A stretch of DNA of 64,000 nt from Verrucomicrobiota bacterium (GTDB lineage Bacteria > Verrucomicrobiota > Verrucomicrobiia > Opitutales > Opitutaceae): assembly GCA_016235555.1 (NCBI GenBank), contig JACRKC010000085.1:1-64000 (forward strand), given 5' to 3'. The notes under the pieces were generated by a model, which did no database searches, had not been told where the DNA came from, and saw only the letters and a list, made by a program, of their open reading frames with translations. Of this stretch, positions 1 to 64,000 are shown in pieces. The translations under genes and the position numbers were made by a program. The first letter of the stretch is position 1. Every line of letters begins with the position of its first letter.

Positions 1-131
1 GGCCCGCCGATTCTGGGCGAGTGCCAAGCCCAAGCCTCGGCGGGCCGGGACGCCCGCCGCTACACAAGCGCTCTTTTCGATGCCCCGAAAAATCTGGCTG
101 GATTGCCACGCCCGGCTCTGCCGGGCTCGCA
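1..131. repeat. Palindromic repeat sequence upstream of hrpA
   Basis: No gene is visible before hrpA. The stretch contains inverted repeats: GGCCCGCCGA at 1-10 pairs with TCGGCGGGCC at 37-46. A second one reads ATTGCCACGCCCGGC - TCTG - GCCGGGCTCGCAATGA, so that its right arm contains the ATG chosen for hrpA. These resemble the dispersed palindromic units found elsewhere in the window. Confidence 0.5.
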
Positions 132-3100
132 ATGACCAACCGTCGTCCCGTGGCCCGCGCGTCCAACAAACCTTTTCCTTTCCGCCTCGAGTTCCCGCCC
201 GAGCTGCCCATCAGCGCGCGCGCCGAGGAAATCACCGCGGCGATCGGCGCGCACCAGGTGGTGATCCTGGCCGGCGAAACGGGCTCCGGCAAAACCACGC
301 AGATTCCGAAGATGTGCCTGGCCGCGGGCCGGGGTGAGCGCGGGCGCATCGCCTGCACGCAGCCGCGGCGCGTGGCGGCCTTGTCGGTTTCCCGGCGCGT
401 AGCCGAGGAACTCGGCGTCGAGTGGGGCCGCGAGGTCGGCTGCAAGATCCGGTTCAACGACCAGACGACGCGCGACACGCAGATCAAGTTCCTCACCGAC
501 GGCATGCTGCTCGCCGAGGTCCAGGGCGATCCGCAGCTCCGCGACTACGACACCATCATCATCGACGAGGCGCACGAGCGCTCGCTCAACATCGACTTCC
601 TCCTCGGTCACCTGCGCCAGCTCCGTTTCGCGCGACCCGACCTCAAGATCATCATCACGTCGGCGACGATCGACACGGCGGCCTTCAGCGCGGCGTTCGA
701 CGGTGCGCCGGTGGTGCTCGTCGAGGGGCGGACGTTTCCGGTCGAGGTCATCTACGCGCCGCTCGACGAACTCGGCCGCGACTACGAGGAGAACGACGAA
801 AACGAGGAGAAGGACGATCGCGAGGCGGTCGCGTCGGCGAAGGCGGAGGCGCTCCACTACATCGACGGGGCGGTCGAGGCGGTGGAGCGCGTCGTGCGCG
901 AGAGCACCGCCGGCGATGTGCTGGTGTTCCTGCCCAGCGAGCGCGACATCCGCGAGGCGGGCGATCTGCTCGACGGCCGGCGACTGCGCGAGTGCGAGGT
1001 CGTGCCGCTCTTCGGGCGGCTGACCAACGCGGAGCAGCAGCGCGTGTTCGCGCCGACGCAGCGCCGCAAAATCATTCTCGCCACCAACATCGCGGAGACC
1101 TCGCTCACCATCCCCGGCATCCGCTACGTCGTCGACACGGGGCTGGTGCGCCTGAGCCGCTACGCCGCGCAGGCGCGCACGCGCCGTCTGCCCATCGAGC
1201 CCATCTCGCAATCCAGCGCGGACCAGCGCAAAGGCCGGGCGGGCCGCGTCGCCGCGGGCGTGTGCATCCGGCTCTACTCGGAAAAGGATTTTCTGGAGCG
1301 ACCGCGGTTCACGCAGCCGGAAATCCAGCGTGCCAACCTCGCCGATGTCATCCTGCGGCTGAAGGCGTTCGGCCTCGGCGATATCGAGCGGTTTCCGTTC
1401 ATCAACCCGCCGGCGACGAAGGCGATCCGCGCCGGCTATGCGGTGTTGGAAGAGTTGGGGGCGCTGGAAGCGCGAGGTAGGGACGGCTCTCCGAGCCGTC
1501 CTGAGTTTCAGGCCGATTCGCCGTCAAACCCAGGACGCCTCGGAGAGGCGTCCCTACCCCAGCCCCTCACCCCGATCGGCCGTGAGCTGGCCCGCCTCCC
1601 CGTCGACCCCACCGTCGGCCGCATGATCCTGCAGGCGCGCTCGGAAAAGGCGCTGCGCGAGGCGATCGTGATCGCGGCCGGGCTCTCGATCCAGGATCCG
1701 CGCGAACGCCCGCTCGAAAAGCAGCAGCAGGCCGATGCCGCGCACCGCCGCTTCGCGCACCCCGACTCGGATTTCCTCACGTTGCTCAACATCTGGGATG
1801 CGTGGCACGACGAGTTCGAGAATCTCTCGCAGGCCAGGCTCCGTCGCTACTGCCGCGATCATTTTCTCAGCTACACGCGCATGCGCGAGTGGCGCGACAT
1901 CCACACGCAGTTGATCGAGACACTGCGCGATCGGGAGGAGTTCAAGATGACGTCGGCGCTTGATCGTAGGTCGGGCTTAATGCCCGACACGAACCACGGC
2001 TCAGGAAAGATGTCGGGGGTAAACCCCGACCTACAGGAATGCACCTTTAGCACGCCGGCCTATCGCGCGATCCATCGCAGCATCCTGGCGGGGCTGCTAG
2101 GCAATATCGCCACGCTCGACGAGGAGCACGGCGGCTACAAGGCGACCAATGACCGCAGGGTCGCGTTGTTCCCCGGCTCGGTGCTCTTCCGCCGCGAAGA
2201 AAAGCGACGCAAGCCGGAAGGCCCGGCGCGACGCGAAGCGCAGAAGAAAGGAACGAAGTCTCCGCGCTGGATCGTCGCCTCCGAGATCGTCGAGACGACG
2301 CGCATCTACGCCCGCACGTGTGCGCGGCTCGATCCGTTGTGGGCGCTCGACCTCGGCGCGCACCTCGTGCGCGTCGCGCACAGCGAACCGTTCTGGGACG
2401 TCGAGAAGGGCCGCGTGATGGTGCGGCAGCGCACGCGTCTCTACGGTTTGGAACTCGAAAGTCGCGCGATCGGCTACGGCAAGATCGACCCGGCGCACGC
2501 GACGGAGATTTTCATCCGGGAGGGGCTGGTGAACGACACGATCACGTTTCCGCTCGATTGCCTCGCGCACAATCGCGCGCTCCGCGGTCAACTCGAAGAC
2601 CGGCTCACCCGCGCGCGTGACAGCGGTTATCTCAACCTCGACGAGGCCGCGTATCGGTTTTACGCGGTGCGGCTGAAGGCCGGTAGGGACGGCTCTCCGA
2701 GCCGTCCTGAGTTTGAGCCACCCGCCGAAAATGGGACTGGAACCCAGGGCAGCTCGGAGAGCGGCCCCTACCCCGGCATCAGCAGCGTCGGCGAGTTCGT
2801 CGACCTCGTGCGCGAACGGCGGACGCACGAGCCGCGTTTCCTGATGATGGCGGAGTCCGACCTCCACGCGGAGAAAACGGAATCGCTCGACGCGGTGGCA
2901 TTTCCGCCATCGCTCCCGCTGGAGAACCGCGCGCTGCCGCTCAGCTACAGCTACAAGCCGGGGCAGGACGACGATGGCGTGACGCTTGACGTGAACATCC
3001 GCGAGGCCGTTGCCCTCACGCCGGCCGCACTCGATTGGGCGGTGCCCGGCCACCTCGAGCAGAAGGTCGAGCACTACGTGCGCGCGCTGCCCAAGGAATT

Positions 3101-4514
3101 GCGCCGCGTGCTGGTGCCGCTGGCTGACACGGCGAAGAGCCTGGCCGCACAGGTGGCTTCGCGCGATCGCCTCACGGCGCGGCGCGAGACTTTGCCCGAG
3201 GCGCTCGCCGCGCAGATCGCCGAGCGTTTCCGCGTGGCGGTCGATCCCGCGGTGTGGGCGGACAAACCGCTGCCCGGGCATTTGCGGGTGCGCGTGCGCG
3301 TGCGCGACGAGCGCGGGGGCGAGATTTGTGCGAGCCGCGAACTCGCTGAAATCCACGCCGGACTCCAGGCGCAGACGCGCGCGGCCAGCGTGGCGGTGGC
3401 CCGGCAGGAGCCGGAGGCGTGGCGCCGGGCCCGCGCGCAGCACGAGACGCTGCCGCACGCGACGTGGTCGTTCGGCGAGTTGCCCGATCGGGTGCTCGTG
3501 GCGGAACAAGCAGGTGTGCCGGTCTTCGCCTATCCGGGGCTGCACGCGGAACGCGAGGGCGTGGCCGTGCGGTTGTTCAAATCGCCGGAGGAGTCGGCCG
3601 CGGCCACGCGTGCGGGCGTGGCGAAACTGCTCGAGTTGCAACTCAGCCGCGACCTGGTGTGGCTGGAGCGCGATCTGCGCGCGTTGCGCGAACTCGGGAC
3701 GCTCGCCGCCACGCTCGCGCCGATCGAGGACTTGCAGGTGCACGCCTACGACTCGATTCGGGCGTGGCTGTGCGATGCGGAGCGCTGTAGGGTAGGGGCG
3801 GCTGTCCCCAGCCGCCCTGGGTTTGGCCTCCAAGGCACCGCGTCGGTTGGAACTCAGGCCGGCTCGGAGAGCCGGCCCTACCTCAACGCGGCCGCCTTCG
3901 CCGCCGCCGTCGACAAGGCGAAATCCGACCTGCGCGGGCTCGTGCCGCGGTTCGTGGATCTGCTCCGGGAGATCCTCTCGCTGCGGCAGGAACTCCTCGT
4001 GCTGCCGCAGCCCTACCCGGGGCTCGATCGCGATCTCGCTGCGTTGGTGCCGGTGGATTTTCTGCGCGCGGCACCTTACGCGCAGCTCGCGCACTTCCCG
4101 CGTTATCTGGCGGCGATGAAGCTCCGGGCCGACCGCGCGCGGAAAAATCCCGCGAAAGATGCGGAGCGGGCGGCGCAGCTGGCGCCGTATGAGAAGGCGG
4201 TAGCGGCGCTCGAAGCGCGCCGGGGCGCATCGGAAAAAATCGGCGGTCATAGACCGCCGCTACCGGCGGTTGAGTCGCTCCGCTGGCTGGTGGAGGAATT
4301 TCGCGTGAGCCTGTTCGCGCAGGAACTGGGGACCGCGACTCCAGTGTCGGCCAAGAAACTCGACGCGCTGCTGGCCGGGTTTGCGTCTGCGAGCGCGCCG
4401 CCAGCCGCGGTCAGCCCGCCGTCGGCAAAACCGATCGTCACGACCCCGATCCCCGCCGGGAAATCAGCGCCGCTAAAGGATCTCGGCGCGCTGGATAAGC
4501 TGTTCCGCCGTTGA
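132..4514 (+). CDS. hrpA: ATP-dependent RNA helicase HrpA (DEAH box), with in-frame repeat insertions
   Basis: DEAH-box RNA helicase of the HrpA family, a cytoplasmic ATPase acting on structured RNA and stalled ribosomes. Walker A GETGSGKT is at about residues 48-55, DEAH at 145-148 and motif VI QRKGRAGR at 365-372. The long C-terminal part fits the HrpA-specific extension. The start at 132 is the ATG giving MTNRRPVARA; further upstream the reading frame is repeat-derived. At 1460 aa it is longer than the roughly 1300 aa usual for the family. Much of the excess is five palindromic repeat units read through in frame (1477-1558, 1966-2034, 2683-2772, 3786-3882, 4241-4263), none of which introduces a stop. 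Function is secure; whether the inserts are tolerated as surface loops is inference. Confidence 0.93.
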   Translation: MTNRRPVARASNKPFPFRLEFPPELPISARAEEITAAIGAHQVVILAGETGSGKTTQIPKMCLAAGRGERGRIACTQPRRVAALSVSRRVAEELGVEWGREVGCKIRFNDQTTRDTQIKFLTDGMLLAEVQGDPQLRDYDTIIIDEAHERSLNIDFLLGHLRQLRFARPDLKIIITSATIDTAAFSAAFDGAPVVLVEGRTFPVEVIYAPLDELGRDYEENDENEEKDDREAVASAKAEALHYIDGAVEAVERVVRESTAGDVLVFLPSERDIREAGDLLDGRRLRECEVVPLFGRLTNAEQQRVFAPTQRRKIILATNIAETSLTIPGIRYVVDTGLVRLSRYAAQARTRRLPIEPISQSSADQRKGRAGRVAAGVCIRLYSEKDFLERPRFTQPEIQRANLADVILRLKAFGLGDIERFPFINPPATKAIRAGYAVLEELGALEARGRDGSPSRPEFQADSPSNPGRLGEASLPQPLTPIGRELARLPVDPTVGRMILQARSEKALREAIVIAAGLSIQDPRERPLEKQQQADAAHRRFAHPDSDFLTLLNIWDAWHDEFENLSQARLRRYCRDHFLSYTRMREWRDIHTQLIETLRDREEFKMTSALDRRSGLMPDTNHGSGKMSGVNPDLQECTFSTPAYRAIHRSILAGLLGNIATLDEEHGGYKATNDRRVALFPGSVLFRREEKRRKPEGPARREAQKKGTKSPRWIVASEIVETTRIYARTCARLDPLWALDLGAHLVRVAHSEPFWDVEKGRVMVRQRTRLYGLELESRAIGYGKIDPAHATEIFIREGLVNDTITFPLDCLAHNRALRGQLEDRLTRARDSGYLNLDEAAYRFYAVRLKAGRDGSPSRPEFEPPAENGTGTQGSSESGPYPGISSVGEFVDLVRERRTHEPRFLMMAESDLHAEKTESLDAVAFPPSLPLENRALPLSYSYKPGQDDDGVTLDVNIREAVALTPAALDWAVPGHLEQKVEHYVRALPKELRRVLVPLADTAKSLAAQVASRDRLTARRETLPEALAAQIAERFRVAVDPAVWADKPLPGHLRVRVRVRDERGGEICASRELAEIHAGLQAQTRAASVAVARQEPEAWRRARAQHETLPHATWSFGELPDRVLVAEQAGVPVFAYPGLHAEREGVAVRLFKSPEESAAATRAGVAKLLELQLSRDLVWLERDLRALRELGTLAATLAPIEDLQVHAYDSIRAWLCDAERCRVGAAVPSRPGFGLQGTASVGTQAGSESRPYLNAAAFAAAVDKAKSDLRGLVPRFVDLLREILSLRQELLVLPQPYPGLDRDLAALVPVDFLRAAPYAQLAHFPRYLAAMKLRADRARKNPAKDAERAAQLAPYEKAVAALEARRGASEKIGGHRPPLPAVESLRWLVEEFRVSLFAQELGTATPVSAKKLDALLAGFASASAPPAAVSPPSAKPIVTTPIPAGKSAPLKDLGALDKLFRR
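1477..1558. repeat. Palindromic repeat unit 1 inside hrpA
   Basis: The arms GTAGGGACGGCTCTCCGAGC and the matching right arm ending in GAGGCGTCCCTAC form a long interrupted hairpin. It is read in frame within the helicase C-terminal half and encodes an Arg/Pro/Ser-rich stretch unlike helicase sequence. Confidence 0.8.
1966..2034. repeat. Palindromic repeat unit 2 inside hrpA
   Basis: The left arm GTAGGTCGGGCTTAATGCCC and the right arm GTCGGGGGTAAACCCCGACC each fold on themselves and also pair with each other through their outer GTAGGTCGGG/CCCGACCTAC ends. The reading frame continues through the whole unit. Confidence 0.8.
2683..2772. repeat. Palindromic repeat unit 3 inside hrpA
   Basis: It starts with the same GTAGGGACGGCTCTCCGAGC arm as unit 1 and ends with a diverged right arm (CTCGGAGAGCGGCCCCTAC). 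It is in frame and is translated into a GRDGSPSRPEFE-type peptide, nearly identical to that of unit 1. Confidence 0.8.
3786..3882. repeat. Palindromic repeat unit 4 inside hrpA
   Basis: The left arm GTAGGGTAGGGGCGGCTGTC and the right arm GGCTCGGAGAGCCGGCCCTA enclose a GC-rich centre. It is read in frame and belongs to the same general GTAGGG...CCCTAC family as units 1 and 3. Confidence 0.75.
4241..4263. repeat. Half palindromic unit inside hrpA
   Basis: A single short hairpin, CGGCGGTCATAGACCGCCGC followed by TAC. It matches one arm of the larger intergenic unit at 10381-10449 and lies in frame near the hrpA 3' end. Confidence 0.6.
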
Positions 4515-4524
4515 GGGGCAATCG

Positions 4525-4638
4525 GGCGCAGCTCACTTTCTTGCCATGCGGAAGGGCGCTTTTCCAAGCGCCCAAGGTCGGCGGTTGAAAACCGCCGCTC
4601 CGTCGCGCTCACCGGACGGCAAGAAACTGAGCTGCGCC
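4525..4638. repeat. Interspersed palindromic unit, family B copy 1
   Basis: The outer arms GGCGCAGCTCACTTTCTTGC-type and GGCAAGAAACTGAGCTGCGC are complementary. Inside them lie smaller hairpins (GGGCGCTTTTCCAAGCGCCC; GCGGTTGAAAACCGC). A clearly homologous copy lies at 10501-10610. It separates hrpA from the CBS gene and may also end hrpA transcription. Confidence 0.75.
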
Positions 4639-4718
4639 GGGGGCAATCGTTGCGCAACCTTTCGGGTTGCGGCGGGTCGGCGCGGGAACATGCTGCGCCT
4701 CACCCCAAGTTACCACCC

Positions 4719-5162
4719 ATGAATGTTCCCATCTCTGCTTTGCTGCAGCGCAAAGGTTCCGCGGTGCATGGCATCGCCCCCGACCTGAGCATCTACGACG
4801 CGGTGGCGGAAATGAACCGCCTGCGCATCGGCGCGATCGTGGTTCTCGAAGCTGGAAAACTCGCCGGCATCTTCACCGAGCGCGACGTGCTGCGCCGTGT
4901 GGTGGGCGCGAGCATCGATCCGAAGGTCGTGCGCGTGGCGGAAGTCATGACCCGCGATGTCATCACCGTTTCACCGGATGCGATGATCGAGGAAGTCGCG
5001 GCGATGTTCACCGAGAAACGCTGCCGCCACCTGCCGGTGGTTTCCGGCGGGGCGCTCGTCGGCCTGATCTCGATTGGCGACATCTCGCGCTGGGTCGCGG
5101 ATCACCACCGCGCCGAGGCGGAGCATCTGCGCAACTACATCGCCGGCGGGATGCCGGGCTGA
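4719..5162 (+). CDS. CBS-domain pair protein
   Basis: A 147-residue stand-alone protein made of two CBS motifs (about residues 8-63 and 73-128). The hallmarks are GIFTERDVLRRV in the first and GLISIGDISRW in the second. Such pairs bind adenine nucleotides and act as energy or redox sensors for a partner; the partner cannot be told here. The start at 4719 (MNVPISALLQ) is preferred over upstream in-frame codons, which lie in repeat sequence. It is an isolated gene flanked on both sides by palindromic repeats. Confidence 0.88.
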   Translation: MNVPISALLQRKGSAVHGIAPDLSIYDAVAEMNRLRIGAIVVLEAGKLAGIFTERDVLRRVVGASIDPKVVRVAEVMTRDVITVSPDAMIEEVAAMFTEKRCRHLPVVSGGALVGLISIGDISRWVADHHRAEAEHLRNYIAGGMPG

Positions 5163-5168
5163 ACAGAG

Positions 5169-5245
5169 CGTCAGAAGTCGCCGAGCGAGATTGTCATGGC
5201 GTGCCGGCAGGCAGGGAGCCTGCCGCTACATCGCGACTTCTGACG
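5169..5245. repeat. Nested palindromic unit between CBS and hydrolase genes
   Basis: The outer arms CGTCAGAAGTCG (5169-5180) and CGACTTCTGACG (end 5245) are perfectly complementary. An inner hairpin, GGCAGGCAGGGAGCCTGCCGC, lies between them. No gene is seen in 5163-5372. Confidence 0.65.
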
Positions 5246-5372
5246 TTCGGTTTTGTTCGTAGCCGCCGAGGTAACGAGGCTGGCCGGAATGCGGTCGGGC
5301 GCGATGCCGGCCTCCTTACTTCGGCCGCTACGATATTTGACGGCGGGGCACGGCGGGCCCACCGTCCCCGCC

Positions 5373-6170
5373 ATGAAAAAACTTCCCCTGATCGCGGCGT
5401 TTCTCGCCGTTGTGGTTTCCGGGTCCGCGAAGATCGTCACTCAGCCCGTCGCCTACGAGCACGCGGGCGTGAAGCTCGAGGGCTTCCTCGCCTACGATGA
5501 TGCGAAGGTCACCACGGCGAAGAAAGCGCCGGGCGTGCTCGTCATTCCCGAGTGGTGGGGCCTCACGGATTATCCGAAGAGCCGCGCGCAACAGCTGGCG
5601 GCGCTCGGTTATGTGGCGTTCGCCGCGGACATGTATGGCGCGGGCGTGACGACGGGCGATCCGAAGAAGGCGGGTGAACTCGCCGGGCAATTCTACGGCA
5701 AGCCATTGATGGCCGAGCGCGCGCAGGCCGGATTCGACCAGTTGCTGAAAAGCGGACTGGTCGACGCGGGCCGCGTGGCGGCGATCGGTTATTGTTTCGG
5801 CGGGTCGACGTGCCAGGCGCTCGCCTACAGCGGGGCGTCGCTGGCGGGCATCGTGAGTTTCCACGGCAGCCTCATTCCGGCGCCGGCCGGGGCGGCGGCG
5901 AAGACGAAGGCGAAGCTGCTCATCTGCCACGGCGCGGTCGATCCGTTCATCTCGAAGGAGGAGATCGACGGCTTCATGAAGTCGATGAACGAGGGGAAAT
6001 TCGACTACCAGTTCGTGAGCTACGCGGGCGCGGTGCATGCGTTTTCGAATCCCGGGGCCGATGCGATTGCGAAGAGCGCGGGCATTCCGATCGCCTATCA
6101 TCCGGCGGCGGATCAGCGTTCGTGGGCGCACATGCGGGCGTTCTTCGCGGAGATTTTTGCGAAAAAGTAG
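5373..6170 (+). CDS. Dienelactone hydrolase family protein, exported
   Basis: An alpha/beta hydrolase of the dienelactone hydrolase family, 265 aa. The N-terminus MKKLPLIAAFLAVVVSGSA looks like a signal peptide, so it probably acts in the periplasm. The nucleophile elbow is GYCFGG with Cys141, followed by Asp190 (CHGAVDPF) and His222 (GAVHAF): the Cys-Asp-His triad of this family. The substrate is unknown; many such exported members are annotated only as DLH-family. The start at 5373 places the signal peptide at the N-terminus. The next gene follows after about 60 bases in the same direction, so they may be co-transcribed. Confidence 0.88.
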   Translation: MKKLPLIAAFLAVVVSGSAKIVTQPVAYEHAGVKLEGFLAYDDAKVTTAKKAPGVLVIPEWWGLTDYPKSRAQQLAALGYVAFAADMYGAGVTTGDPKKAGELAGQFYGKPLMAERAQAGFDQLLKSGLVDAGRVAAIGYCFGGSTCQALAYSGASLAGIVSFHGSLIPAPAGAAAKTKAKLLICHGAVDPFISKEEIDGFMKSMNEGKFDYQFVSYAGAVHAFSNPGADAIAKSAGIPIAYHPAADQRSWAHMRAFFAEIFAKK

Positions 6171-6230
6171 CGCGGCTTGCGCGCCGGAGGCGGGCTTGCG
6201 TCGTCGCGGCGTTTCCCCTTTCTCGCGGGC

Positions 6231-6647
6231 ATGGATCTCGCCGCCGCCCGCAACCACATCCTCGCTGCCCTCGCGCGCATGAACACCGCCTACGGACAGA
6301 CGGTGTTCGACGAGTGGGCGGTGCTCGGGCTGGGGGGCAACCGCGGCGTGATCGCGTATGCCGGGCCGCGCCCGGAGCGATTCCGGCGCGAGATGCCGGA
6401 CGATGCGGCGCCGCTCCGCGCGGAGGCGGCGGGGCAGCCGAGCGGCGTGGGCGACATCGTGTTTGCGCTCGAGGCGGGCGGCACGCGTTACGATGCGTTC
6501 ATGCGCGTGGGCGAGGCGGACTATCTCGTGCTCAACCACACGGCGAAGACGATGGCCGAGATTCGCGCGAATCCCGGCTGGTTGAAGGCGCAGGCGGTGT
6601 TGTTCGAGCTCGGGGAGAAATTTCGGGCGGACCCGCTGGCGGAGTGA
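6231..6647 (+). CDS. Conserved hypothetical protein, 138 aa
   Basis: A small soluble protein starting MDLAAARNHILAAL that I do not recognise. It has no signal peptide, membrane segment or catalytic motif that I can name. The start is the ATG at 6231. The sequence looks well folded, with alternating helices and strands, and codon use matches its neighbours, so I consider it a real gene. It follows the hydrolase in the same direction. Confidence 0.65.
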   Translation: MDLAAARNHILAALARMNTAYGQTVFDEWAVLGLGGNRGVIAYAGPRPERFRREMPDDAAPLRAEAAGQPSGVGDIVFALEAGGTRYDAFMRVGEADYLVLNHTAKTMAEIRANPGWLKAQAVLFELGEKFRADPLAE

Positions 6648-6734
6648 GCGGCGGACTGAGGCCGGAAAACCGAGGATAGAAGACGGAGCCGGGGACACAG
6701 CCCCGTCCCTCGTCATCAGTCCTCGATTCTCCGA

Positions 6735-7751
6735 TCACATCAATCCCGCCCCGACAAACCACGCATACGCTGCGACCAGCGGCCAGCCCATCCAGCGGGG
6801 CAGGCCGCGACCGAGCAGCACACAGAACGCGTGGAGCACGGCGGCGCCGACGAGGATGGCGAGGCCGGTTTCGAAGAATTTGGGCACCGGCAGCGGCGTG
6901 ATCGCTGCGCTCAGCCCCACGCACAGCGGGATGCAGATGTGGCCGTCACCGATTTGCGAGGCGTAGGCGACATCGGCGCGGTGGCGGGCGGCGTAGTAGA
7001 ACGCGAGCAGGGCGTTGGGCAGCACCATGAGCCAGCCGGAAAGCCACCCGAGATTGGCGGCGCTGATGAAGCCGCCCTTTTGCCCGGAGAGCCACGCCAC
7101 CAGCCAGTCGAGCCCGGTGTAGATGCCCCACGCGCCGAGCAACACCATGGCCACGTCAAAATAGAACAACGCCCCGAACGAGTGCCGCTGCCGGAGGTTG
7201 TGCTTCATCACGTCGAACACCTGGAAGCACTGCCAGAAGAGGAACAACGCCACGAGCACGAGGCCGTCGCGCGAATCGAGGGTGCCGTCGGAGCCGAGCG
7301 CCCACGTCACGCCGCTGAAAAACACGACAGCGGCAAGGGTGAGCAGGAGGGAGAGCCGGCTGATCTCATGATCGACTTCGGTGGCGGCCGCGGCTTTTTT
7401 CCCCCCGCTTTCCTTGGGGCTGGCCCGTTGTGCAGCGCGCATCTCCAGCCCCCAGATCAGCGCCGGCAGGCCGAGCACGAGGGTGAGGTTCGTGACATTG
7501 TTGACGAGGCAGTTGGTGAGCACCTCCTGGCCGGGCCCCTTGCGGTCGGCGATGATCCAGACGAAGAGGAGATTCCCGAGGCCCGAACAGTAGGGCATCA
7601 CGAGCGTGCCGAGCGCCGTGCCCTCGAGGCCGTGCTTCAGCAGCGCATCGAGCCGCCAGACCATGAGGAGCGAGGCAACGAGAAACAGGGCGAGGTAGGT
7701 CCACACACTCGTGAGCCCGGCGCCCTCGATGATGTCGGGCAGGGGATTCAC
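6735..7751 (-). CDS. Sodium/calcium exchanger-like (CaCA superfamily) membrane protein
   Basis: A 338-residue integral membrane protein with about ten hydrophobic segments. Two internally related regions are seen: one around GTALGTLVMPYCSGLGN followed by a Asn/Thr-rich TM segment (NCLVNNVTNLTLVLG), and one around GWLMVLPNALLAFYYA. These match the alpha-repeat pattern of cation/Ca2+ exchangers, although the usual acidic residues are not clear. A role in cation/H+ or cation/Na+ exchange at the inner membrane is inferred. The start codon at 7751 is GTG. It faces away from the 6231 gene (convergent). Confidence 0.65.
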   Translation of the reverse strand: MNPLPDIIEGAGLTSVWTYLALFLVASLLMVWRLDALLKHGLEGTALGTLVMPYCSGLGNLLFVWIIADRKGPGQEVLTNCLVNNVTNLTLVLGLPALIWGLEMRAAQRASPKESGGKKAAAATEVDHEISRLSLLLTLAAVVFFSGVTWALGSDGTLDSRDGLVLVALFLFWQCFQVFDVMKHNLRQRHSFGALFYFDVAMVLLGAWGIYTGLDWLVAWLSGQKGGFISAANLGWLSGWLMVLPNALLAFYYAARHRADVAYASQIGDGHICIPLCVGLSAAITPLPVPKFFETGLAILVGAAVLHAFCVLLGRGLPRWMGWPLVAAYAWFVGAGLM

Positions 7752-7904
7752 GGGCGCGCGAAAAGAAAACGCTCAACGCTCAACGTTGAACGCCCAACGC
7801 TCAAGGACCGGCCGCCGCGGGTTCGCATCCGGCGAGATTCGTGGTGCCTTCGGCGCGGAGCGTCAAACGTGGAGCGCGGCAGCGTGCGCAAAGCGCAAGC
7901 CGGA
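7752..7904. repeat. AACGTTGA-type repeat region between CaCA and TIR genes
   Basis: It contains tandem short repeats (CGCTCAACGCTCAACGTTGA, then ACGCCCAACGCTC) centred on the palindrome CAACGTTG, with a looser second half at 7859-7880. No gene is seen. Confidence 0.4.
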
Positions 7905-10301
7905 TCAGGGCAGCAGCGGCGCGTTGTTTTTCGGGTCGTTGACGAGCGCTTCGAAGCGCGGATCGCCGCGGAGGGGAAACCAGGTGGGGCTCGATTTCGC
8001 GACGTGGACGTTTTCGCCGCCGGGCGTGCGCAGCAGGCGGGCGAATTCGGCGAGCGCGGCGTCTTTGTCACCGAGCCACGCGAGACAGGAGGCATAGGCC
8101 TGGCTGTAACCCGGACCCGAAAAGGCATCGCGTGACTCGGGCACGAGGTCCTTCGCTTTTTGCGCGCAACGCAGGGCGTCGCCGCGATTCCCGAGCAATG
8201 CATAGGCGCTGCCGAGGCCGGCCCAGAAGCCCGCATTGGCGGGTTGCTTTTCGAGCCGGGTCTTCAGGTCCGTGATGGCTTTCGAGGCCCGCATTTGGGC
8301 CGCGGGCCGATCGCCGTGGGCGGCCAACACCAAGGCCGCGAAGCTGTCCTCCACCCCGGGCGCATTGCCGAAACCGTCATAATACGGCAACTGCCGGTCG
8401 AGCGCGACATACCCCGGGAAATCGCCCGTGGCCAGCGCCGCGGCCTTGCGCAACGTGATGACATCGGGCGCGCCGGCTTTGTCCGCGGGCAGGTGGGCAA
8501 GCCAGTCTCGGAGCTCCTGGGTGGAACCGCGGGCCTGAAAGGCAATGTAGTGAAGATTGAACTGCTCCGGGATGGAATTTTCCGCCAGCTCCACCGTGCG
8601 GCGCTGGTTGGCGGCCGCCTCGTCGAAGAGCCGGACGGCGAGGGCGGTGGAGAAGAGATTGCGCGCGAAACGCGCCTGCCGTGGGTCGAGCAGGCTGGCG
8701 CGACGGAGGTTCGTGAGGGCGTCGGCCCAGCGCCCTTGGCGCCGGTGGATCAAGCCGAGCGAACCGAAGACCACGGCGTCGTTCGGGCGGAGCACAGCCA
8801 GGCGCGAATACTGTTCGGTCGCGCGCGCATAGTCGCGGTAGCCGTAGTAGTAATAGTCGCCGAGTTTCTCGATCACCTCGGGCGCATCCGGGGCGAGCTT
8901 GACGGCGGTTTCGATCGCAGCCTTGGCCTTGGCGAGCCGTTCCGCGGTTTGGTCGATCTCGTTGAAAAAATTGTAGGCGTGGAACGAACCGAGCTCCGCC
9001 CAGGCCGCGGCGAATTGTGGATCGAGCTGGACGGCCTGCAGCAGGAGCGACTCCGCCTGCACAAAGGCGCTGAGCACTCCGCCGCCGCGCAACTGGCGCG
9101 CCTTCACGTAGGCGTCGTAGGCGGCGAGATTGGCCGTCGGGCGGCGGTCGAGCAGCTGCTTCTCCTCCGGGGAGAGCGCCGCGGAGAGTGCGGCGGCGAT
9201 CGCTTGGGACAGCTCGGACTGGATGGCGAAGACGTTGGTGAGGTCCTTGTCGTAGCTTTTGGCCCAGACGTGTTCGTCGGTCGCGGCGCGGATGAGCTGG
9301 CCGGTCACGCGCACCATGTTGCCCGCGCGGCGCACGCTGCCCTCGAGAATGTAGGCGACGCCGAGTTCCTGCGCGATCTGGCGCATGGTCTTGGTCGTGG
9401 CGCGATATTGCATGACGGAGGTGCGCGACACGACCCGCAGCTCCTTCACGAGGGCGAGATTGGTGAGGATGTCCTCATGCACGCCGTCGGCGAAGAACGC
9501 GCTGTCCTTCTCCTCGCTGAGATTGTTGAAGGGGAGGACCGCGATGGATTTGTCGGACACCGGTGCCGCGGATTTTTCGGTGGTGGCAGGGCGCGCGGCC
9601 GCGCCGGCGTTCGGCGTGGCGCCTGCGACCGCCCCCTTGTCCTTTGTGGCCGGGCGCAGCGCGAAGTAGACGGCGGCGGCGATGGCGAGGACGGCGATCG
9701 CGCCGAACACGAGCGGCAGGCGCGAGGCCGGGGGCCGCGCGGGTTTGTCGGGCGTGGCACGGGTCTCCTGACCCGTGTCGTCCGAGCCCACGGGTCGGGA
9801 GACCCGTGCCACGGTGGGCGCCACCTTTTTGGGGGATTCGAGCAGGCGCTTCACCTGCGCCACGAACTCCGGCGTCGGTCCGCCGTTGGCCAGGCGCGTC
9901 CATTGGTAGCGCATGAAATCCTCGGGCACGTCCGCCCCCGTCTCCTTCGTGGCGTCGATCACGATCGGCACAATGAACGCGCGGTGGCTGCCCATGTCCT
10001 GCGTGCGGTCGATGGCAATTTTCCACTCGCGGCGGAAGTAGCCTTCGGCGCGCTGCTCGGTCTGCTGCGAGATGATCGGCACGAAGAGGGCGCACGTCTT
10101 GATCTGGGTGCGGATCTTCTGATCCCACTGGTCGCCGCCGCGCAGCTCGTTCTGGTCGAACCAGACCTCGACACCGAAGGCACGCAGCGCCTCGGCGATG
10201 CGCCGTGCGGCGTCGGCGTCCTCACGCGCGTAGCTGAGGAAGACGGCGCCAGTGGGAGAGTGGGAAGCGTCGGACAAGGGCTGGAAACGACCGGGCGCCA
10301 A
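7905..10301 (-). CDS. TIR domain - TM - TolB-like - TPR protein
   Basis: A large multidomain protein (798 aa). A TIR domain covers about residues 17-150 (AVFLSYAREDAD; a candidate catalytic Glu at about 92 in FRREWKIAI). A Pro-rich linker and one membrane segment (about 195-215) follow, then a TolB/FlgO-like domain (about 250-370; SIAVLPFNNLSEEKDSAFFA) and TPR-type helices to the end. The TIR domain would be cytoplasmic and the rest extracytoplasmic if the single segment spans the membrane. Similar cyclase-like TolB-TPR proteins are common in Verrucomicrobia. The role is unknown: signalling, or NAD-dependent immunity. No ATG is available: the start shown at 10301 is TTG and may be wrong. A palindromic repeat at 9754-9812 is read in frame in the linker. 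Confidence 0.8.
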   Translation of the reverse strand: MAPGRFQPLSDASHSPTGAVFLSYAREDADAARRIAEALRAFGVEVWFDQNELRGGDQWDQKIRTQIKTCALFVPIISQQTEQRAEGYFRREWKIAIDRTQDMGSHRAFIVPIVIDATKETGADVPEDFMRYQWTRLANGGPTPEFVAQVKRLLESPKKVAPTVARVSRPVGSDDTGQETRATPDKPARPPASRLPLVFGAIAVLAIAAAVYFALRPATKDKGAVAGATPNAGAAARPATTEKSAAPVSDKSIAVLPFNNLSEEKDSAFFADGVHEDILTNLALVKELRVVSRTSVMQYRATTKTMRQIAQELGVAYILEGSVRRAGNMVRVTGQLIRAATDEHVWAKSYDKDLTNVFAIQSELSQAIAAALSAALSPEEKQLLDRRPTANLAAYDAYVKARQLRGGGVLSAFVQAESLLLQAVQLDPQFAAAWAELGSFHAYNFFNEIDQTAERLAKAKAAIETAVKLAPDAPEVIEKLGDYYYYGYRDYARATEQYSRLAVLRPNDAVVFGSLGLIHRRQGRWADALTNLRRASLLDPRQARFARNLFSTALAVRLFDEAAANQRRTVELAENSIPEQFNLHYIAFQARGSTQELRDWLAHLPADKAGAPDVITLRKAAALATGDFPGYVALDRQLPYYDGFGNAPGVEDSFAALVLAAHGDRPAAQMRASKAITDLKTRLEKQPANAGFWAGLGSAYALLGNRGDALRCAQKAKDLVPESRDAFSGPGYSQAYASCLAWLGDKDAALAEFARLLRTPGGENVHVAKSSPTWFPLRGDPRFEALVNDPKNNAPLLP
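9754..9812. repeat. Palindromic repeat inside the TIR-TPR gene
   Basis: The left arm GTGGCACGGGTCTCCTGACC and the right arm GGTCGGGAGACCCGTGCCAC are complementary. It lies in frame in the linker between the TIR domain and the membrane segment. The same arm type recurs in the intergenic unit at 14629-14684. Confidence 0.75.
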
Positions 10302-10620
10302 AGTGGCGGCCCGCCGCGCGCGAGACGAGGAGGAAATGCGACCGGCGGCTCAGGGGGGCTCAAACTGAGGTCAGTGATTTGTAGCGGCGGTCTATGCCCG
10401 CCGAACGAATCCCCTTGGCGCAACGACGGCGGTCATAGACCGCCGCTACAACCGAGGCATTCGAGAACTGACCTCAGTTTGAGTTACACCTGGCTCAGGG
10501 CGCACAGCTCACTTTCGTGCACGACGGAGGGGCGCTTTGCCAAGCGCCCAAGCCCGGCGGTTGGAAAACCGCCGCTCCGTCGTTCTCACCGGGCGGCAAG
10601 AAACTGCGATTCGCCCCGGC
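10302..10620. repeat. Intergenic stretch holding two palindromic units
   Basis: No gene is seen. First unit: outer arms CTCAAACTGAGGTCAGT (10359-10375) and ACTGACCTCAGTTTGAG (10467-10483), a perfect 17-bp inverted repeat. It encloses an inner unit, GTAGCGGCGGTCTATGCCCG ... CGGTCATAGACCGCCGCTAC (10381-10449). Second unit, 10501-10610: a homologue of the one at 4525-4638. The convergent ABC gene ends at 10621. Confidence 0.75.
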
Positions 10621-11469
10621 TCAGGCGAGGCGCAGCTGGTCGCCGCGGCGGGCGAGCCGGAGGCGCGCGCCGAAAGCCGCCGAGAGCCGGGCGGAGGTCA
10701 GCACCTCGCCGCGCGGGCCCGCGGCGAGCACGCGGCCCGCGCGCAGCAGCAGCGCGTGGGTGAAAGCCGGGGTGATTTCCTCGACGTGGTGCGTGACCAG
10801 CACGAGCGCGGGGCCGGGGGTGGGCGGGGCTTTATGCCCCGACCGCTTCCTGCGACGACGCGCGGAGTCGGGGCGTAAAGCCCCTCCCACGGCTCCGGAG
10901 CGCGCGAGCCGTTCCACAAACTTGAGAAAATGCCCGCGCGCCACCGGGTCGAGGCCGGCGCAGGGCTCGTCGAGGATGAGCAGCCGCGGGCGGGCCATGA
11001 GCGCGCGCGCGATGAGCACGCGCTGGCGTTCGCCTTGCGAGAGGTGGGCCCAGGCGCGATCGGCGATGCGGGCGAGGCCGACGAAGCGGAGGAGTTTCAG
11101 CGCCGCCGCGCGGTCGGCGCGCGTGCCGGCGTGCCAGAGGTCGAGCTGGGCGAATTTGCCGCTGACCACGGTGTCGAGCGCGACCTCGGCGGGCGGGATC
11201 GCGGCGACGAACGAACTCGTCACGACGCCGAGGTGGAAACGCAGTTCGCGCCAGTCGCTCGCACCGTAGCGTTGACCGAGCACCGCGATCTCGCCGGCGG
11301 TGGGCGAGAGGAAGCCGGTGAGCGACTTGAGGAGCGAGGTCTTGCCGGACCCGTTGGGGCCGAGGATCACCCAGTGCTCGCCGCGGGCGACGCGCCAGTC
11401 GAGGCCGCGGAGGATGGCGGTGGCGCCGCGTTCGACGCGGAGGCCGGAGACTTCGAGGATGGGCGTCAT
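10621..11469 (-). CDS. ABC transporter ATP-binding protein
   Basis: A 283-residue ABC ATPase. Walker A GPNGSGKT is at about 37-44, signature LSQGE at 143-147, Walker B LLILDEP at about 164-170 and the H-loop His at about 227. The general form matches stand-alone ATPases of the ModF/molybdate-like or YlmA-like type; no permease is adjacent. The start at 11469 gives MTPILEVSGL; an in-frame upstream extension is not needed. A palindromic repeat (10820-10890) is read in frame between Walker B and the H-loop, adding a basic loop of about 25 residues in a normally conserved region. Confidence 0.88.
   Translation of the reverse strand: MTPILEVSGLRVERGATAILRGLDWRVARGEHWVILGPNGSGKTSLLKSLTGFLSPTAGEIAVLGQRYGASDWRELRFHLGVVTSSFVAAIPPAEVALDTVVSGKFAQLDLWHAGTRADRAAALKLLRFVGLARIADRAWAHLSQGERQRVLIARALMARPRLLILDEPCAGLDPVARGHFLKFVERLARSGAVGGALRPDSARRRRKRSGHKAPPTPGPALVLVTHHVEEITPAFTHALLLRAGRVLAAGPRGEVLTSARLSAAFGARLRLARRGDQLRLA
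10820..10890. repeat. Palindromic repeat inside the ABC ATPase gene
   Basis: The left arm GTGGGCGGGGCTTTATGCCC and the right arm GGGGCGTAAAGCCCCTCCCA are complementary. It is in frame between Walker B and the H-loop of the ATPase. Confidence 0.8.
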
Positions 11470-11642
11470 GCGAGGTGGGTTGGTGCGGCAAGCTTCATCC
11501 CGCAGCCACGGCGCCACACCGCGAAGGATTTGTCATTTAATAGATGACATCGTGGTTCGGCGTCGCGCGGGATAGAGGGCATGGCCGCAGAGTCTTCAGG
11601 TGCGGAGTTGCGCCGGTCAATCGTGGGGCTCAGGGTTTCGCC

Positions 11643-13142
11643 ATGCATCGGTTGAAATTGCTGTTCGCCGCACTGGCCGCCGTCGTCACGGTCCAGGCGC
11701 GGCCGTTCACGGTGGTCGCCTACAATGTTGAGAACCTCTTCGACGTCGACGGCATCGCCGCCTACGAGGAATACCAGGCGCCGAAGTATACGCCGGCCCA
11801 CGCGCTGACGAAGCTACAGAACATCGCCAGGGTCGTCGCGCGCTTCGACGCCGGCCGCGGGCCCGATGTGCTGATGCTCTGCGAACTCGAGGTCGACGCC
11901 ACGCCGGGCGCCACGCCACCCGACTACGACGCGATCCTCGCGCGCTACGCGGGGGCGAAACTCCCCGCGATGCTGGCTGGGAAAGTCGCACCCGAAGTCG
12001 CCGATCTGCCCGCCGAGGCCTTGCTGCTCAAGGCCCTCGCCGATGCAGGGGTGACGGGTTACCAGGTCGTGATCGGCGACAACGTGACCGCCGCCGGTTC
12101 CGGGCGGGCCCAGCAGGCGATCAAGTGCGCGATTTTCACGCGGCTCCCGGTGAAGGCCGTGCGCTCGCATGCGACGCTGGATGCACGGGCGATCCTCGAA
12201 GTGCAGGTCGAAGTGGACGGCGCCCCGCTGTATCTCTTCGCGAATCACTGGAAATCCGGCGCGAGCGACCCGGCGACCGAGCCGACGCGGGCCGCGAACG
12301 CGAAGACGCTGCGCACGCGGCTCGACGAGATTCTCCGCGCCGATCCGAACGCCGACATCATCCTCGGCGGCGATTTCAACTCCCAATACAACCAGAAGCA
12401 GCGCTACCCCGCGATGAAGACCACCGGCCTCAACGACGTGCTCGGCTCGCAGGGCAACGAACTCGCGGTGCGCCAGGCGTCGCGTCCGCTCTACAATCTC
12501 TGGTTCGAGCTGCCCGCGGCGCAGCGCGGCAGCGACACCTATCGCGGCGAGTGGGGCACGCTCATGCACCTCATCGTCTCGCGCGGACTCTACGACTACC
12601 GCGGCGTGCAATACGTGGACAACTCGTTCGCCGTCGCCAGATTTGCCGGCCTGAACGCCGACGCGAGGGGCCTCCCCGTGCGCTGGTCCGGCGCGGGTCC
12701 GGCGGGCAGCGGGTTCTCGGATCATTTTCCGATCTCCGCGAAGTTCGTCACCGTGCCGGACGGCAAGGCGGACAAGTGGCTCAATCTGCGCGCCTCCTCC
12801 TCGGACGAGAACGGTCCGGCCGAACCGGTGAAGATCGACTTTGCGAAACTCGATCTCGAGGGTCTGGCGCTCACGGCGCAGAAGCTGCCGGCCGGCGCGA
12901 CGCTGCGCAGCCCGGGCAATCTCGGGAAGCTGGTGCGGGTCGAAGGTGTGATTGCGCCGGGGACGCGGCTCGCCGTCGAGTTTCTCGGCGAGACCTACGA
13001 CATCTACTGCCCCGATCCGGCGCTGCGCACGAAGCTGCGCGAGCAATTCAAGGCTGGCGAACGCGTGCGGTTCTTCGGCGAACTCGGGCAGTATCGCGAA
13101 CGCTGGCAGTTCGTGGTGCAGGATGCCGCGTGGGTGCGTTGA
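11643..13142 (+). CDS. Exported endonuclease/exonuclease/phosphatase-fold protein
   Basis: A 499-residue protein with a signal peptide (MHRLKLLFAALAAVVTVQA) followed by the EEP fold: VVAYNVENLFD near the N-terminus, LCELEV, FANHWKS, IILGGDFNS and FSDHFPIS. These are the Asn/Glu/His/Asp positions of metal-dependent phosphodiesterases. The C-terminal approximately 140 residues form an extra domain I cannot name. The product is probably a periplasmic or secreted nuclease or phosphodiesterase. The start at 11643 is chosen for the signal peptide. It is divergent from the ABC ATPase gene; the 170-base gap presumably holds both promoters. Confidence 0.88.
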   Translation: MHRLKLLFAALAAVVTVQARPFTVVAYNVENLFDVDGIAAYEEYQAPKYTPAHALTKLQNIARVVARFDAGRGPDVLMLCELEVDATPGATPPDYDAILARYAGAKLPAMLAGKVAPEVADLPAEALLLKALADAGVTGYQVVIGDNVTAAGSGRAQQAIKCAIFTRLPVKAVRSHATLDARAILEVQVEVDGAPLYLFANHWKSGASDPATEPTRAANAKTLRTRLDEILRADPNADIILGGDFNSQYNQKQRYPAMKTTGLNDVLGSQGNELAVRQASRPLYNLWFELPAAQRGSDTYRGEWGTLMHLIVSRGLYDYRGVQYVDNSFAVARFAGLNADARGLPVRWSGAGPAGSGFSDHFPISAKFVTVPDGKADKWLNLRASSSDENGPAEPVKIDFAKLDLEGLALTAQKLPAGATLRSPGNLGKLVRVEGVIAPGTRLAVEFLGETYDIYCPDPALRTKLREQFKAGERVRFFGELGQYRERWQFVVQDAAWVR

Positions 13143-13166
13143 CCACAGGTCGCGGCGGAGCATTTC

Positions 13167-13547
13167 ATGAGCAAACTGATCGTCTACACCCTCGCGCAAT
13201 GCAGCACGTGCCGCGACGCCACGAAGTGGTTGCGAGCACACCAGGTCGAGTTTGAGGAGCGGGCGATCCGGGAAACGCCACCGACGCCGGGGGAACTGCG
13301 GGCCGTGCTCGCGGCGCAGGGCGGACAGATCGGCAGGCTCTTCAACAGCTCGGGGATCGAGTATCGCGCGCTCAAGATGGCTGAGAAACTCCCGGCCATG
13401 GCGGAGGCGGAGAAGCTCACGCTGCTCGCGGGAAACGGCAGCCTGGTCAAGCGGCCTTTCGTAGTCGGCGGCGGCGTGGGACTGGTGGGCTTCCACGAGG
13501 AGAAATGGGCGGCGGCGTTCGCGGGTCGCAGTCCGGGGCGCAAGTGA
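13167..13547 (+). CDS. ArsC/Spx-family thioredoxin-fold protein
   Basis: A 126-residue member of the ArsC family. The N-terminal CSTC motif (residues about 12-15, in TLAQCSTCRDATKWL) is a CXXC form as in Spx/MgsR-like members, and the C-terminal segment LVKRPFVVGGG is typical. It is most likely a thiol-disulfide or reductase-like protein; true arsenate reduction is not shown. A weak GCGGAG sits about 8 bases before the ATG. It lies 24 bases after the nuclease-fold gene. Confidence 0.85.
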   Translation: MSKLIVYTLAQCSTCRDATKWLRAHQVEFEERAIRETPPTPGELRAVLAAQGGQIGRLFNSSGIEYRALKMAEKLPAMAEAEKLTLLAGNGSLVKRPFVVGGGVGLVGFHEEKWAAAFAGRSPGRK

Positions 13548-13599
13548 AGATACCCTGTAACTTTTGGCGGCTCGAGGGGTATTGGGCAATGCACCTTCT

Positions 13600-14544
13600 A
13601 TGAATATTCCTTTCCGTTTTTTCGTTTCGGCGGGTCTGCTGGCCGCCACGGCTCTCACGGCGCACGCGCGCATCGAGCGTAATGTGGAGAAAACCTTCAC
13701 GGTTCAGGCCGCCGGCACGCTCCGGCTGGAAACCCAGGGCGGCGAAATCCGCGTGATGCCCGGCGCCGACGGCGTGGTCAAAATCACGGCCCGAGAAAAA
13801 ATCCGCGCCAACACCGACGCCGAGGCCGACGATCTGCTCAAGAAGCTCGACCTCGATTTCACGCAGACCGGCAATGACGTGACGGCGATCGCGAAATACG
13901 AACGCAAGCCGATCGGGTTCAACTGGGGTTCGTGGCCGCCGGTGCAGGTCGATTTCATCGTCGCGGTGCCCGCGGCCTACGCCACGGAGCTGCGCACGTC
14001 GGGCGGCGGAATCACGTCGGGCGACCTCAATGGCAGGGTGAACGCCCGCACTTCGGGCGGCAGCATCAAGCTCGGCAGGGTCGGCGCCGACGTCGATGCG
14101 CACACTTCGGGCGGCAATGTCACGCTCGACGCCGCGCGGGGCGAGGTGAAGCTCGGCACCTCCGGCGGCAACATCACGGTCGGCCGCGTCGATGGTCCGG
14201 CCTCTCTCTCGACGTCCGGCGGCAGCATCAAGGTCGACTCCGTCGTCGGCGCCCTCAAGGCGCACACCAGCGGCGGCAACATCCGCGCCGGTGTCGCCGG
14301 CCCGCTGAAGGATGACTGCGTGCTCAGCACCTCCGGCGGCAGCGTGCGAGTGACGGTCGACAAGGCCGCGGCGTTCCGGCTGGATGCGTCCACCAGCGGC
14401 GGTTCGGTCGATGCCGAGGGCCTCACCATCACGCTCGAGAAATCGAGCCGCGATCGCAGCAAGCTGGCTGGATCGGTGAATGGCGGGGGACCGTTGCTCA
14501 AGCTGCGTTCCAGCGGCGGCAGCATTGAAGTGAAGACGTTGTAA
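13600..14544 (+). CDS. DUF4097-type repeat protein, exported
   Basis: A 314-residue exported protein: signal peptide MNIPFRFFVSAGLLAATALTAHA, then a repetitive beta-rich body with a TSGG motif recurring about every 16-20 residues (TSGGGI, TSGGSI, TSGGNV, TSGGNI and so on). This is the pattern of DUF4097/adhesin-like right-handed beta proteins. It probably lies in the periplasm or on the surface; the function is unknown. The start at 13600 is preferred because it opens the signal peptide. A second, more diverged member follows at 14813. Confidence 0.85.
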   Translation: MNIPFRFFVSAGLLAATALTAHARIERNVEKTFTVQAAGTLRLETQGGEIRVMPGADGVVKITAREKIRANTDAEADDLLKKLDLDFTQTGNDVTAIAKYERKPIGFNWGSWPPVQVDFIVAVPAAYATELRTSGGGITSGDLNGRVNARTSGGSIKLGRVGADVDAHTSGGNVTLDAARGEVKLGTSGGNITVGRVDGPASLSTSGGSIKVDSVVGALKAHTSGGNIRAGVAGPLKDDCVLSTSGGSVRVTVDKAAAFRLDASTSGGSVDAEGLTITLEKSSRDRSKLAGSVNGGGPLLKLRSSGGSIEVKTL

Positions 14545-14812
14545 TTCCAACGCGCGATCAAGTTGAGCCGAACTCTGAGCGTTCAACTTGCCGGAAAGTA
14601 GGAGCCTGCTCGCAGGCGATGGCTTGGAGTGGCACGGGGCTCCGGACCCGGGTTCGGATTGCCGGGTCCGGAGACCCGTGCCACGAAATCGCCTGCGAGC
14701 AGGCTCCTACCATTCGCGTTCGTCTCATCTTGACGGCAAATGGGAACAAGACCGCGACAGGCGTAGTGTTACCGCTGCGCCGGCGCTTGCGCGATCGCGG
14801 CGGGCGGCCAGA
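14545..14812. other. Intergenic region with a nested palindromic unit
   Basis: No gene is seen. The only structure is the repeat at 14598-14710, listed separately; the remaining flanks are featureless. Confidence 0.5.
14598..14710. repeat. Nested palindromic repeat (one unit inside another)
   Basis: The outer arms GTAGGAGCCTGCTCGCAGGC and GCCTGCGAGCAGGCTCCTAC are perfectly complementary. Between them lies a second unit of a different family at 14629-14684 with arms GTGGCACGGGGCTCCGGACC and GGTCCGGAGACCCGTGCCAC. This inner family also occurs inside the TIR-TPR gene. Confidence 0.8.
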
Positions 14813-15799
14813 ATGCCGGTTTCCATGTTCGCCTTCGTCCGCATTTTGATCGCCTTGTGCGCCGTCCTCGCTTCGTTGCCGGCGGCCGAGCGCGAAATCA
14901 AACGGCGGTTTGCCGTGCAGCCCGGTTGCACGCTCAAAGTCGACACGCACCGCGGCCGCGTGGTGGTCGAGGAAAGCGAGACGGCGGAGGTCGCGTTGCT
15001 GCTCGACATGGACGCGGGTGTGAAGGAGGCCGAGGCGCAGCGGGTGTTTGATGCCGTGCAGCTCGAAATGAGCGAAACGGGCAACGCCGTGTCGATCCGC
15101 GTGCGAAATCCGGCGGAGCGCACGCTGTGGATTTGGGAGGAAAACAAGCAGGTCGAACTGTCGTTCAAGCTCACGGTGCCGCGGCAGTGTTCTCTGGACC
15201 TGACGGTGGGCGACGGATCGGTCGCGGTGGGAAACGTCGCGGGCCGCCACCGGACGCAGGTCAGGACGGGCAGCGTTTTCTTTCGACGGATCGATGGCTC
15301 GGTCGACGTCCGGGTGGAGTCCGGCACGATCATCGTCTCGCGCTGCAGCGGGGCGCTGACGGCCCGCGCGACGGTCGGCACCATCCGGACGGGCACGATC
15401 GGCGGCCCGGCGCAGCTTCACACGGGGGACGGAGACCTGGAGGTGCTGGCGGCGCGGGCCGGGGCGGTGCTGGACGCCGTGGCGGGCAACATCGTGGTGG
15501 GGCTGCCGCAGGGAGCCAGCGGCGATGTCCGTGCGAAAGCGGATGGCGGCAGCGTCGTAGCGCGGGTCGAGCCGGATGCCAACTGCCGGATCGAAGCGTC
15601 GTCGTCGTGGGGGCGCGTGGAGAGCAAGCTGCCGTTGACCATCGAATCAGGCGAGGTGGGGAAGCGGCGATTGATCGCGCGGATGGGGGCGGGAGGTCCC
15701 ACGCTGGCGTTGCGGGCGAGTGGCGGCAATGTGCGGCTCGAACCCCTTGAGTTCGACGTCGAGCTGACGGAGCTGGCCGAGAAGCCGAAAGGGGAATGA
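14813..15799 (+). CDS. Second DUF4097-like exported protein
   Basis: A 328-residue protein with a probable signal peptide (MFAFVRILIALCAVLASLPAAE) and a beta-rich body like the 13600 product. The TSGG repeats are replaced by looser GxV/GxI turns (VGDGSVAVGNV, VESGTIIVSRC). It ends with an acidic tail. It starts at 14813 (MPVSMF) or four codons later. It is in tandem with 13600, so the pair is likely an old duplication. Function unknown. Confidence 0.75.
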   Translation: MPVSMFAFVRILIALCAVLASLPAAEREIKRRFAVQPGCTLKVDTHRGRVVVEESETAEVALLLDMDAGVKEAEAQRVFDAVQLEMSETGNAVSIRVRNPAERTLWIWEENKQVELSFKLTVPRQCSLDLTVGDGSVAVGNVAGRHRTQVRTGSVFFRRIDGSVDVRVESGTIIVSRCSGALTARATVGTIRTGTIGGPAQLHTGDGDLEVLAARAGAVLDAVAGNIVVGLPQGASGDVRAKADGGSVVARVEPDANCRIEASSSWGRVESKLPLTIESGEVGKRRLIARMGAGGPTLALRASGGNVRLEPLEFDVELTELAEKPKGE

Positions 15800-15841
15800 G
15801 AATTGCCTGGCGTCGGCGTGGGCCGACGGTGGGATCGCGCC

Positions 15842-16699
15842 ATGGGTTTGATCGACACGCATACGCATCTGGAGTCGTTCGCGAGGCGCGGTGAGCTGCC
15901 GGCGATCCTGGCGCGTGCGACCGCGGCCGGAGTCGACGCCCTGATCACGATCGGGACGTCGCCGGACGACTGGGGGCTGTATCGCGACATCGCCCGGGAG
16001 CACGCGGGCTTCGTGCACTACACGGCGGGGCTTCATCCGTGTTCGGTCGAGGCGGGGTGGGCGGAGGCGTTTGCGGGGCTCGCGGGATTTTGGGATTCGG
16101 GTGGCAGGGGACTCCCGCCCCGTGAACCTAATAATTTGGGTCGGGAGACCCGGGCCACGCCGATCCCGGTGGCACTGGGGGAGTGCGGGCTGGACCGGTT
16201 TCACCTGCCGAAGGATGAAGCGGAAGCGGCGAAAATTTTCGCGTGGCAGCGGGCGGCGTTCGCAGAGCAGCTCGCGCTGGCGAAGCGGCTGGGCTGCCCG
16301 GTGGTGGTGCATTCGCGCGGCGCGTTTCGGGAGTGTCTGGAGATGATCGATGCGAGCGGCGTCGACTGGACGCGGGTGGTGTTCCACTGCTTCACCGAAG
16401 GCGCCGCCGAAATCGAGGAGCTGGCGCGGCGGGGCGGGGTGGGGTCGTTCACCGGGATCCTGACCTACAAGAGCGCCGGGACGATTCGCGCGGCGGCCAG
16501 GGTCCAGGGGCTGGGGCGCTTCATGGTCGAGACCGACGCGCCCTATCTCACCCCGATGCCACACCGCGGAAAGCCGAACGAGCCGGCCTTCGTGCGGCAT
16601 ACGGCGGAGTATGCGGCCAAGGAGGTCTTTGGCGTGGGGTTCGAAGAGCTCGTCAAAGCCTCCACGGAAACGGCGAGAAAATTTTTCGGATTGAGCTGA
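15842..16699 (+). CDS. TatD family metal-dependent hydrolase/DNase
   Basis: A 285-residue TatD-type TIM-barrel hydrolase. It carries the metal motif HTH (residues 7-9 in [10 protein letters not shown]), Glu114 (ALGECGLD), the His in VVVHSR, HCFTE and a late Asp (VETDAPYL). The family includes 3'-5' DNases and D-aminoacyl-tRNA-related hydrolases. The start at 15842 is the ATG before LIDTHTHL. A palindromic repeat (about 16100-16158) is read in frame at residues 86-108, adding a loop before the conserved ALGE strand. Confidence 0.92.
16100..16158. repeat. Palindromic repeat inside tatD-like gene
   Basis: The left arm GTGGCAGGGGACTCCCGCCC and the right arm GGGTCGGGAGACCCGGGCCA are roughly complementary. 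It is read in frame and encodes [20 protein letters not shown], similar in type to the inserts in hrpA and the TIR gene. Confidence 0.7.
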
Positions 16700-16796
16700 C
16701 CACGAAATACACGAAGCACCCGAAAAGTGCCGGAAAACAAAAGAGCCGGCTCGGGGCCGGCTCCATTTTCGTGTGTCTGGTGTGTTTCGTGGTGCC
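16700..16796. repeat. Palindromic unit, family C copy 1, with terminator-like hairpin
   Basis: The outer arms ACCACGAAATACACGAAG and TTCGTGTGTCTGGTGTGTTT followed by CGTGGT are largely complementary. The centre has GAGCCGGCTCGGGGCCGGCTCC followed by ATTTT, which could terminate the tatD-like gene. A related unit is at 17930-18003. Confidence 0.65.
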
Positions 16797-17096
16797 TCAG
16801 GCCTCGTCGAACCTGCGGGCGAACAGCGCCTCGAGTTCGGCCACCATCGCAGCGGCATCGTCGCCGGTGACGATGAACTTCACCTTCGAGCCTTTGCCGG
16901 CGGCGAGCATCATGAGCCCCATGATGCTTTTGCCGTTCACCTGCTCCTCGTCTTTCTCGACGAAGACCTCCGCCTTGAACTTGTTCGTGATGCGCACGAT
17001 CATGGCGGCGGGACGGGCGTGGATGCCCATTTTGTTCTGCACGACCAGCTCCTTGGTGAGCGGTTGGAGGGCAGAAGAGGCATCGCTTTTGTTCAT
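16797..17096 (-). CDS. HPr family phosphocarrier protein
   Basis: An HPr-like protein, 99 aa. The active-site His26 is in [12 protein letters not shown] and the regulatory Ser57 in [13 protein letters not shown]. HPr relays phosphate from EI in the PTS; no other PTS gene is nearby, and Verrucomicrobia often carry HPr with a regulatory rather than transport role. The start at 17096 (MNKSDASS) gives a short N-terminal extension compared with typical HPr. It is divergent from kdsB. Confidence 0.9.
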
Positions 17097-17174
17097 GGTC
17101 GCGGAAAAGCCGGGCAAAATCCCGGTCGAGTCACTGGCTTGCAACCTAAAAACCTGCCATCAGGATGCGGGTCG

Positions 17175-17921
17175 ATGCCCCGGACCGCGATCATTGTCCC
17201 CTGTCGTTTGGAGTCCACCCGCTTCCCACGCAAGCTTTTGCACAAGATCAAAGGCCGGCCGTTGCTCCAGTGGGTGGCGGAGCGCATCGCCCGGGAGGCG
17301 CCGCAGTATCCGCTGTGGTTCGCGGTGGACGATCCGCTTTTGCGGGATTGCGTGGTCGCTGCGGGCTTCCAAGCCATCATGACCAGCACCGCCCATCAAA
17401 GCGGCACCGACCGCATCGCCGAGGCCAACCGGCAGGTCGGAGCCGAGCGGGTCATCAACGTGCAGGCGGATGAGCCGCTGGTGACCGGTGCGCAAATCCG
17501 GGCGCTGGACCAGCTCCTGGCGGATGGCGCGCCGATGGCAACGCTGGCCACGCCGTTCAAGCGGGCGGAGGACTTTGCCAACCCGAATCAGGTCAAGGTC
17601 GTGCTGGCGCCCGTAGCGCACCGGGCGTTGTTTTTCTCACGGTCGCCCATGCCCTACGCCCGCGAGCGCAACGGCCGGGTGGATGACGCCTGGGTGGCGG
17701 CGAACCCCTGCTACCGGCACCTCGGCCTCTACGGTTACCAATGGGACTTGTTGCAGAGATTCGCGAAGCTCCCGCCGGGCCGCCTCGAACAAGTCGAAAA
17801 ACTCGAGCAGCTCCGCGTCCTCGAAAACGGCTACGCGATCGCGTGCGACCTCACTGACGACCCGACCATCGGCGTGGACACGCCGGAAGACGCGGTGAAG
17901 TTCGAGCGGTGGCTGGGTTGA
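17175..17921 (+). CDS. kdsB: 3-deoxy-manno-octulosonate cytidylyltransferase
   Basis: CMP-KDO synthetase, 248 aa, activating KDO for the lipopolysaccharide inner core. It has the nucleotide-binding N-terminus [27 protein letters not shown] and a C-terminal [12 protein letters not shown] segment, all typical. The start at 17175 is the ATG giving MPRTAIIVP. The gene implies an LPS-bearing outer membrane. It is alone here, divergent from the HPr gene. Confidence 0.95.
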
Positions 17922-17929
17922 GTTGAGGA

Positions 17930-18003
17930 ACCACGAAATACACGAAATCACCGAGTCCGCCGATAGCCGGTTTCCTTTTCGTGTGTTTGGTGTGTTTCGT
18001 GGT
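17930..18003. repeat. Palindromic unit, family C copy 2
   Basis: AACCACGAAATACACGAAAT pairs with the right end TTTTCGTGTGTTTGGTGTGT followed by TTCGTGGTT. It lies between the convergent ends of kdsB and carA and resembles the unit at 16700-16796. Confidence 0.65.
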
Positions 18004-18005
18004 TT

Positions 18006-19178
18006 CTAAATCTTTCCCGCCTTCCGCGCCTCGACCATTTTGTAAAAGTCGACGAACAGCGGATCCGCGTCGTTCGGGCCGGGGGCGGCCTCGGGGTGGT
18101 ATTGCACGGAGAAAACCGGGAGCTTGGTGTGGCGGAGGCCCTCGACTGTGTTGTCGTTGAGATTGATCTCGGTGACTTTCGCGCCGCGCGCCTCGATCGA
18201 CTTGGGGTCGGTGGCGAAGCCGTGGTTCTGCGCGGTGATGGAGACCTTGCCGGTTTCGAGGTTCTTGACGGGCTGGTTGCCGCCGCGGTGGCCGAACTTG
18301 AGCTTGTAGGTCGTGCCGCCGAGCGCATGCGTGACCATCTGGTGCCCGAGGCAGATGCCGAAGATCGGGAAATCGGGCAGCAGATTCGTGACGGTCTGAT
18401 GGATGTAGGGCAGCGCGGCCGGATCGCCGGGGCCGTTGGAGAGGAAAACGGCGTCGGGCCGGTGTTCGCGCACCTGCGCGGCGGTGGCGGTGGCGGGGAA
18501 CACCTGCACTTCGAAGCCATGGCGCACGAGTTTGCGGTAGATGGTGAACTTCGCGCCGTAGTCGAACGCTGCCACGCGGAATTTTTTCGCGGGCACGGCG
18601 GGGGCGTTCAGCGTGGTCCCGACGGGAAAATAAGCGGCGTTGTGATTCGCGGCATCCCCGGCCCGCCAGATGAACGGCTCCTTGCACGAGACGTCCTTCA
18701 CGTAGTCGGCGCCGGCCATGTCCTGCCACGACTGCGCGCGACGGACGGCCTCCTCGTCGGAAATCGGCTGCGTGCTGAGGCAGCATTTCATGGCGCCGTC
18801 GACCCGGAGCTTTTTCGTGAGCGCGCGGGTGTCGACTTCGCTGATGCCGGGGATGCCGTGGCGGGCGAGGTAGTCGCCGACGGAGAGGCGGCTGCGCCAG
18901 TTGCTGACGACCGGCGAGAGCTCGCGCACGACGAAGCCGGAGCACTTCGGCCCGGCGGCCTCGGTGTCCTCGTCGTTGACCCCGTAGTTGCCGATCTGCA
19001 CGGCGGTCATGGTGACGATCTGGCCGAAGTAGGACGGGTCGGTGAGGATTTCCTGGTAGCCCGTCATCGACGTATTGAAGACGCATTCGCCGGCGATGGT
19101 GGCATCGGCGCCAAAGGCGAGGCCGCGGAAAATCGAACCATCTTCGAGGGCGAGGACTGCGGGCTTGGACGTGGGCAT
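18006..19178 (-). CDS. carA: Carbamoyl-phosphate synthase small (glutaminase) subunit
   Basis: A 390-residue CarA. The N-terminal domain has GYQEILTDPSYFGQIV and the C-terminal class-I glutaminase has the nucleophile Cys in GICLGHQ and the His/Glu pair in QYHPEAAPGP. It supplies ammonia to CarB for carbamoyl phosphate used in arginine and pyrimidine synthesis. carB is not adjacent. The start at 19178 (MPTSKPAV) matches family length. Confidence 0.96.
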   Translation of the reverse strand: MPTSKPAVLALEDGSIFRGLAFGADATIAGECVFNTSMTGYQEILTDPSYFGQIVTMTAVQIGNYGVNDEDTEAAGPKCSGFVVRELSPVVSNWRSRLSVGDYLARHGIPGISEVDTRALTKKLRVDGAMKCCLSTQPISDEEAVRRAQSWQDMAGADYVKDVSCKEPFIWRAGDAANHNAAYFPVGTTLNAPAVPAKKFRVAAFDYGAKFTIYRKLVRHGFEVQVFPATATAAQVREHRPDAVFLSNGPGDPAALPYIHQTVTNLLPDFPIFGICLGHQMVTHALGGTTYKLKFGHRGGNQPVKNLETGKVSITAQNHGFATDPKSIEARGAKVTEINLNDNTVEGLRHTKLPVFSVQYHPEAAPGPNDADPLFVDFYKMVEARKAGKI

Positions 19179-19257
19179 TTAGGCCGCAACGAAAGAGCCG
19201 CACCGGTCGCCTGCCAAGGGTTTTGTGCGACAGCGGACGACAAAGGTGCGGGCAACG

Positions 19258-19557
19258 CTACTCCGTGCGGCGCTCCAGCCAATAATACGGCAGCCGGTTG
19301 TGGTGCGCGACCGCGAAGATGTGGATGCGATCGGAAGATGCTTCAAAATAGATCGAGTAAGGAAAGCGCGTTAGCCGCGCCTTACGGACGCCATGGCGAA
19401 TGGTGCGAAACAACCCGGGCCGCCTGCGAATCGTGGCTACGAGTGCGTCGTAGCGCCGGAGGAAGTCTGCGCCCAAGCCCGGCACCTGTGAATCGTAGTA
19501 GAGCGCGGCGGCGATCGCTTCCGCCGAGGCCTCACGATGCGTGTCGACGTGCCGCAT
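19258..19557 (-). CDS. RelE/ParE-type toxin
   Basis: A 99-residue RelE/ParE superfamily protein (AIAAALYYDSQVPGLGADFLRRY; C-terminal RIHIFAVAHHNRLPYYW). Members are mRNA interferases or gyrase poisons; which one applies cannot be told. The ATG at 19557 has GGAG about 8 bases upstream and fits the family N-terminus; a GTG seven codons earlier (19578) is the alternative. It overlaps the end of the antitoxin gene, as usual for toxin-antitoxin pairs. Confidence 0.82.
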   Translation of the reverse strand: MRHVDTHREASAEAIAAALYYDSQVPGLGADFLRRYDALVATIRRRPGLFRTIRHGVRKARLTRFPYSIYFEASSDRIHIFAVAHHNRLPYYWLERRTE

Positions 19558-19786
19558 GAAGCTGGCTCCAAGCCTCACGCATCATGTCCTCGTGTGCAAC
19601 GAGCACCGCGCGACCCGCGCGAATTTCCTTGCGGCGCTGGGCGACTGTTTTGAGCCATCCAGCTCCGGCGTCCTTGTCGCGCGGGCCGTCGTCGAGAGAG
19701 AGAATGAGCCGCTCCATGAGAGCGGCGCGAGCCTCGCGGTCGAGCCGCAGGGCATCGGCTACGATTTTTTTGGCATGGGCGGTCAC
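19532..19786 (-). CDS. Antitoxin of RelE/ParE pair (addiction module component family)
   Basis: A small helical protein (84 aa) with the pattern of the putative addiction module family paired with RelE/ParE toxins: IVADALRLDREARAALMERL, then SLDDG and a C-terminal DAGAGWLKTVAQRRKEIRAG. The start is uncertain. The GTG at 19786 gives family length; a TTG at 19849 would add 21 residues. It precedes and overlaps the toxin gene by 26 bases. Confidence 0.75.
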   Translation of the reverse strand: MTAHAKKIVADALRLDREARAALMERLILSLDDGPRDKDAGAGWLKTVAQRRKEIRAGRAVLVAHEDMMREAWSQLHAARRHAS

Positions 19787-19892
19787 GGGCGGAAGGATGC
19801 GGGCGAATGATCTCCGGTCAAGGGCGCGGCTTTCGGTTGGCTTCGACAAGCAGGTGTGAGATTCACGGCGATTCGGACCCAGTTCGATCTCA

Positions 19893-20813
19893 TCAAGTCA
19901 GTTCCTCGTCGAAAAAATCCGCGTCGAATTTCTTGAGCTCATACGTTTGGGCCACCGTTACGCCAACGCCATAGTCGACCATGTGCAACGCGAGCTGAAC
20001 GCCGTCCATCAAGACGATCTTCGCACCATACTCCTTTACGGATGCCAGCGCATCTTTCGAAAAGGCCGACGTGGTAATGAAGATGCCTTTGTTGGCTTTC
20101 TTCTTCTGCAACGCGCCAGCAAACTGATCGATGTCCGGGCTGCCGACGTTTTTCTCGGTCCAGCGCTTGGCCTGAACGTAGATGTTGTCGAGGCCCAGTC
20201 GGTCTTCCTTGATGACGCCGTCGATTCCCCCGTCGCCGCTTCGCCCGATGGCCTGTCCGGCGTCCTTGAGCGAACTGCCGTAGCCCATCTTCACGAGCAG
20301 CTTGATCACCAGACGCTCGAAGAACTGCGGCGAACACGCTTTGACTTTCTCCAACACCTCGGAAGCGAGCGCCTCTCGGAGTTCCTCGAATTGGGTGTCG
20401 ATGGACTCGATGGGCGTGATGGAACCGCTGGCACAAGCGGGAGGATTGTCGCCTTTGTCTTTTTTTCGATTCTTGAACCTGCGAAACTCCTCAAATTGCG
20501 ATAGGAAATCGCCGTCGATCTTCGCCGGGTTTTTCTTCAGCGCGTCGAGTCCGCGTTTTGTTGCGCGAATGAAGCCACGGCGAGGTGCCTCCAGCAGGAC
20601 GGCTTTCTTCAGATAGGTGGCGGCCCAGCTCACACGGGACGAGAACTTGAAGGTTCCCCCACTGGGCAGGAGTTCGGTTTTCTCGGCTTCGGTGAGTTGG
20701 TATTTTTCGGCGAGAAAGCTGACCGCGTCCAACACCGGCAGATCCTCGTTCGCCTTGCCGGAGGCAAGCTTCAGCAAGGGCAACATCAGGGTTTCGTAGT
20801 CGGGGATTGGCAT
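19893..20813 (-). CDS. Mrr-type restriction endonuclease
   Basis: A 306-residue protein with an N-terminal winged-helix Mrr_N-like domain (MPIPDYETLMLPLLKLASG) and a C-terminal Mrr catalytic domain: FERLVIKLLVKMGYG, D198 in RSGDGGIDGVI and QAK at 214-216 (VQAKRW). These are the D...(Q/E)xK nuclease residues. Mrr enzymes are type IV restriction enzymes cutting DNA with methylated bases. No methylase is adjacent. Together with the toxin-antitoxin pair it makes a small defence-type patch between carA and kamA. Confidence 0.9.
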   Translation of the reverse strand: MPIPDYETLMLPLLKLASGKANEDLPVLDAVSFLAEKYQLTEAEKTELLPSGGTFKFSSRVSWAATYLKKAVLLEAPRRGFIRATKRGLDALKKNPAKIDGDFLSQFEEFRRFKNRKKDKGDNPPACASGSITPIESIDTQFEELREALASEVLEKVKACSPQFFERLVIKLLVKMGYGSSLKDAGQAIGRSGDGGIDGVIKEDRLGLDNIYVQAKRWTEKNVGSPDIDQFAGALQKKKANKGIFITTSAFSKDALASVKEYGAKIVLMDGVQLALHMVDYGVGVTVAQTYELKKFDADFFDEELT

Positions 20814-21000
20814 GATGCAAAGGTCGGGTTCGGTTCGGGCCCGGCCGGCGCTGGTGGAAGCAAGGTGACGGCGCTTGGCGCGGTCAATGTGGTTTCAGCG
20901 TCTGTGTCGATCTGAGGACGAGATGGCTGTCGGTGGACAGACTGCGCCCACCGTTTGACACGCTTGGTTGGCCCCCTAATGGTCCGCGGCACCAAAAACG
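20814..21000. other. Divergent mrr/kamA intergenic region
   Basis: The 187 bases upstream of both genes must hold both promoters. I see no convincing -35/-10 pair or operator. Confidence 0.3.
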
Positions 21001-22200
21001 ATGTCCTACACCGAAGATCGCGCCGCCTGGTTCGAGGGCCAGGGGCTTTGGCAACATATCCCCGAGAGCGAGTGGCGCGACTGGACCTGGCAACTGAAGC
21101 ACCGGATCACGACCGTCGAACAACTCGAGCAGTTCATGACGCTGACGGCGGAGGAGCGCGCGGGGTGTTCCCACGCCAATGAGAAACTCGCCCTCGCGAT
21201 CACGCCTTACTTTTTCAATCTCATCGATCGTCAGAACCCGGATTGTCCGGTCCGCCGGCAGCTCATCCCGCGGGCCGGCGAACTCGTCATCAGCGATGGC
21301 GAGATGCTGGATTCGCTCGATGAGGACGGCCACTCGCCGGTGCCGGGGCTCGTGCACCGTTATCCGGACCGCGTGCTGTTCCTCGTGACGGACCGGTGCG
21401 CGGCCTATTGCCGTTACTGCACCCGCAGCCGGCTGGTTTCCAACGCCCAGCACTACGATTTTCATCCGGAATACGAACGGGCCCTGCGCTACATCGAAGC
21501 GCACACCGAAGTGCGTGACGTGTTGCTCTCGGGGGGCGATCCGCTGTTGCTTTCGGACAAGAAACTCGAGCACCTCCTCGCGCGGTTGCGCGAAATCAAG
21601 CACGTGGAGTTTATCCGCATCGGCTCGCGCATTCCGGTGTTTCTGCCGCAGCGCATCACGCCCGGGCTGTGCGAGTTGTTTCGGAAATACGGCCCGGTCT
21701 GGATGAGCATCCATGTGAATCATCCGAAGGAGTGCACCGAGGAGCTGCGCGCAGCGTGCGAGCGCCTGAGCTTTGCGGGTGTGCCGCTCGGCAACCAGAG
21801 TGTCCTCCTGCGCGGAGTGAACGACGATGCCGACGTGATGAAGGCCCTCGTGCACCGTCTGCTGCGCATGCGCGTGCGGCCTTACTATCTGTATCAGATG
21901 GACCTGATCACGGGAGGTTCACACTTCAAAGTCGATGTCCGCAAGGGGCTGGAGATCATCCGGGCGCTCCGCGGCCACACGACCGGGTATGCCGTGCCGC
22001 AGTATGTCATCGATGCCCCGGGAGGCGGAGGGAAGGTCCCGATCAACCCGGACTACGTCGAAAAAATCACGGACGACGAGGTGATCTTCCGCAATTACGA
22101 GGGGGGGCGCTTCAGTTATCCTCTCAAGCCGGGAAAACCCAAGACCGCCGGCGGCGCGACACTCCCGGCGGGTGGCGTCGAATCGATTGTGGTTCACTAA
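21001..22200 (+). CDS. kamA: KamA family radical SAM protein (lysine 2,3-aminomutase-like)
   Basis: A 399-residue radical SAM protein of the lysine 2,3-aminomutase family. Its cluster Cys are C133, C137 and C140 in CAAYCRYC. It also has LSGGDPLLLSDKKLE and a C-terminal GGGGKVP segment of the PLP-binding type. The family interconverts alpha- and beta-lysine or acts on EF-P (EpmB); at this length, and with the C-terminal extension, aminomutase is likelier than EpmB. Function on free lysine is inference. A strong hairpin downstream (22394-22420) may terminate it. Confidence 0.88.
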   Translation: MSYTEDRAAWFEGQGLWQHIPESEWRDWTWQLKHRITTVEQLEQFMTLTAEERAGCSHANEKLALAITPYFFNLIDRQNPDCPVRRQLIPRAGELVISDGEMLDSLDEDGHSPVPGLVHRYPDRVLFLVTDRCAAYCRYCTRSRLVSNAQHYDFHPEYERALRYIEAHTEVRDVLLSGGDPLLLSDKKLEHLLARLREIKHVEFIRIGSRIPVFLPQRITPGLCELFRKYGPVWMSIHVNHPKECTEELRAACERLSFAGVPLGNQSVLLRGVNDDADVMKALVHRLLRMRVRPYYLYQMDLITGGSHFKVDVRKGLEIIRALRGHTTGYAVPQYVIDAPGGGGKVPINPDYVEKITDDEVIFRNYEGGRFSYPLKPGKPKTAGGATLPAGGVESIVVH

Positions 22201-22620
22201 AAACGGAGCTGGATAATCTGTTGCAAGCCATGATGCTATAGCGATTTAGCGCTGGCGGATATTTTGTGCGGATTTTTTTCGACGAATTTTGAGCGTTTTC
22301 GCACCGACCTCGTCTATCTCCGCGTAGTCAGCACTGTCCGCAGGGACAGTGAATGTTTGTAGTTCTTACGGTTTGCTTGGTGTTAGGTCACTCGGGCCGC
22401 CCTCTTCAAGAGGGCGGCCCTTGTGTTTCCGGTGGCTGAGGGTCGGCCGCGGTGGGTGCGGGGGCTGGAGGCCGTCATGAACTTTGCGCGAAGCGGCGGC
22501 AGGGAGTCGGGCAGGTCTGTGACCTGCCCAGCGAACACTCACCGCGCGAAAGGGCAGGTCTCCGATCTGCCCTCCCTCGGAGCCCGTGCCTCTACTCGGA
22601 CACAAGTGCATGACAGCCTC
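22201..22620. other. Intergenic region with hairpins and a palindromic unit
   Basis: No protein gene is seen. It holds CACTGTCCGCAGGGACAGTG (22332-22351, a perfect 8-bp stem), a long GC stem at 22394-22420, and a palindromic unit at about 22507-22590 built on GGGCAGGTCTGTGACCTGCC and GGGCAGGTCTCCGATCTGCC. The first two could belong to a small RNA or to the kamA 3' end. Confidence 0.4.
22394..22420 (+). terminator. Hairpin terminator downstream of kamA
   Basis: A GGGCCGCCCTCTT / AAGAGGGCGGCCC stem with a minimal loop, followed by TTGTGTTT. The stem is strong and the T-run is weak. As it is about 190 bases after kamA it could end a longer 3' UTR or a separate small RNA. Confidence 0.55.
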
Positions 22621-25600
22621 TCAAGGCACGTCGTAGATTTCCAGCAGTGTGATGCCCTCCGCGCGCTCTTTGCCGCGGACATCCACAGTGTAGGCGCCGG
22701 GTTTCAAGGTGATGAGGATGGCGGCATCCAGACTGCCAGGCGCCAAGGCAAAGGCGCCGACGCTCGTCGTGGCGGCCGTGATCATCTCGGCGTTGGCCGC
22801 ACCCGACCAGTCGTCGTTGGTCGCCTCGACGTTTTGTCCGGCATAGATGGTCAACACGGGATCTTCGAGTGCGGCGCCGACGCCGAACGACGCCAGCGTG
22901 GGGCCGATCGCACGGAGGAGCAGGCGTTTGTAGGCCGGTCCCTGGACCACGAATCCACCGATGAGGGCCCCGTCTCCCGGGCGCACCCGGGTGCGGATCG
23001 AGAGGTTCATGATGCGACCGTTGTCGTCGTGGGCGTAGAATTCGGCCAGCGCGAGGCCGGTCTGGCCGGTGGTGCTCGAGAGGTGCACCGTGTAGCTGCC
23101 AGCGGGCAGCGTGGCGAGGATGGCGGAATCGGCGCTGCGGGCGGCGAGCGGGAAGGCGCCGACCGACTTGGTCAGGGCCACCAGGCGGGCGACGTCGTTG
23201 CCCGTTTCCCAGCCGGCATTGCGGTGCGTTTCGACGCCATCGGCGCGAACGATTTTAAGTTCGGGATCGGGCAGGACGTCAGTCGCGCCAAACGCCGCGA
23301 GCGTCGGGCCGACACCGCGGATGATGAAGCCCTTGCCGGCCGTGTCGGCCAGCGAAAGGCCGGCGAACAAGGTGCCGTCTTCCGCGGTGAGATGAGTGCG
23401 GGTCGAGAGGTTGGCCAGCCGGGCGCGGGAATCGAGGGGGGAGGACTGTGCGCCGCCCGCCGCCGAGCTCCACGGGCTGCCCGGAAACGCGTCTTTCTTC
23501 GCCAGGTCGTAGCTGCGCACGTGGACGTTGGTGGTGGCGGGGACCGTCAGCAGGCCGGAGGTTACGAGCGCGTTGGGTGCGATGCCACCGCCCAGCGAGC
23601 GGGGGTCGGAGCCGTCCAGCGTGTAAACGAGCTGGACGCCGGCCGGGGCGGTGAAAGTGAGTCCGTCGCCTCCGTCGGCGACTTGGGGCGGTGCGACGAA
23701 CTGGCCGTCGATCCAGCCGGCACGCTGCGTGATCCATTCCTTGAGGTGGGCGACTTCGCCGAGGAACCCGCCTTCGAAGCGGCTGGCGTTGGCGGGCCAG
23801 CGTGCGGCGTCGCGGGCCGCCGCCTTGGGCCCCACCTCGGCCGCGAGCGAATCGGCCAGCGCGCCGAGGTTCCGGCCGGAGAATTCCCGGCGGCGCAACG
23901 CCTGCCAGCGGTCGACCCATGCCTGCATGAACTCGGGATCGCGCACGAGCTGGCCGAACCAGCCGTAGTTCCACACGTCCACATCGCCGGCGGTCTCCCA
24001 CGTGTCCCATGCGGCGTTGCGGGGGTCGCCATTACCCATGGAGCCATCGAAGTCCCAAGCGGGGCCGGAGACGAGTTTGCCGCCGCGATCTTTCGTGAAG
24101 TATTCGCTGCGGTAGAGGGCGTCGACGTTGCCGGTGACGAGTTGGAGGATGTGGTGATCGACCCACGACGGCACGTCGATGTAATCGAGATACGTGCGGG
24201 TGGTGAAGGCGGCCGTGCGGTCGGCGAACAGCGTGTCCTCCATCTGTTGCACGTAGCCGCGGATATAGGCCTGTTGCTCCTTGCTGAGGCGCGAGCCGGT
24301 GGGCGTGTCGACGACGACCGCAGTGCCCTCGCGCGCGGGCACGCCGCGGTCGGTGACAAAGGTGAAGTGGTCCGGATCGGGCACGACATCGAGTTTGATG
24401 ATATAGCCGCCGGTGATGGAATTCGGGCCGTCGTCGTTGGGTTCGAGGGGCGTGAGGTTGACGCGGTCCTTGGCGACTTTGATGCGCTCGGTGAGGACGC
24501 CGATGCCGTAGTAATCCTCGGGCTCGAGGTCATCACCCATCTCGTTGAGAAAAGTCTCGACGAAGCGGGTGCGAGGCGCCCAGCGGCCGAGGCGGTTGCT
24601 GAGGGCGTAGACGAAAGCGTTGCGGATGTAGCTGAGGTCGGTGTGCCACGGGCCGACGAGCGCCCAATCCTGATGGGCGGGCAGGTCGAAGAGCGGCTGG
24701 GCTTGGGTGCGGCCGCGATCGTCCTTGAGTTCGAGGCTGAAGCTGGACTTGGGGAACTCCGCCGTGAAGTTGCCGCGCACGGCCATCGTGGTGGCGGTGC
24801 CGAGGGTGATCGGTCCGGTAAACGGCGTGGAGCCGGCGCCGTAGGTGTAGAGCCAGCCGGGGTGATCGAGGCGGTCCTTGGCGAGGGCGCCGGCGCCGAG
24901 GTTGTCGAGCACGACCACGGGCAAATCCGTTCCGAAGGCGGCGAGCTTGGCGTCGAGTTTGAGGTAGTGGACGGTGGTGACGGGACCGGGGGTATTGTCG
25001 GCGCCGAACACGGCGGCCCGGATCACCACCGAGAACGTGATGGCGATGGGGGCGGTGTATTCCGGCGACTCGGCCGTGGGGAGGGGGATCTCCGGCCCCG
25101 TGATCGAAGGCGGGGCGAACACGTAGCGGATGCGCTCGCCGGGACCGGCGCCGCCGAGCGTGACGTGGAAATTCTGCCGAAACGGTCCGGACGCGCGGGA
25201 GAAGGTGACCGGGCTGGCGGCCAGGAGGCTGGACCGTCCGCCGTTGGGCGTGCCGGGCGTGGGCTCGCGGAAGTAGCCGATCGCCGCGGGCTCGCCGGGC
25301 GCGACGCGGGCGTAGCCGTAGGAGGTGTCGTCGCGCTGCTCGGGGAATTGCGGGGCAAACTCCGACACGACCGTCGTGCCGTCGGGTTTGACGAGGCCGA
25401 GGTATTCGCCGCTGGCGCTGAGGGCGAAGTTGGTGTGGAGCGGCCGGGCCGGGTCGCGGCGGCTGTTGTTCGAGGCCCAGACGAGCAGGTAGCCGTCGGG
25501 GGGCAGCGTGACCGCCGGGAACTGCCACTTGGTCTTGTTCGTGGCGGAATCGGTGAGATACCACCCGGCGAGATTGAGTTCGGTGGTGTCCGGGTTGTGG

Positions 25601-25767
25601 ATTTCGATCCAGTCGGAGAAGTCCCCGCGGTCATCGGCGAGCGTGCGGGTGTTGGCCGCCATGAATTCCGTGATCCGTGGCTCGGCGTGGACGCCGGCAC
25701 CGACGGCAAAGCCGAGCGCCAGAATGACGGCGCGCAGACCCCGGGAACTCGTCACAGACAAAACCAT
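22621..25767 (-). CDS. CotH-like/lamin-tail domain surface protein with duplicated C-terminal module
   Basis: A 1048-residue exported protein. The signal peptide is MVLSVTSSRGLRAVILALGF. A lamin-tail domain follows (about 30-140; ITEFMAANTRTL, DWIEIHNPDTTELNLAGWYL), then a chitobiase-like segment and a CotH kinase-like region (about 300-560; SFSLELKDDRG, DWALVGPWHTDLSYIRNAFVY, ending with WDFDGSMGNGDP). The C-terminus carries two related modules of about 120 residues with the pattern FxIRGVGPTLAAFG and LLLRAIGPTLASFG. I associate that module with Verrucomicrobia/Planctomycetes surface proteins. The start at 25767 opens the signal peptide; the frame upstream is repeat sequence. Substrate and partner are unknown. 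Confidence 0.82.
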   Translation of the reverse strand: MVLSVTSSRGLRAVILALGFAVGAGVHAEPRITEFMAANTRTLADDRGDFSDWIEIHNPDTTELNLAGWYLTDSATNKTKWQFPAVTLPPDGYLLVWASNNSRRDPARPLHTNFALSASGEYLGLVKPDGTTVVSEFAPQFPEQRDDTSYGYARVAPGEPAAIGYFREPTPGTPNGGRSSLLAASPVTFSRASGPFRQNFHVTLGGAGPGERIRYVFAPPSITGPEIPLPTAESPEYTAPIAITFSVVIRAAVFGADNTPGPVTTVHYLKLDAKLAAFGTDLPVVVLDNLGAGALAKDRLDHPGWLYTYGAGSTPFTGPITLGTATTMAVRGNFTAEFPKSSFSLELKDDRGRTQAQPLFDLPAHQDWALVGPWHTDLSYIRNAFVYALSNRLGRWAPRTRFVETFLNEMGDDLEPEDYYGIGVLTERIKVAKDRVNLTPLEPNDDGPNSITGGYIIKLDVVPDPDHFTFVTDRGVPAREGTAVVVDTPTGSRLSKEQQAYIRGYVQQMEDTLFADRTAAFTTRTYLDYIDVPSWVDHHILQLVTGNVDALYRSEYFTKDRGGKLVSGPAWDFDGSMGNGDPRNAAWDTWETAGDVDVWNYGWFGQLVRDPEFMQAWVDRWQALRRREFSGRNLGALADSLAAEVGPKAAARDAARWPANASRFEGGFLGEVAHLKEWITQRAGWIDGQFVAPPQVADGGDGLTFTAPAGVQLVYTLDGSDPRSLGGGIAPNALVTSGLLTVPATTNVHVRSYDLAKKDAFPGSPWSSAAGGAQSSPLDSRARLANLSTRTHLTAEDGTLFAGLSLADTAGKGFIIRGVGPTLAAFGATDVLPDPELKIVRADGVETHRNAGWETGNDVARLVALTKSVGAFPLAARSADSAILATLPAGSYTVHLSSTTGQTGLALAEFYAHDDNGRIMNLSIRTRVRPGDGALIGGFVVQGPAYKRLLLRAIGPTLASFGVGAALEDPVLTIYAGQNVEATNDDWSGAANAEMITAATTSVGAFALAPGSLDAAILITLKPGAYTVDVRGKERAEGITLLEIYDVP

Positions 25768-26328
25768 CGCAGCGTGTGGTAGCCAGAAAGACGGCCGAGG
25801 GGAAGCGCGGCTACTGCAATAACTCCGTAAATTATCGCCGCAACTGCCGTCCGGCGGCGAACTTATTTGACGGATGGCGGCGTGCGCCACCGCTTTCAGA
25901 GACTGCGGAATGGCGGCGGCGCGCCGGACACGATTCGCAACGCGCCAGGCGGGGTCGCGGGAGGGTGTAACAGGAAGTGCGGTCAGCCAGCTGTAGCGGC
26001 GGTCTGTGACCGCCGTCGAACCTCCAGCACTCCTCCGTCGGCGGTCACCGACCGCCGCTACAACCAAGGCATCCGTTTGCGGACCTCACTTCCTGCTACG
26101 CCAGTGACGGTGCGTTTTGAGACTGTAGGCCCGGCCGGTGGACGGGCTGCGGTCCGCCGACGAGCGGCGGCCCGACAAAGTCCAAACACGTCTCGCAACT
26201 GGTATAACCACCCGTTCACCGACACCCGCGACCGGGCGCCGGCCGGTTGACGAGTCCGTCAACATCATCATCAACGACAAGGTCTACGACTCGCCGGGCA
26301 AACACCGCGAAGACTATCCCGGCGCCGG
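25768..26328. repeat. Intergenic stretch with nested palindromic unit
   Basis: No gene is seen. An outer inverted repeat AGGAAGTG (about 25970) ... CACTTCCT (about 26090) encloses a unit with arms GTAGCGGCGGTCTGTGACCG and CGGTCACCGACCGCCGCTAC (about 26000-26062). A GC-rich inverted repeat (GGCCCGGCCGGTGGACGG region) follows. It should also contain the promoter of the CotH gene, which I cannot place. Confidence 0.6.
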
Positions 26329-27696
26329 CTACGTCGACGACCTGCTCTCGAGCCGCGGCACCTCGAAGCCCTTGCGATAGTCGCGGGTCAGGTAGGCGTT
26401 CACGCTCTCGTCCTTGAAGCGCTCGGCCTTCGCATCGAACTCGAGCGACCGGCCGACGCGGTAGGCGATGTTGCCGAGGTGGCAGTGGGCGCAGGAGACG
26501 TGCGCATCGAGCACCGACATCGGGGCGTCGGACTGTTTGCGCGAGCGCACGGCGTTGAGGAAGCGCTTGAAGGCATCGCCCTCGTCGTCGAGCGGCGCGT
26601 CGCCGGGCACGGGGATTTTTTCGCGCTGCGCCATCTTGCCTTGCTTGTAGGTGAAGAAGCCCTGGCCGACGACATACATGCCCTTCGTGCCGAAGAAACT
26701 GTTGCCGCAGTCGCCGCCGTCCATTTCTTGGAACGAGCCGAGATTGCGCACTTCGAACGTCATGATCGTGCCGTCCGCATAGGAGAACGTGGTGGCCTGG
26801 GTGTTCGGCGTCTGGCCGTCGTCGTCCATGCCGAAGCGTCCGCCGGCGCTGTGCACGCGGACTGGCATCCCGCGGTTGTGGCCCCAGCACGCGATGTCCA
26901 TCTGGTGCACGCCCTGGTTGCCGATCTCGCCGTTGCCGTATTGCCAGTTGTAGTGCCAGTCGTAGTGCACCCACATGCCGGGCTGGTTTTTCGCCTGGCC
27001 GCCGGCCTTGACGAAAAACTGCGTCTCCTGCGCCGGGCCCTGCCAGAGATTCCAGTCGATGTTGGCCGGCACCGGACCGGGCTTGCCGCGACCGATCGAG
27101 CCGCGGTTGCCGTTCTTGTAGACATAGCCGCGCGACTCGACGATCTGGCCGATGAAGCCCGAGTGGATGAGTTTCATGTCGCGGATGAGCTTCGGATTGG
27201 AGCGGCTCTGCGTGCCGTGCTGGACGATCTTCTTGTATTTTTCCGCGGCGGCCACGACCTGACGACCTTCGAAGACATTGTGCGACATCGGCTTTTCGAC
27301 GTAGACATCCTTGCCGCCCTGCATCGCGAGGATCGCCGCGAGCGTGTGCCAGTGGTTCGGCGTCGCGACCGTGATCACATCGATGTCCTTCGCGGCGCAG
27401 GCTTCGCGCAGATCGCGGAAGAGCGCCGGCGGCTTGCTGTCTTGCGCATCGGCGACCTGTTTGCCGCCGCGCGCGAGCACCGTGGCGTCGACATCGCACA
27501 GGCCGGCGACTTCGGAGTCGCCTTTCATCGAGGTGAACGCCTTGAGGTGCGAGCCGCCGCGGCCGTTGATGCCGACGGTGCAGACGCGCACGCGGTTGTT
27601 GGCGCCGATGACGGTGCCTTGGGCTTTCATGCCGGCGACGATGACGGCGGCGGCGGAGGAGCCGAGGAAGGTGCGACGAGTGAGCGGAGTATTCAT
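26329..27696 (-). CDS. Gfo/Idh/MocA family oxidoreductase, Tat-exported
   Basis: A 455-residue NAD(P)-dependent oxidoreductase-fold protein. The N-terminal twin-arginine signal is TRRTFLGSSAAAVIVAG. A Rossmann segment (VCTVGINGRGGSHLKAF), the EKP motif (VYVEKPMSHN) and a C-terminal DUF-type domain with HCHLGNIAYR follow. Many such exported members act on sugars or glycosides in Verrucomicrobia and Planctomycetes; the substrate is unknown. The start at 27696 opens the Tat signal. It is divergent from the hydrolase at 28015. Confidence 0.9.
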   Translation of the reverse strand: MNTPLTRRTFLGSSAAAVIVAGMKAQGTVIGANNRVRVCTVGINGRGGSHLKAFTSMKGDSEVAGLCDVDATVLARGGKQVADAQDSKPPALFRDLREACAAKDIDVITVATPNHWHTLAAILAMQGGKDVYVEKPMSHNVFEGRQVVAAAEKYKKIVQHGTQSRSNPKLIRDMKLIHSGFIGQIVESRGYVYKNGNRGSIGRGKPGPVPANIDWNLWQGPAQETQFFVKAGGQAKNQPGMWVHYDWHYNWQYGNGEIGNQGVHQMDIACWGHNRGMPVRVHSAGGRFGMDDDGQTPNTQATTFSYADGTIMTFEVRNLGSFQEMDGGDCGNSFFGTKGMYVVGQGFFTYKQGKMAQREKIPVPGDAPLDDEGDAFKRFLNAVRSRKQSDAPMSVLDAHVSCAHCHLGNIAYRVGRSLEFDAKAERFKDESVNAYLTRDYRKGFEVPRLESRSST

Positions 27697-28014
27697 GGGG
27701 TAGCGTTGGTTGGAGGAATAGGTGGGGTGGTGGCGGGCCTAACTGCGACGGCGTGGAGTAGACGCTGGGGGCGACCGAAGCGTTGCGCGGATCCGGGACG
27801 CAAGCAACCTCCCAATCGGGCCGCGCCGAGGGCGGGTTTTGACCACGGCTTTCCGGTTTGTTTTCGTAACTGCAGGTCAGCTTGCTTGCGAGCGCGGTTT
27901 GGCGCGCGCCAGCGCGCTGGACTACGCGGGAACAATTGGTGCATCCAAACCGGAAAGCGGTGGGGTTTTGACACCCGTGGGATTGGCGGGCTGGCTCAGG
28001 CGAACCCCAACGAT
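27697..28014. other. Divergent intergenic region
   Basis: The 318 bases between the divergent Gfo/Idh and hydrolase genes show no gene. There is an inverted-repeat-like pair around 27840-27960: TTGACCACGGCTTTCCGGTTT near the left, AAACCGGAAAGCGGTGGGG near the right. It is probably another repeat unit. Promoters could not be placed. Confidence 0.35.
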
Positions 28015-30351
28015 ATGATCTGCCCCATTGCCCGCGGAGCCTGGAGTCGAATCGGCGTTCTGGCCGGCTGGAGTGCGCTGGGTCTTTTCGCGCAGACCGA
28101 CGGCGCGTTGCCCGGAACGTCAGCGCTCGTCGACTCGGGCGATTTTTCCGCCCGGATGGTCGCGGGGATCGATCGCTTCCTGGATCAGCAAACGGAGCTG
28201 GCGGCGAGGGACCGGGCGGTGTTTTGGGAACGAGATCCCGCCTCGGGAGAGATCCGCGCCCAAACGATTGCGCGCAACCGCGAGCGGCTGCGCACGATCA
28301 TCGGTGCGGTCGATCGCCGCGAACCGGTCAACGTGCTCGAACTCGCAAGCGACACGTCGCACGCGGCCCGGCTCGCCGATCACCCGGCCTATGAGGTTTT
28401 CGCGGTTCGCTGGCCGGTGTTTGATGGGGTGTTCGGCGAAGGGCTGTTGCTGCAACCGAAAGGGACGGCCGTGGCGAATGTCGTGGTGGTGCCGGATGCT
28501 GATCAGCCGCCGGAGATCCTGACGGGGCTGGCGGCAGGCTTGCCCGGATCGAACCAAATAGCGCGCCGGCTGGCCGAGCGCGGATGTCGCGTGATCGTGC
28601 CGACGCTGGTGAGCCGCGAGGCGACCTGGTCGGGGATTCCCGGCAAGCCGACCAACCTGCCGCATCGGGAGTGGATCTATCGGCAAGCCTACGAGGTCGG
28701 CCGCCACATCGTCGGCTACGAAGTGCAGAAAGTGCTGGCCGCGGTGGATTGGCTCGAGCGGCAGGGCGGTCCGATCGGTGTGGCCGGATATGGCGAGGGT
28801 GGGTTGCTGGCGTTTTACGCGGCCGCCCTTGACCAACGGGTGCAGGCCACGCTGGTCAGCGGCTATTTCGATGCGCGGGAGCGGCTGTGGCGCGAGCCGA
28901 TCTACCGCAACGTGGTTTCGTTGCTGCGTGAATTCGGCGACGCGGAGATCGCCGCGCTCATCGCGCCGCGAGCTTTCGTGGTGGAGCACAGCGTGGCGCC
29001 GCGGGTCGACGGGCCGCCCGCGCCGGGTGGCGGCCGGCGGAATATCGCGGCTCCCGGCCGGATCGCGACGCCGGAACTCGCCTCGGTTCGCCTCGAGTTC
29101 GAGCGGGCCAAGTCGCTGCTCGGGGAAAAGCTCGCGGCTCGATGCGAGTTTGTCGCGGATGCCGCGGGCCCATGGGCGAATCCGTTTTCCGAGCCGGCGC
29201 AACGCGCTTTCATGGCCGCGCTCGGACTTTCTGGCGCGTCGTCGGCACCGTCGGGTGACGTATCCATTTTGGGTGCGGTGGAGGTGGCCGGGCGTCAGCG
29301 CCGGGCGGTCAAGCAGCTGGAAAACCACACGCAGCATCTGGTGCAACGCAGCGAAGGGCGGCGGCTGGAGACGTTTTGGAATCCGATCAAGGCCGCGAGC
29401 GTCGCCGAGTGGGAGCAGCCGCTGCCGGAGTTGAAACGGAGATTTTGGGAAGAGGTGATCGGAAAGTTTCCGGTGCCGACGCTGCCGGCGAATCCGCGGG
29501 CGCGGCGCGTGACCGCGACGGAAAAGTTCACCAGCTACGAGGTCGTCCTCGACGTGTGGCCCGGTGTGTTTGCGTGGGGGCTGCTGCAGGTGCCCAACGA
29601 TCTCCGGCCCGGCGAGCGGCGGCCAGTGGTGGTCTGCCAGCACGGACTCGAAGGACTGCCGGCGGACTGCGTGACGCAGGATGCGACGACGCGCGCGTTT
29701 CAGGCCTACCAGGGATTCGCGGCGACGCTGGCGGAGCGCGGCTTCATTACGTTTGCCCCGCACAATCCGTATCGCGGTCAGGACGCGTTTCGCGTGCTCC
29801 AGCGGAAGGCCAACCCGCTCGGGAAATCGCTGTTCTCGATCATCCTCGCGCAGCACGAGCGCATCCTCGACTGGCTCGACGAGCTGCCGTTTGTCGACGC
29901 CGGGCGCATCGCGTTCTACGGGCTGAGCTACGGCGGCAAGACGGCAATGCGGGTGCCCGCGGTGCTCGATCGTTACTGCCTCAGCATCTGCTCGGGCGAT
30001 TTCAACGAGTGGGTGCGCAAGAACGCCGCGACCGACTACCCGGGCAGCTATCTGTTCGCGCCGGAATACGAGATCTTCGAGTGGGATCTCGGGCACACCT
30101 TCAACTACGCCGAGATGGCCGCGCTGATCGCACCGCGACCGTTCATGGTCGAGCGCGGCCACCGCGACGGCGTGGGCACCGACGAGTGGGTGGCCTACGA
30201 GTTCGCGAAAGTCCGCCGCTTCTACACGCGCCTCGGAATCGCCGACCGCGCCGAGATCGAGTTTTTCGACGGCCCGCACACCATCAACGGCCGCGGGACG
30301 TTCGAGTTTCTGCACCGCCACCTGCGATGGCCGGCGCGCAGCGCCCGGTGA
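28015..30351 (+). CDS. Exported double alpha/beta-hydrolase-fold protein
   Basis: A 778-residue protein with a hydrophobic N-terminal segment (RIGVLAGWSALGLFAQ), probably a signal, and two alpha/beta hydrolase folds. The first has an elbow GYGEGG (near residue 258), where the nucleophile position of G-x-S-x-G is Gly. The second has GLSYGGK with Ser638 and a late His755 (GPHTIN), so it could be active. The family resembles dienelactone hydrolase/acetyl-xylan-esterase-like proteins. The start at 28015 is the last ATG before the signal-like stretch; the open frame extends far upstream antisense to the oxidoreductase gene and is not coding there. Polysaccharide or ester degradation is inferred. 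Confidence 0.82.
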   Translation: MICPIARGAWSRIGVLAGWSALGLFAQTDGALPGTSALVDSGDFSARMVAGIDRFLDQQTELAARDRAVFWERDPASGEIRAQTIARNRERLRTIIGAVDRREPVNVLELASDTSHAARLADHPAYEVFAVRWPVFDGVFGEGLLLQPKGTAVANVVVVPDADQPPEILTGLAAGLPGSNQIARRLAERGCRVIVPTLVSREATWSGIPGKPTNLPHREWIYRQAYEVGRHIVGYEVQKVLAAVDWLERQGGPIGVAGYGEGGLLAFYAAALDQRVQATLVSGYFDARERLWREPIYRNVVSLLREFGDAEIAALIAPRAFVVEHSVAPRVDGPPAPGGGRRNIAAPGRIATPELASVRLEFERAKSLLGEKLAARCEFVADAAGPWANPFSEPAQRAFMAALGLSGASSAPSGDVSILGAVEVAGRQRRAVKQLENHTQHLVQRSEGRRLETFWNPIKAASVAEWEQPLPELKRRFWEEVIGKFPVPTLPANPRARRVTATEKFTSYEVVLDVWPGVFAWGLLQVPNDLRPGERRPVVVCQHGLEGLPADCVTQDATTRAFQAYQGFAATLAERGFITFAPHNPYRGQDAFRVLQRKANPLGKSLFSIILAQHERILDWLDELPFVDAGRIAFYGLSYGGKTAMRVPAVLDRYCLSICSGDFNEWVRKNAATDYPGSYLFAPEYEIFEWDLGHTFNYAEMAALIAPRPFMVERGHRDGVGTDEWVAYEFAKVRRFYTRLGIADRAEIEFFDGPHTINGRGTFEFLHRHLRWPARSAR

Positions 30352-30820
30352 TGTGACTGCGCCGGCGCAAATCAGGATTTGGACACGTGATGAGCATAGC
30401 CCGTTGTTGCACCGACTGGGTGAAAACCCGGCGGCATTCGTTCAGTCGCGCGAAGCGTAGCGGAAACCATGAGGTTTTCGTGGGATTTGGCCCGCGTTTG
30501 GGCGAAAAGCTCACGCTTTCCGCTACAACCGCCACGTCTTCCTACCGCGGGAGCTGCAAACAAAGGAGAAGGAGGCAGAATCACCGCGGATAACGCGGAT
30601 CAAGGCAGAGGCTGCGCGGAATTATCGGCGCCATCGGCGTAATCCGCGGTCAAAAAATTCCGGGCTCTGGAAATCGTCGCAGCATGCGACGAAATGAACA
30701 GATCGTAATACACCGTCTGTTCAGCGCTGGGTTTTGCCCGGTCTTGGCAACGCCGGCGCGCACTTCGGCTCTTGCCACGCCAGTGGGGGCGGCGAGTAGT
30801 TGTCGCCACGCTCCAGCACG
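30352..30820. other. Intergenic region upstream of cytochrome c gene
   Basis: No gene is seen. At about 30589-30655 there is an inverted repeat built from TCACCGCGGATAACGCGGAT and the complementary TAATCCGCGGTCA, another dispersed repeat type. The remainder is featureless and should include the promoter of the cytochrome gene. Confidence 0.4.
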
Positions 30821-31891
30821 ATGAAATTTCCCCTTCCCCTGACCTTGCTCGTGGCCGGTGTTGCGGCCGTCGCGTCGTCGGCGGCCCGGGCGGCCGATGC
30901 CGATGGGCCGTGGTGGGCCTACGGTTTTTTCGGGCCGCCGGCACCCGGCGAGAAAGCCAAGCCGCCGGTCCCATCGGTTATCGGTCTACGTCCGGGTGAA
31001 AACGAAGTCGAAGCCACGAGGCCCCGCCGGGTCGACGGCAGCGCGCGGACATTCTCGCTGATCGGCATTCGCAACCGGATGGACGTGGTCGACTGGTTTC
31101 CCGACGAGCACCCGCCGATGCCGCGCATCATCAAGCACGGCTCACCCAGCCTGGGGGACAAGGCCTACGGTTGTGCGCTCTGCCACATGCCGCACGGGCG
31201 GGGCCGGCCGGAAAACGCCCCGGTGAGCGGATTGCCGCCGGCGTATTTCATCCGGCAGATGCAGGATTTCCGGAGCGGCCTGCGCAGCTCGAGCGAACCG
31301 CGCAAGGCCAACGCGCTGCTGATGGTCGCGCTCGCGCAGGCGATGACCGACGAGGAAATCCGGGAGGCCGCCGAATACTACGCCCAGGTGCCGGCCACGC
31401 CGTGGGTGCGCGTCGTCGAGACGGACATGGTCCCGCAGGTGAAGCCGACGGGGGCGCGCCTCTTTCTGCCGATCGAGGATGCGCCCAAGGAGCCGATCGG
31501 CATGCGTATCATCGAGGTGCCGGAAAACGTGGAGCAGTTCGAGATGGCGAATCCGCACGCCAACCTGCTCGCCTACGTGCCGGTCGGGAGCATCAAGAAA
31601 GGCGAAGTGCTTGTGACCACGGGTGGCGCCACCGTCGTCAACGGCGAGACGGTCCCCGGGAAGACGATCGCATGCACGATCTGCCACGGCCCTGATTTGA
31701 AAGGCATGGGCGAATTCCCGCCGATCGCGGGCCGCTCCCCGAGCTACCTCGTGCGGCAGATGAACGACATGAAGAATGGAACGCGAAAATCGCCGTATTC
31801 GCTGACGATGCTGCCCGCCGTGGTGAATCTGACCAACGAGGATTTCGTGAACATCGCGGCGTATGTGAGCTCGCGGCCGGGAGGTAACTGA
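30821..31891 (+). CDS. Dihaem c-type cytochrome
   Basis: A 356-residue exported protein with signal peptide MKFPLPLTLLVAGVAAVASSAARA and two haem c attachment sites, CALCH (from C118) and CTICH (from C285). Each begins a cytochrome c-like half with downstream Met candidates. It is therefore a periplasmic electron carrier or the cytochrome part of a dehydrogenase. No oxidase or dehydrogenase gene lies beside it in the window. The start at 30821 opens the signal peptide. Confidence 0.88.
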   Translation: MKFPLPLTLLVAGVAAVASSAARAADADGPWWAYGFFGPPAPGEKAKPPVPSVIGLRPGENEVEATRPRRVDGSARTFSLIGIRNRMDVVDWFPDEHPPMPRIIKHGSPSLGDKAYGCALCHMPHGRGRPENAPVSGLPPAYFIRQMQDFRSGLRSSSEPRKANALLMVALAQAMTDEEIREAAEYYAQVPATPWVRVVETDMVPQVKPTGARLFLPIEDAPKEPIGMRIIEVPENVEQFEMANPHANLLAYVPVGSIKKGEVLVTTGGATVVNGETVPGKTIACTICHGPDLKGMGEFPPIAGRSPSYLVRQMNDMKNGTRKSPYSLTMLPAVVNLTNEDFVNIAAYVSSRPGGN

Positions 31892-31911
31892 GCTGCGCGT
31901 GTCCAGGTCGG

Positions 31912-32201
<290 letters not shown>

Positions 32202-32208
<7 letters not shown>

Positions 32209-32648
32209 TTTGCAGCCTTCGGATCAAAGCCCACTACAACAGGAAGTCCAACTACTGGAAGACGATCCACGGTTATCCGGCACTGCCCCAAACCGTAGGC
32301 GAACACGTCCGCAAGCGCCGGCTCGATCTTGGTCTTGGCCAGCGAGAGGCAGCCGCGCGCATCGGCGTCCACATTGAAACGCTCAAGTTTTGGGAACATG
32401 GGGTTTTGAAACCGGCCATCGCCACCATGCCGAAAGTGCTCGCATTTCTCGGAACGAATCCGCTGCCCAAACCGACCACGTTTGCTCAGCGCCTCGTTCA
32501 TCACCGTATTTGCCACGGACTGCGCCAAGAGGAGCTTGCCGCGCACCTTCGCATCAACCCAAGCACGCTGGGTCGCTGGGAGGCAGGCTATTTGCCGCCG
32601 CCAGTTCGCATGCGGGAAGTTGAAGCGATGCTTGCGGTCAAATCCTAA
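32202..32648 (+). CDS. Helix-turn-helix protein, double XRE-like
   Basis: A 148-residue DNA-binding protein with two successive HTH segments: [34 protein letters not shown] (about 32-65), then [34 protein letters not shown]. Each has the Xre/Cro pattern. Regulatory role and target are unknown. The start is uncertain because the first residues may be sequence derived from the rearranged YjbQ locus. It sits between the two inverted YjbQ copies. Confidence 0.75.
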
Positions 32649-32683
32649 GCTCGCGCATCCTTCCGTCGCGATTGCACACGACG

Positions 32684-33103
32684 ATGAAATCCTACCGCAA
32701 GGAACTTTGGTTTGAAGTGCCCACCCGGCGCGCGTTCGTCAACATCACGCCAAAGGTAGCCGAGGCGTTGCGCGAAAGCGGAGTGAGTGAGGGGCTTTGC
32801 CTCGTCAATGCGATGCACATCAGCGCATCGGTTTTCATCAACGACGATGAATCAGGGCTCCACGCTGATTTCGAGCGTTGGCTCGAAAAGCTCGCACCGG
32901 AAAAACCGCACAGCGCCTACGATCACAACCGCACCGGCGAGGACAACGCCGACGCGCACCTTAAGCGCACCGTGATGGGTCGCGAAGTTGTCGTGGCGGT
33001 GACCGCCGGCAAACTCGACTTCGGCCCGTGGGAGCAGATTTTCTACGGCGAGTTCGACGGGCGAAGGCGGAAGCGCGTGCTCGTGAAAATCGTCGGGGAG
33101 TGA
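32684..33103 (+). CDS. YjbQ/UPF0047 family protein
   Basis: The intact family member, 139 aa: [55 protein letters not shown] and [13 protein letters not shown]. The family is a small beta-rich fold with weak thiamine-phosphate-synthase-like activity reported for some members; the role here is unknown. The start at 32684 follows HTH gene 32202 by 35 bases in the same direction. Confidence 0.88.
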
Positions 33104-33117
33104 CCCGGTTTTGTGGC

Positions 33118-33363
33118 TTACTCGACTTCGGTTCCAACGGCCGTTTGGTGAGGCTTGAGAAATGTCCGGATCAATGCCTCGCGCCCGCAGACCGTGACGC
33201 CCGGAAATCTCTTGAACCAATCCCCCGCTGGCACGGTTGGATTGCTTTCGACCCAACGCAAAACTTGCTGGAGATGCTCCAGTGTTATTTCACGTTCGCG
33301 CATCCTCCGCAAGAGGTGCTGGAGCAACTCCGGCGGTATGCTCGACCGTTGGATTTTAGGCAT
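33118..33363 (-). CDS. Small hypothetical protein downstream of HTH gene
   Basis: An 81-residue protein, MPKIQRSSIPPELLQHLL... with GDWFKRFPGVTVCGREALI. I do not recognise a named family. Its start overlaps the end of the HTH gene at 33356-33718 by eight bases, so the two are translationally coupled. Position and size would fit the second member of a toxin-antitoxin-like pair, but this is inference. Confidence 0.6.
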   Translation of the reverse strand: MPKIQRSSIPPELLQHLLRRMREREITLEHLQQVLRWVESNPTVPAGDWFKRFPGVTVCGREALIRTFLKPHQTAVGTEVE

Positions 33364-33718
33364 GCCTGAACGGTTTACCGTAGTAACCTTCGAGAAATTC
33401 TTTCTCTAGGCGAGCAGCTTCCTTTTCGTCGCTTGTCTCAGCATATTTTTTCGCAATCGGTTCGAGTCTCGAAAGCGGCAGCGGTTTGACTGAGATTTCA
33501 AATTCGAGATTCAACGCATCGGCTGCTTTCGCCATCGTGTTGAGAGTGATGGCGGTGTTTTTCCCGTCGAGGAGTCGGCGAATCGACTGCCGGCCAGTTT
33601 TGATTTTCTTCGCAAAGGCGCTGATGCTCATCTGTTCAGCACTGAGCTTCCGCTTAATCGCTGTCGCGAGTGTTTTCTTTGCTCGAAAGGCCATCACTTG
33701 ACTCATGTCGGCACTCAT
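33356..33718 (-). CDS. HTH XRE-family small regulator, antitoxin-like
   Basis: A 120-residue protein with a central HTH (MSISAFAKKIKTGRQSIRRLLDGKNTAITLNTMAKAADAL) and a charged C-terminal tail (YAETSDEKEAARLEKEFLEGYYGK). This is the pattern of HigA/XRE antitoxins or small repressors. Alternative starts lie four or eight codons downstream. It is the first gene of a two-gene unit with 33118-33363. Confidence 0.75.
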   Translation of the reverse strand: MSADMSQVMAFRAKKTLATAIKRKLSAEQMSISAFAKKIKTGRQSIRRLLDGKNTAITLNTMAKAADALNLEFEISVKPLPLSRLEPIAKKYAETSDEKEAARLEKEFLEGYYGKPFRHA

Positions 33719-33788
33719 GGCTCATTTTTGAGCCATGTCAAGACGGAGCGAGAAACGCCGGGTGAAGGCGTCTTTCAATCGTGTTCCA

Positions 33789-33797
33789 TGCTAAACT
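33789..33797 (+). promoter_or_regulatory. Extended -10 promoter giving leaderless start of 33804 gene
   Basis: TG at 33789-33790, then C, then TAAACT at 33792-33797. If the last base of the hexamer is -7, +1 is 33804, exactly the A of the ATG. No consensus -35 is present, which an extended -10 does not need. Confidence 0.6.
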
Positions 33798-33803
33798 ATC
33801 GTC

Positions 33804-34538
33804 ATGGAATTTCTGACCATTCATGAGCTGTCGCGCCAGTTCGACATCCCCTCTCGGGTGATCCGCTACCGGCTGCGCCAGCTTGTGCAGGCCGGCAAAT
33901 TCATTGAAAACACTGACTATCGCCGCGACGATTTTATCGACGATCAGCATTTCGTTTGGCAGGTCAATGCACTCAGTTTTATGCGCGAGACGGGGCTAAA
34001 GCTCGCCCCCAAACCACGAGTGCCACAAAGCGCTGTTACCAAGGAGCAGCCGGTTGTTAACGGCGCCGGTAACCAAGCGACGACACTGGTTGACGAATCG
34101 GTTACCAAGTTGCCGCCGGTTGTTCACCAACCACCGGGCGCTGATACTAAAACCACGCCCCCACCGGAACCGAAGCCCACCGCGCTCGGTTTGGAACGCG
34201 AAATGATCGACCTGCTCAAAGATCAGGTGCGAGTGAAGGATGGTCAGATTCGCGAGCTGACCGAGCAAAACCACAGCCTCAGCGATACGAACCTGAAACT
34301 CATGGGCCAAACCGTGAAGCAGGCGGATGAGATTCAAAACCTGCTCCGCCTGACCGGCGGCAAGACCGACTTGTCCGAGTTCGTGACCAAGGATGGTCAC
34401 CAACCGCACGAATCGGTTAACCACGTTGATAACAAAACGACTCTACCTGATAACAATACTGGCAACCAAAACGACGCGGTCGGTAGCCATGCTGGTAACC
34501 ACAGCGCCACCGACCGGCCGATACCGCGCGCCGCTTGA
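33804..34538 (+). CDS. HTH protein with coiled coil, plasmid-type
   Basis: A 244-residue protein. The N-terminal about 65 residues form a helix-turn-helix-like unit (TIHELSRQFDIPSRVIRYRLRQLV). A Pro/Thr linker follows, then a coiled coil at about 130-190 (EMIDLLKDQVRVKDGQIRELTEQN) and a low-complexity Asn/His/Asp-rich tail. It may be a partition, replication-control or regulatory protein of the mobile element; I recognise no family. The start at 33804 agrees with the predicted transcription start. The DNA of the linker and tail contains many GGTNACC-like motifs. Confidence 0.7.
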   Translation: MEFLTIHELSRQFDIPSRVIRYRLRQLVQAGKFIENTDYRRDDFIDDQHFVWQVNALSFMRETGLKLAPKPRVPQSAVTKEQPVVNGAGNQATTLVDESVTKLPPVVHQPPGADTKTTPPPEPKPTALGLEREMIDLLKDQVRVKDGQIRELTEQNHSLSDTNLKLMGQTVKQADEIQNLLRLTGGKTDLSEFVTKDGHQPHESVNHVDNKTTLPDNNTGNQNDAVGSHAGNHSATDRPIPRAA

Positions 34539-34550
34539 GCCCGGCAACTT

Positions 34551-34580
34551 TTGACTTCCGCGTCGTCGTAGTGGTATTAT
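34551..34580 (+). promoter_or_regulatory. Promoter of hicBA
   Basis: TTGACT (34551-34556), 18-base spacer, TATTAT (34575-34580) with TGG just before it. Predicted +1 is 34587, one base before the ATG at 34588, so the hicB message would be virtually leaderless. Confidence 0.7.
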
Positions 34581-34587
34581 GAGACGT

Positions 34588-34830
34588 ATGGAAAGATCAT
34601 ATACCTACACGGTGAGGCTCCATAAGGCCGAGGAAGGTGGCTACGTTGTCACCGTGCCTGCGTTGCCCGGCTGCCAGACCCACGGCAATACCTACGAAGA
34701 AGCGCTATCGCACGCCAAAGAAGCGATCCAAGGTTTTGTCGAAACCCTCCAAAAGCTAGGCCGTCCCGTGCCCGTCGAAAGCCCCGTCAGCACGCTGCAT
34801 TTGCAGGTGCGATTACCGATGCTGGCATGA
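34588..34830 (+). CDS. hicB: HicB-type antitoxin
   Basis: The antitoxin of a hicBA pair, 80 aa, with the HicB-like fold (YTVRLHKAEEGGYVVTVPALPGCQTHGNTYEEALSHAKEAI). No C-terminal DNA-binding extension is evident. The start at 34588 is chosen from the predicted promoter (34551-34580); the in-frame ATG at 34579 would lie partly within the -10 box. The last four bases overlap the hicA start (ATGA). Confidence 0.88.
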   Translation: MERSYTYTVRLHKAEEGGYVVTVPALPGCQTHGNTYEEALSHAKEAIQGFVETLQKLGRPVPVESPVSTLHLQVRLPMLA

Positions 34831-35051
34831 CTCGGCTGCCGACGCTCAATGCGCGGCAGGTTGTTCAAGCGCTAAAACGCGCCGGGTTTGTCGAGCAGCA
34901 CCAGCGGGGAAGTCATCTCTATTTTTCGCACCTCACCAACGGCCGCGTGACCACCGTGCCGATCCATCCCGGCGATCTATCGCGCCGGCTCGTGCGGCAA
35001 ATCATCCAGCAGGCCGGTTTGTCCGAAAAAGAGTTAAGCGCGCTGCTTTGA
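34827..35051 (+). CDS. hicA: HicA-type mRNA interferase toxin
   Basis: The toxin of the pair, 74 aa, with a dsRBD-like fold: ALKRAGFVEQHQRGSHLYF with the conserved GSH active-site His, VPIHPGDLSRRLVRQIIQQAG. HicA cleaves mRNA when free of HicB. The order is antitoxin first, with a 4-base ATGA overlap, which couples toxin translation to hicB. On a mobile element such a pair would stabilise it. Confidence 0.9.
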   Translation: MTRLPTLNARQVVQALKRAGFVEQHQRGSHLYFSHLTNGRVTTVPIHPGDLSRRLVRQIIQQAGLSEKELSALL

Positions 35052-35115
35052 GCGCGCGGGCAGGGAAGGGGTTTATCCCCAGCCACGACAACGTGCGTTC
35101 CGCGTTTTTACGCGG

Positions 35116-35121
35116 TAGAAT
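35116..35121 (+). promoter_or_regulatory. -10 box giving leaderless start of 35128 gene
   Basis: TAGAAT at 35116-35121 ends six bases before the ATG, so predicted +1 is 35128 itself. The preceding bases are CGG, not TGn, and no good -35 is seen. Confidence 0.5.
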
Positions 35122-35127
35122 AACTCC

Positions 35128-35469
35128 ATGAAGCCCATCGGCGAAATTTTGGAACAAAACATCACGCTCAACACGCTCGACCCCGTTTCCGCCGGGGGAT
35201 TTACGCAGGTGCCCAATTTCATCCTGCGTGATTCACAGCTCTCCATTGGCGCAAAATTGACGTATGCGATGTTTTTATCCTACGCATGGCACAACGACCG
35301 ATGCTTTCCCGGTCAGGAGCGCCTTGCGGAAGATATGGGCATGAGCCGCACCAGCGTGACGGCGTTCATCGGCGAACTTGAAGAACGCGGCTACATCACG
35401 ATCCAGCGCCGCGGGCAGGGGAAAACCAACCTCTACACCGTCAATTTTCAGGTCAAAAAGGCCGCCTAA
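35128..35469 (+). CDS. Winged-helix replication-type protein
   Basis: A 113-residue protein with a winged-helix domain of the HTH_36/replication-initiator type: FTQVPNFILRDSQLSIGAKLTYAMFLSYAWHNDRCFPGQERLAEDMGMSRTSVTAFIGELEERGYI. Such domains occur in plasmid RepA/DnaD-like proteins. It immediately precedes the candidate origin at 35477-35925, which fits an initiator or its regulator. The start agrees with the -10 box at 35116. Confidence 0.8.
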   Translation: MKPIGEILEQNITLNTLDPVSAGGFTQVPNFILRDSQLSIGAKLTYAMFLSYAWHNDRCFPGQERLAEDMGMSRTSVTAFIGELEERGYITIQRRGQGKTNLYTVNFQVKKAA

Positions 35470-35476
35470 CGGCCAG

Positions 35477-35494
35477 ATGTCAGCCGGCTGACAT
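35477..35494. promoter_or_regulatory. 18-bp perfect palindrome, candidate operator
   Basis: ATGTCAGCCGGCTGACAT is a perfect palindrome directly after the winged-helix gene. The inner AGCCGGCT also occurs at 35526-35533. It could be an operator for a dimeric protein of the element. Confidence 0.5.
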
Positions 35495-35548
35495 CAAGAA
35501 GTCAACCCATCGACTACTAGAGGTAAGCCGGCTGACTTCTCTCTATAG

Positions 35549-35617
35549 AATAATACTCAGTATAATAATACTCAGTTACCGGATCACTTTGAAAAAGGAG
35601 AAAGCCGCTGTGGATAA
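35549..35617. other. Candidate origin core: AT-rich 13-mers and DnaA box
   Basis: Two identical 13-mers, AATAATACTCAGT, spaced by 2 bases (period 15) lie in the most AT-rich stretch of the area. A DnaA box (TTATCCACA on the minus strand) follows 33 bases later. This matches the DUE plus DnaA-box layout of bacterial and plasmid origins; functional proof is lacking. Confidence 0.5.
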
Positions 35618-35711
35618 CTCACAATGGTTTCTCGTTTACCGATCGTGCCCATAAAGGACAGCCTATTGACGAAACCGAAAAAGTATGTCGCAAAAGTAAG
35701 AATGTGCGACA

Positions 35712-35742
35712 CGACAAACTGGGCGACAAACATGGTTTGTCG
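35712..35742. repeat. CGACAAAC repeats, candidate oriT/iteron
   Basis: Three copies: CGACAAAC at 35712-35719 and 35724-35731, and the inverted GTTTGTCG at 35735-35742, the last two forming a hairpin with a 3-base loop. Such direct plus inverted arrangements are typical of relaxase or initiator binding sites. Confidence 0.45.
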
Positions 35743-35796
35743 GGGCTATCGCCCGCTTGAGGCAACTACCACGGCTCGATTGAGCCGCCACGGGTT

Positions 35797-35923
35797 CCCC
35801 CACGTGTTCGGGCTCGCGCCCGACTTCGCGCGTTTTCCTTCGGCTATCGGGTGAGGTCCGGTCTAGCCGCCCGGCTGCACACCAAACCGCGCGAAGTCGG
35901 CCACTCGGCCTCACACGTGGGGG
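35797..35923. repeat. Large imperfect inverted repeat
   Basis: CCCCCACGTGT (35797-35807) pairs with ACACGTGGGGG (35913-35923) and CGACTTCGCGCG (35821-35832) with CGCGCGAAGTCG (35888-35899), leaving a 55-base loop. As a single strand it would make a hairpin of over 120 bases, suitable for a transfer or single-strand replication origin. Confidence 0.55.
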
Positions 35924-36313
35924 CACGAGTTCACAACCTCGCTATCGCAACGACGGGCGCCACCACATCGGGCGGCCGACGAGTTCACGAGAAAACCCGA
36001 GAAAACGCGCCACGCGATCTGCCGGCTTGCAGGCACGACGTGGCCCGCCCACAGACAGCGCTTCGTTTTTGCCTGTCCATCACCTGCGCTCCTCGGACGA
36101 GGCGGCCCGCGCTTCGCGCCTTCGTTTCGAGCGGTCCTCGTCGTCTCCGGCTCTGTCCGGCAAGAAACTACGCGCTGACTGCTCCTCCCTTCTTTTTGGA
36201 AAAAAGAACCAAAAAAGGGCCGGCAGTCGCCGACTCCGGCCATCCCAGCCTGACCGGAGACGGCTTAGTGCCCGCCGATAGCTGTCACGGGTTCGAGGGA
36301 AAGTCGCGCCCCA

Positions 36314-36322
36314 TGCTATACT
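36314..36322 (+). promoter_or_regulatory. Extended -10 upstream of coupling ATPase gene
   Basis: TGCTATACT, that is TG, C, TATACT at 36317-36322. Predicted +1 is 36329, giving a 133-base leader that contains the inverted repeat 36342-36353/36442-36453. Confidence 0.5.
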
Positions 36323-36341
36323 GGCCCCACTCAGACTGCGC

Positions 36342-36453
36342 AGCCAGCCACGATTACCCTTCCGGCTCGCCCCCGCCGCGTTTGCCGGACGCTGACCGAC
36401 CGCCGCCTACCACGCACGAGGCGGCTTCGCGTTTCATGGAGTCGTGGCTGGCT
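36342..36453 (+). promoter_or_regulatory. Long-range inverted repeat in the leader of the coupling ATPase gene
   Basis: AGCCAGCCACGA (36342-36353) is the exact complement of TCGTGGCTGGCT (36442-36453), with weaker pairing on both sides. In the RNA it would close an 88-base loop and end 8 bases before the ATG at 36462. It could control translation, or mark a transfer site. Confidence 0.45.
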
Positions 36454-36461
36454 CCGCCGCC

Positions 36462-37748
36462 ATGAACGACGAGCAGATCTATTTCGGTCACGAACAGTGC
36501 TACGGCTCCGAGCGTCCGTTTGGGCTCGGCGCTGCGGACGCGCGCCGCCACACCTACATCATCGGCCAGACCGGCGCCGGCAAGAGCACCTTGCTGCGCA
36601 ATCTGGTATTGCAGCTCATCGCCGCCGGGCATGGCGTCGCACTCGTCGATCCGCACGGCGATCTTGCCAACGAACTGCTCGATCACTTCCCGCCTCATCG
36701 CGCGGATGATCTGGTTTGCTTCGATCCGGCCGATGCCGACTTCCCTATCGGCCTGAATCCGCTCGCCAACGTCCCTCCCCACCAGCGGGCGCTCGCGACG
36801 GCCGGCCTCGTGTCGGCGTTCAAGAGCATCTGGCGCGAGTCGTGGGGGCCGCGCCTCGAATACATCCTCGCCCACACGCTCGCCGCGCTCATGGAGGCCG
36901 ACAACACTTCCCTGCTCGGCGTGAACCGGATGCTCGCCGAGGAGGGTTATCGTGCGTGGGTCGTCCGTCAGGTGCGCGATCCATTCGTCCGCGCGTTTTG
37001 GACGGAGGAATTCGCGCGCTATGACGCACGGTTTCTGCGCGAAGCCGTCGCGCCGATCCAAAACAAGCTCGGACAACTGCTGTTGTCACCCGCACTGCGC
37101 AACGTGCTCGGACAAGTCCGCAGCAAAGTCGATCTGCGCTTCATGATGGACTCGGGCCGAGTGTTCATCGCCAACCTCGCCAAAGGAAAACTCGGCGCTG
37201 AACCGTCCAATCTCCTCGGCGCGCTGCTCATGGCGCAGTTTCAGCACGCCGCGATGACGCGCGCCGACACGCCCGAGCACGAGCGACGCGACTATTTTTT
37301 GGTCATCGACGAATTCCACAATTTTACGACGGAAACTTTCGCCGTGGCGCTCGCCGAGGCCCGCAAATACCGGCTCAACCTTACGCTCGCCCACCAATAC
37401 CTCGACCAACTAACGCCGGAAACGCGCGCCGCGGTTTTTGGCAACGTCGGCACCGTCGTCGCCTTCCGCGTCGGCTACAGCGACGCCGACGTGCTGGCGG
37501 ATGAATTCGGACAGGAATTCACCAAAGCGCAGTTCGCCGATCTGCAACAACACGAGGTTTTCATGCGCACCTTGCAGGACGGGGTGCCGCGCGTGCCGTT
37601 CCGCGGCAAGACACTCCCACCGATCTCCGCGCCCCATCGCCGCCGGGACAAATTGCGGCAACGCTCCCGCGACAAATACGCCACTCCGCGCGTTCTTGTC
37701 GAAAACCGCCTCCATCGTTGGATGGAGAGCTCCTCCTATCGGGACTGA
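36462..37748 (+). CDS. Conjugative coupling protein-like ATPase (TraD/VirD4 type)
   Basis: A 428-residue P-loop ATPase. Walker A GQTGAGKST is at about 35-43, ALVDPHGDLANELLDHF follows it, the Walker B YFLVIDEFHNF is at about 277-287, then arginine/Q-type ALAEARKYRLNLTLAHQYLDQL. This is the FtsK/HerA family form of conjugative coupling and TraM-recognition proteins, which push DNA into a type IV secretion channel. There are no N-terminal membrane segments. The start at 36462 (MNDEQIYFGHEQ) is preferred to a GTG at 36444 inside the inverted repeat. Confidence 0.85.
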   Translation: MNDEQIYFGHEQCYGSERPFGLGAADARRHTYIIGQTGAGKSTLLRNLVLQLIAAGHGVALVDPHGDLANELLDHFPPHRADDLVCFDPADADFPIGLNPLANVPPHQRALATAGLVSAFKSIWRESWGPRLEYILAHTLAALMEADNTSLLGVNRMLAEEGYRAWVVRQVRDPFVRAFWTEEFARYDARFLREAVAPIQNKLGQLLLSPALRNVLGQVRSKVDLRFMMDSGRVFIANLAKGKLGAEPSNLLGALLMAQFQHAAMTRADTPEHERRDYFLVIDEFHNFTTETFAVALAEARKYRLNLTLAHQYLDQLTPETRAAVFGNVGTVVAFRVGYSDADVLADEFGQEFTKAQFADLQQHEVFMRTLQDGVPRVPFRGKTLPPISAPHRRRDKLRQRSRDKYATPRVLVENRLHRWMESSSYRD

Positions 37749-37757
37749 TCCCACGCG

Positions 37758-37766
37758 TGTTATGCT
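37758..37766 (+). promoter_or_regulatory. Extended -10 upstream of Dam-like gene
   Basis: TGTTATGCT: TG, T, TATGCT (37761-37766). Predicted +1 is 37773, sixteen bases before the ATG at 37789. No Shine-Dalgarno site is present. Confidence 0.45.
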
Positions 37767-37788
37767 GGGTTAGCCTTTATCCGCGCTA

Positions 37789-38653
37789 ATGCACTCCCAT
37801 CGCCTCGCACACCGCACCCATTTTTCGCCCGTTTCTCAAATGGCCCGGCGGCAAGACCCGCTTGGTGCCGCTCGTCCGCGCACAGGTTCCCCAAAATACA
37901 CGGCGGTTGATTGAGCCGTTCGTCGGCAGCGGCGCCGTGGCGCTCAACCTCGGGTTCGGTTCAAGTTCGGGCTCGGGAAGAAATCTACTCAGCGACGCCA
38001 ATACCGATCTCATCGCGGTGTTTCGGGAGCTTCAGCGCAACCCGCATCGCTTCATCGCCGCGTGTGCGCGGGAGTTCACGCCGGCCAACAATACCGCGGA
38101 CGCCTACTATCGCCGCCGCGCCGAATTCAACGCGAGCCGCGACCCGGTGCGCAGGGCGTGCCTGTTCGTCTACCTGAACCGGCATGGCTACAACGGCCTT
38201 TGCCGCTACAATGCGTGCGGGGAATTCAACGTGCCGTTCGGCCGCCACGCCCGTCCGTATTTTCCCTGCGCGGAGATGCGCCAATTCGCGACGCGGCTAC
38301 ACCAAGTGCGGTTTGTTTGCGCCGACTTCCGAGAAATCCTCGCCCAAGCGGGTGCCGGCGATTTCGTTTACTGCGATCCGCCGTATTGTCCAGCCGGTGC
38401 CACGGCGCGGTTTGCGGAATACGCTCCCGGAGGATTTTCGCTCGAGGATCATCGCGACTTGGCGCGGCATTGCCGTGCCACGGCCCACCGGGGCGCGTGC
38501 GTGGTGATTTCCAATCACGATACGGCGTTCACCCGGAGACTTTACCGTGACGCGACCAGCAAGATGTCGCTCACTGTGCCGCGCACGATCAGCCGCCGCG
38601 GCGATGGCCGCAAACCTGCCCGCGAACTGCTGGTAATCTATCGGCCGTGCTAA
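37789..38653 (+). CDS. Dam-like adenine DNA methyltransferase, apparent frameshift at the start
   Basis: A D12-class N6-adenine methylase: FLKWPGGK (SAM motif), LIEPFVGSGAVALN, LNRHGYNGLCRYN, then VYCDPPYCP (catalytic DPPY) and ACVVISNHD. The protein frame carrying FLKWPGGK is open only from a stop at 37787 and has no ATG, GTG or TTG before that motif; the first TTG (37862) falls after it. The ATG at 37789 is in another frame and joins the methylase frame if one T of the TTTTT run (37821-37825) is skipped. So either a 1-base error or frameshift exists, or an ATT at 37820 starts translation. The methylase could mark the element or protect it. Confidence 0.8.
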
Positions 38654-38656
38654 AAT
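38648..38656 (+). promoter_or_regulatory. Extended -10 giving leaderless GTG start of 38663 gene
   Basis: TGCTAAAAT: TG (38648-38649), C, TAAAAT (38651-38656). It overlaps the methylase stop codon. Predicted +1 is 38663, the G of the GTG start. Confidence 0.6.
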
Positions 38657-38662
38657 GAAAGT

Positions 38663-39577
38663 GTGATACGCCGACCCCGCTTTGATCGCGCCCCCGATGC
38701 CCGCGGCTTACAACTCACGCCCCGCGACTGCGAAATTTTGCGGCAGGTTGCTCGCCATCGGTTTTTGGATTCGCGCCAGATTCTCGCGCTTGTCGGCGGC
38801 AGCACGCAGCACGTGCTCAAACGCTTGCAGCGCCTCTTTCATCACGGCTACCTCGACCGCCCGCGCGCCCAGGTGAACTTTTTCTCCCGCGAAGGCTCGC
38901 GGCCGTTCGTTTATGCGCTCGGCTCCGCGGGAGCGCGCGCATCGAGCGAGCCACACCGCTCGCGTCCCCGCCACGACAACCGCAACGTCAAGCAACTCCA
39001 TTTGCAGCACACGTTGCTCGTGGCCGACGTGATGCTCGCGTTCGAGAAAGCGCGCCGCTCATCCGGCGCGCCGCAGATTTTTTTCGAGGAGGACATCGCG
39101 CCCGAGCAGCTGCCAAGCGCGGCATTCAAATGGGCCGTCACGTTGCGGCACGGCGACGAAACTAAGCGGGTCGGTGTCCTACCCGACCGGGCGCTCTTGC
39201 TGCAATCGCCAAAAACCGGCGAGCGCATGATGATTTTCGTCGAAGCCGATCGCGCAACGATGCCGGTTACACGCCGCTCGCTCAATCAGTCTTCCCTGCT
39301 CCGCAAGCTGTTCGCTTACGAAGCGACATGGACGCAGGAGATTTTGAAAAAAAGATTCGGGTGCTCGCGGTTTCGGGTGTTGATCGTCACCACGAGCACC
39401 GAGCGGATACAGCACGTCGTCGAAACCGCAGCCAGGCTCACGCGGGGCCGCGGATTGTTTCTCGTTACCGACGCCGCGACGCTGCGTGTGCACGCTGCAC
39501 CCTTCACGACAGAAAACGTCTTTAACCTGCCTTGGAGAAACGCACGCGGTGAACCCGAGCGCCTCGTATTGGAGTAA
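38663..39577 (+). CDS. Replication-relaxation family protein
   Basis: A 304-residue protein matching the Replic_Relax (replication-relaxation) pattern. The N-terminal winged helix is TPRDCEILRQVARHRFLDSRQILALVGGSTQHVLKRLQRLFHHGYLDRP, followed by a nuclease-like half (HTLLVADVMLAFEKA, FFEEDI, PDRALLL, IFVEADRATMPV). Family members are needed for plasmid replication and DNA relaxation. The GTG start coincides with the predicted transcription start. Confidence 0.82.
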   Translation: MIRRPRFDRAPDARGLQLTPRDCEILRQVARHRFLDSRQILALVGGSTQHVLKRLQRLFHHGYLDRPRAQVNFFSREGSRPFVYALGSAGARASSEPHRSRPRHDNRNVKQLHLQHTLLVADVMLAFEKARRSSGAPQIFFEEDIAPEQLPSAAFKWAVTLRHGDETKRVGVLPDRALLLQSPKTGERMMIFVEADRATMPVTRRSLNQSSLLRKLFAYEATWTQEILKKRFGCSRFRVLIVTTSTERIQHVVETAARLTRGRGLFLVTDAATLRVHAAPFTTENVFNLPWRNARGEPERLVLE

Positions 39578-39612
39578 TCCCCACGGCTTGTTTTGGCTGC
39601 TGCGCGCCCGCG

Positions 39613-39621
39613 TGTTACGAT
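39613..39621 (+). promoter_or_regulatory. Extended -10 upstream of primase gene
   Basis: TGTTACGAT: TG, T, TACGAT (39616-39621). Predicted +1 is about 39628, giving a 69-base leader with a Shine-Dalgarno AAAGGAG at 39682-39688, eight bases before the ATG at 39697. Confidence 0.45.
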
Positions 39622-39696
39622 GAGGTCAGAAAGCGTCTCCCTTCCGGGGCCGCATTGTTTTGTTCCTCAACCCTCAACCTGAAAGGAGAGTGCATC

Positions 39697-40776
39697 ATGT
39701 CCAAGACCGCCTCGCGGTTCGTGGATTTTCGAGCCGTGAAAGCGGCCGTTACGATTGAGCAGGTGCTCGCGCACTACGGCATCCTCGACCGCTTCAAACG
39801 CGGTCAGGACAGCCTGAGCGGGCCGTGCCCGATTCACCAAGGCACCAACCCGACGCAGTTTCGCGTCAGCCTCAGCAAGAATTGCTGGAATTGCTTCAGC
39901 GACTGCCACTGCGGCGGCAACGTGCTGGATCTCGTCGCCAAGAAGGAAAACGTCGAGCCGATGCAGGCAGCCAACCTGCTCGTCGAATGGTTTCAATTGG
40001 ATCGTGCGCAGCTCAATGCTGCGCATGAGACCGGCGTTGCCGAAGGCAAGGACACGCAGGCGGCCTCGCCCACGCGCTCACCGCGCGGAGACGTATTGCC
40101 GCCGTCACCGTCCCGACCCCCTCCGAAGCCGAACGCTTCGCCGACGCGCCCGGCGAAGGAAGAAACCGGCGTCAACAAGCCGCTGGGTTTCCGCTTGGAG
40201 TTGGACGCATTGCATCCGTATCTCGCCGAGCGCGGGCTCACGCCGGAAACGGTCACGGAATTCGGGCTCGGCTACTGCGCCAAGGGCGTCATGGCCCAGC
40301 GCATTGCCATTCCGATTCACGACGTGAAGGGCGAACTCGTCGGCTACGCAGGCCGCTGGCCCGGCGAGCCGCCGGAAGGCCGGCCCAAATACCGGCTGCC
40401 TGACGGCTTCAAGAAATCCGTGGAGGTGTTCAACCTTGCGTGGGCCAAAAAGGAGCCGCCAGAGCTCCCACTCGTCATCGTCGAAGGTTTTTTCGACGTG
40501 ATGAAGCTCTGGCAACTCGGCGTGAAAAAGTGCGTGGCCCTCATGGGCAGCTCGCTTTCCACGGCGCAAGAAGTCCTGCTCGCGCAACATCTCACACCGG
40601 CGTCGCACGTCATCGTGATGTTCGACGAGGACGACGCTGGCCGAGAAGGCCGCGAGGACGTGTTGCACCGTCTCGCGCTAAGAGCGTTCGTGCGCGTGAT
40701 CGCATTCGCCGATGAGGGGTTCCAGCCGGAAGATCTGAAGGCGGAGGAAGCGAAATTGCTGGGGGTGCGGCCGTGA
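39697..40776 (+). CDS. CHC2 zinc finger/Toprim DNA primase
   Basis: A 359-residue DnaG-like primase of the element. The N-terminal zinc finger has GPCPIHQG (C44, H47) and NCWNCFSDCHCGGN (C63, C66, C70). A Pro-rich linker follows at about 125-155, then a catalytic core with a Toprim domain (LVIVEGFFDVMKLWQLG with the conserved Glu; VIVMFDEDDAGREG with the Asp pair). It would prime plasmid-type replication or the complementary strand after transfer. The start at 39697 has AAAGGAG. The stop overlaps the next gene's GTG start (GTGA). Confidence 0.9.
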   Translation: MSKTASRFVDFRAVKAAVTIEQVLAHYGILDRFKRGQDSLSGPCPIHQGTNPTQFRVSLSKNCWNCFSDCHCGGNVLDLVAKKENVEPMQAANLLVEWFQLDRAQLNAAHETGVAEGKDTQAASPTRSPRGDVLPPSPSRPPPKPNASPTRPAKEETGVNKPLGFRLELDALHPYLAERGLTPETVTEFGLGYCAKGVMAQRIAIPIHDVKGELVGYAGRWPGEPPEGRPKYRLPDGFKKSVEVFNLAWAKKEPPELPLVIVEGFFDVMKLWQLGVKKCVALMGSSLSTAQEVLLAQHLTPASHVIVMFDEDDAGREGREDVLHRLALRAFVRVIAFADEGFQPEDLKAEEAKLLGVRP

Positions 40777-41054
40777 GTGCCGCGACCGCCGCAAGATTTC
40801 GGCTTGGTCGGATTGTCGCGACGCCACATGCGCTCGCGACTCTGCCGAATGCGGAAATCCTGCACGCCATACAGCGCCACCATGCAGGCGATTGGGGCGA
40901 CGTATGCGCCACGGATCGCGCAGTCAACGACCTCGCGTTCGTCGAAGGCACACGCTTGTTCTCTGTCTATCATAGCCAAACGGGCACTAAGTTTTGGATT
41001 ATCACTGAGGCCGACCGCTCCGTTACGACCGTCTTGCTTCCCGAGGATTATTGA
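40773..41054 (+). CDS. Small plasmid-type hypothetical protein (93 aa)
   Basis: A 93-residue protein, GRIVATPHALATLPNAEILHAIQRHHAGDWGDVCATDRAVND...LFSVYHSQTGTKFWIITEADRSVTTVLLPEDY. It resembles a small family I associate with plasmids and conjugative elements; function unknown. It starts with GTG overlapping the primase stop by 4 bases. A hairpin overlaps its stop and a clean terminator follows. A broken second copy of its 3' end occurs at 47569-47600 plus 50182-50263. Confidence 0.75.
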   Translation: MSAATAARFRLGRIVATPHALATLPNAEILHAIQRHHAGDWGDVCATDRAVNDLAFVEGTRLFSVYHSQTGTKFWIITEADRSVTTVLLPEDY

Positions 41055-41335
41055 TCCTCGCGCCCCTCTTTTCGAGAGGGGCTTTTTTTGTCGTCGGTTT
41101 GCGCTTCCTGATTGGCGATTCAGTCATTATGGGCTTGGTGTCGGTCTTCCATTCGCTGGAGCCGTTCGGTAACCCGCTTCTCATTGTCGGTGTTCTCTTC
41201 GTCTCGATTTCATCCACCGCAACCGTGACGATCGCGAAGATACCAGCAGACCCTGCCAGACAACAATCACGCCTTGAGTTGAATCTCGCCAAGTTTCTTC
41301 GGTTTGCCCTTCCTACCAAACGCACGCCTCCCGCT
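41055..41335. other. Terminator and unassigned sequence before large NTPase gene
   Basis: After the terminator at 41062-41089 there are about 245 bases with no gene I trust. It should carry the promoter of the large NTPase gene, but I find no clear box. A minus-strand frame across this stretch is discussed under rejected items. Confidence 0.3.
41062..41089 (+). terminator. Rho-independent terminator of the primase/93-aa gene unit
   Basis: GCCCCTCTTTTCGAGAGGGGC (41062-41082) is a strong hairpin followed by seven T (41083-41089). Just before it CGAGGAT (41042-41048) pairs with ATCCTCG (41054-41060) across the stop codon. Confidence 0.85.
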
Positions 41336-44300
41336 ATGCTGCCGAACCCCGCCTCTCCTGCACTGCGAATTGCCTACCTACAGCTAGCCGATGACGCTAA
41401 GCGGGCTGTTGCGGGAGCACTGCTCTCTGTTGACAGTCTGTGCTTTCACAGGCTTGTGCATGAAGCCCAGCTTGCAAAATCCGGACTTACGGACGAACAA
41501 ATCAGCACACGAACAAGGGGAAGTGGTGAGCAACTTGACGACGCATTGCTCGGAACGCGCGGGCAAGGTGCGATGATTCTCACGCTGGCATGCGCACATT
41601 TTCTCGCTGTAGCCCACAGAGAATGGTTGCGAGAATTCGCATCAGTCCTGCGTGTGAGGGCGGATTCCAGTCGCCAAGCCGAAGCTATAGCCGCTCTGGC
41701 GCCACGGCACCGGGGCGATCGTGAATGGCTACTGCTGCCCGCATTGTTCGTGACCGATCCAGCCTTTTGTTCAAATTTGGTTGCTCCATTCGCACCGCCG
41801 CCGAGGGCTTCTGCGCCTCCAATCGTTCGAGCGGCGCCACCGGTCCGTTCGCCGCCTGATCGCGCGCTGGCACCGCCGAAAACTACTGTTCCGCCGCCAA
41901 CGGCACCGATGCCGCAGCCAAACATGCCGCAAGACCAACCTATTCTGGTGCCGGCTCCACCCGAGGCGCAAGCAACAGTTTCGACGCCACAATCAACAAG
42001 AAGTCTAGGTTCGGCTCTACCTGCATCACGATTCACCGATGAAGAAAAAGACCATCGCCGCATTATTGCACGGTTACTATTGAGCGACCGCGCAGCACTT
42101 GCTGCCAAATATGCAGAGTCCTGCGCCAGTTCGCTTGCGGTGCCGCCAGCCCCTCTTCTTTACATTCTTAAGTTACAGTGCGCATTGCGGTGTGCCGACG
42201 GCCCAATCTCCGATGCGATTCAAACCCAGTTGAAGGAAGTATTAACCACAAATTCGACAGACGATTCGTCGCATCGGCTTCTCTGGTGGAGTGCGATTCT
42301 TTTGCCGGCTCTTATTTCCCCAAGCAGTCAGGCCGATGGGCATTTGCATGCCATCGAGCCGCCCAACGGGTTGACCGCGCTGCGCCTATTAACTGACGCT
42401 GCGAGGTCGCTCACGCAACGAGTGCGTTCCTTAAGCCCCAGCGTGTTGCGCGGCGGCCAAGCGCGCGTCGAATACGAGACGCGCGTGCGCGCCGTTGCCG
42501 CCGATGCCGCGGACTTCGTGCGCACAGCGCCGCTGCGCAACTTCAGTTTTCAGCCGGCCACCGCGCTGTGGCAAGATTTCGTCAAACGCCGTGAGCACCA
42601 CGAACTCGCGCTATTCCTACAGCGCGAACCGTCGCCGGCGGCCGTGTCTCAAGTTCGTCAAATTTATGAAGCACTAGCTTACGAGACAAGCTTTCGGCGT
42701 CTGGTAAGAAAGCGCGACGCAGAACGGCTTGGCAGCGGCAGGCCGCGCCCACTGATCGAAGGCACAGCGTTGGGTCAATTTGTCGAAGCCACCAAGCCAT
42801 TACTCAAAATTGCTGACGAATGGTTTGTGCTGGCAAGTAAGGAACTTAAGGCACCCGACTATGTGACCCAGCGAGTCGACGAATTTCGTCGCGCAACAAC
42901 TAAGGGGCTACCTAACGTCCTTGCTGAGATTCGTGGGTTCGGAAACAGTCATCGCGAAGATTCGCTCGCGCAAGCTGCAGCTCATGTAGCTCTCGAGACC
43001 GTAGGACGCCTGCAAAAACTCCTCGACCGTGATCAACTCTGGCCAGAAGATGAACCGGAACCAACCCGATTTATCGCAGCCGAATTCGCGGGGGTCTCCG
43101 CGCTGCCGCTTGGTGATGACGGTTTCCCCGCGTGCACTTCGGATGTGCTGCGCTCTAAGCTCACCGCCGCGGTGGAGAAATCGGAGAACTCCGTCGATGC
43201 GTTTCGTGAACGTCTCGGCCGTGGCGATCTTCTTGGTGCTGCGCTTTTGCGCGAGCATATCACGGCTACTGATCCGAATGCGGCCGGACCATTGGCTGAA
43301 GAATTTAGCCAACAGAGCGAGCGCCTTCGCGCCGGTGTGCGTGATGTGCTGGCGCGAACGCACCGAGCTTTAGGTTCAGCCCGTGCGCTCGGTATCTTTG
43401 GTGATGCCGAGGCCGCTCCTCACGAACTGTCCCTTGTGGAGCAGGAGCAGAAATTGGAATCTACAGAGCGCCTTGATTTAGCGCACGCCTCCGCATTGGC
43501 TGTGCAGCAGGACATCAACGCGCGTCGAAACACCGCCGCACAAGTCGAATTGATCCAGCTTGCCACACAGCCGATCGACCCAGAATCCCGCACACGGTTA
43601 ACAAAACTCGCCAACGAGGGTGACCTGCTCACATTTCGCGAGTATCGCACGTTGCTCGAAATGGGCCAGCCGTTGCCGACCGCCGAGGGCACGCAGTTAA
43701 TGCGCGATTTCGATCGTGATCGAGTTGCCGCGCTGGACTCTTCCCTTGCGCAACCACCAGGAGTGCAAAATCTCCTTATGGCGCTGCGCGACGGAGGCCG
43801 ATTCGGGGGGATTGATTTTGCATCAAAGGACACAGTTACTCGCAAACGCATAGCCGCATGGCTCACCGACGCGTGGCTGCGTTTGAAATACTCAATTCAG
43901 GACACGCATTCCACCGAGCCCGCTTTGAACGCTCTTCTGGCTGGACTAGGTTTTGTCGTTAAAGAGATTAACATACGGCCCATTGGCGTGGAGCGTTGCA
44001 TCGCTAATGTGGAGGTCGAACCTTACGCTAGCCGCGACGTGTGCCCCGTGCCACGATTTGGCTCAAGTGGGAAAGCACAGCTGCGCGTAGTTCTGCTGCG
44101 GGGCGAACAATCTGCGGATGCCTTGTTACAAGCCGCGGGGGAGACCGCGCACGATCCGCGTGTTGTCATCGTGTGTTGCCTTGGCCGCGTGCCCCCTGTG
44201 CAGCGGGCTGGTCTTGCGCGGCTGTGCCGCGAGCGGTGGCGCAGCATTCTTTTGCTAGACGAGGCGCTGGTTGCTCATCTTAGCGGCGAGCCCGAACCGC

Positions 44301-46456
44301 GGCTGCGCGCGTTCTTCCGCGCTGTGATACCGTGGACGTTTGCCGACCCTTTCGTGACCTCATCGAGCTTGGTTCCACCTGAAATGTTTTACGGTCGTCA
44401 CAAGGAGCTTGCTGCCCTGCAAGACTCAGTCGTGGGTTGTTGCTTTCTCTTCGGCGGTCGCCAACTCGGTAAAACTGCTTTGTTGCGTGAGGCCGAGCGC
44501 CGGTTTCATTGCCCTGCTGAAGGTCGCGTTGCCTCGTGGATCGATCTCCTTGGCCACGGTATCGGTCGGGAAAGTGAACCAGCCGATGTTTGGCCATTAC
44601 TACTTCACGAATTACGTCCGGATGTGCCTAGTTTGATGGAAGCAGCCCGTCCTGACGAGATTACTCGAGCGCTTCGCGCGTGGCTTAACGACGCGCCGCA
44701 CCGGCGGATATTGTTACTGTTGGACGAAGCCGATCAGTTTCTTGAACGCGACGAGCTGAGCGACTTTGCGGAAACCCGCCGTTTACGCGGTTTGATGGAT
44801 GCAACAGAACGTCGTTTCAAGGTCGTCTTCGCTGGACTACACAACGTGTTGCGAACGGCGGAGCGCGCAAACCACCCATTCGCGCAACTTGGTCAACCAG
44901 TCAATGTGGGCGCATTTTCCGAGAGCGGTGAATGGGCTGAGGCATTTGCACTGGCGGAGGAGCCGCTCCGCGCATTGGGTTTTCGATTCGAGTCACGCGA
45001 CCTTGTCACGCGCATCATCAGTCTCACCAATTTTTATCCGGGCCTAATCCAGCAGTTTTGCGCACTGCTAACGCGACAAGTGCTTGCCCGCAGCGCAGGG
45101 GGACCGCCTTACTTCGTCACAGCGGACGATATTGAAGGTGTATGGCGTGATCGCGAATTGCGGAAGTTTATAGCCGACCGGTTCGGATACACCCTCCAAC
45201 TCGATCCGCGTTACCGTATGCTTGCTTACTCCCTAGCGCACGAGTTTCACGAGTCTGGTGGTCAAGCAGCGGGCGGCACATTGACTGAACTTCGACGATT
45301 GGCTAACTCTCGGAATGAATACCGCTTCGCGCCATTGCGCGAGCGGCAATTCGAGACACTATTAGAGGAAATGTGCGGCCTGGGTGTGTTGCGCCGACGC
45401 GCCGACCGCTACGAATTGCGCAACGCCAACCTATTGCTCCTTCTCGGCGACCGTCAGCAAATACGGGAGGTGTTGGAAGCAGATGTGCCTGACACGCCCG
45501 CCTACGCGCCAGACACTTTCCATGCGCGTTGGAAAAACGATCCTGCACGACGGCGCCCGTTGGCAAAATCGGACGAGGCCCGGCTGTTGAAACTGGCGCA
45601 CTTCACAGCGTTCGTTGCCGGCTCCGACGCGCTTGGACTTTCCGGTGTCGCACCGAGCCTTCAGATCGTATTCCCTCCCGGTCGAGTCCGAAAAATTGAG
45701 CCGAGTGGCAGCGCGAGATGGGATGATTTCCGACGCAACCTTGATTCAATACGCGACGAAACTTCCAGTGGAATAGCTGTTGCGACTATTGGACCAGCCG
45801 TGCAATGGGACGTTTTCTGGGTGAACTACGCAGTGGAGTTTTGCGAAAAGCTGCGCTCTGAGCAGCGTTTTGTGCGTGTAATATTCATTGCTCCAGCTGG
45901 CCGTCTTTGGAACGAATCCGATGCACGAGGTTGGCTTGATCTGCCGGCTTTGCGCGAACGACTGTTTCTTCAAAAGTGGAGTCCGGGCTTCATTGCCTCG
46001 TGGCTAGATGGAATTGGCCTAAGCCCGCGTAGCGAAGTAATCGATGCTGTGCGACGTGTAACCGGCGGCTGGCCGTTGTTACTTGCCCAATTCGCGGACA
46101 AGTTGCGTGAGCTGAACAATCCGGCTGCCTGGCAAGGCGTGCTGGCCGAACTTGAAACCGAACAGGGGCAAGGAGACCCGCGCCGTGCCACTCTGCTTCA
46201 GAAAATTGTCGGCACCGGAGTGCACGCTGATTCGGCTGTTTCAATACTGCGTCAGCTCCACGCGTTAGACACGCGACAGGATGCGGCAATTAACGACGAA
46301 GCTGACGACGTTGCACTATACGCTGATATTATCGGCGTTGCCCCAGGGCAGATGGCGTGGACACTCAAGATTGCTGATTTGCTTGGACTCATGGACCGTG
46401 TAGCCGTGGGCGAACTGCGGTGGGATCCGCTGGTTTCCCGCATATTGCCGTTGTGA
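41336..46456 (+). CDS. Very large STAND-like P-loop NTPase, candidate conflict-system sensor
   Basis: A 1706-residue protein I cannot name. The N-terminal helical part to about 150 is followed by a Pro-rich linker (152-220) and long helical stretches to about 900. A segment with RLRAFFRAVIPWTFADPF precedes FYGRHKELAALQDS and the P-loop GGRQLGKT at 1040-1047; Walker B RRILLLLDEADQF starts at about 1124. Sensor-like LTNFYPGLIQQFC and winged-helix-like sequence follow, then about 330 more C-terminal residues with a second AAA-like look but no Walker A. The form suits a STAND regulator or immunity NTPase. The start at 41336 is the last ATG before MLPNPASPALRIAYL; there is no Shine-Dalgarno. The stop overlaps the next gene (GTGA). 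Codon use is less GC-rich than the chromosome. Confidence 0.7.
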   Translation: MLPNPASPALRIAYLQLADDAKRAVAGALLSVDSLCFHRLVHEAQLAKSGLTDEQISTRTRGSGEQLDDALLGTRGQGAMILTLACAHFLAVAHREWLREFASVLRVRADSSRQAEAIAALAPRHRGDREWLLLPALFVTDPAFCSNLVAPFAPPPRASAPPIVRAAPPVRSPPDRALAPPKTTVPPPTAPMPQPNMPQDQPILVPAPPEAQATVSTPQSTRSLGSALPASRFTDEEKDHRRIIARLLLSDRAALAAKYAESCASSLAVPPAPLLYILKLQCALRCADGPISDAIQTQLKEVLTTNSTDDSSHRLLWWSAILLPALISPSSQADGHLHAIEPPNGLTALRLLTDAARSLTQRVRSLSPSVLRGGQARVEYETRVRAVAADAADFVRTAPLRNFSFQPATALWQDFVKRREHHELALFLQREPSPAAVSQVRQIYEALAYETSFRRLVRKRDAERLGSGRPRPLIEGTALGQFVEATKPLLKIADEWFVLASKELKAPDYVTQRVDEFRRATTKGLPNVLAEIRGFGNSHREDSLAQAAAHVALETVGRLQKLLDRDQLWPEDEPEPTRFIAAEFAGVSALPLGDDGFPACTSDVLRSKLTAAVEKSENSVDAFRERLGRGDLLGAALLREHITATDPNAAGPLAEEFSQQSERLRAGVRDVLARTHRALGSARALGIFGDAEAAPHELSLVEQEQKLESTERLDLAHASALAVQQDINARRNTAAQVELIQLATQPIDPESRTRLTKLANEGDLLTFREYRTLLEMGQPLPTAEGTQLMRDFDRDRVAALDSSLAQPPGVQNLLMALRDGGRFGGIDFASKDTVTRKRIAAWLTDAWLRLKYSIQDTHSTEPALNALLAGLGFVVKEINIRPIGVERCIANVEVEPYASRDVCPVPRFGSSGKAQLRVVLLRGEQSADALLQAAGETAHDPRVVIVCCLGRVPPVQRAGLARLCRERWRSILLLDEALVAHLSGEPEPRLRAFFRAVIPWTFADPFVTSSSLVPPEMFYGRHKELAALQDSVVGCCFLFGGRQLGKTALLREAERRFHCPAEGRVASWIDLLGHGIGRESEPADVWPLLLHELRPDVPSLMEAARPDEITRALRAWLNDAPHRRILLLLDEADQFLERDELSDFAETRRLRGLMDATERRFKVVFAGLHNVLRTAERANHPFAQLGQPVNVGAFSESGEWAEAFALAEEPLRALGFRFESRDLVTRIISLTNFYPGLIQQFCALLTRQVLARSAGGPPYFVTADDIEGVWRDRELRKFIADRFGYTLQLDPRYRMLAYSLAHEFHESGGQAAGGTLTELRRLANSRNEYRFAPLRERQFETLLEEMCGLGVLRRRADRYELRNANLLLLLGDRQQIREVLEADVPDTPAYAPDTFHARWKNDPARRRPLAKSDEARLLKLAHFTAFVAGSDALGLSGVAPSLQIVFPPGRVRKIEPSGSARWDDFRRNLDSIRDETSSGIAVATIGPAVQWDVFWVNYAVEFCEKLRSEQRFVRVIFIAPAGRLWNESDARGWLDLPALRERLFLQKWSPGFIASWLDGIGLSPRSEVIDAVRRVTGGWPLLLAQFADKLRELNNPAAWQGVLAELETEQGQGDPRRATLLQKIVGTGVHADSAVSILRQLHALDTRQDAAINDEADDVALYADIIGVAPGQMAWTLKIADLLGLMDRVAVGELRWDPLVSRILPL

Positions 46457-47529
46457 GTGATCCGCTGATTTGGAGCGCACCAGGCCCTCAGGCTTTTGTG
46501 CGGCGCATCGCCGCTGAAGCTTCAAGCGGGAATAGCGTGATTGTATCCACTGCCGGAGCAACACCGAGTGATCTTGCTGAACGCGTGGAGGCAGCGCTTA
46601 TGAACAGCCGTCATGCACAATGGCCCAACGCCGAAGCCGAGCCTGCAACTGCGCTGCGGGCTTGCCATAGTGGCCAGCCTCATGAGACGGATTTGCTGAA
46701 GTATCTTATGTGCGCTTGCGAATGGGGCGCGACATTCTACTTGGTGCGGTCAAGCGAAGAAGCCACAACGAAACGCTGGCTGGATTTTCTAGTAGCGCTT
46801 GAGCCGGGCTTGCGTCGCCAGGATGCTGCAACTCGGCCGGTGTTCGTGCTATTCGCCCTTAGTGAAAACAAGCCGTCCCAGATGGTGCAGACCGTGGCCT
46901 TAAAGGCCATGGCGTGGGCGGACGCGCTCAATGAAGTCGATTTTCTTGCAATGGCCTGGCCGCTCGCGTCTCAAAAGCAAGACCGGCACGCATTGCTACG
47001 CCGTTTGCGTGCGCATACTCTAGCGCGCGTCGCTCTTTGGGACGGCGCGCTCATGCTCAAGCTTGCATTGCAAGCCGATCATGTGTTGCTGGCTCCACAA
47101 GCTTTGCTTAGCCGCCATGCAGCAGAACTCGGTTGGACTACAGCCACACTCGAATCGTTATTATTGGGGAGCACCGCAGAAATAGAGGGTATGGTTGTGC
47201 CACACTCTGCATTGCTCGTGCTACGCGGCCAGAATGAGCAGTTGCGTGGGCGGTTATGGCAGGCTCAGGCTGCGGTGCTCCTTTCGTGGCTGGAGGAACA
47301 ACGGTTAGAGCTGATAGAGCGCGCCAAGGGGTTTCTTGGAGGCGTGCATCGCTTAGATGAATTTGAAATCGGAGAAATTGAGAATGCACTCAGGCAATTG
47401 CATATAAGACCCACTGGTCTAGTCGAGCGTGCCTACAGGTTACGAAATGCTCGCAACACAATCGCCCATCTTGGTTTGATTGAGTTCGGAGAGCTGCGTG
47501 CGCTACTGGAATGGTTGGCTCGACACTGA
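46453..47529 (+). CDS. Partner protein of the large NTPase, function unknown
   Basis: A 358-residue protein starting with GTG overlapping the NTPase stop by four bases, so the two are translationally coupled. The N-terminal half resembles a degenerate ATPase-like fold without a P-loop (FVRRIAAEASSGNSVIVSTAG). The C-terminal third is helical and ends with a HEPN/MAE_28990-like look (AYRLRNARNTIAHLGLIEFGELRALLEWL), including an R-x4-H-like RNARNTIAH motif. That last point, if right, would make it a possible RNase effector; it is inference only. Confidence 0.65.
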   Translation: MSDPLIWSAPGPQAFVRRIAAEASSGNSVIVSTAGATPSDLAERVEAALMNSRHAQWPNAEAEPATALRACHSGQPHETDLLKYLMCACEWGATFYLVRSSEEATTKRWLDFLVALEPGLRRQDAATRPVFVLFALSENKPSQMVQTVALKAMAWADALNEVDFLAMAWPLASQKQDRHALLRRLRAHTLARVALWDGALMLKLALQADHVLLAPQALLSRHAAELGWTTATLESLLLGSTAEIEGMVVPHSALLVLRGQNEQLRGRLWQAQAAVLLSWLEEQRLELIERAKGFLGGVHRLDEFEIGEIENALRQLHIRPTGLVERAYRLRNARNTIAHLGLIEFGELRALLEWLARH

Positions 47530-47568
47530 AGACGTTGGCCAGCACTTGACGTGTGCGTGCTGATTTTA

Positions 47569-47600
47569 GAATGCACGCTTGTTCTTTGTCTATCACTCTC
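47569..47600 (+). pseudogene. Left fragment of a second 93-aa-type gene
   Basis: GAATGCACGCTTGTTCTTTG, continuing to CTCTC at 47600, matches the gene at 40773-41054 in its ARLF-VYHS part. It is cut on its left by a truncation and on its right by the IS element. It reads on into the right fragment if the IS is removed. Confidence 0.7.
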
Positions 47601-47835
47601 TGTCACCGGCGGGGTCAAATGCAGCCAGTTGTGGCGGGGTTAAATGCAACCACCCCGAGTGGGCGCTGTGGTCATGAGAGTTTGGTGACGGAGGACAAGG
47701 TAAAAGGGGTGAGATTGATGGCGGAGCGAGGATGACCGGTGCCGGGCAGCGCCCGGCACGCGCGCGCCACGCGCGAGGTCACCCGCAGCGGGAGGGGCTC
47801 GCTCTCCTTGAGGAGAGCGCGGGGTGAGAGGTGCT

Positions 47836-48582
47836 TCATTTGGATTTGGCCTTGGTGATCGCGGCGTCCTTGAGCCGGTAGCTCTCACCGGTGATGGCGA
47901 TGACGGCGGCGTGATGGAGGAAGCGGTCGAGGACGGCGCCAGCGGTAGGCACATCCTGGAGCAGCTTGCCCCAGTCCTCGAGCGGCCGGTTGCTGGTCAT
48001 GATGGTGGAGCGCGTCTCGTAGCGGCGCATGATGACCTCGAGCAGATACTCGCCGGCGTGCTTCGGGAGCGCGCGCAGGCCCATGTCGTCGATGATGAGC
48101 AGGTCGGGCTTGATATAGTGTTTGAGAATCTGGTCGCGCTGCTGGAGCGCATCGTCGGCGAGGAAGTCGCGCACCAGATCGAAGATCGAGCGGTAGCACA
48201 CGACGAAGCCCTGCTTGATCGCTTCGTAGCCGATGGCCTGCGCGAGATGGGTTTTGCCGACGCCGGGTGGACCGATGAACAGCACGTCGGTCTTGGCGCG
48301 GATGAAGTGACCGGCCGCCAGTTCGTAGATTTGCTTCTTGGGAATCGTGGGGTTGAAGCGCCACTCAAACTCGTCGAGCGGCTTCAAGGCGCGGAAGTCC
48401 GCCACTTTCACCCGGCGCTGGATCTGGCGCTGCTGACGGACGTTGATCTCGTCCTGCAGGACGAGGGTCAAAAACTCCTCGTGGGTGAGGCGATTGGCGG
48501 TGGCCTCCTGGAGCCGGACCGAGAGCGTGTCGCGCAGGCCGGACAATCTCAGTTCGTGGATGAGGGTGTGAAGTTGGTTCAT
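47836..48582 (-). CDS. istB: IS21 transposition helper ATPase IstB
   Basis: A 248-residue AAA+ DnaA-like ATPase that regulates the IstA transposase and target choice. Walker A GPPGVGKT is at 104-111 and Walker B LLIIDDMGL follows; the C-terminal ITSNRPLEDWG-type sensor (MTSNRPLEDWG) is typical. Full length, no damage seen. It overlaps istA by four bases (ATGA). Confidence 0.95.
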   Translation of the reverse strand: MNQLHTLIHELRLSGLRDTLSVRLQEATANRLTHEEFLTLVLQDEINVRQQRQIQRRVKVADFRALKPLDEFEWRFNPTIPKKQIYELAAGHFIRAKTDVLFIGPPGVGKTHLAQAIGYEAIKQGFVVCYRSIFDLVRDFLADDALQQRDQILKHYIKPDLLIIDDMGLRALPKHAGEYLLEVIMRRYETRSTIMTSNRPLEDWGKLLQDVPTAGAVLDRFLHHAAVIAITGESYRLKDAAITKAKSK

Positions 48583-50078
48583 GGTTCAAGCTGGTAGTGG
48601 CGCAGGTCGCGGATGAGCGGATGCGCCTGCAAAAAGTCGATCTGCACGACCTGCTCGCCGTCCTGCAGGAGTTGGCGGACTTGGCGCAGGCGCCAGCGTC
48701 CCAGATGCACGGCGCGACCACACGCGTGCTCGAGTTCGCCAATCGGATGTTCGCGCGCGAGCGCGAGCAATCCCTGCAGGACGCGCAGGCCGATGGGTCC
48801 GCGCTGCGCCAGCATGCCCTCGGCCCAAGCGCCGCAGTGCGCCCCGAGCAATCGGCAGCGTTCGAGCAGGTAGGCGGCCCCGCGTTCGACGATGGCGCGC
48901 TTGCGACTGTGGATGTGTGCGTCGGCCGTGGCGAAGTGACCCGGTTCCGCGCGCGCATGCACGGCGATGGGTTCGAGCCGCAGGTTGTAGAGACGCACCA
49001 CGCGCGCTTCCGCACGCACCCACACCTCGCGACCGACATACTCCGGTGGCGCGGAGTAGTAAGCCTGACGAAACGCGACATGGCCGTCGCGGTGCACGAT
49101 GCGCTTGGCCTCCTCGAAGCACGGAAACAAACTCGCGGGCAACGGGCGCAAGGCCGCGCGCTCGGCCTGCAAAAAATACGCGCCGACCTGCTGGCGGATG
49201 GTGCCGTGCAGCCGCGTGTCCGCGACGGTGCGCTCCCACTCGAGCAGAAACGTGTTCTGTTCGGCGAGACTGGCGAAGCGACGGCCCCGCAGCGCATTGC
49301 CTTGGACGTATTTGATCCCGGCCTCGATCTTGCCCTTGTGCCGCGGCATCGCCGGTCGGGTCGGCAACAGCGCCGTGCCGTAGTGCGCGCAGAAGTCGCG
49401 CAGTTTGGGATTGAACTCCGGATCGAACCAGTCCGCCTGCAGCACCGCGGCCTTGAGGTTGTCCGGCACCAGCGTCGAGGGCACGCCGCCGAATGCCCGG
49501 AAGGTGTTCTCCAGGCAGCGCAGCACCGTCTCGGTGTCCTGGCGCCAGACCACCTCGCTGTAGGCTTTGCGCGAGTGGCTGAGCACGGCGCGAAACAGAT
49601 GCGGCCGGCGGCGTTTGCCGTCGGCCATGATGATCGCGCCGGTGCCGAAGTCGAACTGCAGCTCGGCGCCGGGGGCGCACTCGATGCGGCGGAACGGCAG
49701 CTCGACCGTGGCGACCAGTCGGCGCACGAACTGTTTGACCGAAGTATAGCCGCCACGGAAGCCGTGCTCGCGGCACAAATCCTGATGGATGCGCATCGCC
49801 GACAGCCCGGCCTCGACGGCGGCGGTAATCTCCGCGGCGAACGGCGCACATAAACTGGCTGGACCGGGCCGTGCGCCGTGGGCGGGGTTCGTGGCTGCAT
49901 TTGCCCTCACCACCTCGTCGGCGCCGTGGGCGGGGTTGGTGGCTGCATTTGCCGCCGTCAGGTGGCGCGTCACCGTCGCGCGGTCGAGTTGCAGCTCCCG
50001 CGCGATCCGGCGCTTCGACCAGCCACGCTCTGCAAGGGCGATTATCGATTGTTGGAGGCTCACTTTGATGCGGTTCAT
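48579..50078 (-). CDS. istA: IS21 transposase IstA
   Basis: A 499-residue DDE transposase. The N-terminal HTH is AERGWSKRRIARELQLDRATVTRHL. The rve-type catalytic core has D in LQFDFGTG, D in VPDNLKAAV and E in KGKIEAGIKYVQG. The C-terminal part is beta-rich. Near the N-terminus the peptide ANAATNPAHGA occurs twice because the DNA has a 33-bp repeat (49873-49905 and 49921-49953) containing GTGGCTGCATTTGCC, which resembles the IS end repeats. Start at 50078. Confidence 0.95.
   Translation of the reverse strand: MNRIKVSLQQSIIALAERGWSKRRIARELQLDRATVTRHLTAANAATNPAHGADEVVRANAATNPAHGARPGPASLCAPFAAEITAAVEAGLSAMRIHQDLCREHGFRGGYTSVKQFVRRLVATVELPFRRIECAPGAELQFDFGTGAIIMADGKRRRPHLFRAVLSHSRKAYSEVVWRQDTETVLRCLENTFRAFGGVPSTLVPDNLKAAVLQADWFDPEFNPKLRDFCAHYGTALLPTRPAMPRHKGKIEAGIKYVQGNALRGRRFASLAEQNTFLLEWERTVADTRLHGTIRQQVGAYFLQAERAALRPLPASLFPCFEEAKRIVHRDGHVAFRQAYYSAPPEYVGREVWVRAEARVVRLYNLRLEPIAVHARAEPGHFATADAHIHSRKRAIVERGAAYLLERCRLLGAHCGAWAEGMLAQRGPIGLRVLQGLLALAREHPIGELEHACGRAVHLGRWRLRQVRQLLQDGEQVVQIDFLQAHPLIRDLRHYQLEP
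49873..49953. repeat. 33-bp repeats inside istA resembling the IS end repeats
   Basis: Two copies, at 49873-49905 and 49921-49953 (period 48), each with GGCGGGGTT and GTGGCTGCATTTGCC. The end units read GGCGGGGTCAAATGCAGCCA / TGGCTGCATTTGACCCCGCC, so these may be extra transposase-binding sites within the gene. Confidence 0.6.
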
Positions 50079-50181
50079 TACGCCTCCGGCGAATCGATCT
50101 TCGCCCTCGGCGTAAACTACCCGCTCAAGGTGGCTGCATTTGACCCCGCCCTAGCTGGCTGCATTAGCCCCGCCCGTGACA

Positions 50182-50263
50182 CTCTCCAAGCGGCGACAAA
50201 TTCTGGATCATCACGGAGTGGGATAGATCGGCGACAACCGTCCTGCTTCCGTGCGCCTATTGA
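50182..50263 (+). pseudogene. Right fragment of a second 93-aa-type gene
   Basis: It reads SPSGDKFWIITEWDRSATTVLLPCAY and a stop, homologous to the end of the 40773 product (TGTKFWIITEADRSVTTVLLPEDY). The fragment begins at the target duplication of the IS. Downstream, CCTTCTCTTGCCGGGAAGG with a T-rich tail looks like a decayed version of the terminator at 41062. Confidence 0.75.
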
Positions 50264-50315
50264 TTTACACAGCCCTTCTCTTGCCGGGAAGGTCTTTCTT
50301 GTATTTATTCTACCT

Positions 50316-51110
50316 TTATTTAGCACCAACTCTATTCTCCTGGCGCAGGTATTCTCCATGAATGACTGAGCGCACGCACAAACATATTGCTAGAACCACT
50401 ATCACTGGCGTAAGCGTAATCCAAGGTGCGTTCCCAAAGAAGCGAAGCCCATCGCTCAAAATAATGCCAAGCGTCGGATGCGGAGGCGACGGCCCGAAGC
50501 CGAAGAGCGCCAAGGCCATATCAAGCGCAAGCAGTTCGGCAATAATTGTGGCGCTCGCTGTAACGACCGGCTTTGCGCATACCGGGATCAAGACATGCCG
50601 AATAACCTTCCCGAAGGAGAATCCCATTGCGAACGAGGCGCGAGTATAAAGAGCGTGCAAGGCGTCTCGTGCTACCGCACGCGCCATACGTGCCGGTGGA
50701 GCCCAGGCCCAAAGCACAATCACGCCAAAGATGACGCCGGTTCCACGGCCAAGAACTGCGCCTAGCCCTACAAGCACCAACAAGAACGGCGTGGCATAGG
50801 TCACCTTAATGGCCCAATCAAAGATTCGTCCTATCGGGCGATTGGCGAGCACTGCCGCACTTACGCCAACTATCAAGCCTATCGCGGTCGCTATCGCCCA
50901 AGCCGGAAGAACAAGCGTAGTTGCTTCGGCTGTGGCGCGCAATACGCGAGAGAAAACGTCTCGGCCAAGATGGTCGGTTCCAGCAAAATAGATCAGCGAA
51001 GGAGCGGATAGCCGGACATCAAGGTTTGGCGCGTCGCTTTTTTCCAACCACCATCCCGCGGTGCAGAGTGCGACTGCCGTGAGCACAAGCATTGTTTTCA
51101 AAAACCTCAT
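50316..51110 (-). CDS. Peptide/nickel-type ABC permease (OppC/DppC-like)
   Basis: A 264-residue inner-membrane permease of the BPD_transp_1 type, with the N-terminal segment, AGTDHLGRDVFSRVL before the membrane domain and an EAA-like loop (ASFAMGFSFGKVIRHVLIP). It is the second permease of an Opp/Dpp/Nik-type importer. It overlaps the upstream permease by four bases (ATGA) and ends the operon. GC content is clearly lower than the chromosome. Confidence 0.88.
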   Translation of the reverse strand: MRFLKTMLVLTAVALCTAGWWLEKSDAPNLDVRLSAPSLIYFAGTDHLGRDVFSRVLRATAEATTLVLPAWAIATAIGLIVGVSAAVLANRPIGRIFDWAIKVTYATPFLLVLVGLGAVLGRGTGVIFGVIVLWAWAPPARMARAVARDALHALYTRASFAMGFSFGKVIRHVLIPVCAKPVVTASATIIAELLALDMALALFGFGPSPPHPTLGIILSDGLRFFGNAPWITLTPVIVVLAICLCVRSVIHGEYLRQENRVGAK

Positions 51111-52036
51111 GCTGCCGTCCCATCTTTGAAATGCGCTGCAACGCGAGGGAGCAGTAGTCGCTCGAAAAGCGCATCCATTGCGAGAAAGCTGACCACGAGC
51201 ACCACAGCGGCCGCTTGGACCACAGGCAGATCGTTATTCACGACCGCCCGCGCCAAGAGACTCCCGATTCCAGGCAGCGAGAACACGACCTCAAATACCG
51301 CAGAGGATACGAAGATTGTGGCGGCGATGTTGGAGAAATGCCCCATCCAGCTTGTCAGGATAACCGGGCGCAAGGCCCGCCAAAACACCATCAATTCCCC
51401 TAACCCCATCGCTCTCGCGGCGACAACGAACGGAGCGGCTCGTGCGCGCTTCGATTCAACCAGGCCAATTTCAGTGAGCGAACAGGTGGGATAGATCGCC
51501 AGCGCCGTGATGATCCCCGCGACAGCACTTGTGCCTCCGTCTACAAAACTTCCGGCTGAGATGTAGATACCGAGGCCGACGATGATGGCGAGAAGCAAGC
51601 TTGGGATGCTGGTCAATACGCGTGTGCCTACTAGCAACAGTGTCTCGAAAGTGCTCCTTCCTATTTGAGCCACGCCGGTCAGAAGTAAGCTCGCCAAAAT
51701 ACTCGCTGCCAAGGCGAAAGCAGCGTTGCGTGCGGTTACGAAAAAACTATTCGCGACTAGGGATGCCGCGTCCTGCCGCGAGTTGATGGATTTTCCAAAA
51801 TCCAGCCGAACCGCCCTTGAAAGATAATCCAGATAGCGTGCAATCATCGGCCGGTCATAGCCCAGCTCGTGTCGCAGCTCGGTGATTGCCTGCACACTTG
51901 CATTTACACCCAGAGCGTTTCTGACCGGATCAGAAGGCAAAACCGAGAAGACGAGAAAGACAATTGTCAGTGCGACCAAAACGACAGTGGCGGCCGTCGC
52001 GATAGAACGAAATCCGAGGTATCGTTGAAAGTTCAT
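51107..52036 (-). CDS. Peptide/nickel-type ABC permease (OppB/DppB-like)
   Basis: A 309-residue permease with the typical N-terminal domain (LPSDPVRNALGVNASVQAITELRHELGYDRPMIARYLDYLSRAV), several TM segments and an EAA loop (AARAMGLGELMVFWRALRPVILT). It pairs with the 50316 product to form the channel. The start at 52036 (MNFQRYLGF) is preferred over an in-frame codon eight residues earlier. Confidence 0.88.
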   Translation of the reverse strand: MNFQRYLGFRSIATAATVVLVALTIVFLVFSVLPSDPVRNALGVNASVQAITELRHELGYDRPMIARYLDYLSRAVRLDFGKSINSRQDAASLVANSFFVTARNAAFALAASILASLLLTGVAQIGRSTFETLLLVGTRVLTSIPSLLLAIIVGLGIYISAGSFVDGGTSAVAGIITALAIYPTCSLTEIGLVESKRARAAPFVVAARAMGLGELMVFWRALRPVILTSWMGHFSNIAATIFVSSAVFEVVFSLPGIGSLLARAVVNNDLPVVQAAAVVLVVSFLAMDALFERLLLPRVAAHFKDGTAA

Positions 52037-52063
52037 CGCACGAGCCTCACGGCACGCCAAATC

Positions 52064-53671
52064 CTATTGGCCGGTCCGCAACTCCGCTAGCAACCAATGA
52101 TTGTTACCAGTAACTTGAAGATTCGAGACGTATCGCTGGCCAACATAGAAATTCGTCACATGATAAAGCCAAGCAGCCGGAGGCCCTGCCGCTGCGATGG
52201 TTTCAATTTTCGCGCACAGCCGATTTATCTGGGCACGGTCATTTGCCTTCGCTAGTTCAACGAACAGAGCCTCCGCGCGATCATCTGAATAGCCAAACAG
52301 ATTAGGATTCGGCTGCGCAGACCGCTTAAACACGTCCATAATCAATTCCGGCGCTGCGTAGATCCAATCGCTGGATGCCATAAAAAGCGGTGGTCGCTCT
52401 TTGGAAAACAGTCGCGATACAAGCGTATTCAGATCGACGAGATCGATTCGGCTCTTGATACCGATCGTCAGCAGATTGCTCTGCACGACCTGCGCGACAT
52501 CGGCGTGGTTTGGTAGACTGCTGACCAGCAGAACAAGCTCTTCGCCACCATAAGAACTCTCCGCCACCTCTTTTTTCGCCGCGGCCAAATCTGTCCGAAG
52601 ATTCACCGGAGGCTCATACCCTTGCATGCCCGGAGGCACCGGCCCACGGGCCGGAATCGCCCCGCCGGCCAAAAGTTTTTTTGCGATCGTGTCTCGATCT
52701 ATCGCGATTGAGATTGCGTGCCGTAGCTTGGGGTCACGCAACTGCTGTGAGTCCATTCCAAGATAATGCACATTAAATGTGGCCGCTTCGAAAGCTACCA
52801 ACTGCCCGCTAAGCTCGGGCCGCAGTTTCCCTTGATCGAGAAAGTCGGAGCGAAACTCGAATGGGAGCTGCATCAAGCTGTAGTTGCCGGCGCGAAATGC
52901 AGCGACCCGCAATTGAGGATTTTTCTCCACACGAAAAACCACTCGCTGCACATTACCGGTGGTTGGGCGCCAGTAGTCGGGATGTCGTTCCAGAGTGATT
53001 TCAGTGGGCGAGGCGGTCGTTAGCCGAAAAGGCCCTGTGCCGACGGCCACCGTGCGACCAAATTGCTCTTTGTTCGCCTCCAAAACCTCGGGCGCCATGA
53101 TGGCTAGGTATGGAGTTGTTATCCGGTAGAGAAACGAAAGGTCAGGCCGAGTCAGCGTAAAAGTAACCTCCCTGTCGCCGGCCGTGGTAATACCGGTGAT
53201 TGTCGGTGCGGCTTTCTTCACATATTCATCGAAGCCTTCAATCAGCCCCTGAAACACAAACGAACCGAAGCCTCGCGCCAATCGCTCATAACTAAAAACA
53301 ACATCACTGGCCTTAACTACACGCGTCTGCTTTTCACCAACAAATACAGGGTTGCGATGAAAGAAGGCATTTTCTCGTAGTCGGAAGCTCCATTTCTTGC
53401 CGCCCTCAGACGTATGCCAAGATTCAGCTAACATAGGTGTGACTTCGTTTTTCTCATTTAGCCCGACGAGTCCTTCGTATATCTGCCACACCACGCGAGA
53501 CGTAATCGGGTCAGACAGCGCCGCCGGATCAAGAGTCTGAATGTCTCCCTCCAGCGGAATGATGACCTCGGCCAGCTTTTCATGACGGGGGCTCGTCGTG
53601 CCGCTACGCCAAATCAGTGCCCCAGCAATGACAGCGCCGGCAACAACGACAGCAATTAGAGTTTTTTTCAT
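52064..53671 (-). CDS. Extracellular solute-binding protein family 5 (peptide-type)
   Basis: A 535-residue periplasmic binding protein, probably anchored by an uncleaved N-terminal segment or exported (MKKTLIAVVVAGAVIAGALIW; no lipobox Cys is seen). It has the SBP_bac_5 pattern: IQTLDPAALSDPITSRVVWQIYEGLVG, WSFRLRENAFFHRN, VGTGPFRL and LRHAISIAIDRDTI. AAAGGAG precedes its ATG. It binds peptides or related ligands and feeds the two permeases. Confidence 0.9.
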   Translation of the reverse strand: MKKTLIAVVVAGAVIAGALIWRSGTTSPRHEKLAEVIIPLEGDIQTLDPAALSDPITSRVVWQIYEGLVGLNEKNEVTPMLAESWHTSEGGKKWSFRLRENAFFHRNPVFVGEKQTRVVKASDVVFSYERLARGFGSFVFQGLIEGFDEYVKKAAPTITGITTAGDREVTFTLTRPDLSFLYRITTPYLAIMAPEVLEANKEQFGRTVAVGTGPFRLTTASPTEITLERHPDYWRPTTGNVQRVVFRVEKNPQLRVAAFRAGNYSLMQLPFEFRSDFLDQGKLRPELSGQLVAFEAATFNVHYLGMDSQQLRDPKLRHAISIAIDRDTIAKKLLAGGAIPARGPVPPGMQGYEPPVNLRTDLAAAKKEVAESSYGGEELVLLVSSLPNHADVAQVVQSNLLTIGIKSRIDLVDLNTLVSRLFSKERPPLFMASSDWIYAAPELIMDVFKRSAQPNPNLFGYSDDRAEALFVELAKANDRAQINRLCAKIETIAAAGPPAAWLYHVTNFYVGQRYVSNLQVTGNNHWLLAELRTGQ

Positions 53672-53690
53672 GTTCGGTTGCTCCTTTCTC

Positions 53691-54827
53691 CTACGCGGCC
53701 TTTATTAGAGTGCCTAGGAACTGCTCCGCGTCGGTTCCGAACAGTTCACGAAAGCGGGGGTGCGCAAGACCGGCCCGATAAAGCGCGAGCGCGTCGAAGT
53801 CGAAATCGGCGATCTTACCCACCGCTCGCTCGTCATAGAGCTTCGCATTTACCAAGTCCTCAGCGGCCAACCACTGTCCTTGGTGTGTGACGCGTGCAGC
53901 CCGCCACAAACCTACGGGAACGGTTGTTGCCTGAACACGGAGCGTAATTCCGTTGCTCAGTTCGCGCCGTGTCACGCGCAGGATGCCGCCCGAGGTGATG
54001 AACCCCTCCTGTTCGAGGTGGCGCTGAAGGTTCCAGCAACTAGATTCGAGTTCGAGTTTAACTTCGACGGCATTCTTGATTTCAATTTGCGCCAACCGCC
54101 GCAGCGCACGAACAAGCCGCTTTGCATAGTTGGAATCTTCCACCCGGAGCGCCGCCGATGTGTATGTCTGCGGTTTATACACTCCAATCGAAAAGTTTCG
54201 CAGACCTAAACCAGCATTCAGCCCCGAAACAATTTCCGGAATCGCATCCAAGTTGGATTCCATTACCGTGAGCGATACCCATACCCGATCCCCCATTGTC
54301 TCCAATACCCAGGGAATGTTCGCCGCCATAGCCGCGAAGGCCCCTTTTCCCCTAATCGAGTCATGCGTCGCCTCCAAGCCGTCAATGCTTACGTCCAGCC
54401 AGTCTGGCTGAATAGAGGTCAGGTTCTCACGATAGTTGTGCAGCAAGGTGCCATTGGTGATTACGCCCAGACGGGTTTTCGCGCTAGCATCAGCCTGCAC
54501 TGAATTCCGGAGGTGGATGGCTTCACAGAACAAACTCACGCTCTCGTCACTTGCGAAGACCTCCTTTCCGGAGACACAGACTGCATCAGGCCGCAAATCC
54601 TTGTAAACCGAACGGAGAAAACGAAGCCAGTCAGCCGACCGCAAACGGCTAAGAGTCTCCTTCGGCTGAAGATAGCAATGAGCACAGCGCAGATTGCAGA
54701 GGCTATTGATGACGATGCTCAACACGGAAAGTCCCGCTATCTTTACAGCAGGGACGAGACCGCCGAGAGAGCCGGCCATGATGTTGATGGCCAGCACTGG
54801 ATGAAACAGATCGAATGTGTTATTCAT
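53691..54827 (-). CDS. Radical SAM enzyme in an Opp-type transporter operon
   Basis: A 378-residue radical SAM protein. The cluster Cys are C44, C48 and C51 in CNLRCAHCY, in the form shared with anSME/SPASM-type and peptide-modifying enzymes. There is no second Cys cluster: the C-terminal region has a single Cys, so no SPASM domain is seen. The N-terminal 40 residues are hydrophobic and Gly-rich (SLGGLVPAVKIAGLS). In the first half AVCVSGKEVFA replaces the usual GGEP motif. It lies four bases after the ABC ATPase. A role modifying a peptide taken up or exported by the neighbouring transporter is inferred. Confidence 0.8.
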   Translation of the reverse strand: MNNTFDLFHPVLAINIMAGSLGGLVPAVKIAGLSVLSIVINSLCNLRCAHCYLQPKETLSRLRSADWLRFLRSVYKDLRPDAVCVSGKEVFASDESVSLFCEAIHLRNSVQADASAKTRLGVITNGTLLHNYRENLTSIQPDWLDVSIDGLEATHDSIRGKGAFAAMAANIPWVLETMGDRVWVSLTVMESNLDAIPEIVSGLNAGLGLRNFSIGVYKPQTYTSAALRVEDSNYAKRLVRALRRLAQIEIKNAVEVKLELESSCWNLQRHLEQEGFITSGGILRVTRRELSNGITLRVQATTVPVGLWRAARVTHQGQWLAAEDLVNAKLYDERAVGKIADFDFDALALYRAGLAHPRFRELFGTDAEQFLGTLIKAA

Positions 54828-54831
54828 GGTG

Positions 54832-55656
54832 TTAAATTGGTTTGGTCTCGGGGTTGCCCATCGGCTGTCCGAGCGCCCGTGAAGCTTCTAGCAGCCGCTG
54901 GCCCTCGATGCTGGAAGGATGATCAAGAAACGCCGCGCTCTCCCGTATTTCAACCACCCGCCCTTCAGCGAGAACACACACCCAATTGAAGCGCGGGAGC
55001 AGGCGTGCATCATGCGTTATGAAAATCAGCGTGGCTCCGTGTTCCTTTTGAAGATCGAATATCAAATCTAGGACTTGCGCTGCTGAAACGCTATCGAGAT
55101 TCGACACCGCCTCGTCAGCGAGGAGCAGATGCAGCGGGCCGGGCGCCGCGAGTGCCATCGCGATGACTACACGTTGGCACATGCCACCGGAGAGTTCAAA
55201 GCTGCGGGCCTTGGAAATTCTCGAGTAGTCGGTCAACCCGACTCGTTCCAACGTTCTCCTGGCCTCGCGTGCCGCCGTTGCGGCACTCATCTGCCTACGG
55301 AATCGGAACGCTTGCTCAACCTGTTTTCCGATTGGCACCCCCGGTATGAGCGATCCAGGTGCGTCTTGAAACACCACGCCCACGCTTTTCCGACGATATT
55401 CTCTGACTTCTCTGCTACCCGATCGGCTCAGGGCAAAATTTCCGGGCAAGCTCACGTCACCTGCCCACCGCGCACTTTCTGGCAGAAGCCCAAGCACCGC
55501 CATAGCCAGAGTGCTCTTGCCAGCACCAGAGCCGCCGACCACGCACACGGTCGAGCTAGGCTCAAGGACTACGCTTATGTTACTGAGAGCCCGAAGGCGC
55601 GCGTCGCCCGAGCCATATTCGACGGTCAAATCTCGAATCTCTACCGAATCACTCAT
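54832..55656 (-). CDS. Opp/Dpp-type ABC ATP-binding protein
   Basis: A 274-residue ATPase. Walker A is GGSGAGKS at 41-48, the signature LSGGM at 155-159 and Walker B HLLLADEAVSNLD at about 177. The sequence around the Q-loop (GVVFQDAPGSLIPGVPIG) is of the OppD/DppD type. Only one ATPase is present in the operon, whereas typical Opp systems have two; it may act as a homodimer, or its partner lies elsewhere. It begins one base before the stop of the upstream gene. Confidence 0.88.
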   Translation of the reverse strand: MSDSVEIRDLTVEYGSGDARLRALSNISVVLEPSSTVCVVGGSGAGKSTLAMAVLGLLPESARWAGDVSLPGNFALSRSGSREVREYRRKSVGVVFQDAPGSLIPGVPIGKQVEQAFRFRRQMSAATAAREARRTLERVGLTDYSRISKARSFELSGGMCQRVVIAMALAAPGPLHLLLADEAVSNLDSVSAAQVLDLIFDLQKEHGATLIFITHDARLLPRFNWVCVLAEGRVVEIRESAAFLDHPSSIEGQRLLEASRALGQPMGNPETKPI

Positions 55657-56852
55657 TACTTCTTCTCTTTCTTCTTCCGCGTTTTTCGTCCCGTGCGAAC
55701 ATGCGCACGTCGTTCATGATTGTTTTCGCCCAAACTGGTTGCCGCTTCGTCCCACGGTGTCCGCCATTTTCCAATCAGCCCGTCCCAGCGGATGCCGGTG
55801 ATTCCAAACCTCTCAAACTCGCTATCCAACTCCTCGTCATCGAGCGGAGTGCAAAACGTGGCAGCTCGTGAGCTTTCAAGCTTCATGAAAAGCTTAGGGT
55901 GACGGATCATTCGCCAGCCCCGTTTGGTTCCATTCGAATGTAAGTTTATCGCAAGATAAAGGGCCTCCGGGAGCGTTCTTTCGCTACTAATCGGAACTAT
56001 GCCCACCTTGGTTTTTTTATCCTCAGGAACCGGGCTACCATTCTCCGAATTCAAAATCTTCTGTTCGAGTTCCCGTTTGTCGTTTTCTGCATCCCGCTTC
56101 CCGGCGTCATTCTCGTTTCGACACCAAGTTCCGAGCACAACGTATGTCCTTATTTTGGGCGCCAAACTCCTCCAAGAATTCCCGAATGCAGGCTCCCTTA
56201 GTTCCTCAGCCATCGCATTTGTTCTCTTCTGGCTCTGCGGGCTGCTGCCAATATCCCAAAAAAGGAAGAGAATAACGCGCCCTTCTGTTTCCTTTTGCAA
56301 CGCACCCAAGTCATCTCCGTAAGTGCGTTGTGACAGCAAGCACGCCGTTGCTAGCAGGAGTTGAGCGGCGTCTAACCGCCGCGTGGAATCTTCCGGGCGC
56401 TGTGTGTAAATACTCAACAGTTCCCCGCGAGCAGCGTTGCAAGCGGTGCGAACGATTTGCTCAACTGAGCGACCGCCCGTGAATGCAGGGTCTATTAACC
56501 TTAAAAACTCCGCGATCTTGTCTTCGACAACAGCCACGTCTTGAAATTGGAATACACCTAAACCGTCGAGGGCGTCAGCGAGCGCACGTGCGATGGCTAG
56601 GGTGCGTGGCTGATATGCTCGGGCAGCGTGCTTCACGCGCCATTTCTCAACCAAGGCAGGTGTCACAACCGGTTGCTCGAGCGGAAATCGGCTGTTGATG
56701 GCCTTGGCAATGGTGATGCTCGTGGGCCGAGTAGGCGAATTCTTCAGCAGTTCGCCGAAATACTCATTCCAAGAGGGTTGACCGGGCATGGCTACGCCTG
56801 CGCTGGATTGCGCCGATGCAGTTGCGCCTTTGTTCCGTGTGTTTCGCGCCAT
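55656..56852 (-). CDS. Unrecognised HTH-like protein heading the radical SAM/ABC operon
   Basis: A 398-residue protein. The N-terminal 100 residues include a possible helix-turn-helix (ITIAKAINSRFPLEQPVVTPALVEKWRVKHAARAYQPRTLAIARAL). The middle has a Cys-containing helical part and the C-terminus is strongly basic (RTGRKTRKKKEKK). I recognise no family. It is the first gene of the operon and may regulate it. Start at 56852 (MARNTRNKGA); an extra upstream frame has no ATG. Direct repeats GCGCAAAT/C lie just upstream. Confidence 0.65.
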   Translation of the reverse strand: MARNTRNKGATASAQSSAGVAMPGQPSWNEYFGELLKNSPTRPTSITIAKAINSRFPLEQPVVTPALVEKWRVKHAARAYQPRTLAIARALADALDGLGVFQFQDVAVVEDKIAEFLRLIDPAFTGGRSVEQIVRTACNAARGELLSIYTQRPEDSTRRLDAAQLLLATACLLSQRTYGDDLGALQKETEGRVILFLFWDIGSSPQSQKRTNAMAEELREPAFGNSWRSLAPKIRTYVVLGTWCRNENDAGKRDAENDKRELEQKILNSENGSPVPEDKKTKVGIVPISSERTLPEALYLAINLHSNGTKRGWRMIRHPKLFMKLESSRAATFCTPLDDEELDSEFERFGITGIRWDGLIGKWRTPWDEAATSLGENNHERRAHVRTGRKTRKKKEKK

Positions 56853-56882
56853 GTTCACGAATGTGCGGAAATAATCAGGTAA

Positions 56883-56945
56883 GCGCAAACTTTCTTCTCA
56901 ATGGGCTAAGGTCGCAGATGGTCGCGCAAATAGAATTGCGCAAAT
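56883..56945. promoter_or_regulatory. GCGCAAA(T/C) repeats upstream of the radical SAM operon
   Basis: GCGCAAAC at 56883-56890 and GCGCAAAT at 56924-56931 and 56938-56945 (the last two with a 14-base period). They precede the operon start at 56852 and could be sites for its HTH-like first product. Confidence 0.4.
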
Positions 56946-57006
56946 GAGCAAGTGAACTTGGCCATTATCGGAAAAGAGTTGACAAAACGTTTCACCACGC
57001 AGAAAA

Positions 57007-57033
57007 ACGCGCCCGAAATTACTTCGGGCGCGT
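57007..57033 (-). terminator. Rho-independent terminator or attenuator facing the radical SAM operon
   Basis: ACGCGCCCGAAATTACTTCG-GGCGCGT: on the minus strand the stem CGCGCCCGAA / TTCGGGCGCG is followed by TTTTT. No minus-strand gene lies to its right in the window. It therefore ends either a small leader/antisense RNA or serves as an attenuator upstream of the operon at 56852. Confidence 0.55.
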
Positions 57034-57085
57034 TGCCCAGCGGCGAACCACCGCCCTGGGCAGGGCGAGACGAAGGGTGACTCTG

Positions 57086-57343
57086 ATGAATACCCACCCC
57101 CATCCCACCGCACCGAATCCTAGCACGGAATTCGGGTGCCGCCGCACAGGCCCACACGGATCACGGTCTGTCAATTTCTGCTCCAGTGATCCCCTTTCAG
57201 CCTCGGCGGAACTAGCCGCTGACTACGGCTGGGCGGATGAGCGTTGGTGCTGTGGCCCAATCGGCACGCGCTGCGAGCGGTGCTCACAATTGATGATTTT
57301 CGCCCCCGTGGAACTCGGGCTGCCAACGTGCCGCTGCCAATAA
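57086..57343 (+). CDS. Small Cys-rich protein (zinc-ribbon-like)
   Basis: An 85-residue protein with paired cysteines in its C-terminal half: RWCCGPIGTRCERCSQLMIF and PTCRCQ. Such spacing would fit a structural zinc site. Function is unknown. It starts the long co-directional gene set. The start is ATG 57086 or a GTG three codons earlier. Confidence 0.55.
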   Translation: MNTHPHPTAPNPSTEFGCRRTGPHGSRSVNFCSSDPLSASAELAADYGWADERWCCGPIGTRCERCSQLMIFAPVELGLPTCRCQ

Positions 57344-57387
57344 ATTCAGCTTCCCCCAACCAAAACCAACCAAACGGAAATCAAACC

Positions 57388-57768
57388 ATGAACCAAATCG
57401 ACGGAACCATAATTAAGATCAACCCGCCGACGCGTGAGTATGATGCTCGTGCGCTCGTTCGTTGCCCCGCCCTGATGTCGCCGCAAAACCCCGCCGGGAT
57501 TGCGGCATTCTATGGCCCCGCGTGGCGTAGCAACAGCAGCACGCCACACGTCGGCCAACGTGTCGTGCTGAGCCGCATGGTCGAAATCAGCCGCCCCAGC
57601 GACCCACAGCGTCGTTGGAAGGCACTCGACGCAATTCCGAAGCCAGCGGCTGTCGGCCCGCGCTCGACCAACAAGCGGCCCGCGCCTGTGCGCCTCGATA
57701 CCTGGTTCACCCGGCTCCTGAGCGTTTTCGGCATCGGCAATCGCGTGCCCGCTTCGCCCCGGAGCTAA
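57388..57768 (+). CDS. Hypothetical protein, 126 aa
   Basis: A soluble small protein (MNQIDGTIIKINPPTREYDAR) with an OB-fold-like beginning, a basic tail and no recognisable family. The leader (CCAACCAAACGGAAATCAAA then CC) is A/C-rich with no Shine-Dalgarno, as for several other genes of this region. Codon use supports coding. Confidence 0.6.
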   Translation: MNQIDGTIIKINPPTREYDARALVRCPALMSPQNPAGIAAFYGPAWRSNSSTPHVGQRVVLSRMVEISRPSDPQRRWKALDAIPKPAAVGPRSTNKRPAPVRLDTWFTRLLSVFGIGNRVPASPRS

Positions 57769-57847
57769 CTCTTGCTGGCGGCTGGCGGTAAACCCGCCCC
57801 CGCCAGTTCCTCACACCAACAAGCCGCCAATTACCGACCTCTTTACT

Positions 57848-58729
57848 ATGAACATCAACATCACCTCCCGCGCTCGCGGCCACGGCCGCATGAGCTTGCT
57901 GACCGTCATGATGCACGTCGTGTTCGCGATTGCGCTCTCGCTTTCGTCGGGCTGCGCGCTGTTCCACGGCCCCACCCCGGCAACCGAGGTGCCGCAATTC
58001 GCTCGCACCGAGCCGCCGCCGATCCAGCGCGTTGATATGAATCGCACCGCACGCGATGTCGGCGTTGACGACCGCACATCGTTCAGCCTCGACGACGCGA
58101 TCGCGAAGGCACGTCTGGTCGTTGACAAGGGCAGCCCGGCGGATTTCCGCGTCGTCGCCAAGCTGCTTGCGCCTTTCGATCAAGCCTCAAGACCCTGGCA
58201 CGCCGAAGATCAGGCAAGGGTCGCCCGCTACCAGATTCTGGTCGGCTTGGCCGCGAACGACGAGGCGTGCATCACCGCCGGTGCCGGCAATCTCGCGGCT
58301 GCCCGTGCCGGTGTTCACGGCGTCATATATGAACACGAGGCTACGTTGCTTTTTGCAGCTCATGCACGGTTGGGCTGGCCGCGGCCCAATATCGCACCCA
58401 CGCGGTTGTCGAATGCGATGCTGCTTTTCGCACCTTCGAGCAATACGCGCCGGTTCGTCGAGGATTTGCGCCTCGCTCAGGTGCGCGGCGGCAATAACGC
58501 CGATCTCTCGGCGATTGAGCGCAATGTCCAAGAGGCCGTTTTCGACGAACTCGCCGCATGGGTCAAGGGGCAGCCGACCAAAGAAGCGCTCGCCGATCTG
58601 CTCCAAACGGCAGCGATGACCGAATATCGGGGCGTGCGTGTTGTTCTCCCGACGACAAGCAGCGATCCGGACATTTTTTCTGCCCGCCTGCTTGTGGCAG
58701 TCGTGCGCGAACTTGGCGCGGATATTTAA
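57848..58729 (+). CDS. Lipoprotein of unknown function, 293 aa
   Basis: N-terminal signal with the lipobox SLSSGC (Cys36), so it is exported and lipid-anchored. The mature part is helical: SFSLDDAIAKARLVVDKGSPADF, then RVARYQILVGLAA and AARAGVHGVIYEHEATLLFAAHARL, with no family I can name. Tight run with the following genes suggests a component of the same envelope apparatus. The start at 57848 may be preceded by more sequence; signal length is on the long side. Confidence 0.7.
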   Translation: MNINITSRARGHGRMSLLTVMMHVVFAIALSLSSGCALFHGPTPATEVPQFARTEPPPIQRVDMNRTARDVGVDDRTSFSLDDAIAKARLVVDKGSPADFRVVAKLLAPFDQASRPWHAEDQARVARYQILVGLAANDEACITAGAGNLAAARAGVHGVIYEHEATLLFAAHARLGWPRPNIAPTRLSNAMLLFAPSSNTRRFVEDLRLAQVRGGNNADLSAIERNVQEAVFDELAAWVKGQPTKEALADLLQTAAMTEYRGVRVVLPTTSSDPDIFSARLLVAVVRELGADI

Positions 58730-58756
58730 CCTCAACCTCACCACCAAACTACACCC

Positions 58757-59587
58757 ATGAATATCACACACCATGTTATCGGCTTCCGCGCGGCGACAGC
58801 CGCGCTGCTCATCTCTCCTCTCGCGCTGTGTGCGCTACCTTTCCCCGTGCTCGCGGCCGAACAGCAGCCCGACGGTCGCGAACGCGGCAGCCTCGTGAGC
58901 GTGGCTGAGTTCACGAAACTGAAGGATCAAATCGCCGAAAGCCAGCAAACGGCGCAACAACTCGTGGACAACTCAGGCGTCACCGCCGGCCGCGATAAGC
59001 TGAACGGCATGAATGACGCGCTGGACGCGGGCCAGGACGAAAACGCCGCCCAATCCTACTCGGAAGAAATGGCGGCTGGCAGAGGCCCGGAATGGTGGCG
59101 CAAACAGCGCGCTGAGTTCGCCGCGAAGGAGGCCGAGCTGCTCGCTCATTTCGATCGGCTCCAGGTCTTCTATCGTGAAGCGCGCCGCACGCGGCCCGAC
59201 GGCAAGGCCGACGGCACGGCGAGCAGGCTGGACGAACTGGCCCGCAGCCTGAACGACAGCCGCGGCACCGTTGCGTCCAGCCGGCTGCGGGCGATGCTGG
59301 CTGCGGCGAAGAAGGAGCGCGCTGGCGCGATGAAGGATTTCGCGGAGAAGTATCGCTATGGCGCGATGTTTCTCGCGGATAGCGCAGCCGATCTCCCCGT
59401 CGATGTAATCGAGGAAATCCTCATCGGTCTCGTGGAAAAGGCTGTTGAGATGGGCGACGCTGCCAGCGGCGCTCATCGAGCCGAAAGCTTTATGCGGGCG
59501 TTTCCCGATGAAATCCGGCGACGCGCGAAGCAAAAGGCCGCTGGCCAAGCGCCAAAGCCGACCGCGGGTAATCGCAAGCTGTTCTAA
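58757..59587 (+). CDS. Exported coiled-coil protein, 276 aa
   Basis: A signal peptide (FRAATAALLISPLALCALPFPVLAAE) precedes a mostly helical, charged body (VAEFTKLKDQIAESQQTAQQLV; EAELLAHFDRLQVFYREARR). It is likely a periplasmic structural or assembly protein, similar in type to VirB5/TrbJ-like periplasmic helical proteins, but there is no sequence proof. Confidence 0.65.
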   Translation: MNITHHVIGFRAATAALLISPLALCALPFPVLAAEQQPDGRERGSLVSVAEFTKLKDQIAESQQTAQQLVDNSGVTAGRDKLNGMNDALDAGQDENAAQSYSEEMAAGRGPEWWRKQRAEFAAKEAELLAHFDRLQVFYREARRTRPDGKADGTASRLDELARSLNDSRGTVASSRLRAMLAAAKKERAGAMKDFAEKYRYGAMFLADSAADLPVDVIEEILIGLVEKAVEMGDAASGAHRAESFMRAFPDEIRRRAKQKAAGQAPKPTAGNRKLF

Positions 59588-59601
59588 GAAAGGAGCGCGC
59601 C

Positions 59602-59946
59602 ATGAAGATCATCTTCGTCTTGCTCGTGTTGATCGGGGGCGCGTTCTGGTTTTTCCATGGACGCAGCCCGCAGTCGCCGGCGACTTCGGCTGTGCGTGAA
59701 GCCGCGGCCAAAGCGGCCTCGGAAATCGCCGCACAAGCCAAAGCAGTGCAGGCCACGGCACCGCCACTATTCAGCGCAGTGAAGCGCGAAGTCGTGGGTG
59801 CGCAGGAACGCATTCTCGCCGGAGAGAAAATCCGCGAGCAAACTCGCTCGTTTTCACCACCGGCTAGACCGGCAGCAACGACGCCTTATGAGCGCATCTT
59901 GCGCGGCGAGCGCTTTATCGAGAATAGACAACTGGCCGCTCGATAG
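59602..59946 (+). CDS. Small single-TM protein, 114 aa
   Basis: An N-terminal membrane segment (MKIIFVLLVLIGGAFWFF) with an Ala-rich helix and an Arg/Pro tail (PFERIL-type motif YERILRGERFIENR). It is preceded by AAAGGAG eight bases before the ATG. Function is unknown. Confidence 0.65.
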   Translation: MKIIFVLLVLIGGAFWFFHGRSPQSPATSAVREAAAKAASEIAAQAKAVQATAPPLFSAVKREVVGAQERILAGEKIREQTRSFSPPARPAATTPYERILRGERFIENRQLAAR

Positions 59947-59957
59947 CTTCGCGTCCC

Positions 59958-60470
59958 ATGCAAAACACTGAAATCATTATCGTCGGTGCTGTCGTGGCCG
60001 TTGCCGTCGGCGTGGCGTTGTTCCGATGGCCGGCAAGGTCGAGCGGGAACTCGCCAGGTGACGTTGCCACCGTTGCACCAAGCATCGACTGCCGCAGGCG
60101 CAATCGCCGTCACAATCCCGGCGACCACGATAGCGGCGTCACCTTGTGGATCAGCACGGTCGAATGCGCGATGGCCGTGGTCCTGGTGCTGGCGACGATG
60201 GTCGCGACCGACGCTATGCGGCCCAGCGATCAGCCGCCTAGTCGCGAGCAGGTGATCGTGGACGCTACGCCAGACTTCGCCGACCACGACGCGACACCTG
60301 CGAATGCTAGCGGCGGTAGCACAGTCATCCGGCCGACCCACAAACTGGTTGCGCTGGATACCACGGGGGCGGACTCGAGCGCCATCATTATTGAACTCGA
60401 CGGTCCGCTGCCGCCCGACCGGCCGATGAAGTTTCTCATCAACTCCTCAACTAATCCCTCTCGTCAATGA
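59958..60470 (+). CDS. Membrane protein, 170 aa
   Basis: Two membrane segments (EIIIVGAVVAVAVGVALF near the N-terminus; STVECAMAVVLVLATMVATD in the middle) and a soluble C-terminal part of about 80 residues. It overlaps the next gene by four bases (ATGA). No family recognised. Confidence 0.6.
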   Translation: MQNTEIIIVGAVVAVAVGVALFRWPARSSGNSPGDVATVAPSIDCRRRNRRHNPGDHDSGVTLWISTVECAMAVVLVLATMVATDAMRPSDQPPSREQVIVDATPDFADHDATPANASGGSTVIRPTHKLVALDTTGADSSAIIIELDGPLPPDRPMKFLINSSTNPSRQ

Positions 60471-61609
60471 ATCGGACACCCTTCTCCCAAGCCCTTTTGC
60501 TGTCGCTGTTGCTCGGCGCGTTTGCCACCGTGTTCGCGGCGGCTTCGCTCGGCGGCCCGGATTCCGTCGGCGTGCTCGCGAAGTCCTTAACCGAACCAGC
60601 GCGCTTGGTGCGTGTCCTCCTGCTCGAAATCGCGCCGGCAAATCTCGTGGTTATCGGTTTCGTCGCGTGGATACTGCTCGACAGCTTTTCGTTAGCTCGA
60701 CGGATGCCGCCGGCGGCCTCTCGGCTTTTTCAGGAGGCGACGATGCTCATTCTCGCGGCGGTCTTAACGGGGCAATACCTCAAACTCTCGGCGCTGGCTT
60801 CGACCACCACCAACACATCGACCGCGGCCATCCTGAGTGCATTCGGCCTCGCCGCGATTGGGTTCGCCAGCATTCTGGTGATCAAAACGCGCCGCTATCT
60901 CACCGTGCGCGGTGAGGTAATCGGGCAACTAGGTTCAAGGCGTCGCGATCATGGGCGACTCCCCGTCGCCTCTCCGAACCCTTGGCTCCGCCGGATCGCC
61001 ATTACCGCGGCCGCGGGCGTGCTGATTGCCCTCGTTTTGTCGCGCTTGCCGCACGCAGCGGCATCCTCAGAAGGCACAGAAGCTCCGGTGCAGAAGTCAG
61101 ACTTGCACGAACCAGCGAGTCAGCAGCGCGTTGTTGCGAAATCGGAACCAGTGCGAGTTCAGCAGGAAACGATTGAGCGCATCACGGTCGGCGCGCAGGC
61201 GAAGTCCGGCACCGGCCCAGCCGGCGAGACGGGTGACGCCAGCTTGCCAAGTGGCCTACGATTTTCGTGGCAGAGTGGAGGCAATGGTTACGAACCCGCC
61301 TTCATCAAGCGCACACGCGACGGAAACTATTGGTGGCGCGGTCAGCGTGTGCCACCGAACGCCACGCTCTTGCGCGCCTTCGCCCTCGACGGCACCGGCC
61401 CCGCGGTTCGCCCCGACGGCGAGAATTCCTCGCTTTTGTTTTTCCATCGGGACGTGCTCTCGCGCCTTCACAATGCCCTCGCTGGGCAATTGTCGGAAAG
61501 TTCTCACCCGAGCGTCTCCGTGGATCGGGATGGCACTGATGTCGTGTTGCGCATCACAGCCTCTGGCAAGTCCGCGCAGACGCTCGTGGTTAGCCCGGCT
61601 AATTTATGA
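60467..61609 (+). CDS. Polytopic membrane protein with soluble C-terminal half, 380 aa
   Basis: About five N-terminal membrane segments (AFATVFAAASL..., ANLVVIGFVAWILLD..., MLILAAVLTGQYLKL..., GLAAIGFASILVIKT..., RIAITAAAGVLIALVLS), then a periplasm-type soluble half ending in a compact domain (SGLRFSWQSGGNGYEPAFI; NGYEPAFIKR). It could be a channel component. No family recognised. It overlaps both neighbours by four bases. Confidence 0.65.
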   Translation: MNRTPFSQALLLSLLLGAFATVFAAASLGGPDSVGVLAKSLTEPARLVRVLLLEIAPANLVVIGFVAWILLDSFSLARRMPPAASRLFQEATMLILAAVLTGQYLKLSALASTTTNTSTAAILSAFGLAAIGFASILVIKTRRYLTVRGEVIGQLGSRRRDHGRLPVASPNPWLRRIAITAAAGVLIALVLSRLPHAAASSEGTEAPVQKSDLHEPASQQRVVAKSEPVRVQQETIERITVGAQAKSGTGPAGETGDASLPSGLRFSWQSGGNGYEPAFIKRTRDGNYWWRGQRVPPNATLLRAFALDGTGPAVRPDGENSSLLFFHRDVLSRLHNALAGQLSESSHPSVSVDRDGTDVVLRITASGKSAQTLVVSPANL

Positions 61610-62070
61610 ACCCCGACGATAGACAACACCATCAGACGACCGCAGCAGCGCAGGAGCCCGAAGCGGATGGCGCAATGGCGCCGGCTACCAAGCGTTCGCG
61701 GGCAATTCGTGTGATTCAAATCGCGCTCACGCTTGTTTTGATTGGTGTTATCGTTCACGGCTTGGCGTCCCGCCATCCGCCCCCGATCTCGCCGAGTCGC
61801 GCCAACGCTGCCGGGTCGTCCGCAACCGCGGAGGCCAAGTCGAGCTCCACCATTGAGACCGCCGCGAAAGCGCCGCTGGCTACGCTCAATAACCACGTCC
61901 TGCCGACCACCTATCGGCACCCGGACTTCGAGGGGCTCACGTCGCTGAACGATGTCCCCGACTATCTCCAACTTCATTGGATCAGGCGCGAAACGCGTCG
62001 CTATCAGCTCGGATTAGCCGCCCGCGACGCCCTCATCGAATTGGCCATCACTTCGGACGAGAACCGCTAG
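61606..62070 (+). CDS. Single-TM protein, 154 aa
   Basis: A hydrophilic N-terminus, one membrane segment (RVIQIALTLVLIGVIVHGLA at about 35-52), a Ser/Ala linker and a short conserved-looking end (HPDFEGLTSLNDVPDYLQLHW). It is a bitopic inner-membrane protein of unknown role. It overlaps the preceding gene by four bases. Confidence 0.6.
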   Translation: MNPDDRQHHQTTAAAQEPEADGAMAPATKRSRAIRVIQIALTLVLIGVIVHGLASRHPPPISPSRANAAGSSATAEAKSSSTIETAAKAPLATLNNHVLPTTYRHPDFEGLTSLNDVPDYLQLHWIRRETRRYQLGLAARDALIELAITSDENR

Positions 62071-62089
62071 CGCCCTACCGATTTTTCCT

Positions 62090-62890
62090 ATGAACCACCA
62101 ACCAAACCTACGTCGCGCGGCCCACCTTTCGGCCGGCCTGCTCTGCACCATCGTTGCGTCGTTTTTCGTCGGCTGCGAATCGGCTCCGCCTCCACCGCGG
62201 CCGACGACAACCATAACGGCGAAGGTGCCCGCGGTGACCGCGTTGCCGGAAACGAAGGAAGCGCAAGAAAAAGGCGGCCTCGAAATCGCCGTCGTTCCCG
62301 CGCTCTACAAGACGACCAAGAAGGAAAAATACTCCGTCCGACCCGTCGATCCGAATTTTGGCGCGATGCTCGGCGCCTCGATCGTGACCGGCGGCAAGTC
62401 GGCGAACCTCGTCTATGTCGAGGAAGCGGCCACGCCGTTTCTCGACGTGGAGCCTCACCGGCTGCAATTCACGGTGCGCATCAACAACAAGCTTTCGCGG
62501 GTGTTCCGAGGGCAGGGTGCGGTTGTTCAATTCAACGTCGGCGGCAAGTTGATTCCTTTCGACAAGATCGACTACAAGGAATTCGTGAACGGCATCGTCC
62601 CTCCGCGGAACGAAAGCGAATTCACGATCTACGGGCCGTCGCTCGATTTTCTCCCCGAGAAGGGCACGGTCGGGATCTACTTCTTCGATGTGGTCACCGC
62701 CACCGATGTCGCCGGCAACGTCACCGAACGCCAAAACTATGAGTGGTATTTCGACCTGCGCACCAAGGAAGTCCATGAAGACGCGGAGGCGCGCCAAGCG
62801 CGGCGTTACATGGAAATTCCCGAATACCAGCGTGCGCTTCTGATGCAGAAAAAGCGCAGCATGGACGATCCGGATGGCCCGACCCTCTGA
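62090..62890 (+). CDS. Lipoprotein with beta-rich domain, 266 aa
   Basis: A lipobox ending FFVGC (Cys29), a Pro-rich linker and a beta-rich body: VEPHRLQFTVRINNKLSRVFRGQGAVVQFNVGGKLIPFDKIDY, then GTVGIYFFDVVTATDVAGNVTERQNYEWYFDLR. It is an outer-membrane or periplasmic anchored protein, possibly equivalent to a VirB7/VirB9-type part. This is inference from location and fold only. Confidence 0.68.
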   Translation: MNHQPNLRRAAHLSAGLLCTIVASFFVGCESAPPPPRPTTTITAKVPAVTALPETKEAQEKGGLEIAVVPALYKTTKKEKYSVRPVDPNFGAMLGASIVTGGKSANLVYVEEAATPFLDVEPHRLQFTVRINNKLSRVFRGQGAVVQFNVGGKLIPFDKIDYKEFVNGIVPPRNESEFTIYGPSLDFLPEKGTVGIYFFDVVTATDVAGNVTERQNYEWYFDLRTKEVHEDAEARQARRYMEIPEYQRALLMQKKRSMDDPDGPTL

Positions 62891-62945
62891 CGGCAAAGCT
62901 CCGCACAAAGATTTTGCCTTCCCCGCCCCGCACGAAAGGAGGAAC

Positions 62946-63680
62946 ATGCAACCCTCAATGCAGTTTGGGCTCCGCCGTAAGAAAGCCGACGTGCTATCGC
63001 ATTGGTTCGTCGTGCTGGATGGATTTCGGCATTCCACGTCCGACTTCTACGGCGACGTGGAAAAGGAACTCGCCGAGCGCAAAGTGCCCGGCCTAACGAT
63101 GTCGCGCGTGGATTTTGCCGAGGGTGGTTTGCTTTCGGACAAACGCGTTTACCTGCGGATGCTGCGCGAGCGCCTCGTCTTCGATGTGTGCGCCGCGCCA
63201 TTCGGGCGCGCCTACTTCTTTTCCCTCCGCTTCGCGGAAATCCCCGCCAAGGTCGCACTCTGGGAGCTGTTTGTCTGCTTTGTCGGCCTCGCGGTCATCC
63301 TCGGCGTCCTCTTTCGCTACACTGGCGTCATCCTCGGGCTTTGTCTCTTCTGCATCCTGCTTGGCGGGGTCATCTATGTGGCGCGCAACGCCGTCGGGTT
63401 CGGCCTGCAAGACCTCGACGCCTCGCTCATTAAGCTACCGGTTGTCGGGCCGATCTACGAGCGTTTTATCCGCAAGGAAACTTATTACCGGCACGACACG
63501 CGGCTGCTCTATCACACGATCGTCTCCGAAGTCGTGAAAAAGAAGATTGAGGAAGTGACGGCTGCGAAGGGCGTCAAGTTCATCGAGATGCACGAGTTCA
63601 GCCCGATCCTCGGCGAACTCTACAAACCGACGACGGTGCAGTTGGAGCCGAGGCCCACGCCAGCGCCAGCGACGGCGTAA
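62946..63680 (+). CDS. Membrane protein with two TM segments, 244 aa
   Basis: AAAGGAGG lies seven bases before the ATG at 62946. The protein has a soluble N-terminal 95 residues, two membrane segments (LWELFVCFVGLAVILGVLF; ILGLCLFCILLGGVIYVA) and a charged C-terminal part (FIRKETYYRHDTRLLYHTIVSEVVKKKIEEV). It is an inner-membrane component of unknown role. Confidence 0.65.
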   Translation: MQPSMQFGLRRKKADVLSHWFVVLDGFRHSTSDFYGDVEKELAERKVPGLTMSRVDFAEGGLLSDKRVYLRMLRERLVFDVCAAPFGRAYFFSLRFAEIPAKVALWELFVCFVGLAVILGVLFRYTGVILGLCLFCILLGGVIYVARNAVGFGLQDLDASLIKLPVVGPIYERFIRKETYYRHDTRLLYHTIVSEVVKKKIEEVTAAKGVKFIEMHEFSPILGELYKPTTVQLEPRPTPAPATA

Positions 63681-63683
63681 AGC

Positions 63684-64000
63684 ATGACCTTGATCGACGA
63701 GAAACTCTCGCGCCAGTTTCTCGCGTGGGAACGCCGCGGTCGCGGGTGGGATGTTTTTTCCTGTCCCGTCGCGCCCGAGCCACCGTTCCGGCCCTTCAAG
63801 GGGCATGTGCTCCCCGCCGTCGAAGTCCTCGACGATGGGCGCAAGCCCACGCTCGCGAGCGCGTGGATTCAATCGCTTGGCCGGAGCTTGGCAGGCACCA
63901 TTGCAACTCCGACCGAGCCTCAACTCGACCAAGAGGAACCGCCGCCAACGCCGTTTGAGCGCGGATCGCTCGTCGAACTGCCGGCGCTCCTTCCGCCCAA
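63684..64000 (+). CDS. Start of a further gene of the cluster, cut by the window end
   Basis: An open frame starting ATG 63684 (MTLIDEKLSRQFLAWERRGRG) runs to the end without a stop; about 105 codons are visible. The beginning WERRGRGWDVFSCPVAPEPPF is a sort of N-terminus I have the impression occurs in large ATPases of conjugative systems. Only the first third at most is present, so no call is made. Confidence 0.6.
   Translation, partial: MTLIDEKLSRQFLAWERRGRGWDVFSCPVAPEPPFRPFKGHVLPAVEVLDDGRKPTLASAWIQSLGRSLAGTIATPTEPQLDQEEPPPTPFERGSLVELPALLPP

Follow-up and report, generated by a model that had tools for sequence, protein, structure and literature searches.

Organization of the operon

The window, by which we mean the whole stretch of 64,000 nucleotides analysed, carries on its minus strand an operon of six intact, closely spaced open reading frames (ORFs) at 50316-56852. 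According to the ORF list of the window, these encode an orphan protein (gene 1), an ATPase, a radical SAM (rSAM) enzyme, a substrate-binding protein (SBP) and two permeases. The operon and the features around it are as follows.

55656..56852, minus strand: gene 1, first gene of the operon, orphan protein of 398 aa; ORF with no family
54832..55656, minus strand: importer ATPase of the Opp/Nik class, 274 aa; Walker A GGSGAGKS, signature LSGGMC
53691..54827, minus strand: rSAM enzyme, 378 aa; CNLRCAHC motif, GKE replacing GGE, SPASM-like tail
52064..53671, minus strand: SBP of the SBP_bac_5 class, 535 aa; hydrophobic segment at the N-terminus, HbpA-type Asp motif missing
51107..52036, minus strand: permease B, BPD_transp_1; its reading frame begins with a TTG at 52060
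50316..51110, minus strand: permease C, BPD_transp_1 (Pfam)
56883..56944, plus strand: GCGCAAA in three copies, upstream of gene 1; no second triple this close (within 65 nt) occurs in the window
47836..50078, minus strand: IS21-type istB/istA beyond the operon 3' end; IstB_IS21 1.9e-70, rve 1.6e-11
36444..37748, plus strand: TrwB-like type IV coupling protein of the carrying element; 34% identity to its L066 and 31% to its L067 counterpart
63684..64000, plus strand: second coupling-protein homologue, running past the window to G000:C51:66851

Gene 1 overlaps the start of the ATPase gene by 1 nt, 4 nt separate the ATPase and rSAM genes, 19 nt the rSAM and SBP genes, and 27 nt the SBP and permease B genes if the ATG at 52036 is used, while permeases B and C overlap by 4 nt. 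The GC content is 0.53-0.56 in the seven 1-kb segments of the operon, compared to 0.58-0.72 in 50 of the 57 remaining segments of the window. The first-pass annotation had described six tightly packed genes with a single ATPase and a lowered GC content, and these points were confirmed. No sigma70-like promoter was found (0 versus 3.6 expected from shuffles).

The description of gene 1 as HTH-like could not be confirmed. Its product matches no Pfam family above cut-off and no family in further profile searches, has no relative in the 287 other genomes of the 288 sampled from the phylum, nor among solved structures, viral contigs or plasmids, and shows nothing significant against the DUF2971 protein of locus L032; a single-sequence fold model was uninformative (pLDDT 36.7). 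From its position, gene 1 could have a role in output or regulation. The repeats that had been claimed near 56883-56945 are present as three GCGCAAA copies, and this triple is a possible operator.

Related loci

A search of genomes for the same gene set yielded eight related loci, nine in all with the window. The full five-gene core (ATPase, rSAM, SBP and two permeases) occurs together in five of the eight, in metagenome-assembled genomes labelled as Verrucomicrobiia/Verrucomicrobiota (two), Hydrogenedentes, Vicinamibacteria and Binatia. This joint recurrence supports the view that the gene set is a real unit. In locus L108, a gene with a SIR2 domain accompanies those for the SBP, both permeases and the rSAM enzyme, and in L032 and L118 the rSAM gene is paired with an NMT1/Tau-class importer, followed by DUF2971. 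The first-pass annotation had raised the case that the genes occur apart elsewhere; in the genomes searched the core genes were found together, although two distant rSAM relatives use another importer class.

The identity matrices of the rSAM enzyme, the SBP and both permeases correlate with one another at r 0.94-0.98, and that of the ATPase correlates with these at r 0.62-0.74, all calculated on 15 pairs that are non-independent. With the SBP of L079 as the query, the operon SBP and the next SBP scored 307 and 77 bits in G000, 449 and 97 in G402, 453 and 77 in G414, 395 and 71 in G647, and 1251 (self) and 97 in G649. In G648 the operon SBP was matched without any second SBP, and no match was obtained at the operon SBPs of G757 and G319.

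Sampled groups of 68 to 387 genomes each contained at least 1 to at least 4 recognised core members, a count that takes in the centre genomes. These are lower bounds: individual inspection covered matches above 77-90 bits in some groups and the first 20 loci in one, and the listings of two others went down to 1e-30. More family members may hide among the weak matches, since L118 first appeared at 84 bits. A genome-wide scan using the window rSAM alone matched nothing, probably because the pattern peptides chosen are unconserved, and the loci were recovered with an alignment that included two relatives. The core set is rare and sparse across distant bacteria, with exchangeable neighbour genes.

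Viral contigs gave either nothing or weak rSAM matches (eight loci), and in these no importer homologue was detected at 1e-4. Neither plasmid records, with four rSAM queries, nor phage records, with one, yielded a match over 80% of the query. A match on a Rhizobium plasmid involves different rSAM genes, with no importer annotated adjoining them. In L054 and L055, a short ATPase match (79 aa, ~1e-6) adjoins a generic rSAM gene.

Mobile context

Beyond the stop codon of permease C, istA starts after 238 bp, and the IS end may be marked by short repeats at 50120-50169. The side of the operon occupied by IS21 is the side on which relatives carry genes for a protein of ~700 aa and for receiver-like proteins. 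Coupling proteins homologous to that of the window adjoin the operon in L066 and L067; for the three window-class Opp copies, relatives of the coupling protein are found on their contigs and are adjacent in two. The conjugative-type element genes and IS21 in the window bear out the proposal that the operon is mobile cargo, and its carriage by a conjugative-type element is supported.

The radical SAM enzyme and the importer

The rSAM enzyme (Pfam Radical_SAM, 2e-8) retains the CxxxCxxC motif. It lacks the SPASM cysteines, in keeping with the absence of a SPASM cluster noted from the sequence, though the fold of its C-terminal part resembles that of the SPASM/twitch domain in known maturases. 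If translation began instead at 54779, the conserved MAGSLGG would form the N-terminus. It is the constant part across the related loci, which share GKE (most rSAM enzymes have GGE), the N-terminal Gly/Ser motif and the SPASM-like fold without SPASM cysteines. None of eight family members has three or more cysteines in the last 140 residues, versus 108 of 122 other rSAM ORFs. Four of these other ORFs contain GKE, which in three lies at a different distance from the cluster motif; the fourth, L105, is the family member L118. The rSAM enzyme of L108 passes the Pfam SPASM cut-off with a single cysteine (24.4 versus 21.5 bits).

By profile and fold, the enzyme is closest to RiPP and sulfatase maturases, and the nearest solved folds are anSME, SuiB, CteB and SkfB (Z 21.4-22.6). 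In none of the models listed does it attain the curated family cut-off, and no match to a known unrelated housekeeping function, a point raised in the first-pass annotation, was seen there. A search of a viral fold library with it gave general rSAM matches only. The enzyme may catalyse a radical reaction that is not yet known and that proceeds without auxiliary clusters.

All parts of an Opp/Dpp/Nik-class importer are present by Pfam: ABC_tran (1.9e-19), SBP_bac_5 (5.9e-61) and BPD_transp_1 in both permeases (1.6e-9 and 1.4e-13). The best NCBIfam models are NikA for the SBP and NikD for the ATPase, at scores far from the equivalog cut-offs (104 versus 600 bits and 152 versus 319 bits), and the window importer belongs to no named NCBIfam equivalog (NikA, OppA, DppA or others). 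The Asp motif GD..DP of oligopeptide-binding proteins is thought to hold the free N-terminus of the peptide. GDNGDP of HbpA aligns to YVFSAP in the L079 SBP, and the remaining five SBPs have IYAAPE, VFSTPE, VYSAPE or VFSAPE at this site.

By Pfam, the window operon holds importer-class parts, the rSAM gene and the orphan gene, and neither an exporter nor a leader peptidase. Export of a peptide, which the first-pass annotation had considered alongside import, is not supported by this content or by the transporter, which is of an SBP-dependent importer class. No precursor gene had been visible in the window, and none is conserved above shuffle level across the loci: 158 small ORFs gave 110 cross-locus matches, compared to 93-113 in five shuffles, and 114 ORFs from curated gene lists of the nine loci gave 92, compared to 80-105 in ten; a precursor that is unconserved or lies far away may still exist. 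Small ORFs beginning with MTLP lie upstream of the ATPase gene in L067 (11715-11801) and L079 (1499-1579), at an E-value of 0.009 that is within shuffles. With no conserved precursor found and an SBP lacking the HbpA-type Asp motif, neither a simple RiPP cluster nor mere uptake of oligopeptides is a good fit. The suggestion of a bacteriocin-like product is likewise weakened, as conserved precursor, SPASM cysteines and exporter are all missing.

Downstream genes of the relatives

In L066, L067, L078 and L079 a protein of ~700 aa and receiver-like proteins are encoded downstream. Motif reading suggests that the ~700-aa proteins are perhaps kinase-like; no Pfam or PDB match supports a kinase, and neither the C-terminal part of the L079 protein nor the N-terminus alone of the L079 activator has a relevant solved relative. 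The ~700-aa proteins match clearly in pairs only (L066-L067 at 1.6e-51, L078-L079 at 4e-12), with 0.001 at best between the two pairs, and BLAST at 0.01 does not link the partial L077 protein to any of them. The assignment of the receiver-like proteins is weak, with Response_reg at 0.0031 and 0.11 and other profile matches at E 0.16-0.91. Pfam also identifies Sigma54_activat in L079 (4.3e-66), SIR2_2 within the L108 operon (1e-17) and, above cut-off, DUF2971 in L032 and L118 (1.6e-6 and 1e-6). The window copy has no receiver-like module, and gene 1 and the 1801-aa and 369-aa proteins of the window show no homologue of it.

Possible function of the gene set

What is established above comprises the genes themselves and their joint conservation, the class of the importer, the features of the rSAM enzyme and the mobile context. 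As an explanation we tentatively favour a modular, rare and mobile import-and-modify sensing system with exchangeable outputs. The dedicated SBP-dependent ABC importer would carry one specific ligand, a small molecule or a peptide, into the cytoplasm, where the rSAM enzyme, of peptide-maturase lineage and without auxiliary SPASM clusters, would modify either this ligand or some part of the system itself. A lineage-specific output module might then be switched by the product of this modification or by the transporter in its loaded state. The module would be the ~700-aa protein (perhaps kinase-like) together with receiver-like proteins (and a sigma54 activator in one locus), SIR2, or DUF2971. 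In the window copy, the candidate output or regulator would be gene 1, the orphan whose reading frame overlaps that of the ATPase. This reading is weakened in that an uptake-and-processing pathway would have the same core, gene 1 has no recognizable domain, and the loci number only nine. If it is right, there are bacterial sensing or defence systems in which a dedicated importer pulls a molecule in, radical chemistry modifies it and an output is then triggered. The hypothesis can be tested, as the rSAM family is recognizable by GKE, the N-terminal Gly/Ser motif and the cysteine-poor SPASM-like domain.

A bolder version, possible but less probable, is a new class of modular conflict or social-signalling system in which the rSAM enzyme is fixed and the importers (Opp or NMT1/Tau) are swapped. 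From a molecule taken up from outside the cell, the enzyme would make the trigger of outputs that can replace one another (a phosphorelay with the sigma54 activator, SIR2 or DUF2971), and the system would spread partly through conjugative elements. The N-terminal tail of the rSAM enzyme, which is conserved and disordered, might itself serve as the enzyme's substrate or act as an inbuilt trigger.

Uptake of a nutrient, metallophore or cofactor precursor followed by rSAM conversion, with the signalling or defence-like neighbours as separate cargo, is in our view rather unlikely. Opp/Nik and NMT1/THI5 importer classes do serve metal chelates and vitamin precursors, and the NikA and NikD affinities and the missing Asp motif would suit such a role; however, the core is as rare as described above, conjugation genes lie near three loci, SIR2 lies within one operon, and no metabolic gene was found inside the core operons read. 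Quite unlikely is a RiPP or peptide-pheromone cluster whose peptide is encoded elsewhere, modified by the rSAM enzyme, exported and re-imported. Enterococcal and streptococcal pheromones are re-imported via an Opp-class system, and the maturase-like enzyme, the Opp-class importer and the conjugative-type carrier agree with this idea, but no small ORF is conserved above shuffles, the core has no exporter, peptidase or SPASM cysteines, and two loci have a non-Opp importer. Likewise quite unlikely is that the window copy is a cut-down or decaying remnant, whose receiver-like module and signalling were lost through the IS21 insertion. The nearby istA and possible IS end on the side of the relatives' ~700-aa gene and the three module-free window proteins would agree with this; against it, all six ORFs are intact and the motifs of the ATPase and the rSAM enzyme are preserved. 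Given this and the overlap between gene 1 and the ATPase gene, the window copy may instead be a variant with its own regulator.

Comparison with known systems

The import-and-modify sensing system proposed here appears to be undescribed, perhaps for sensing or defence. The first-pass annotation had known no named system of this composition, and none was found in family models or the open-access literature; of its overall interpretation, the unit, the mobile cargo and this novelty stand, whereas export is not supported, the HTH assignment could not be shown and the bacteriocin-type RiPP loses ground. Opp/Dpp/Nik importers share the SBP, the two BPD_transp_1 permeases and the ATPase, and differ from the present system in that here there is one ATPase with a co-diversified rSAM gene, scores lie far below equivalog cut-offs and the HbpA Asp motif is missing. 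SkfB, CteB, SuiB and anSME share the rSAM barrel and SPASM/twitch-like fold, but here the auxiliary-cluster cysteine set is lacking, GKE stands for GGE, and no precursor and no exporter were found.

PADLOC 2.0.0 gave no system-specific core match, only ATPase components such as mad3 (2.4e-24) and a weak pVip match covering the N-terminal half of the rSAM enzyme (1.2e-7). A viperin identity was provisionally set aside, as maturase folds rank higher than viperins (Z 22.6 versus 18.7), and the linkage to an importer also sets the gene set apart from pVips. An rSAM effector occurs among the conflict genes of vWA-MoxR ternary systems; the text of PMC7159879 contains no "ABC transporter", and the Pfam matches of the proteins scanned here include no vWA.

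Rgg/SHP systems have known genes for pheromone and precursor and rely on the host's oligopeptide permease; here the importer is dedicated and no peptide gene was found. A point of similarity is the tie of rSAM chemistry to imported peptide pheromones in streptococcal Rgg/SHP systems with RaS-RiPPs (PMC13361665). Compared to the window operon, with its full dedicated importer and rSAM enzyme and no pheromone gene or recognizable receptor found, PrgZ/Opp/PrgX is similar in placing a peptide-class SBP importer on a conjugative-type element. PrgZ/Opp/PrgX is the pheromone import system of the conjugative plasmid pCF10, and PrgZ is a distant relative of the SBP at 75 bits.

Operon organization

Six intact minus-strand ORFs with operon-like packing occupy 50316-56852, in agreement with the six closely spaced genes described by the first-pass annotation. 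In order of transcription, family searches give gene 1, an orphan, followed by one ABC ATPase, a radical SAM (rSAM) enzyme, a solute-binding protein (SBP) of the SBP_bac_5 family and two BPD_transp_1 permeases, with a GC content of 0.53-0.56. No operon protein attains the cut-off of any NCBIfam model among the models listed, and the PADLOC matches of the operon consist of ATPase components and a partial pVip match. In the rSAM gene, a start at 54779 would set MAGSLGG at the N-terminus; no clear ribosome-binding site lies upstream of either start. The repeats reported near 56883-56945 are indeed present as three copies of GCGCAAA at 56883-56944, upstream of gene 1, and are a possible operator; nowhere else in the window do three copies fall within 65 nt.

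Relatives of the operon and the conserved core

A tblastn-type search of 387 genomes of the phylum gave some match at 0.001 in 144 of them, and among the best 29 loci inspected besides the window there was one recognisable distant relative, L032 (found as L008). A two-sequence profile run on 384 genomes of the class added loci in genomes G402 (E 6e-40) and G414 (3.6e-36), the next match being at 1.7e-12. A second scan of the genome collection, with three sequences, gave five loci: G402 and G414 again, together with three that show 39-41% identity and come from MAGs titled Candidatus Hydrogenedentes, Vicinamibacteria and Candidatus Binatia. A seven-sequence profile gives 363-633 bits for the very members that went into building it, versus at most 70 for other rSAMs in those seven genomes. 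Two loci lie outside that profile: L108 was recovered from 148 genomes at 165 bits (next 93), and L118, among 297 genomes, scores 84 bits, not above unrelated rSAMs, and is recognised by its neighbours and motifs alone. Further samples of 198, 68, 93 and 97 genomes returned, at the cuts used, known members only, and the family stands at nine loci, window included. In L054 and L055, from two small genomes of the same class, a 79-aa ATPase match (about 254-472, about 1e-6) sits beside a generic rSAM.

The five-gene core was found elsewhere: five loci (L066, L067, L077, L078 and L079) hold it together, in the order ATPase-rSAM-SBP-permease-permease, their proteins being 27-37% identical to those of the window. 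Across 15 pairs of loci, which are not independent, the identities of rSAM, SBP and permeases vary together (r 0.94-0.98), and those of the ATPase follow them more weakly (r 0.62-0.74). When the L079 SBP was used as query in eight genomes, the operon SBP outscored the next SBP by a factor of four or more wherever a second one was listed (five genomes), and was the one match in G648; in G757 and G319 all matches lay away from the operons. Since the operon SBPs far outscore the next ones, the importer does not look host-borrowed. The order in L108 is SBP-permease-permease-SIR2-rSAM; no ATPase gene was seen on this contig, which terminates within the SBP. Finding the genes apart elsewhere would have counted against a single unit, and in the genomes searched this did not happen: the core is intact in the five loci, though in two distant relatives, L032 and L118, the rSAM accompanies an NMT1-type importer. 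These two share the order rSAM-ATPase-permease-SBP, homologous one-to-one, with a Pfam match for the NMT1-type SBP in L118 only.

The radical SAM enzyme and the putative imported ligand

Three features, partly noticed in the profile-building sequences and so describing the family rather than testing it, distinguish the members: GKE after the cluster motif (8/8 members compared versus 4/122 other rSAM ORFs, 101 of the 122 reading GGE or GSE), an N-terminal [AST]GxxGG motif (7/8 versus 1/122), and a shortage of Cys in the last 140 residues (three or more in 0/8 versus 108/122), the last of which bears out the earlier description of an enzyme without a SPASM cluster. One of the four GKE-bearing others proved to be a member (L118), and three have a different spacing. 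L032 and L118 show a GSxxGS form of the N-terminal motif. The L108 rSAM has one Cys, yet lies above the Pfam SPASM cut-off, which fits the loss of ligands from a SPASM domain. The rSAM model (pTM 0.80, mean pLDDT 76.8, residues 1-30 below 50) is nearest in fold to anSME, SuiB, CteB, SkfB and ChlB (Z 21.0-22.6), followed by MoaA (19.9) and viperins (18.7).

In peptide-binding proteins of the HbpA type, an Asp binds the free amino end of peptides. While HbpA has the acidic stretch GDNGDP at this place, 6/6 operon SBPs read [VI][FY][SA][AT]PE at the aligned position. Because the Asp stretch is absent, an ordinary oligopeptide seems a less likely ligand than a peptide that is cyclic or blocked, or than a ligand of some other kind.

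Among the loci compared, conservation singles out no small ORF as a precursor. Nine stretches of eight loci held 158 small ORFs, a count that excludes those overlapped over more than half their length by a larger ORF (in GC-rich DNA some of the larger ORFs are spurious), and gave 110 cross-locus matches versus 93-113 in five shuffles. A second count, from curated gene lists covering all nine loci, comprised 114 ORFs with 92 matches, versus 80-105 matches in ten shuffles, and the lowest real E, 0.001, lies inside the shuffled bests of 4e-5 to 0.004; the check for conserved small ORFs suggested by the first-pass annotation gave none above the shuffles. ORFs upstream of the ATPase gene in L067 (11715-11801, minus strand) and L079 (1499-1579, plus strand), beginning MTLP or MTL, were rejected as candidates (E 0.009, within shuffles).

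The carrying element

The window covers bases 1-64000 of an 84186-base contig in a genome of 8.03 Mb. The operon is surrounded by genes for a TrwB-like coupling protein, a D12-class DNA methylase, a replication-relaxation protein and a primase. Features of the contig are as follows.

36444-37748, coupling-protein homologue 1
47836-50078, IS21 element
63684-66851, coupling-protein homologue 2
G000:C51:67940-69442, large serine recombinase, past the window edge

The serine recombinase is a candidate integrase of the element. Both coupling-protein homologues show 29-34% identity to coupling proteins adjoining the operon in L066 and L067. These two contigs belong to MAGs titled Verrucomicrobiia and Verrucomicrobiota and fall within the window's own class. 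As these proteins are homologous, each of the three Opp-class copies of this class shares its contig with related conjugation genes. A 1801-aa AAA-domain protein and an overlapping 369-aa protein (41051-47529, plus strand; no PADLOC match) look like separate cargo of the element. Past the coupling protein, 5' of the operon, L067 has a second rSAM gene, cysteine-rich and SPASM-type (14747-15988, minus strand).

Proposed role and novelty

The family combines a dedicated importer, an rSAM partner and varied downstream genes. The most likely role would be that the importer delivers a ligand, that the rSAM modifies it and that an output module responds; we hold modular import-and-modify sensing as a whole tentatively, at somewhat less than an even chance, and the more novel reading as a new kind of conflict or social-signalling system at lower odds still. 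Among the open-access papers listed, judged by title and abstract start, none describes an rSAM joined to its own SBP-dependent importer and to downstream genes of this kind, consistent with the earlier statement that no named system of this composition was known to the first-pass annotation. An rSAM is an effector in vWA-MoxR systems (PMC7159879); the term 'ABC transporter' is absent from that paper's text. We rate the composition as new and its function as putative.

Downstream genes

In L066, L067, L078 and L079 the core is followed by a protein of 703-777 aa and then by proteins with receiver-like motifs (a single motif in L066). The ~700-aa proteins match clearly in pairs only (L066-L067, 1.6e-51; L078-L079, 4e-12); the L077 contig ends in an ORF that has short motifs in common with them in alignment and no BLAST match. 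The motifs of the ~700-aa proteins may be read as kinase-like, an identity not shown by Pfam or PDB searches. VDD and a later D are invariant in five receiver-like stretches chosen for those motifs; Response_reg is matched at 0.0031 and 0.11, and the solved proteins recovered by a profile search number four, each bearing the name kinase, response regulator or CheY (E 0.16-0.91). The window copy lacks this module, IS21 occupying that side of the operon; the alternatives are loss of the module or a substitute role for gene 1.

L079 additionally has a sigma54 activator (4.3e-66), and L108 has SIR2_2 at 1e-17. DUF2971 is above cut-off in both NMT1/Tau-class loci, as a C-terminal domain in L032, where the PADLOC candidate model PDC-S31 overlaps it (2.1e-5), and as a separate gene in L118. 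There it follows the gene for a familyless 444-aa protein (6313-7647, minus strand), located after the SBP gene, with no BLAST similarity to the 679-aa protein of L032. Convergent to the rSAM-importer-DUF2971 operon of L032 is a gene (14093-15403, minus strand) encoding a receiver-like N-terminus and a CAP12/PCTIR TIR domain (PADLOC candidate PDC-S35); its tie to the operon is uncertain. In locus L116, a long same-strand run past the receiver-like genes (7351-18818, minus strand) encodes a 1008-aa protein, a Response_reg-like 476-aa protein, a 604-aa AAA protein and a DegT/DnrJ aminotransferase.
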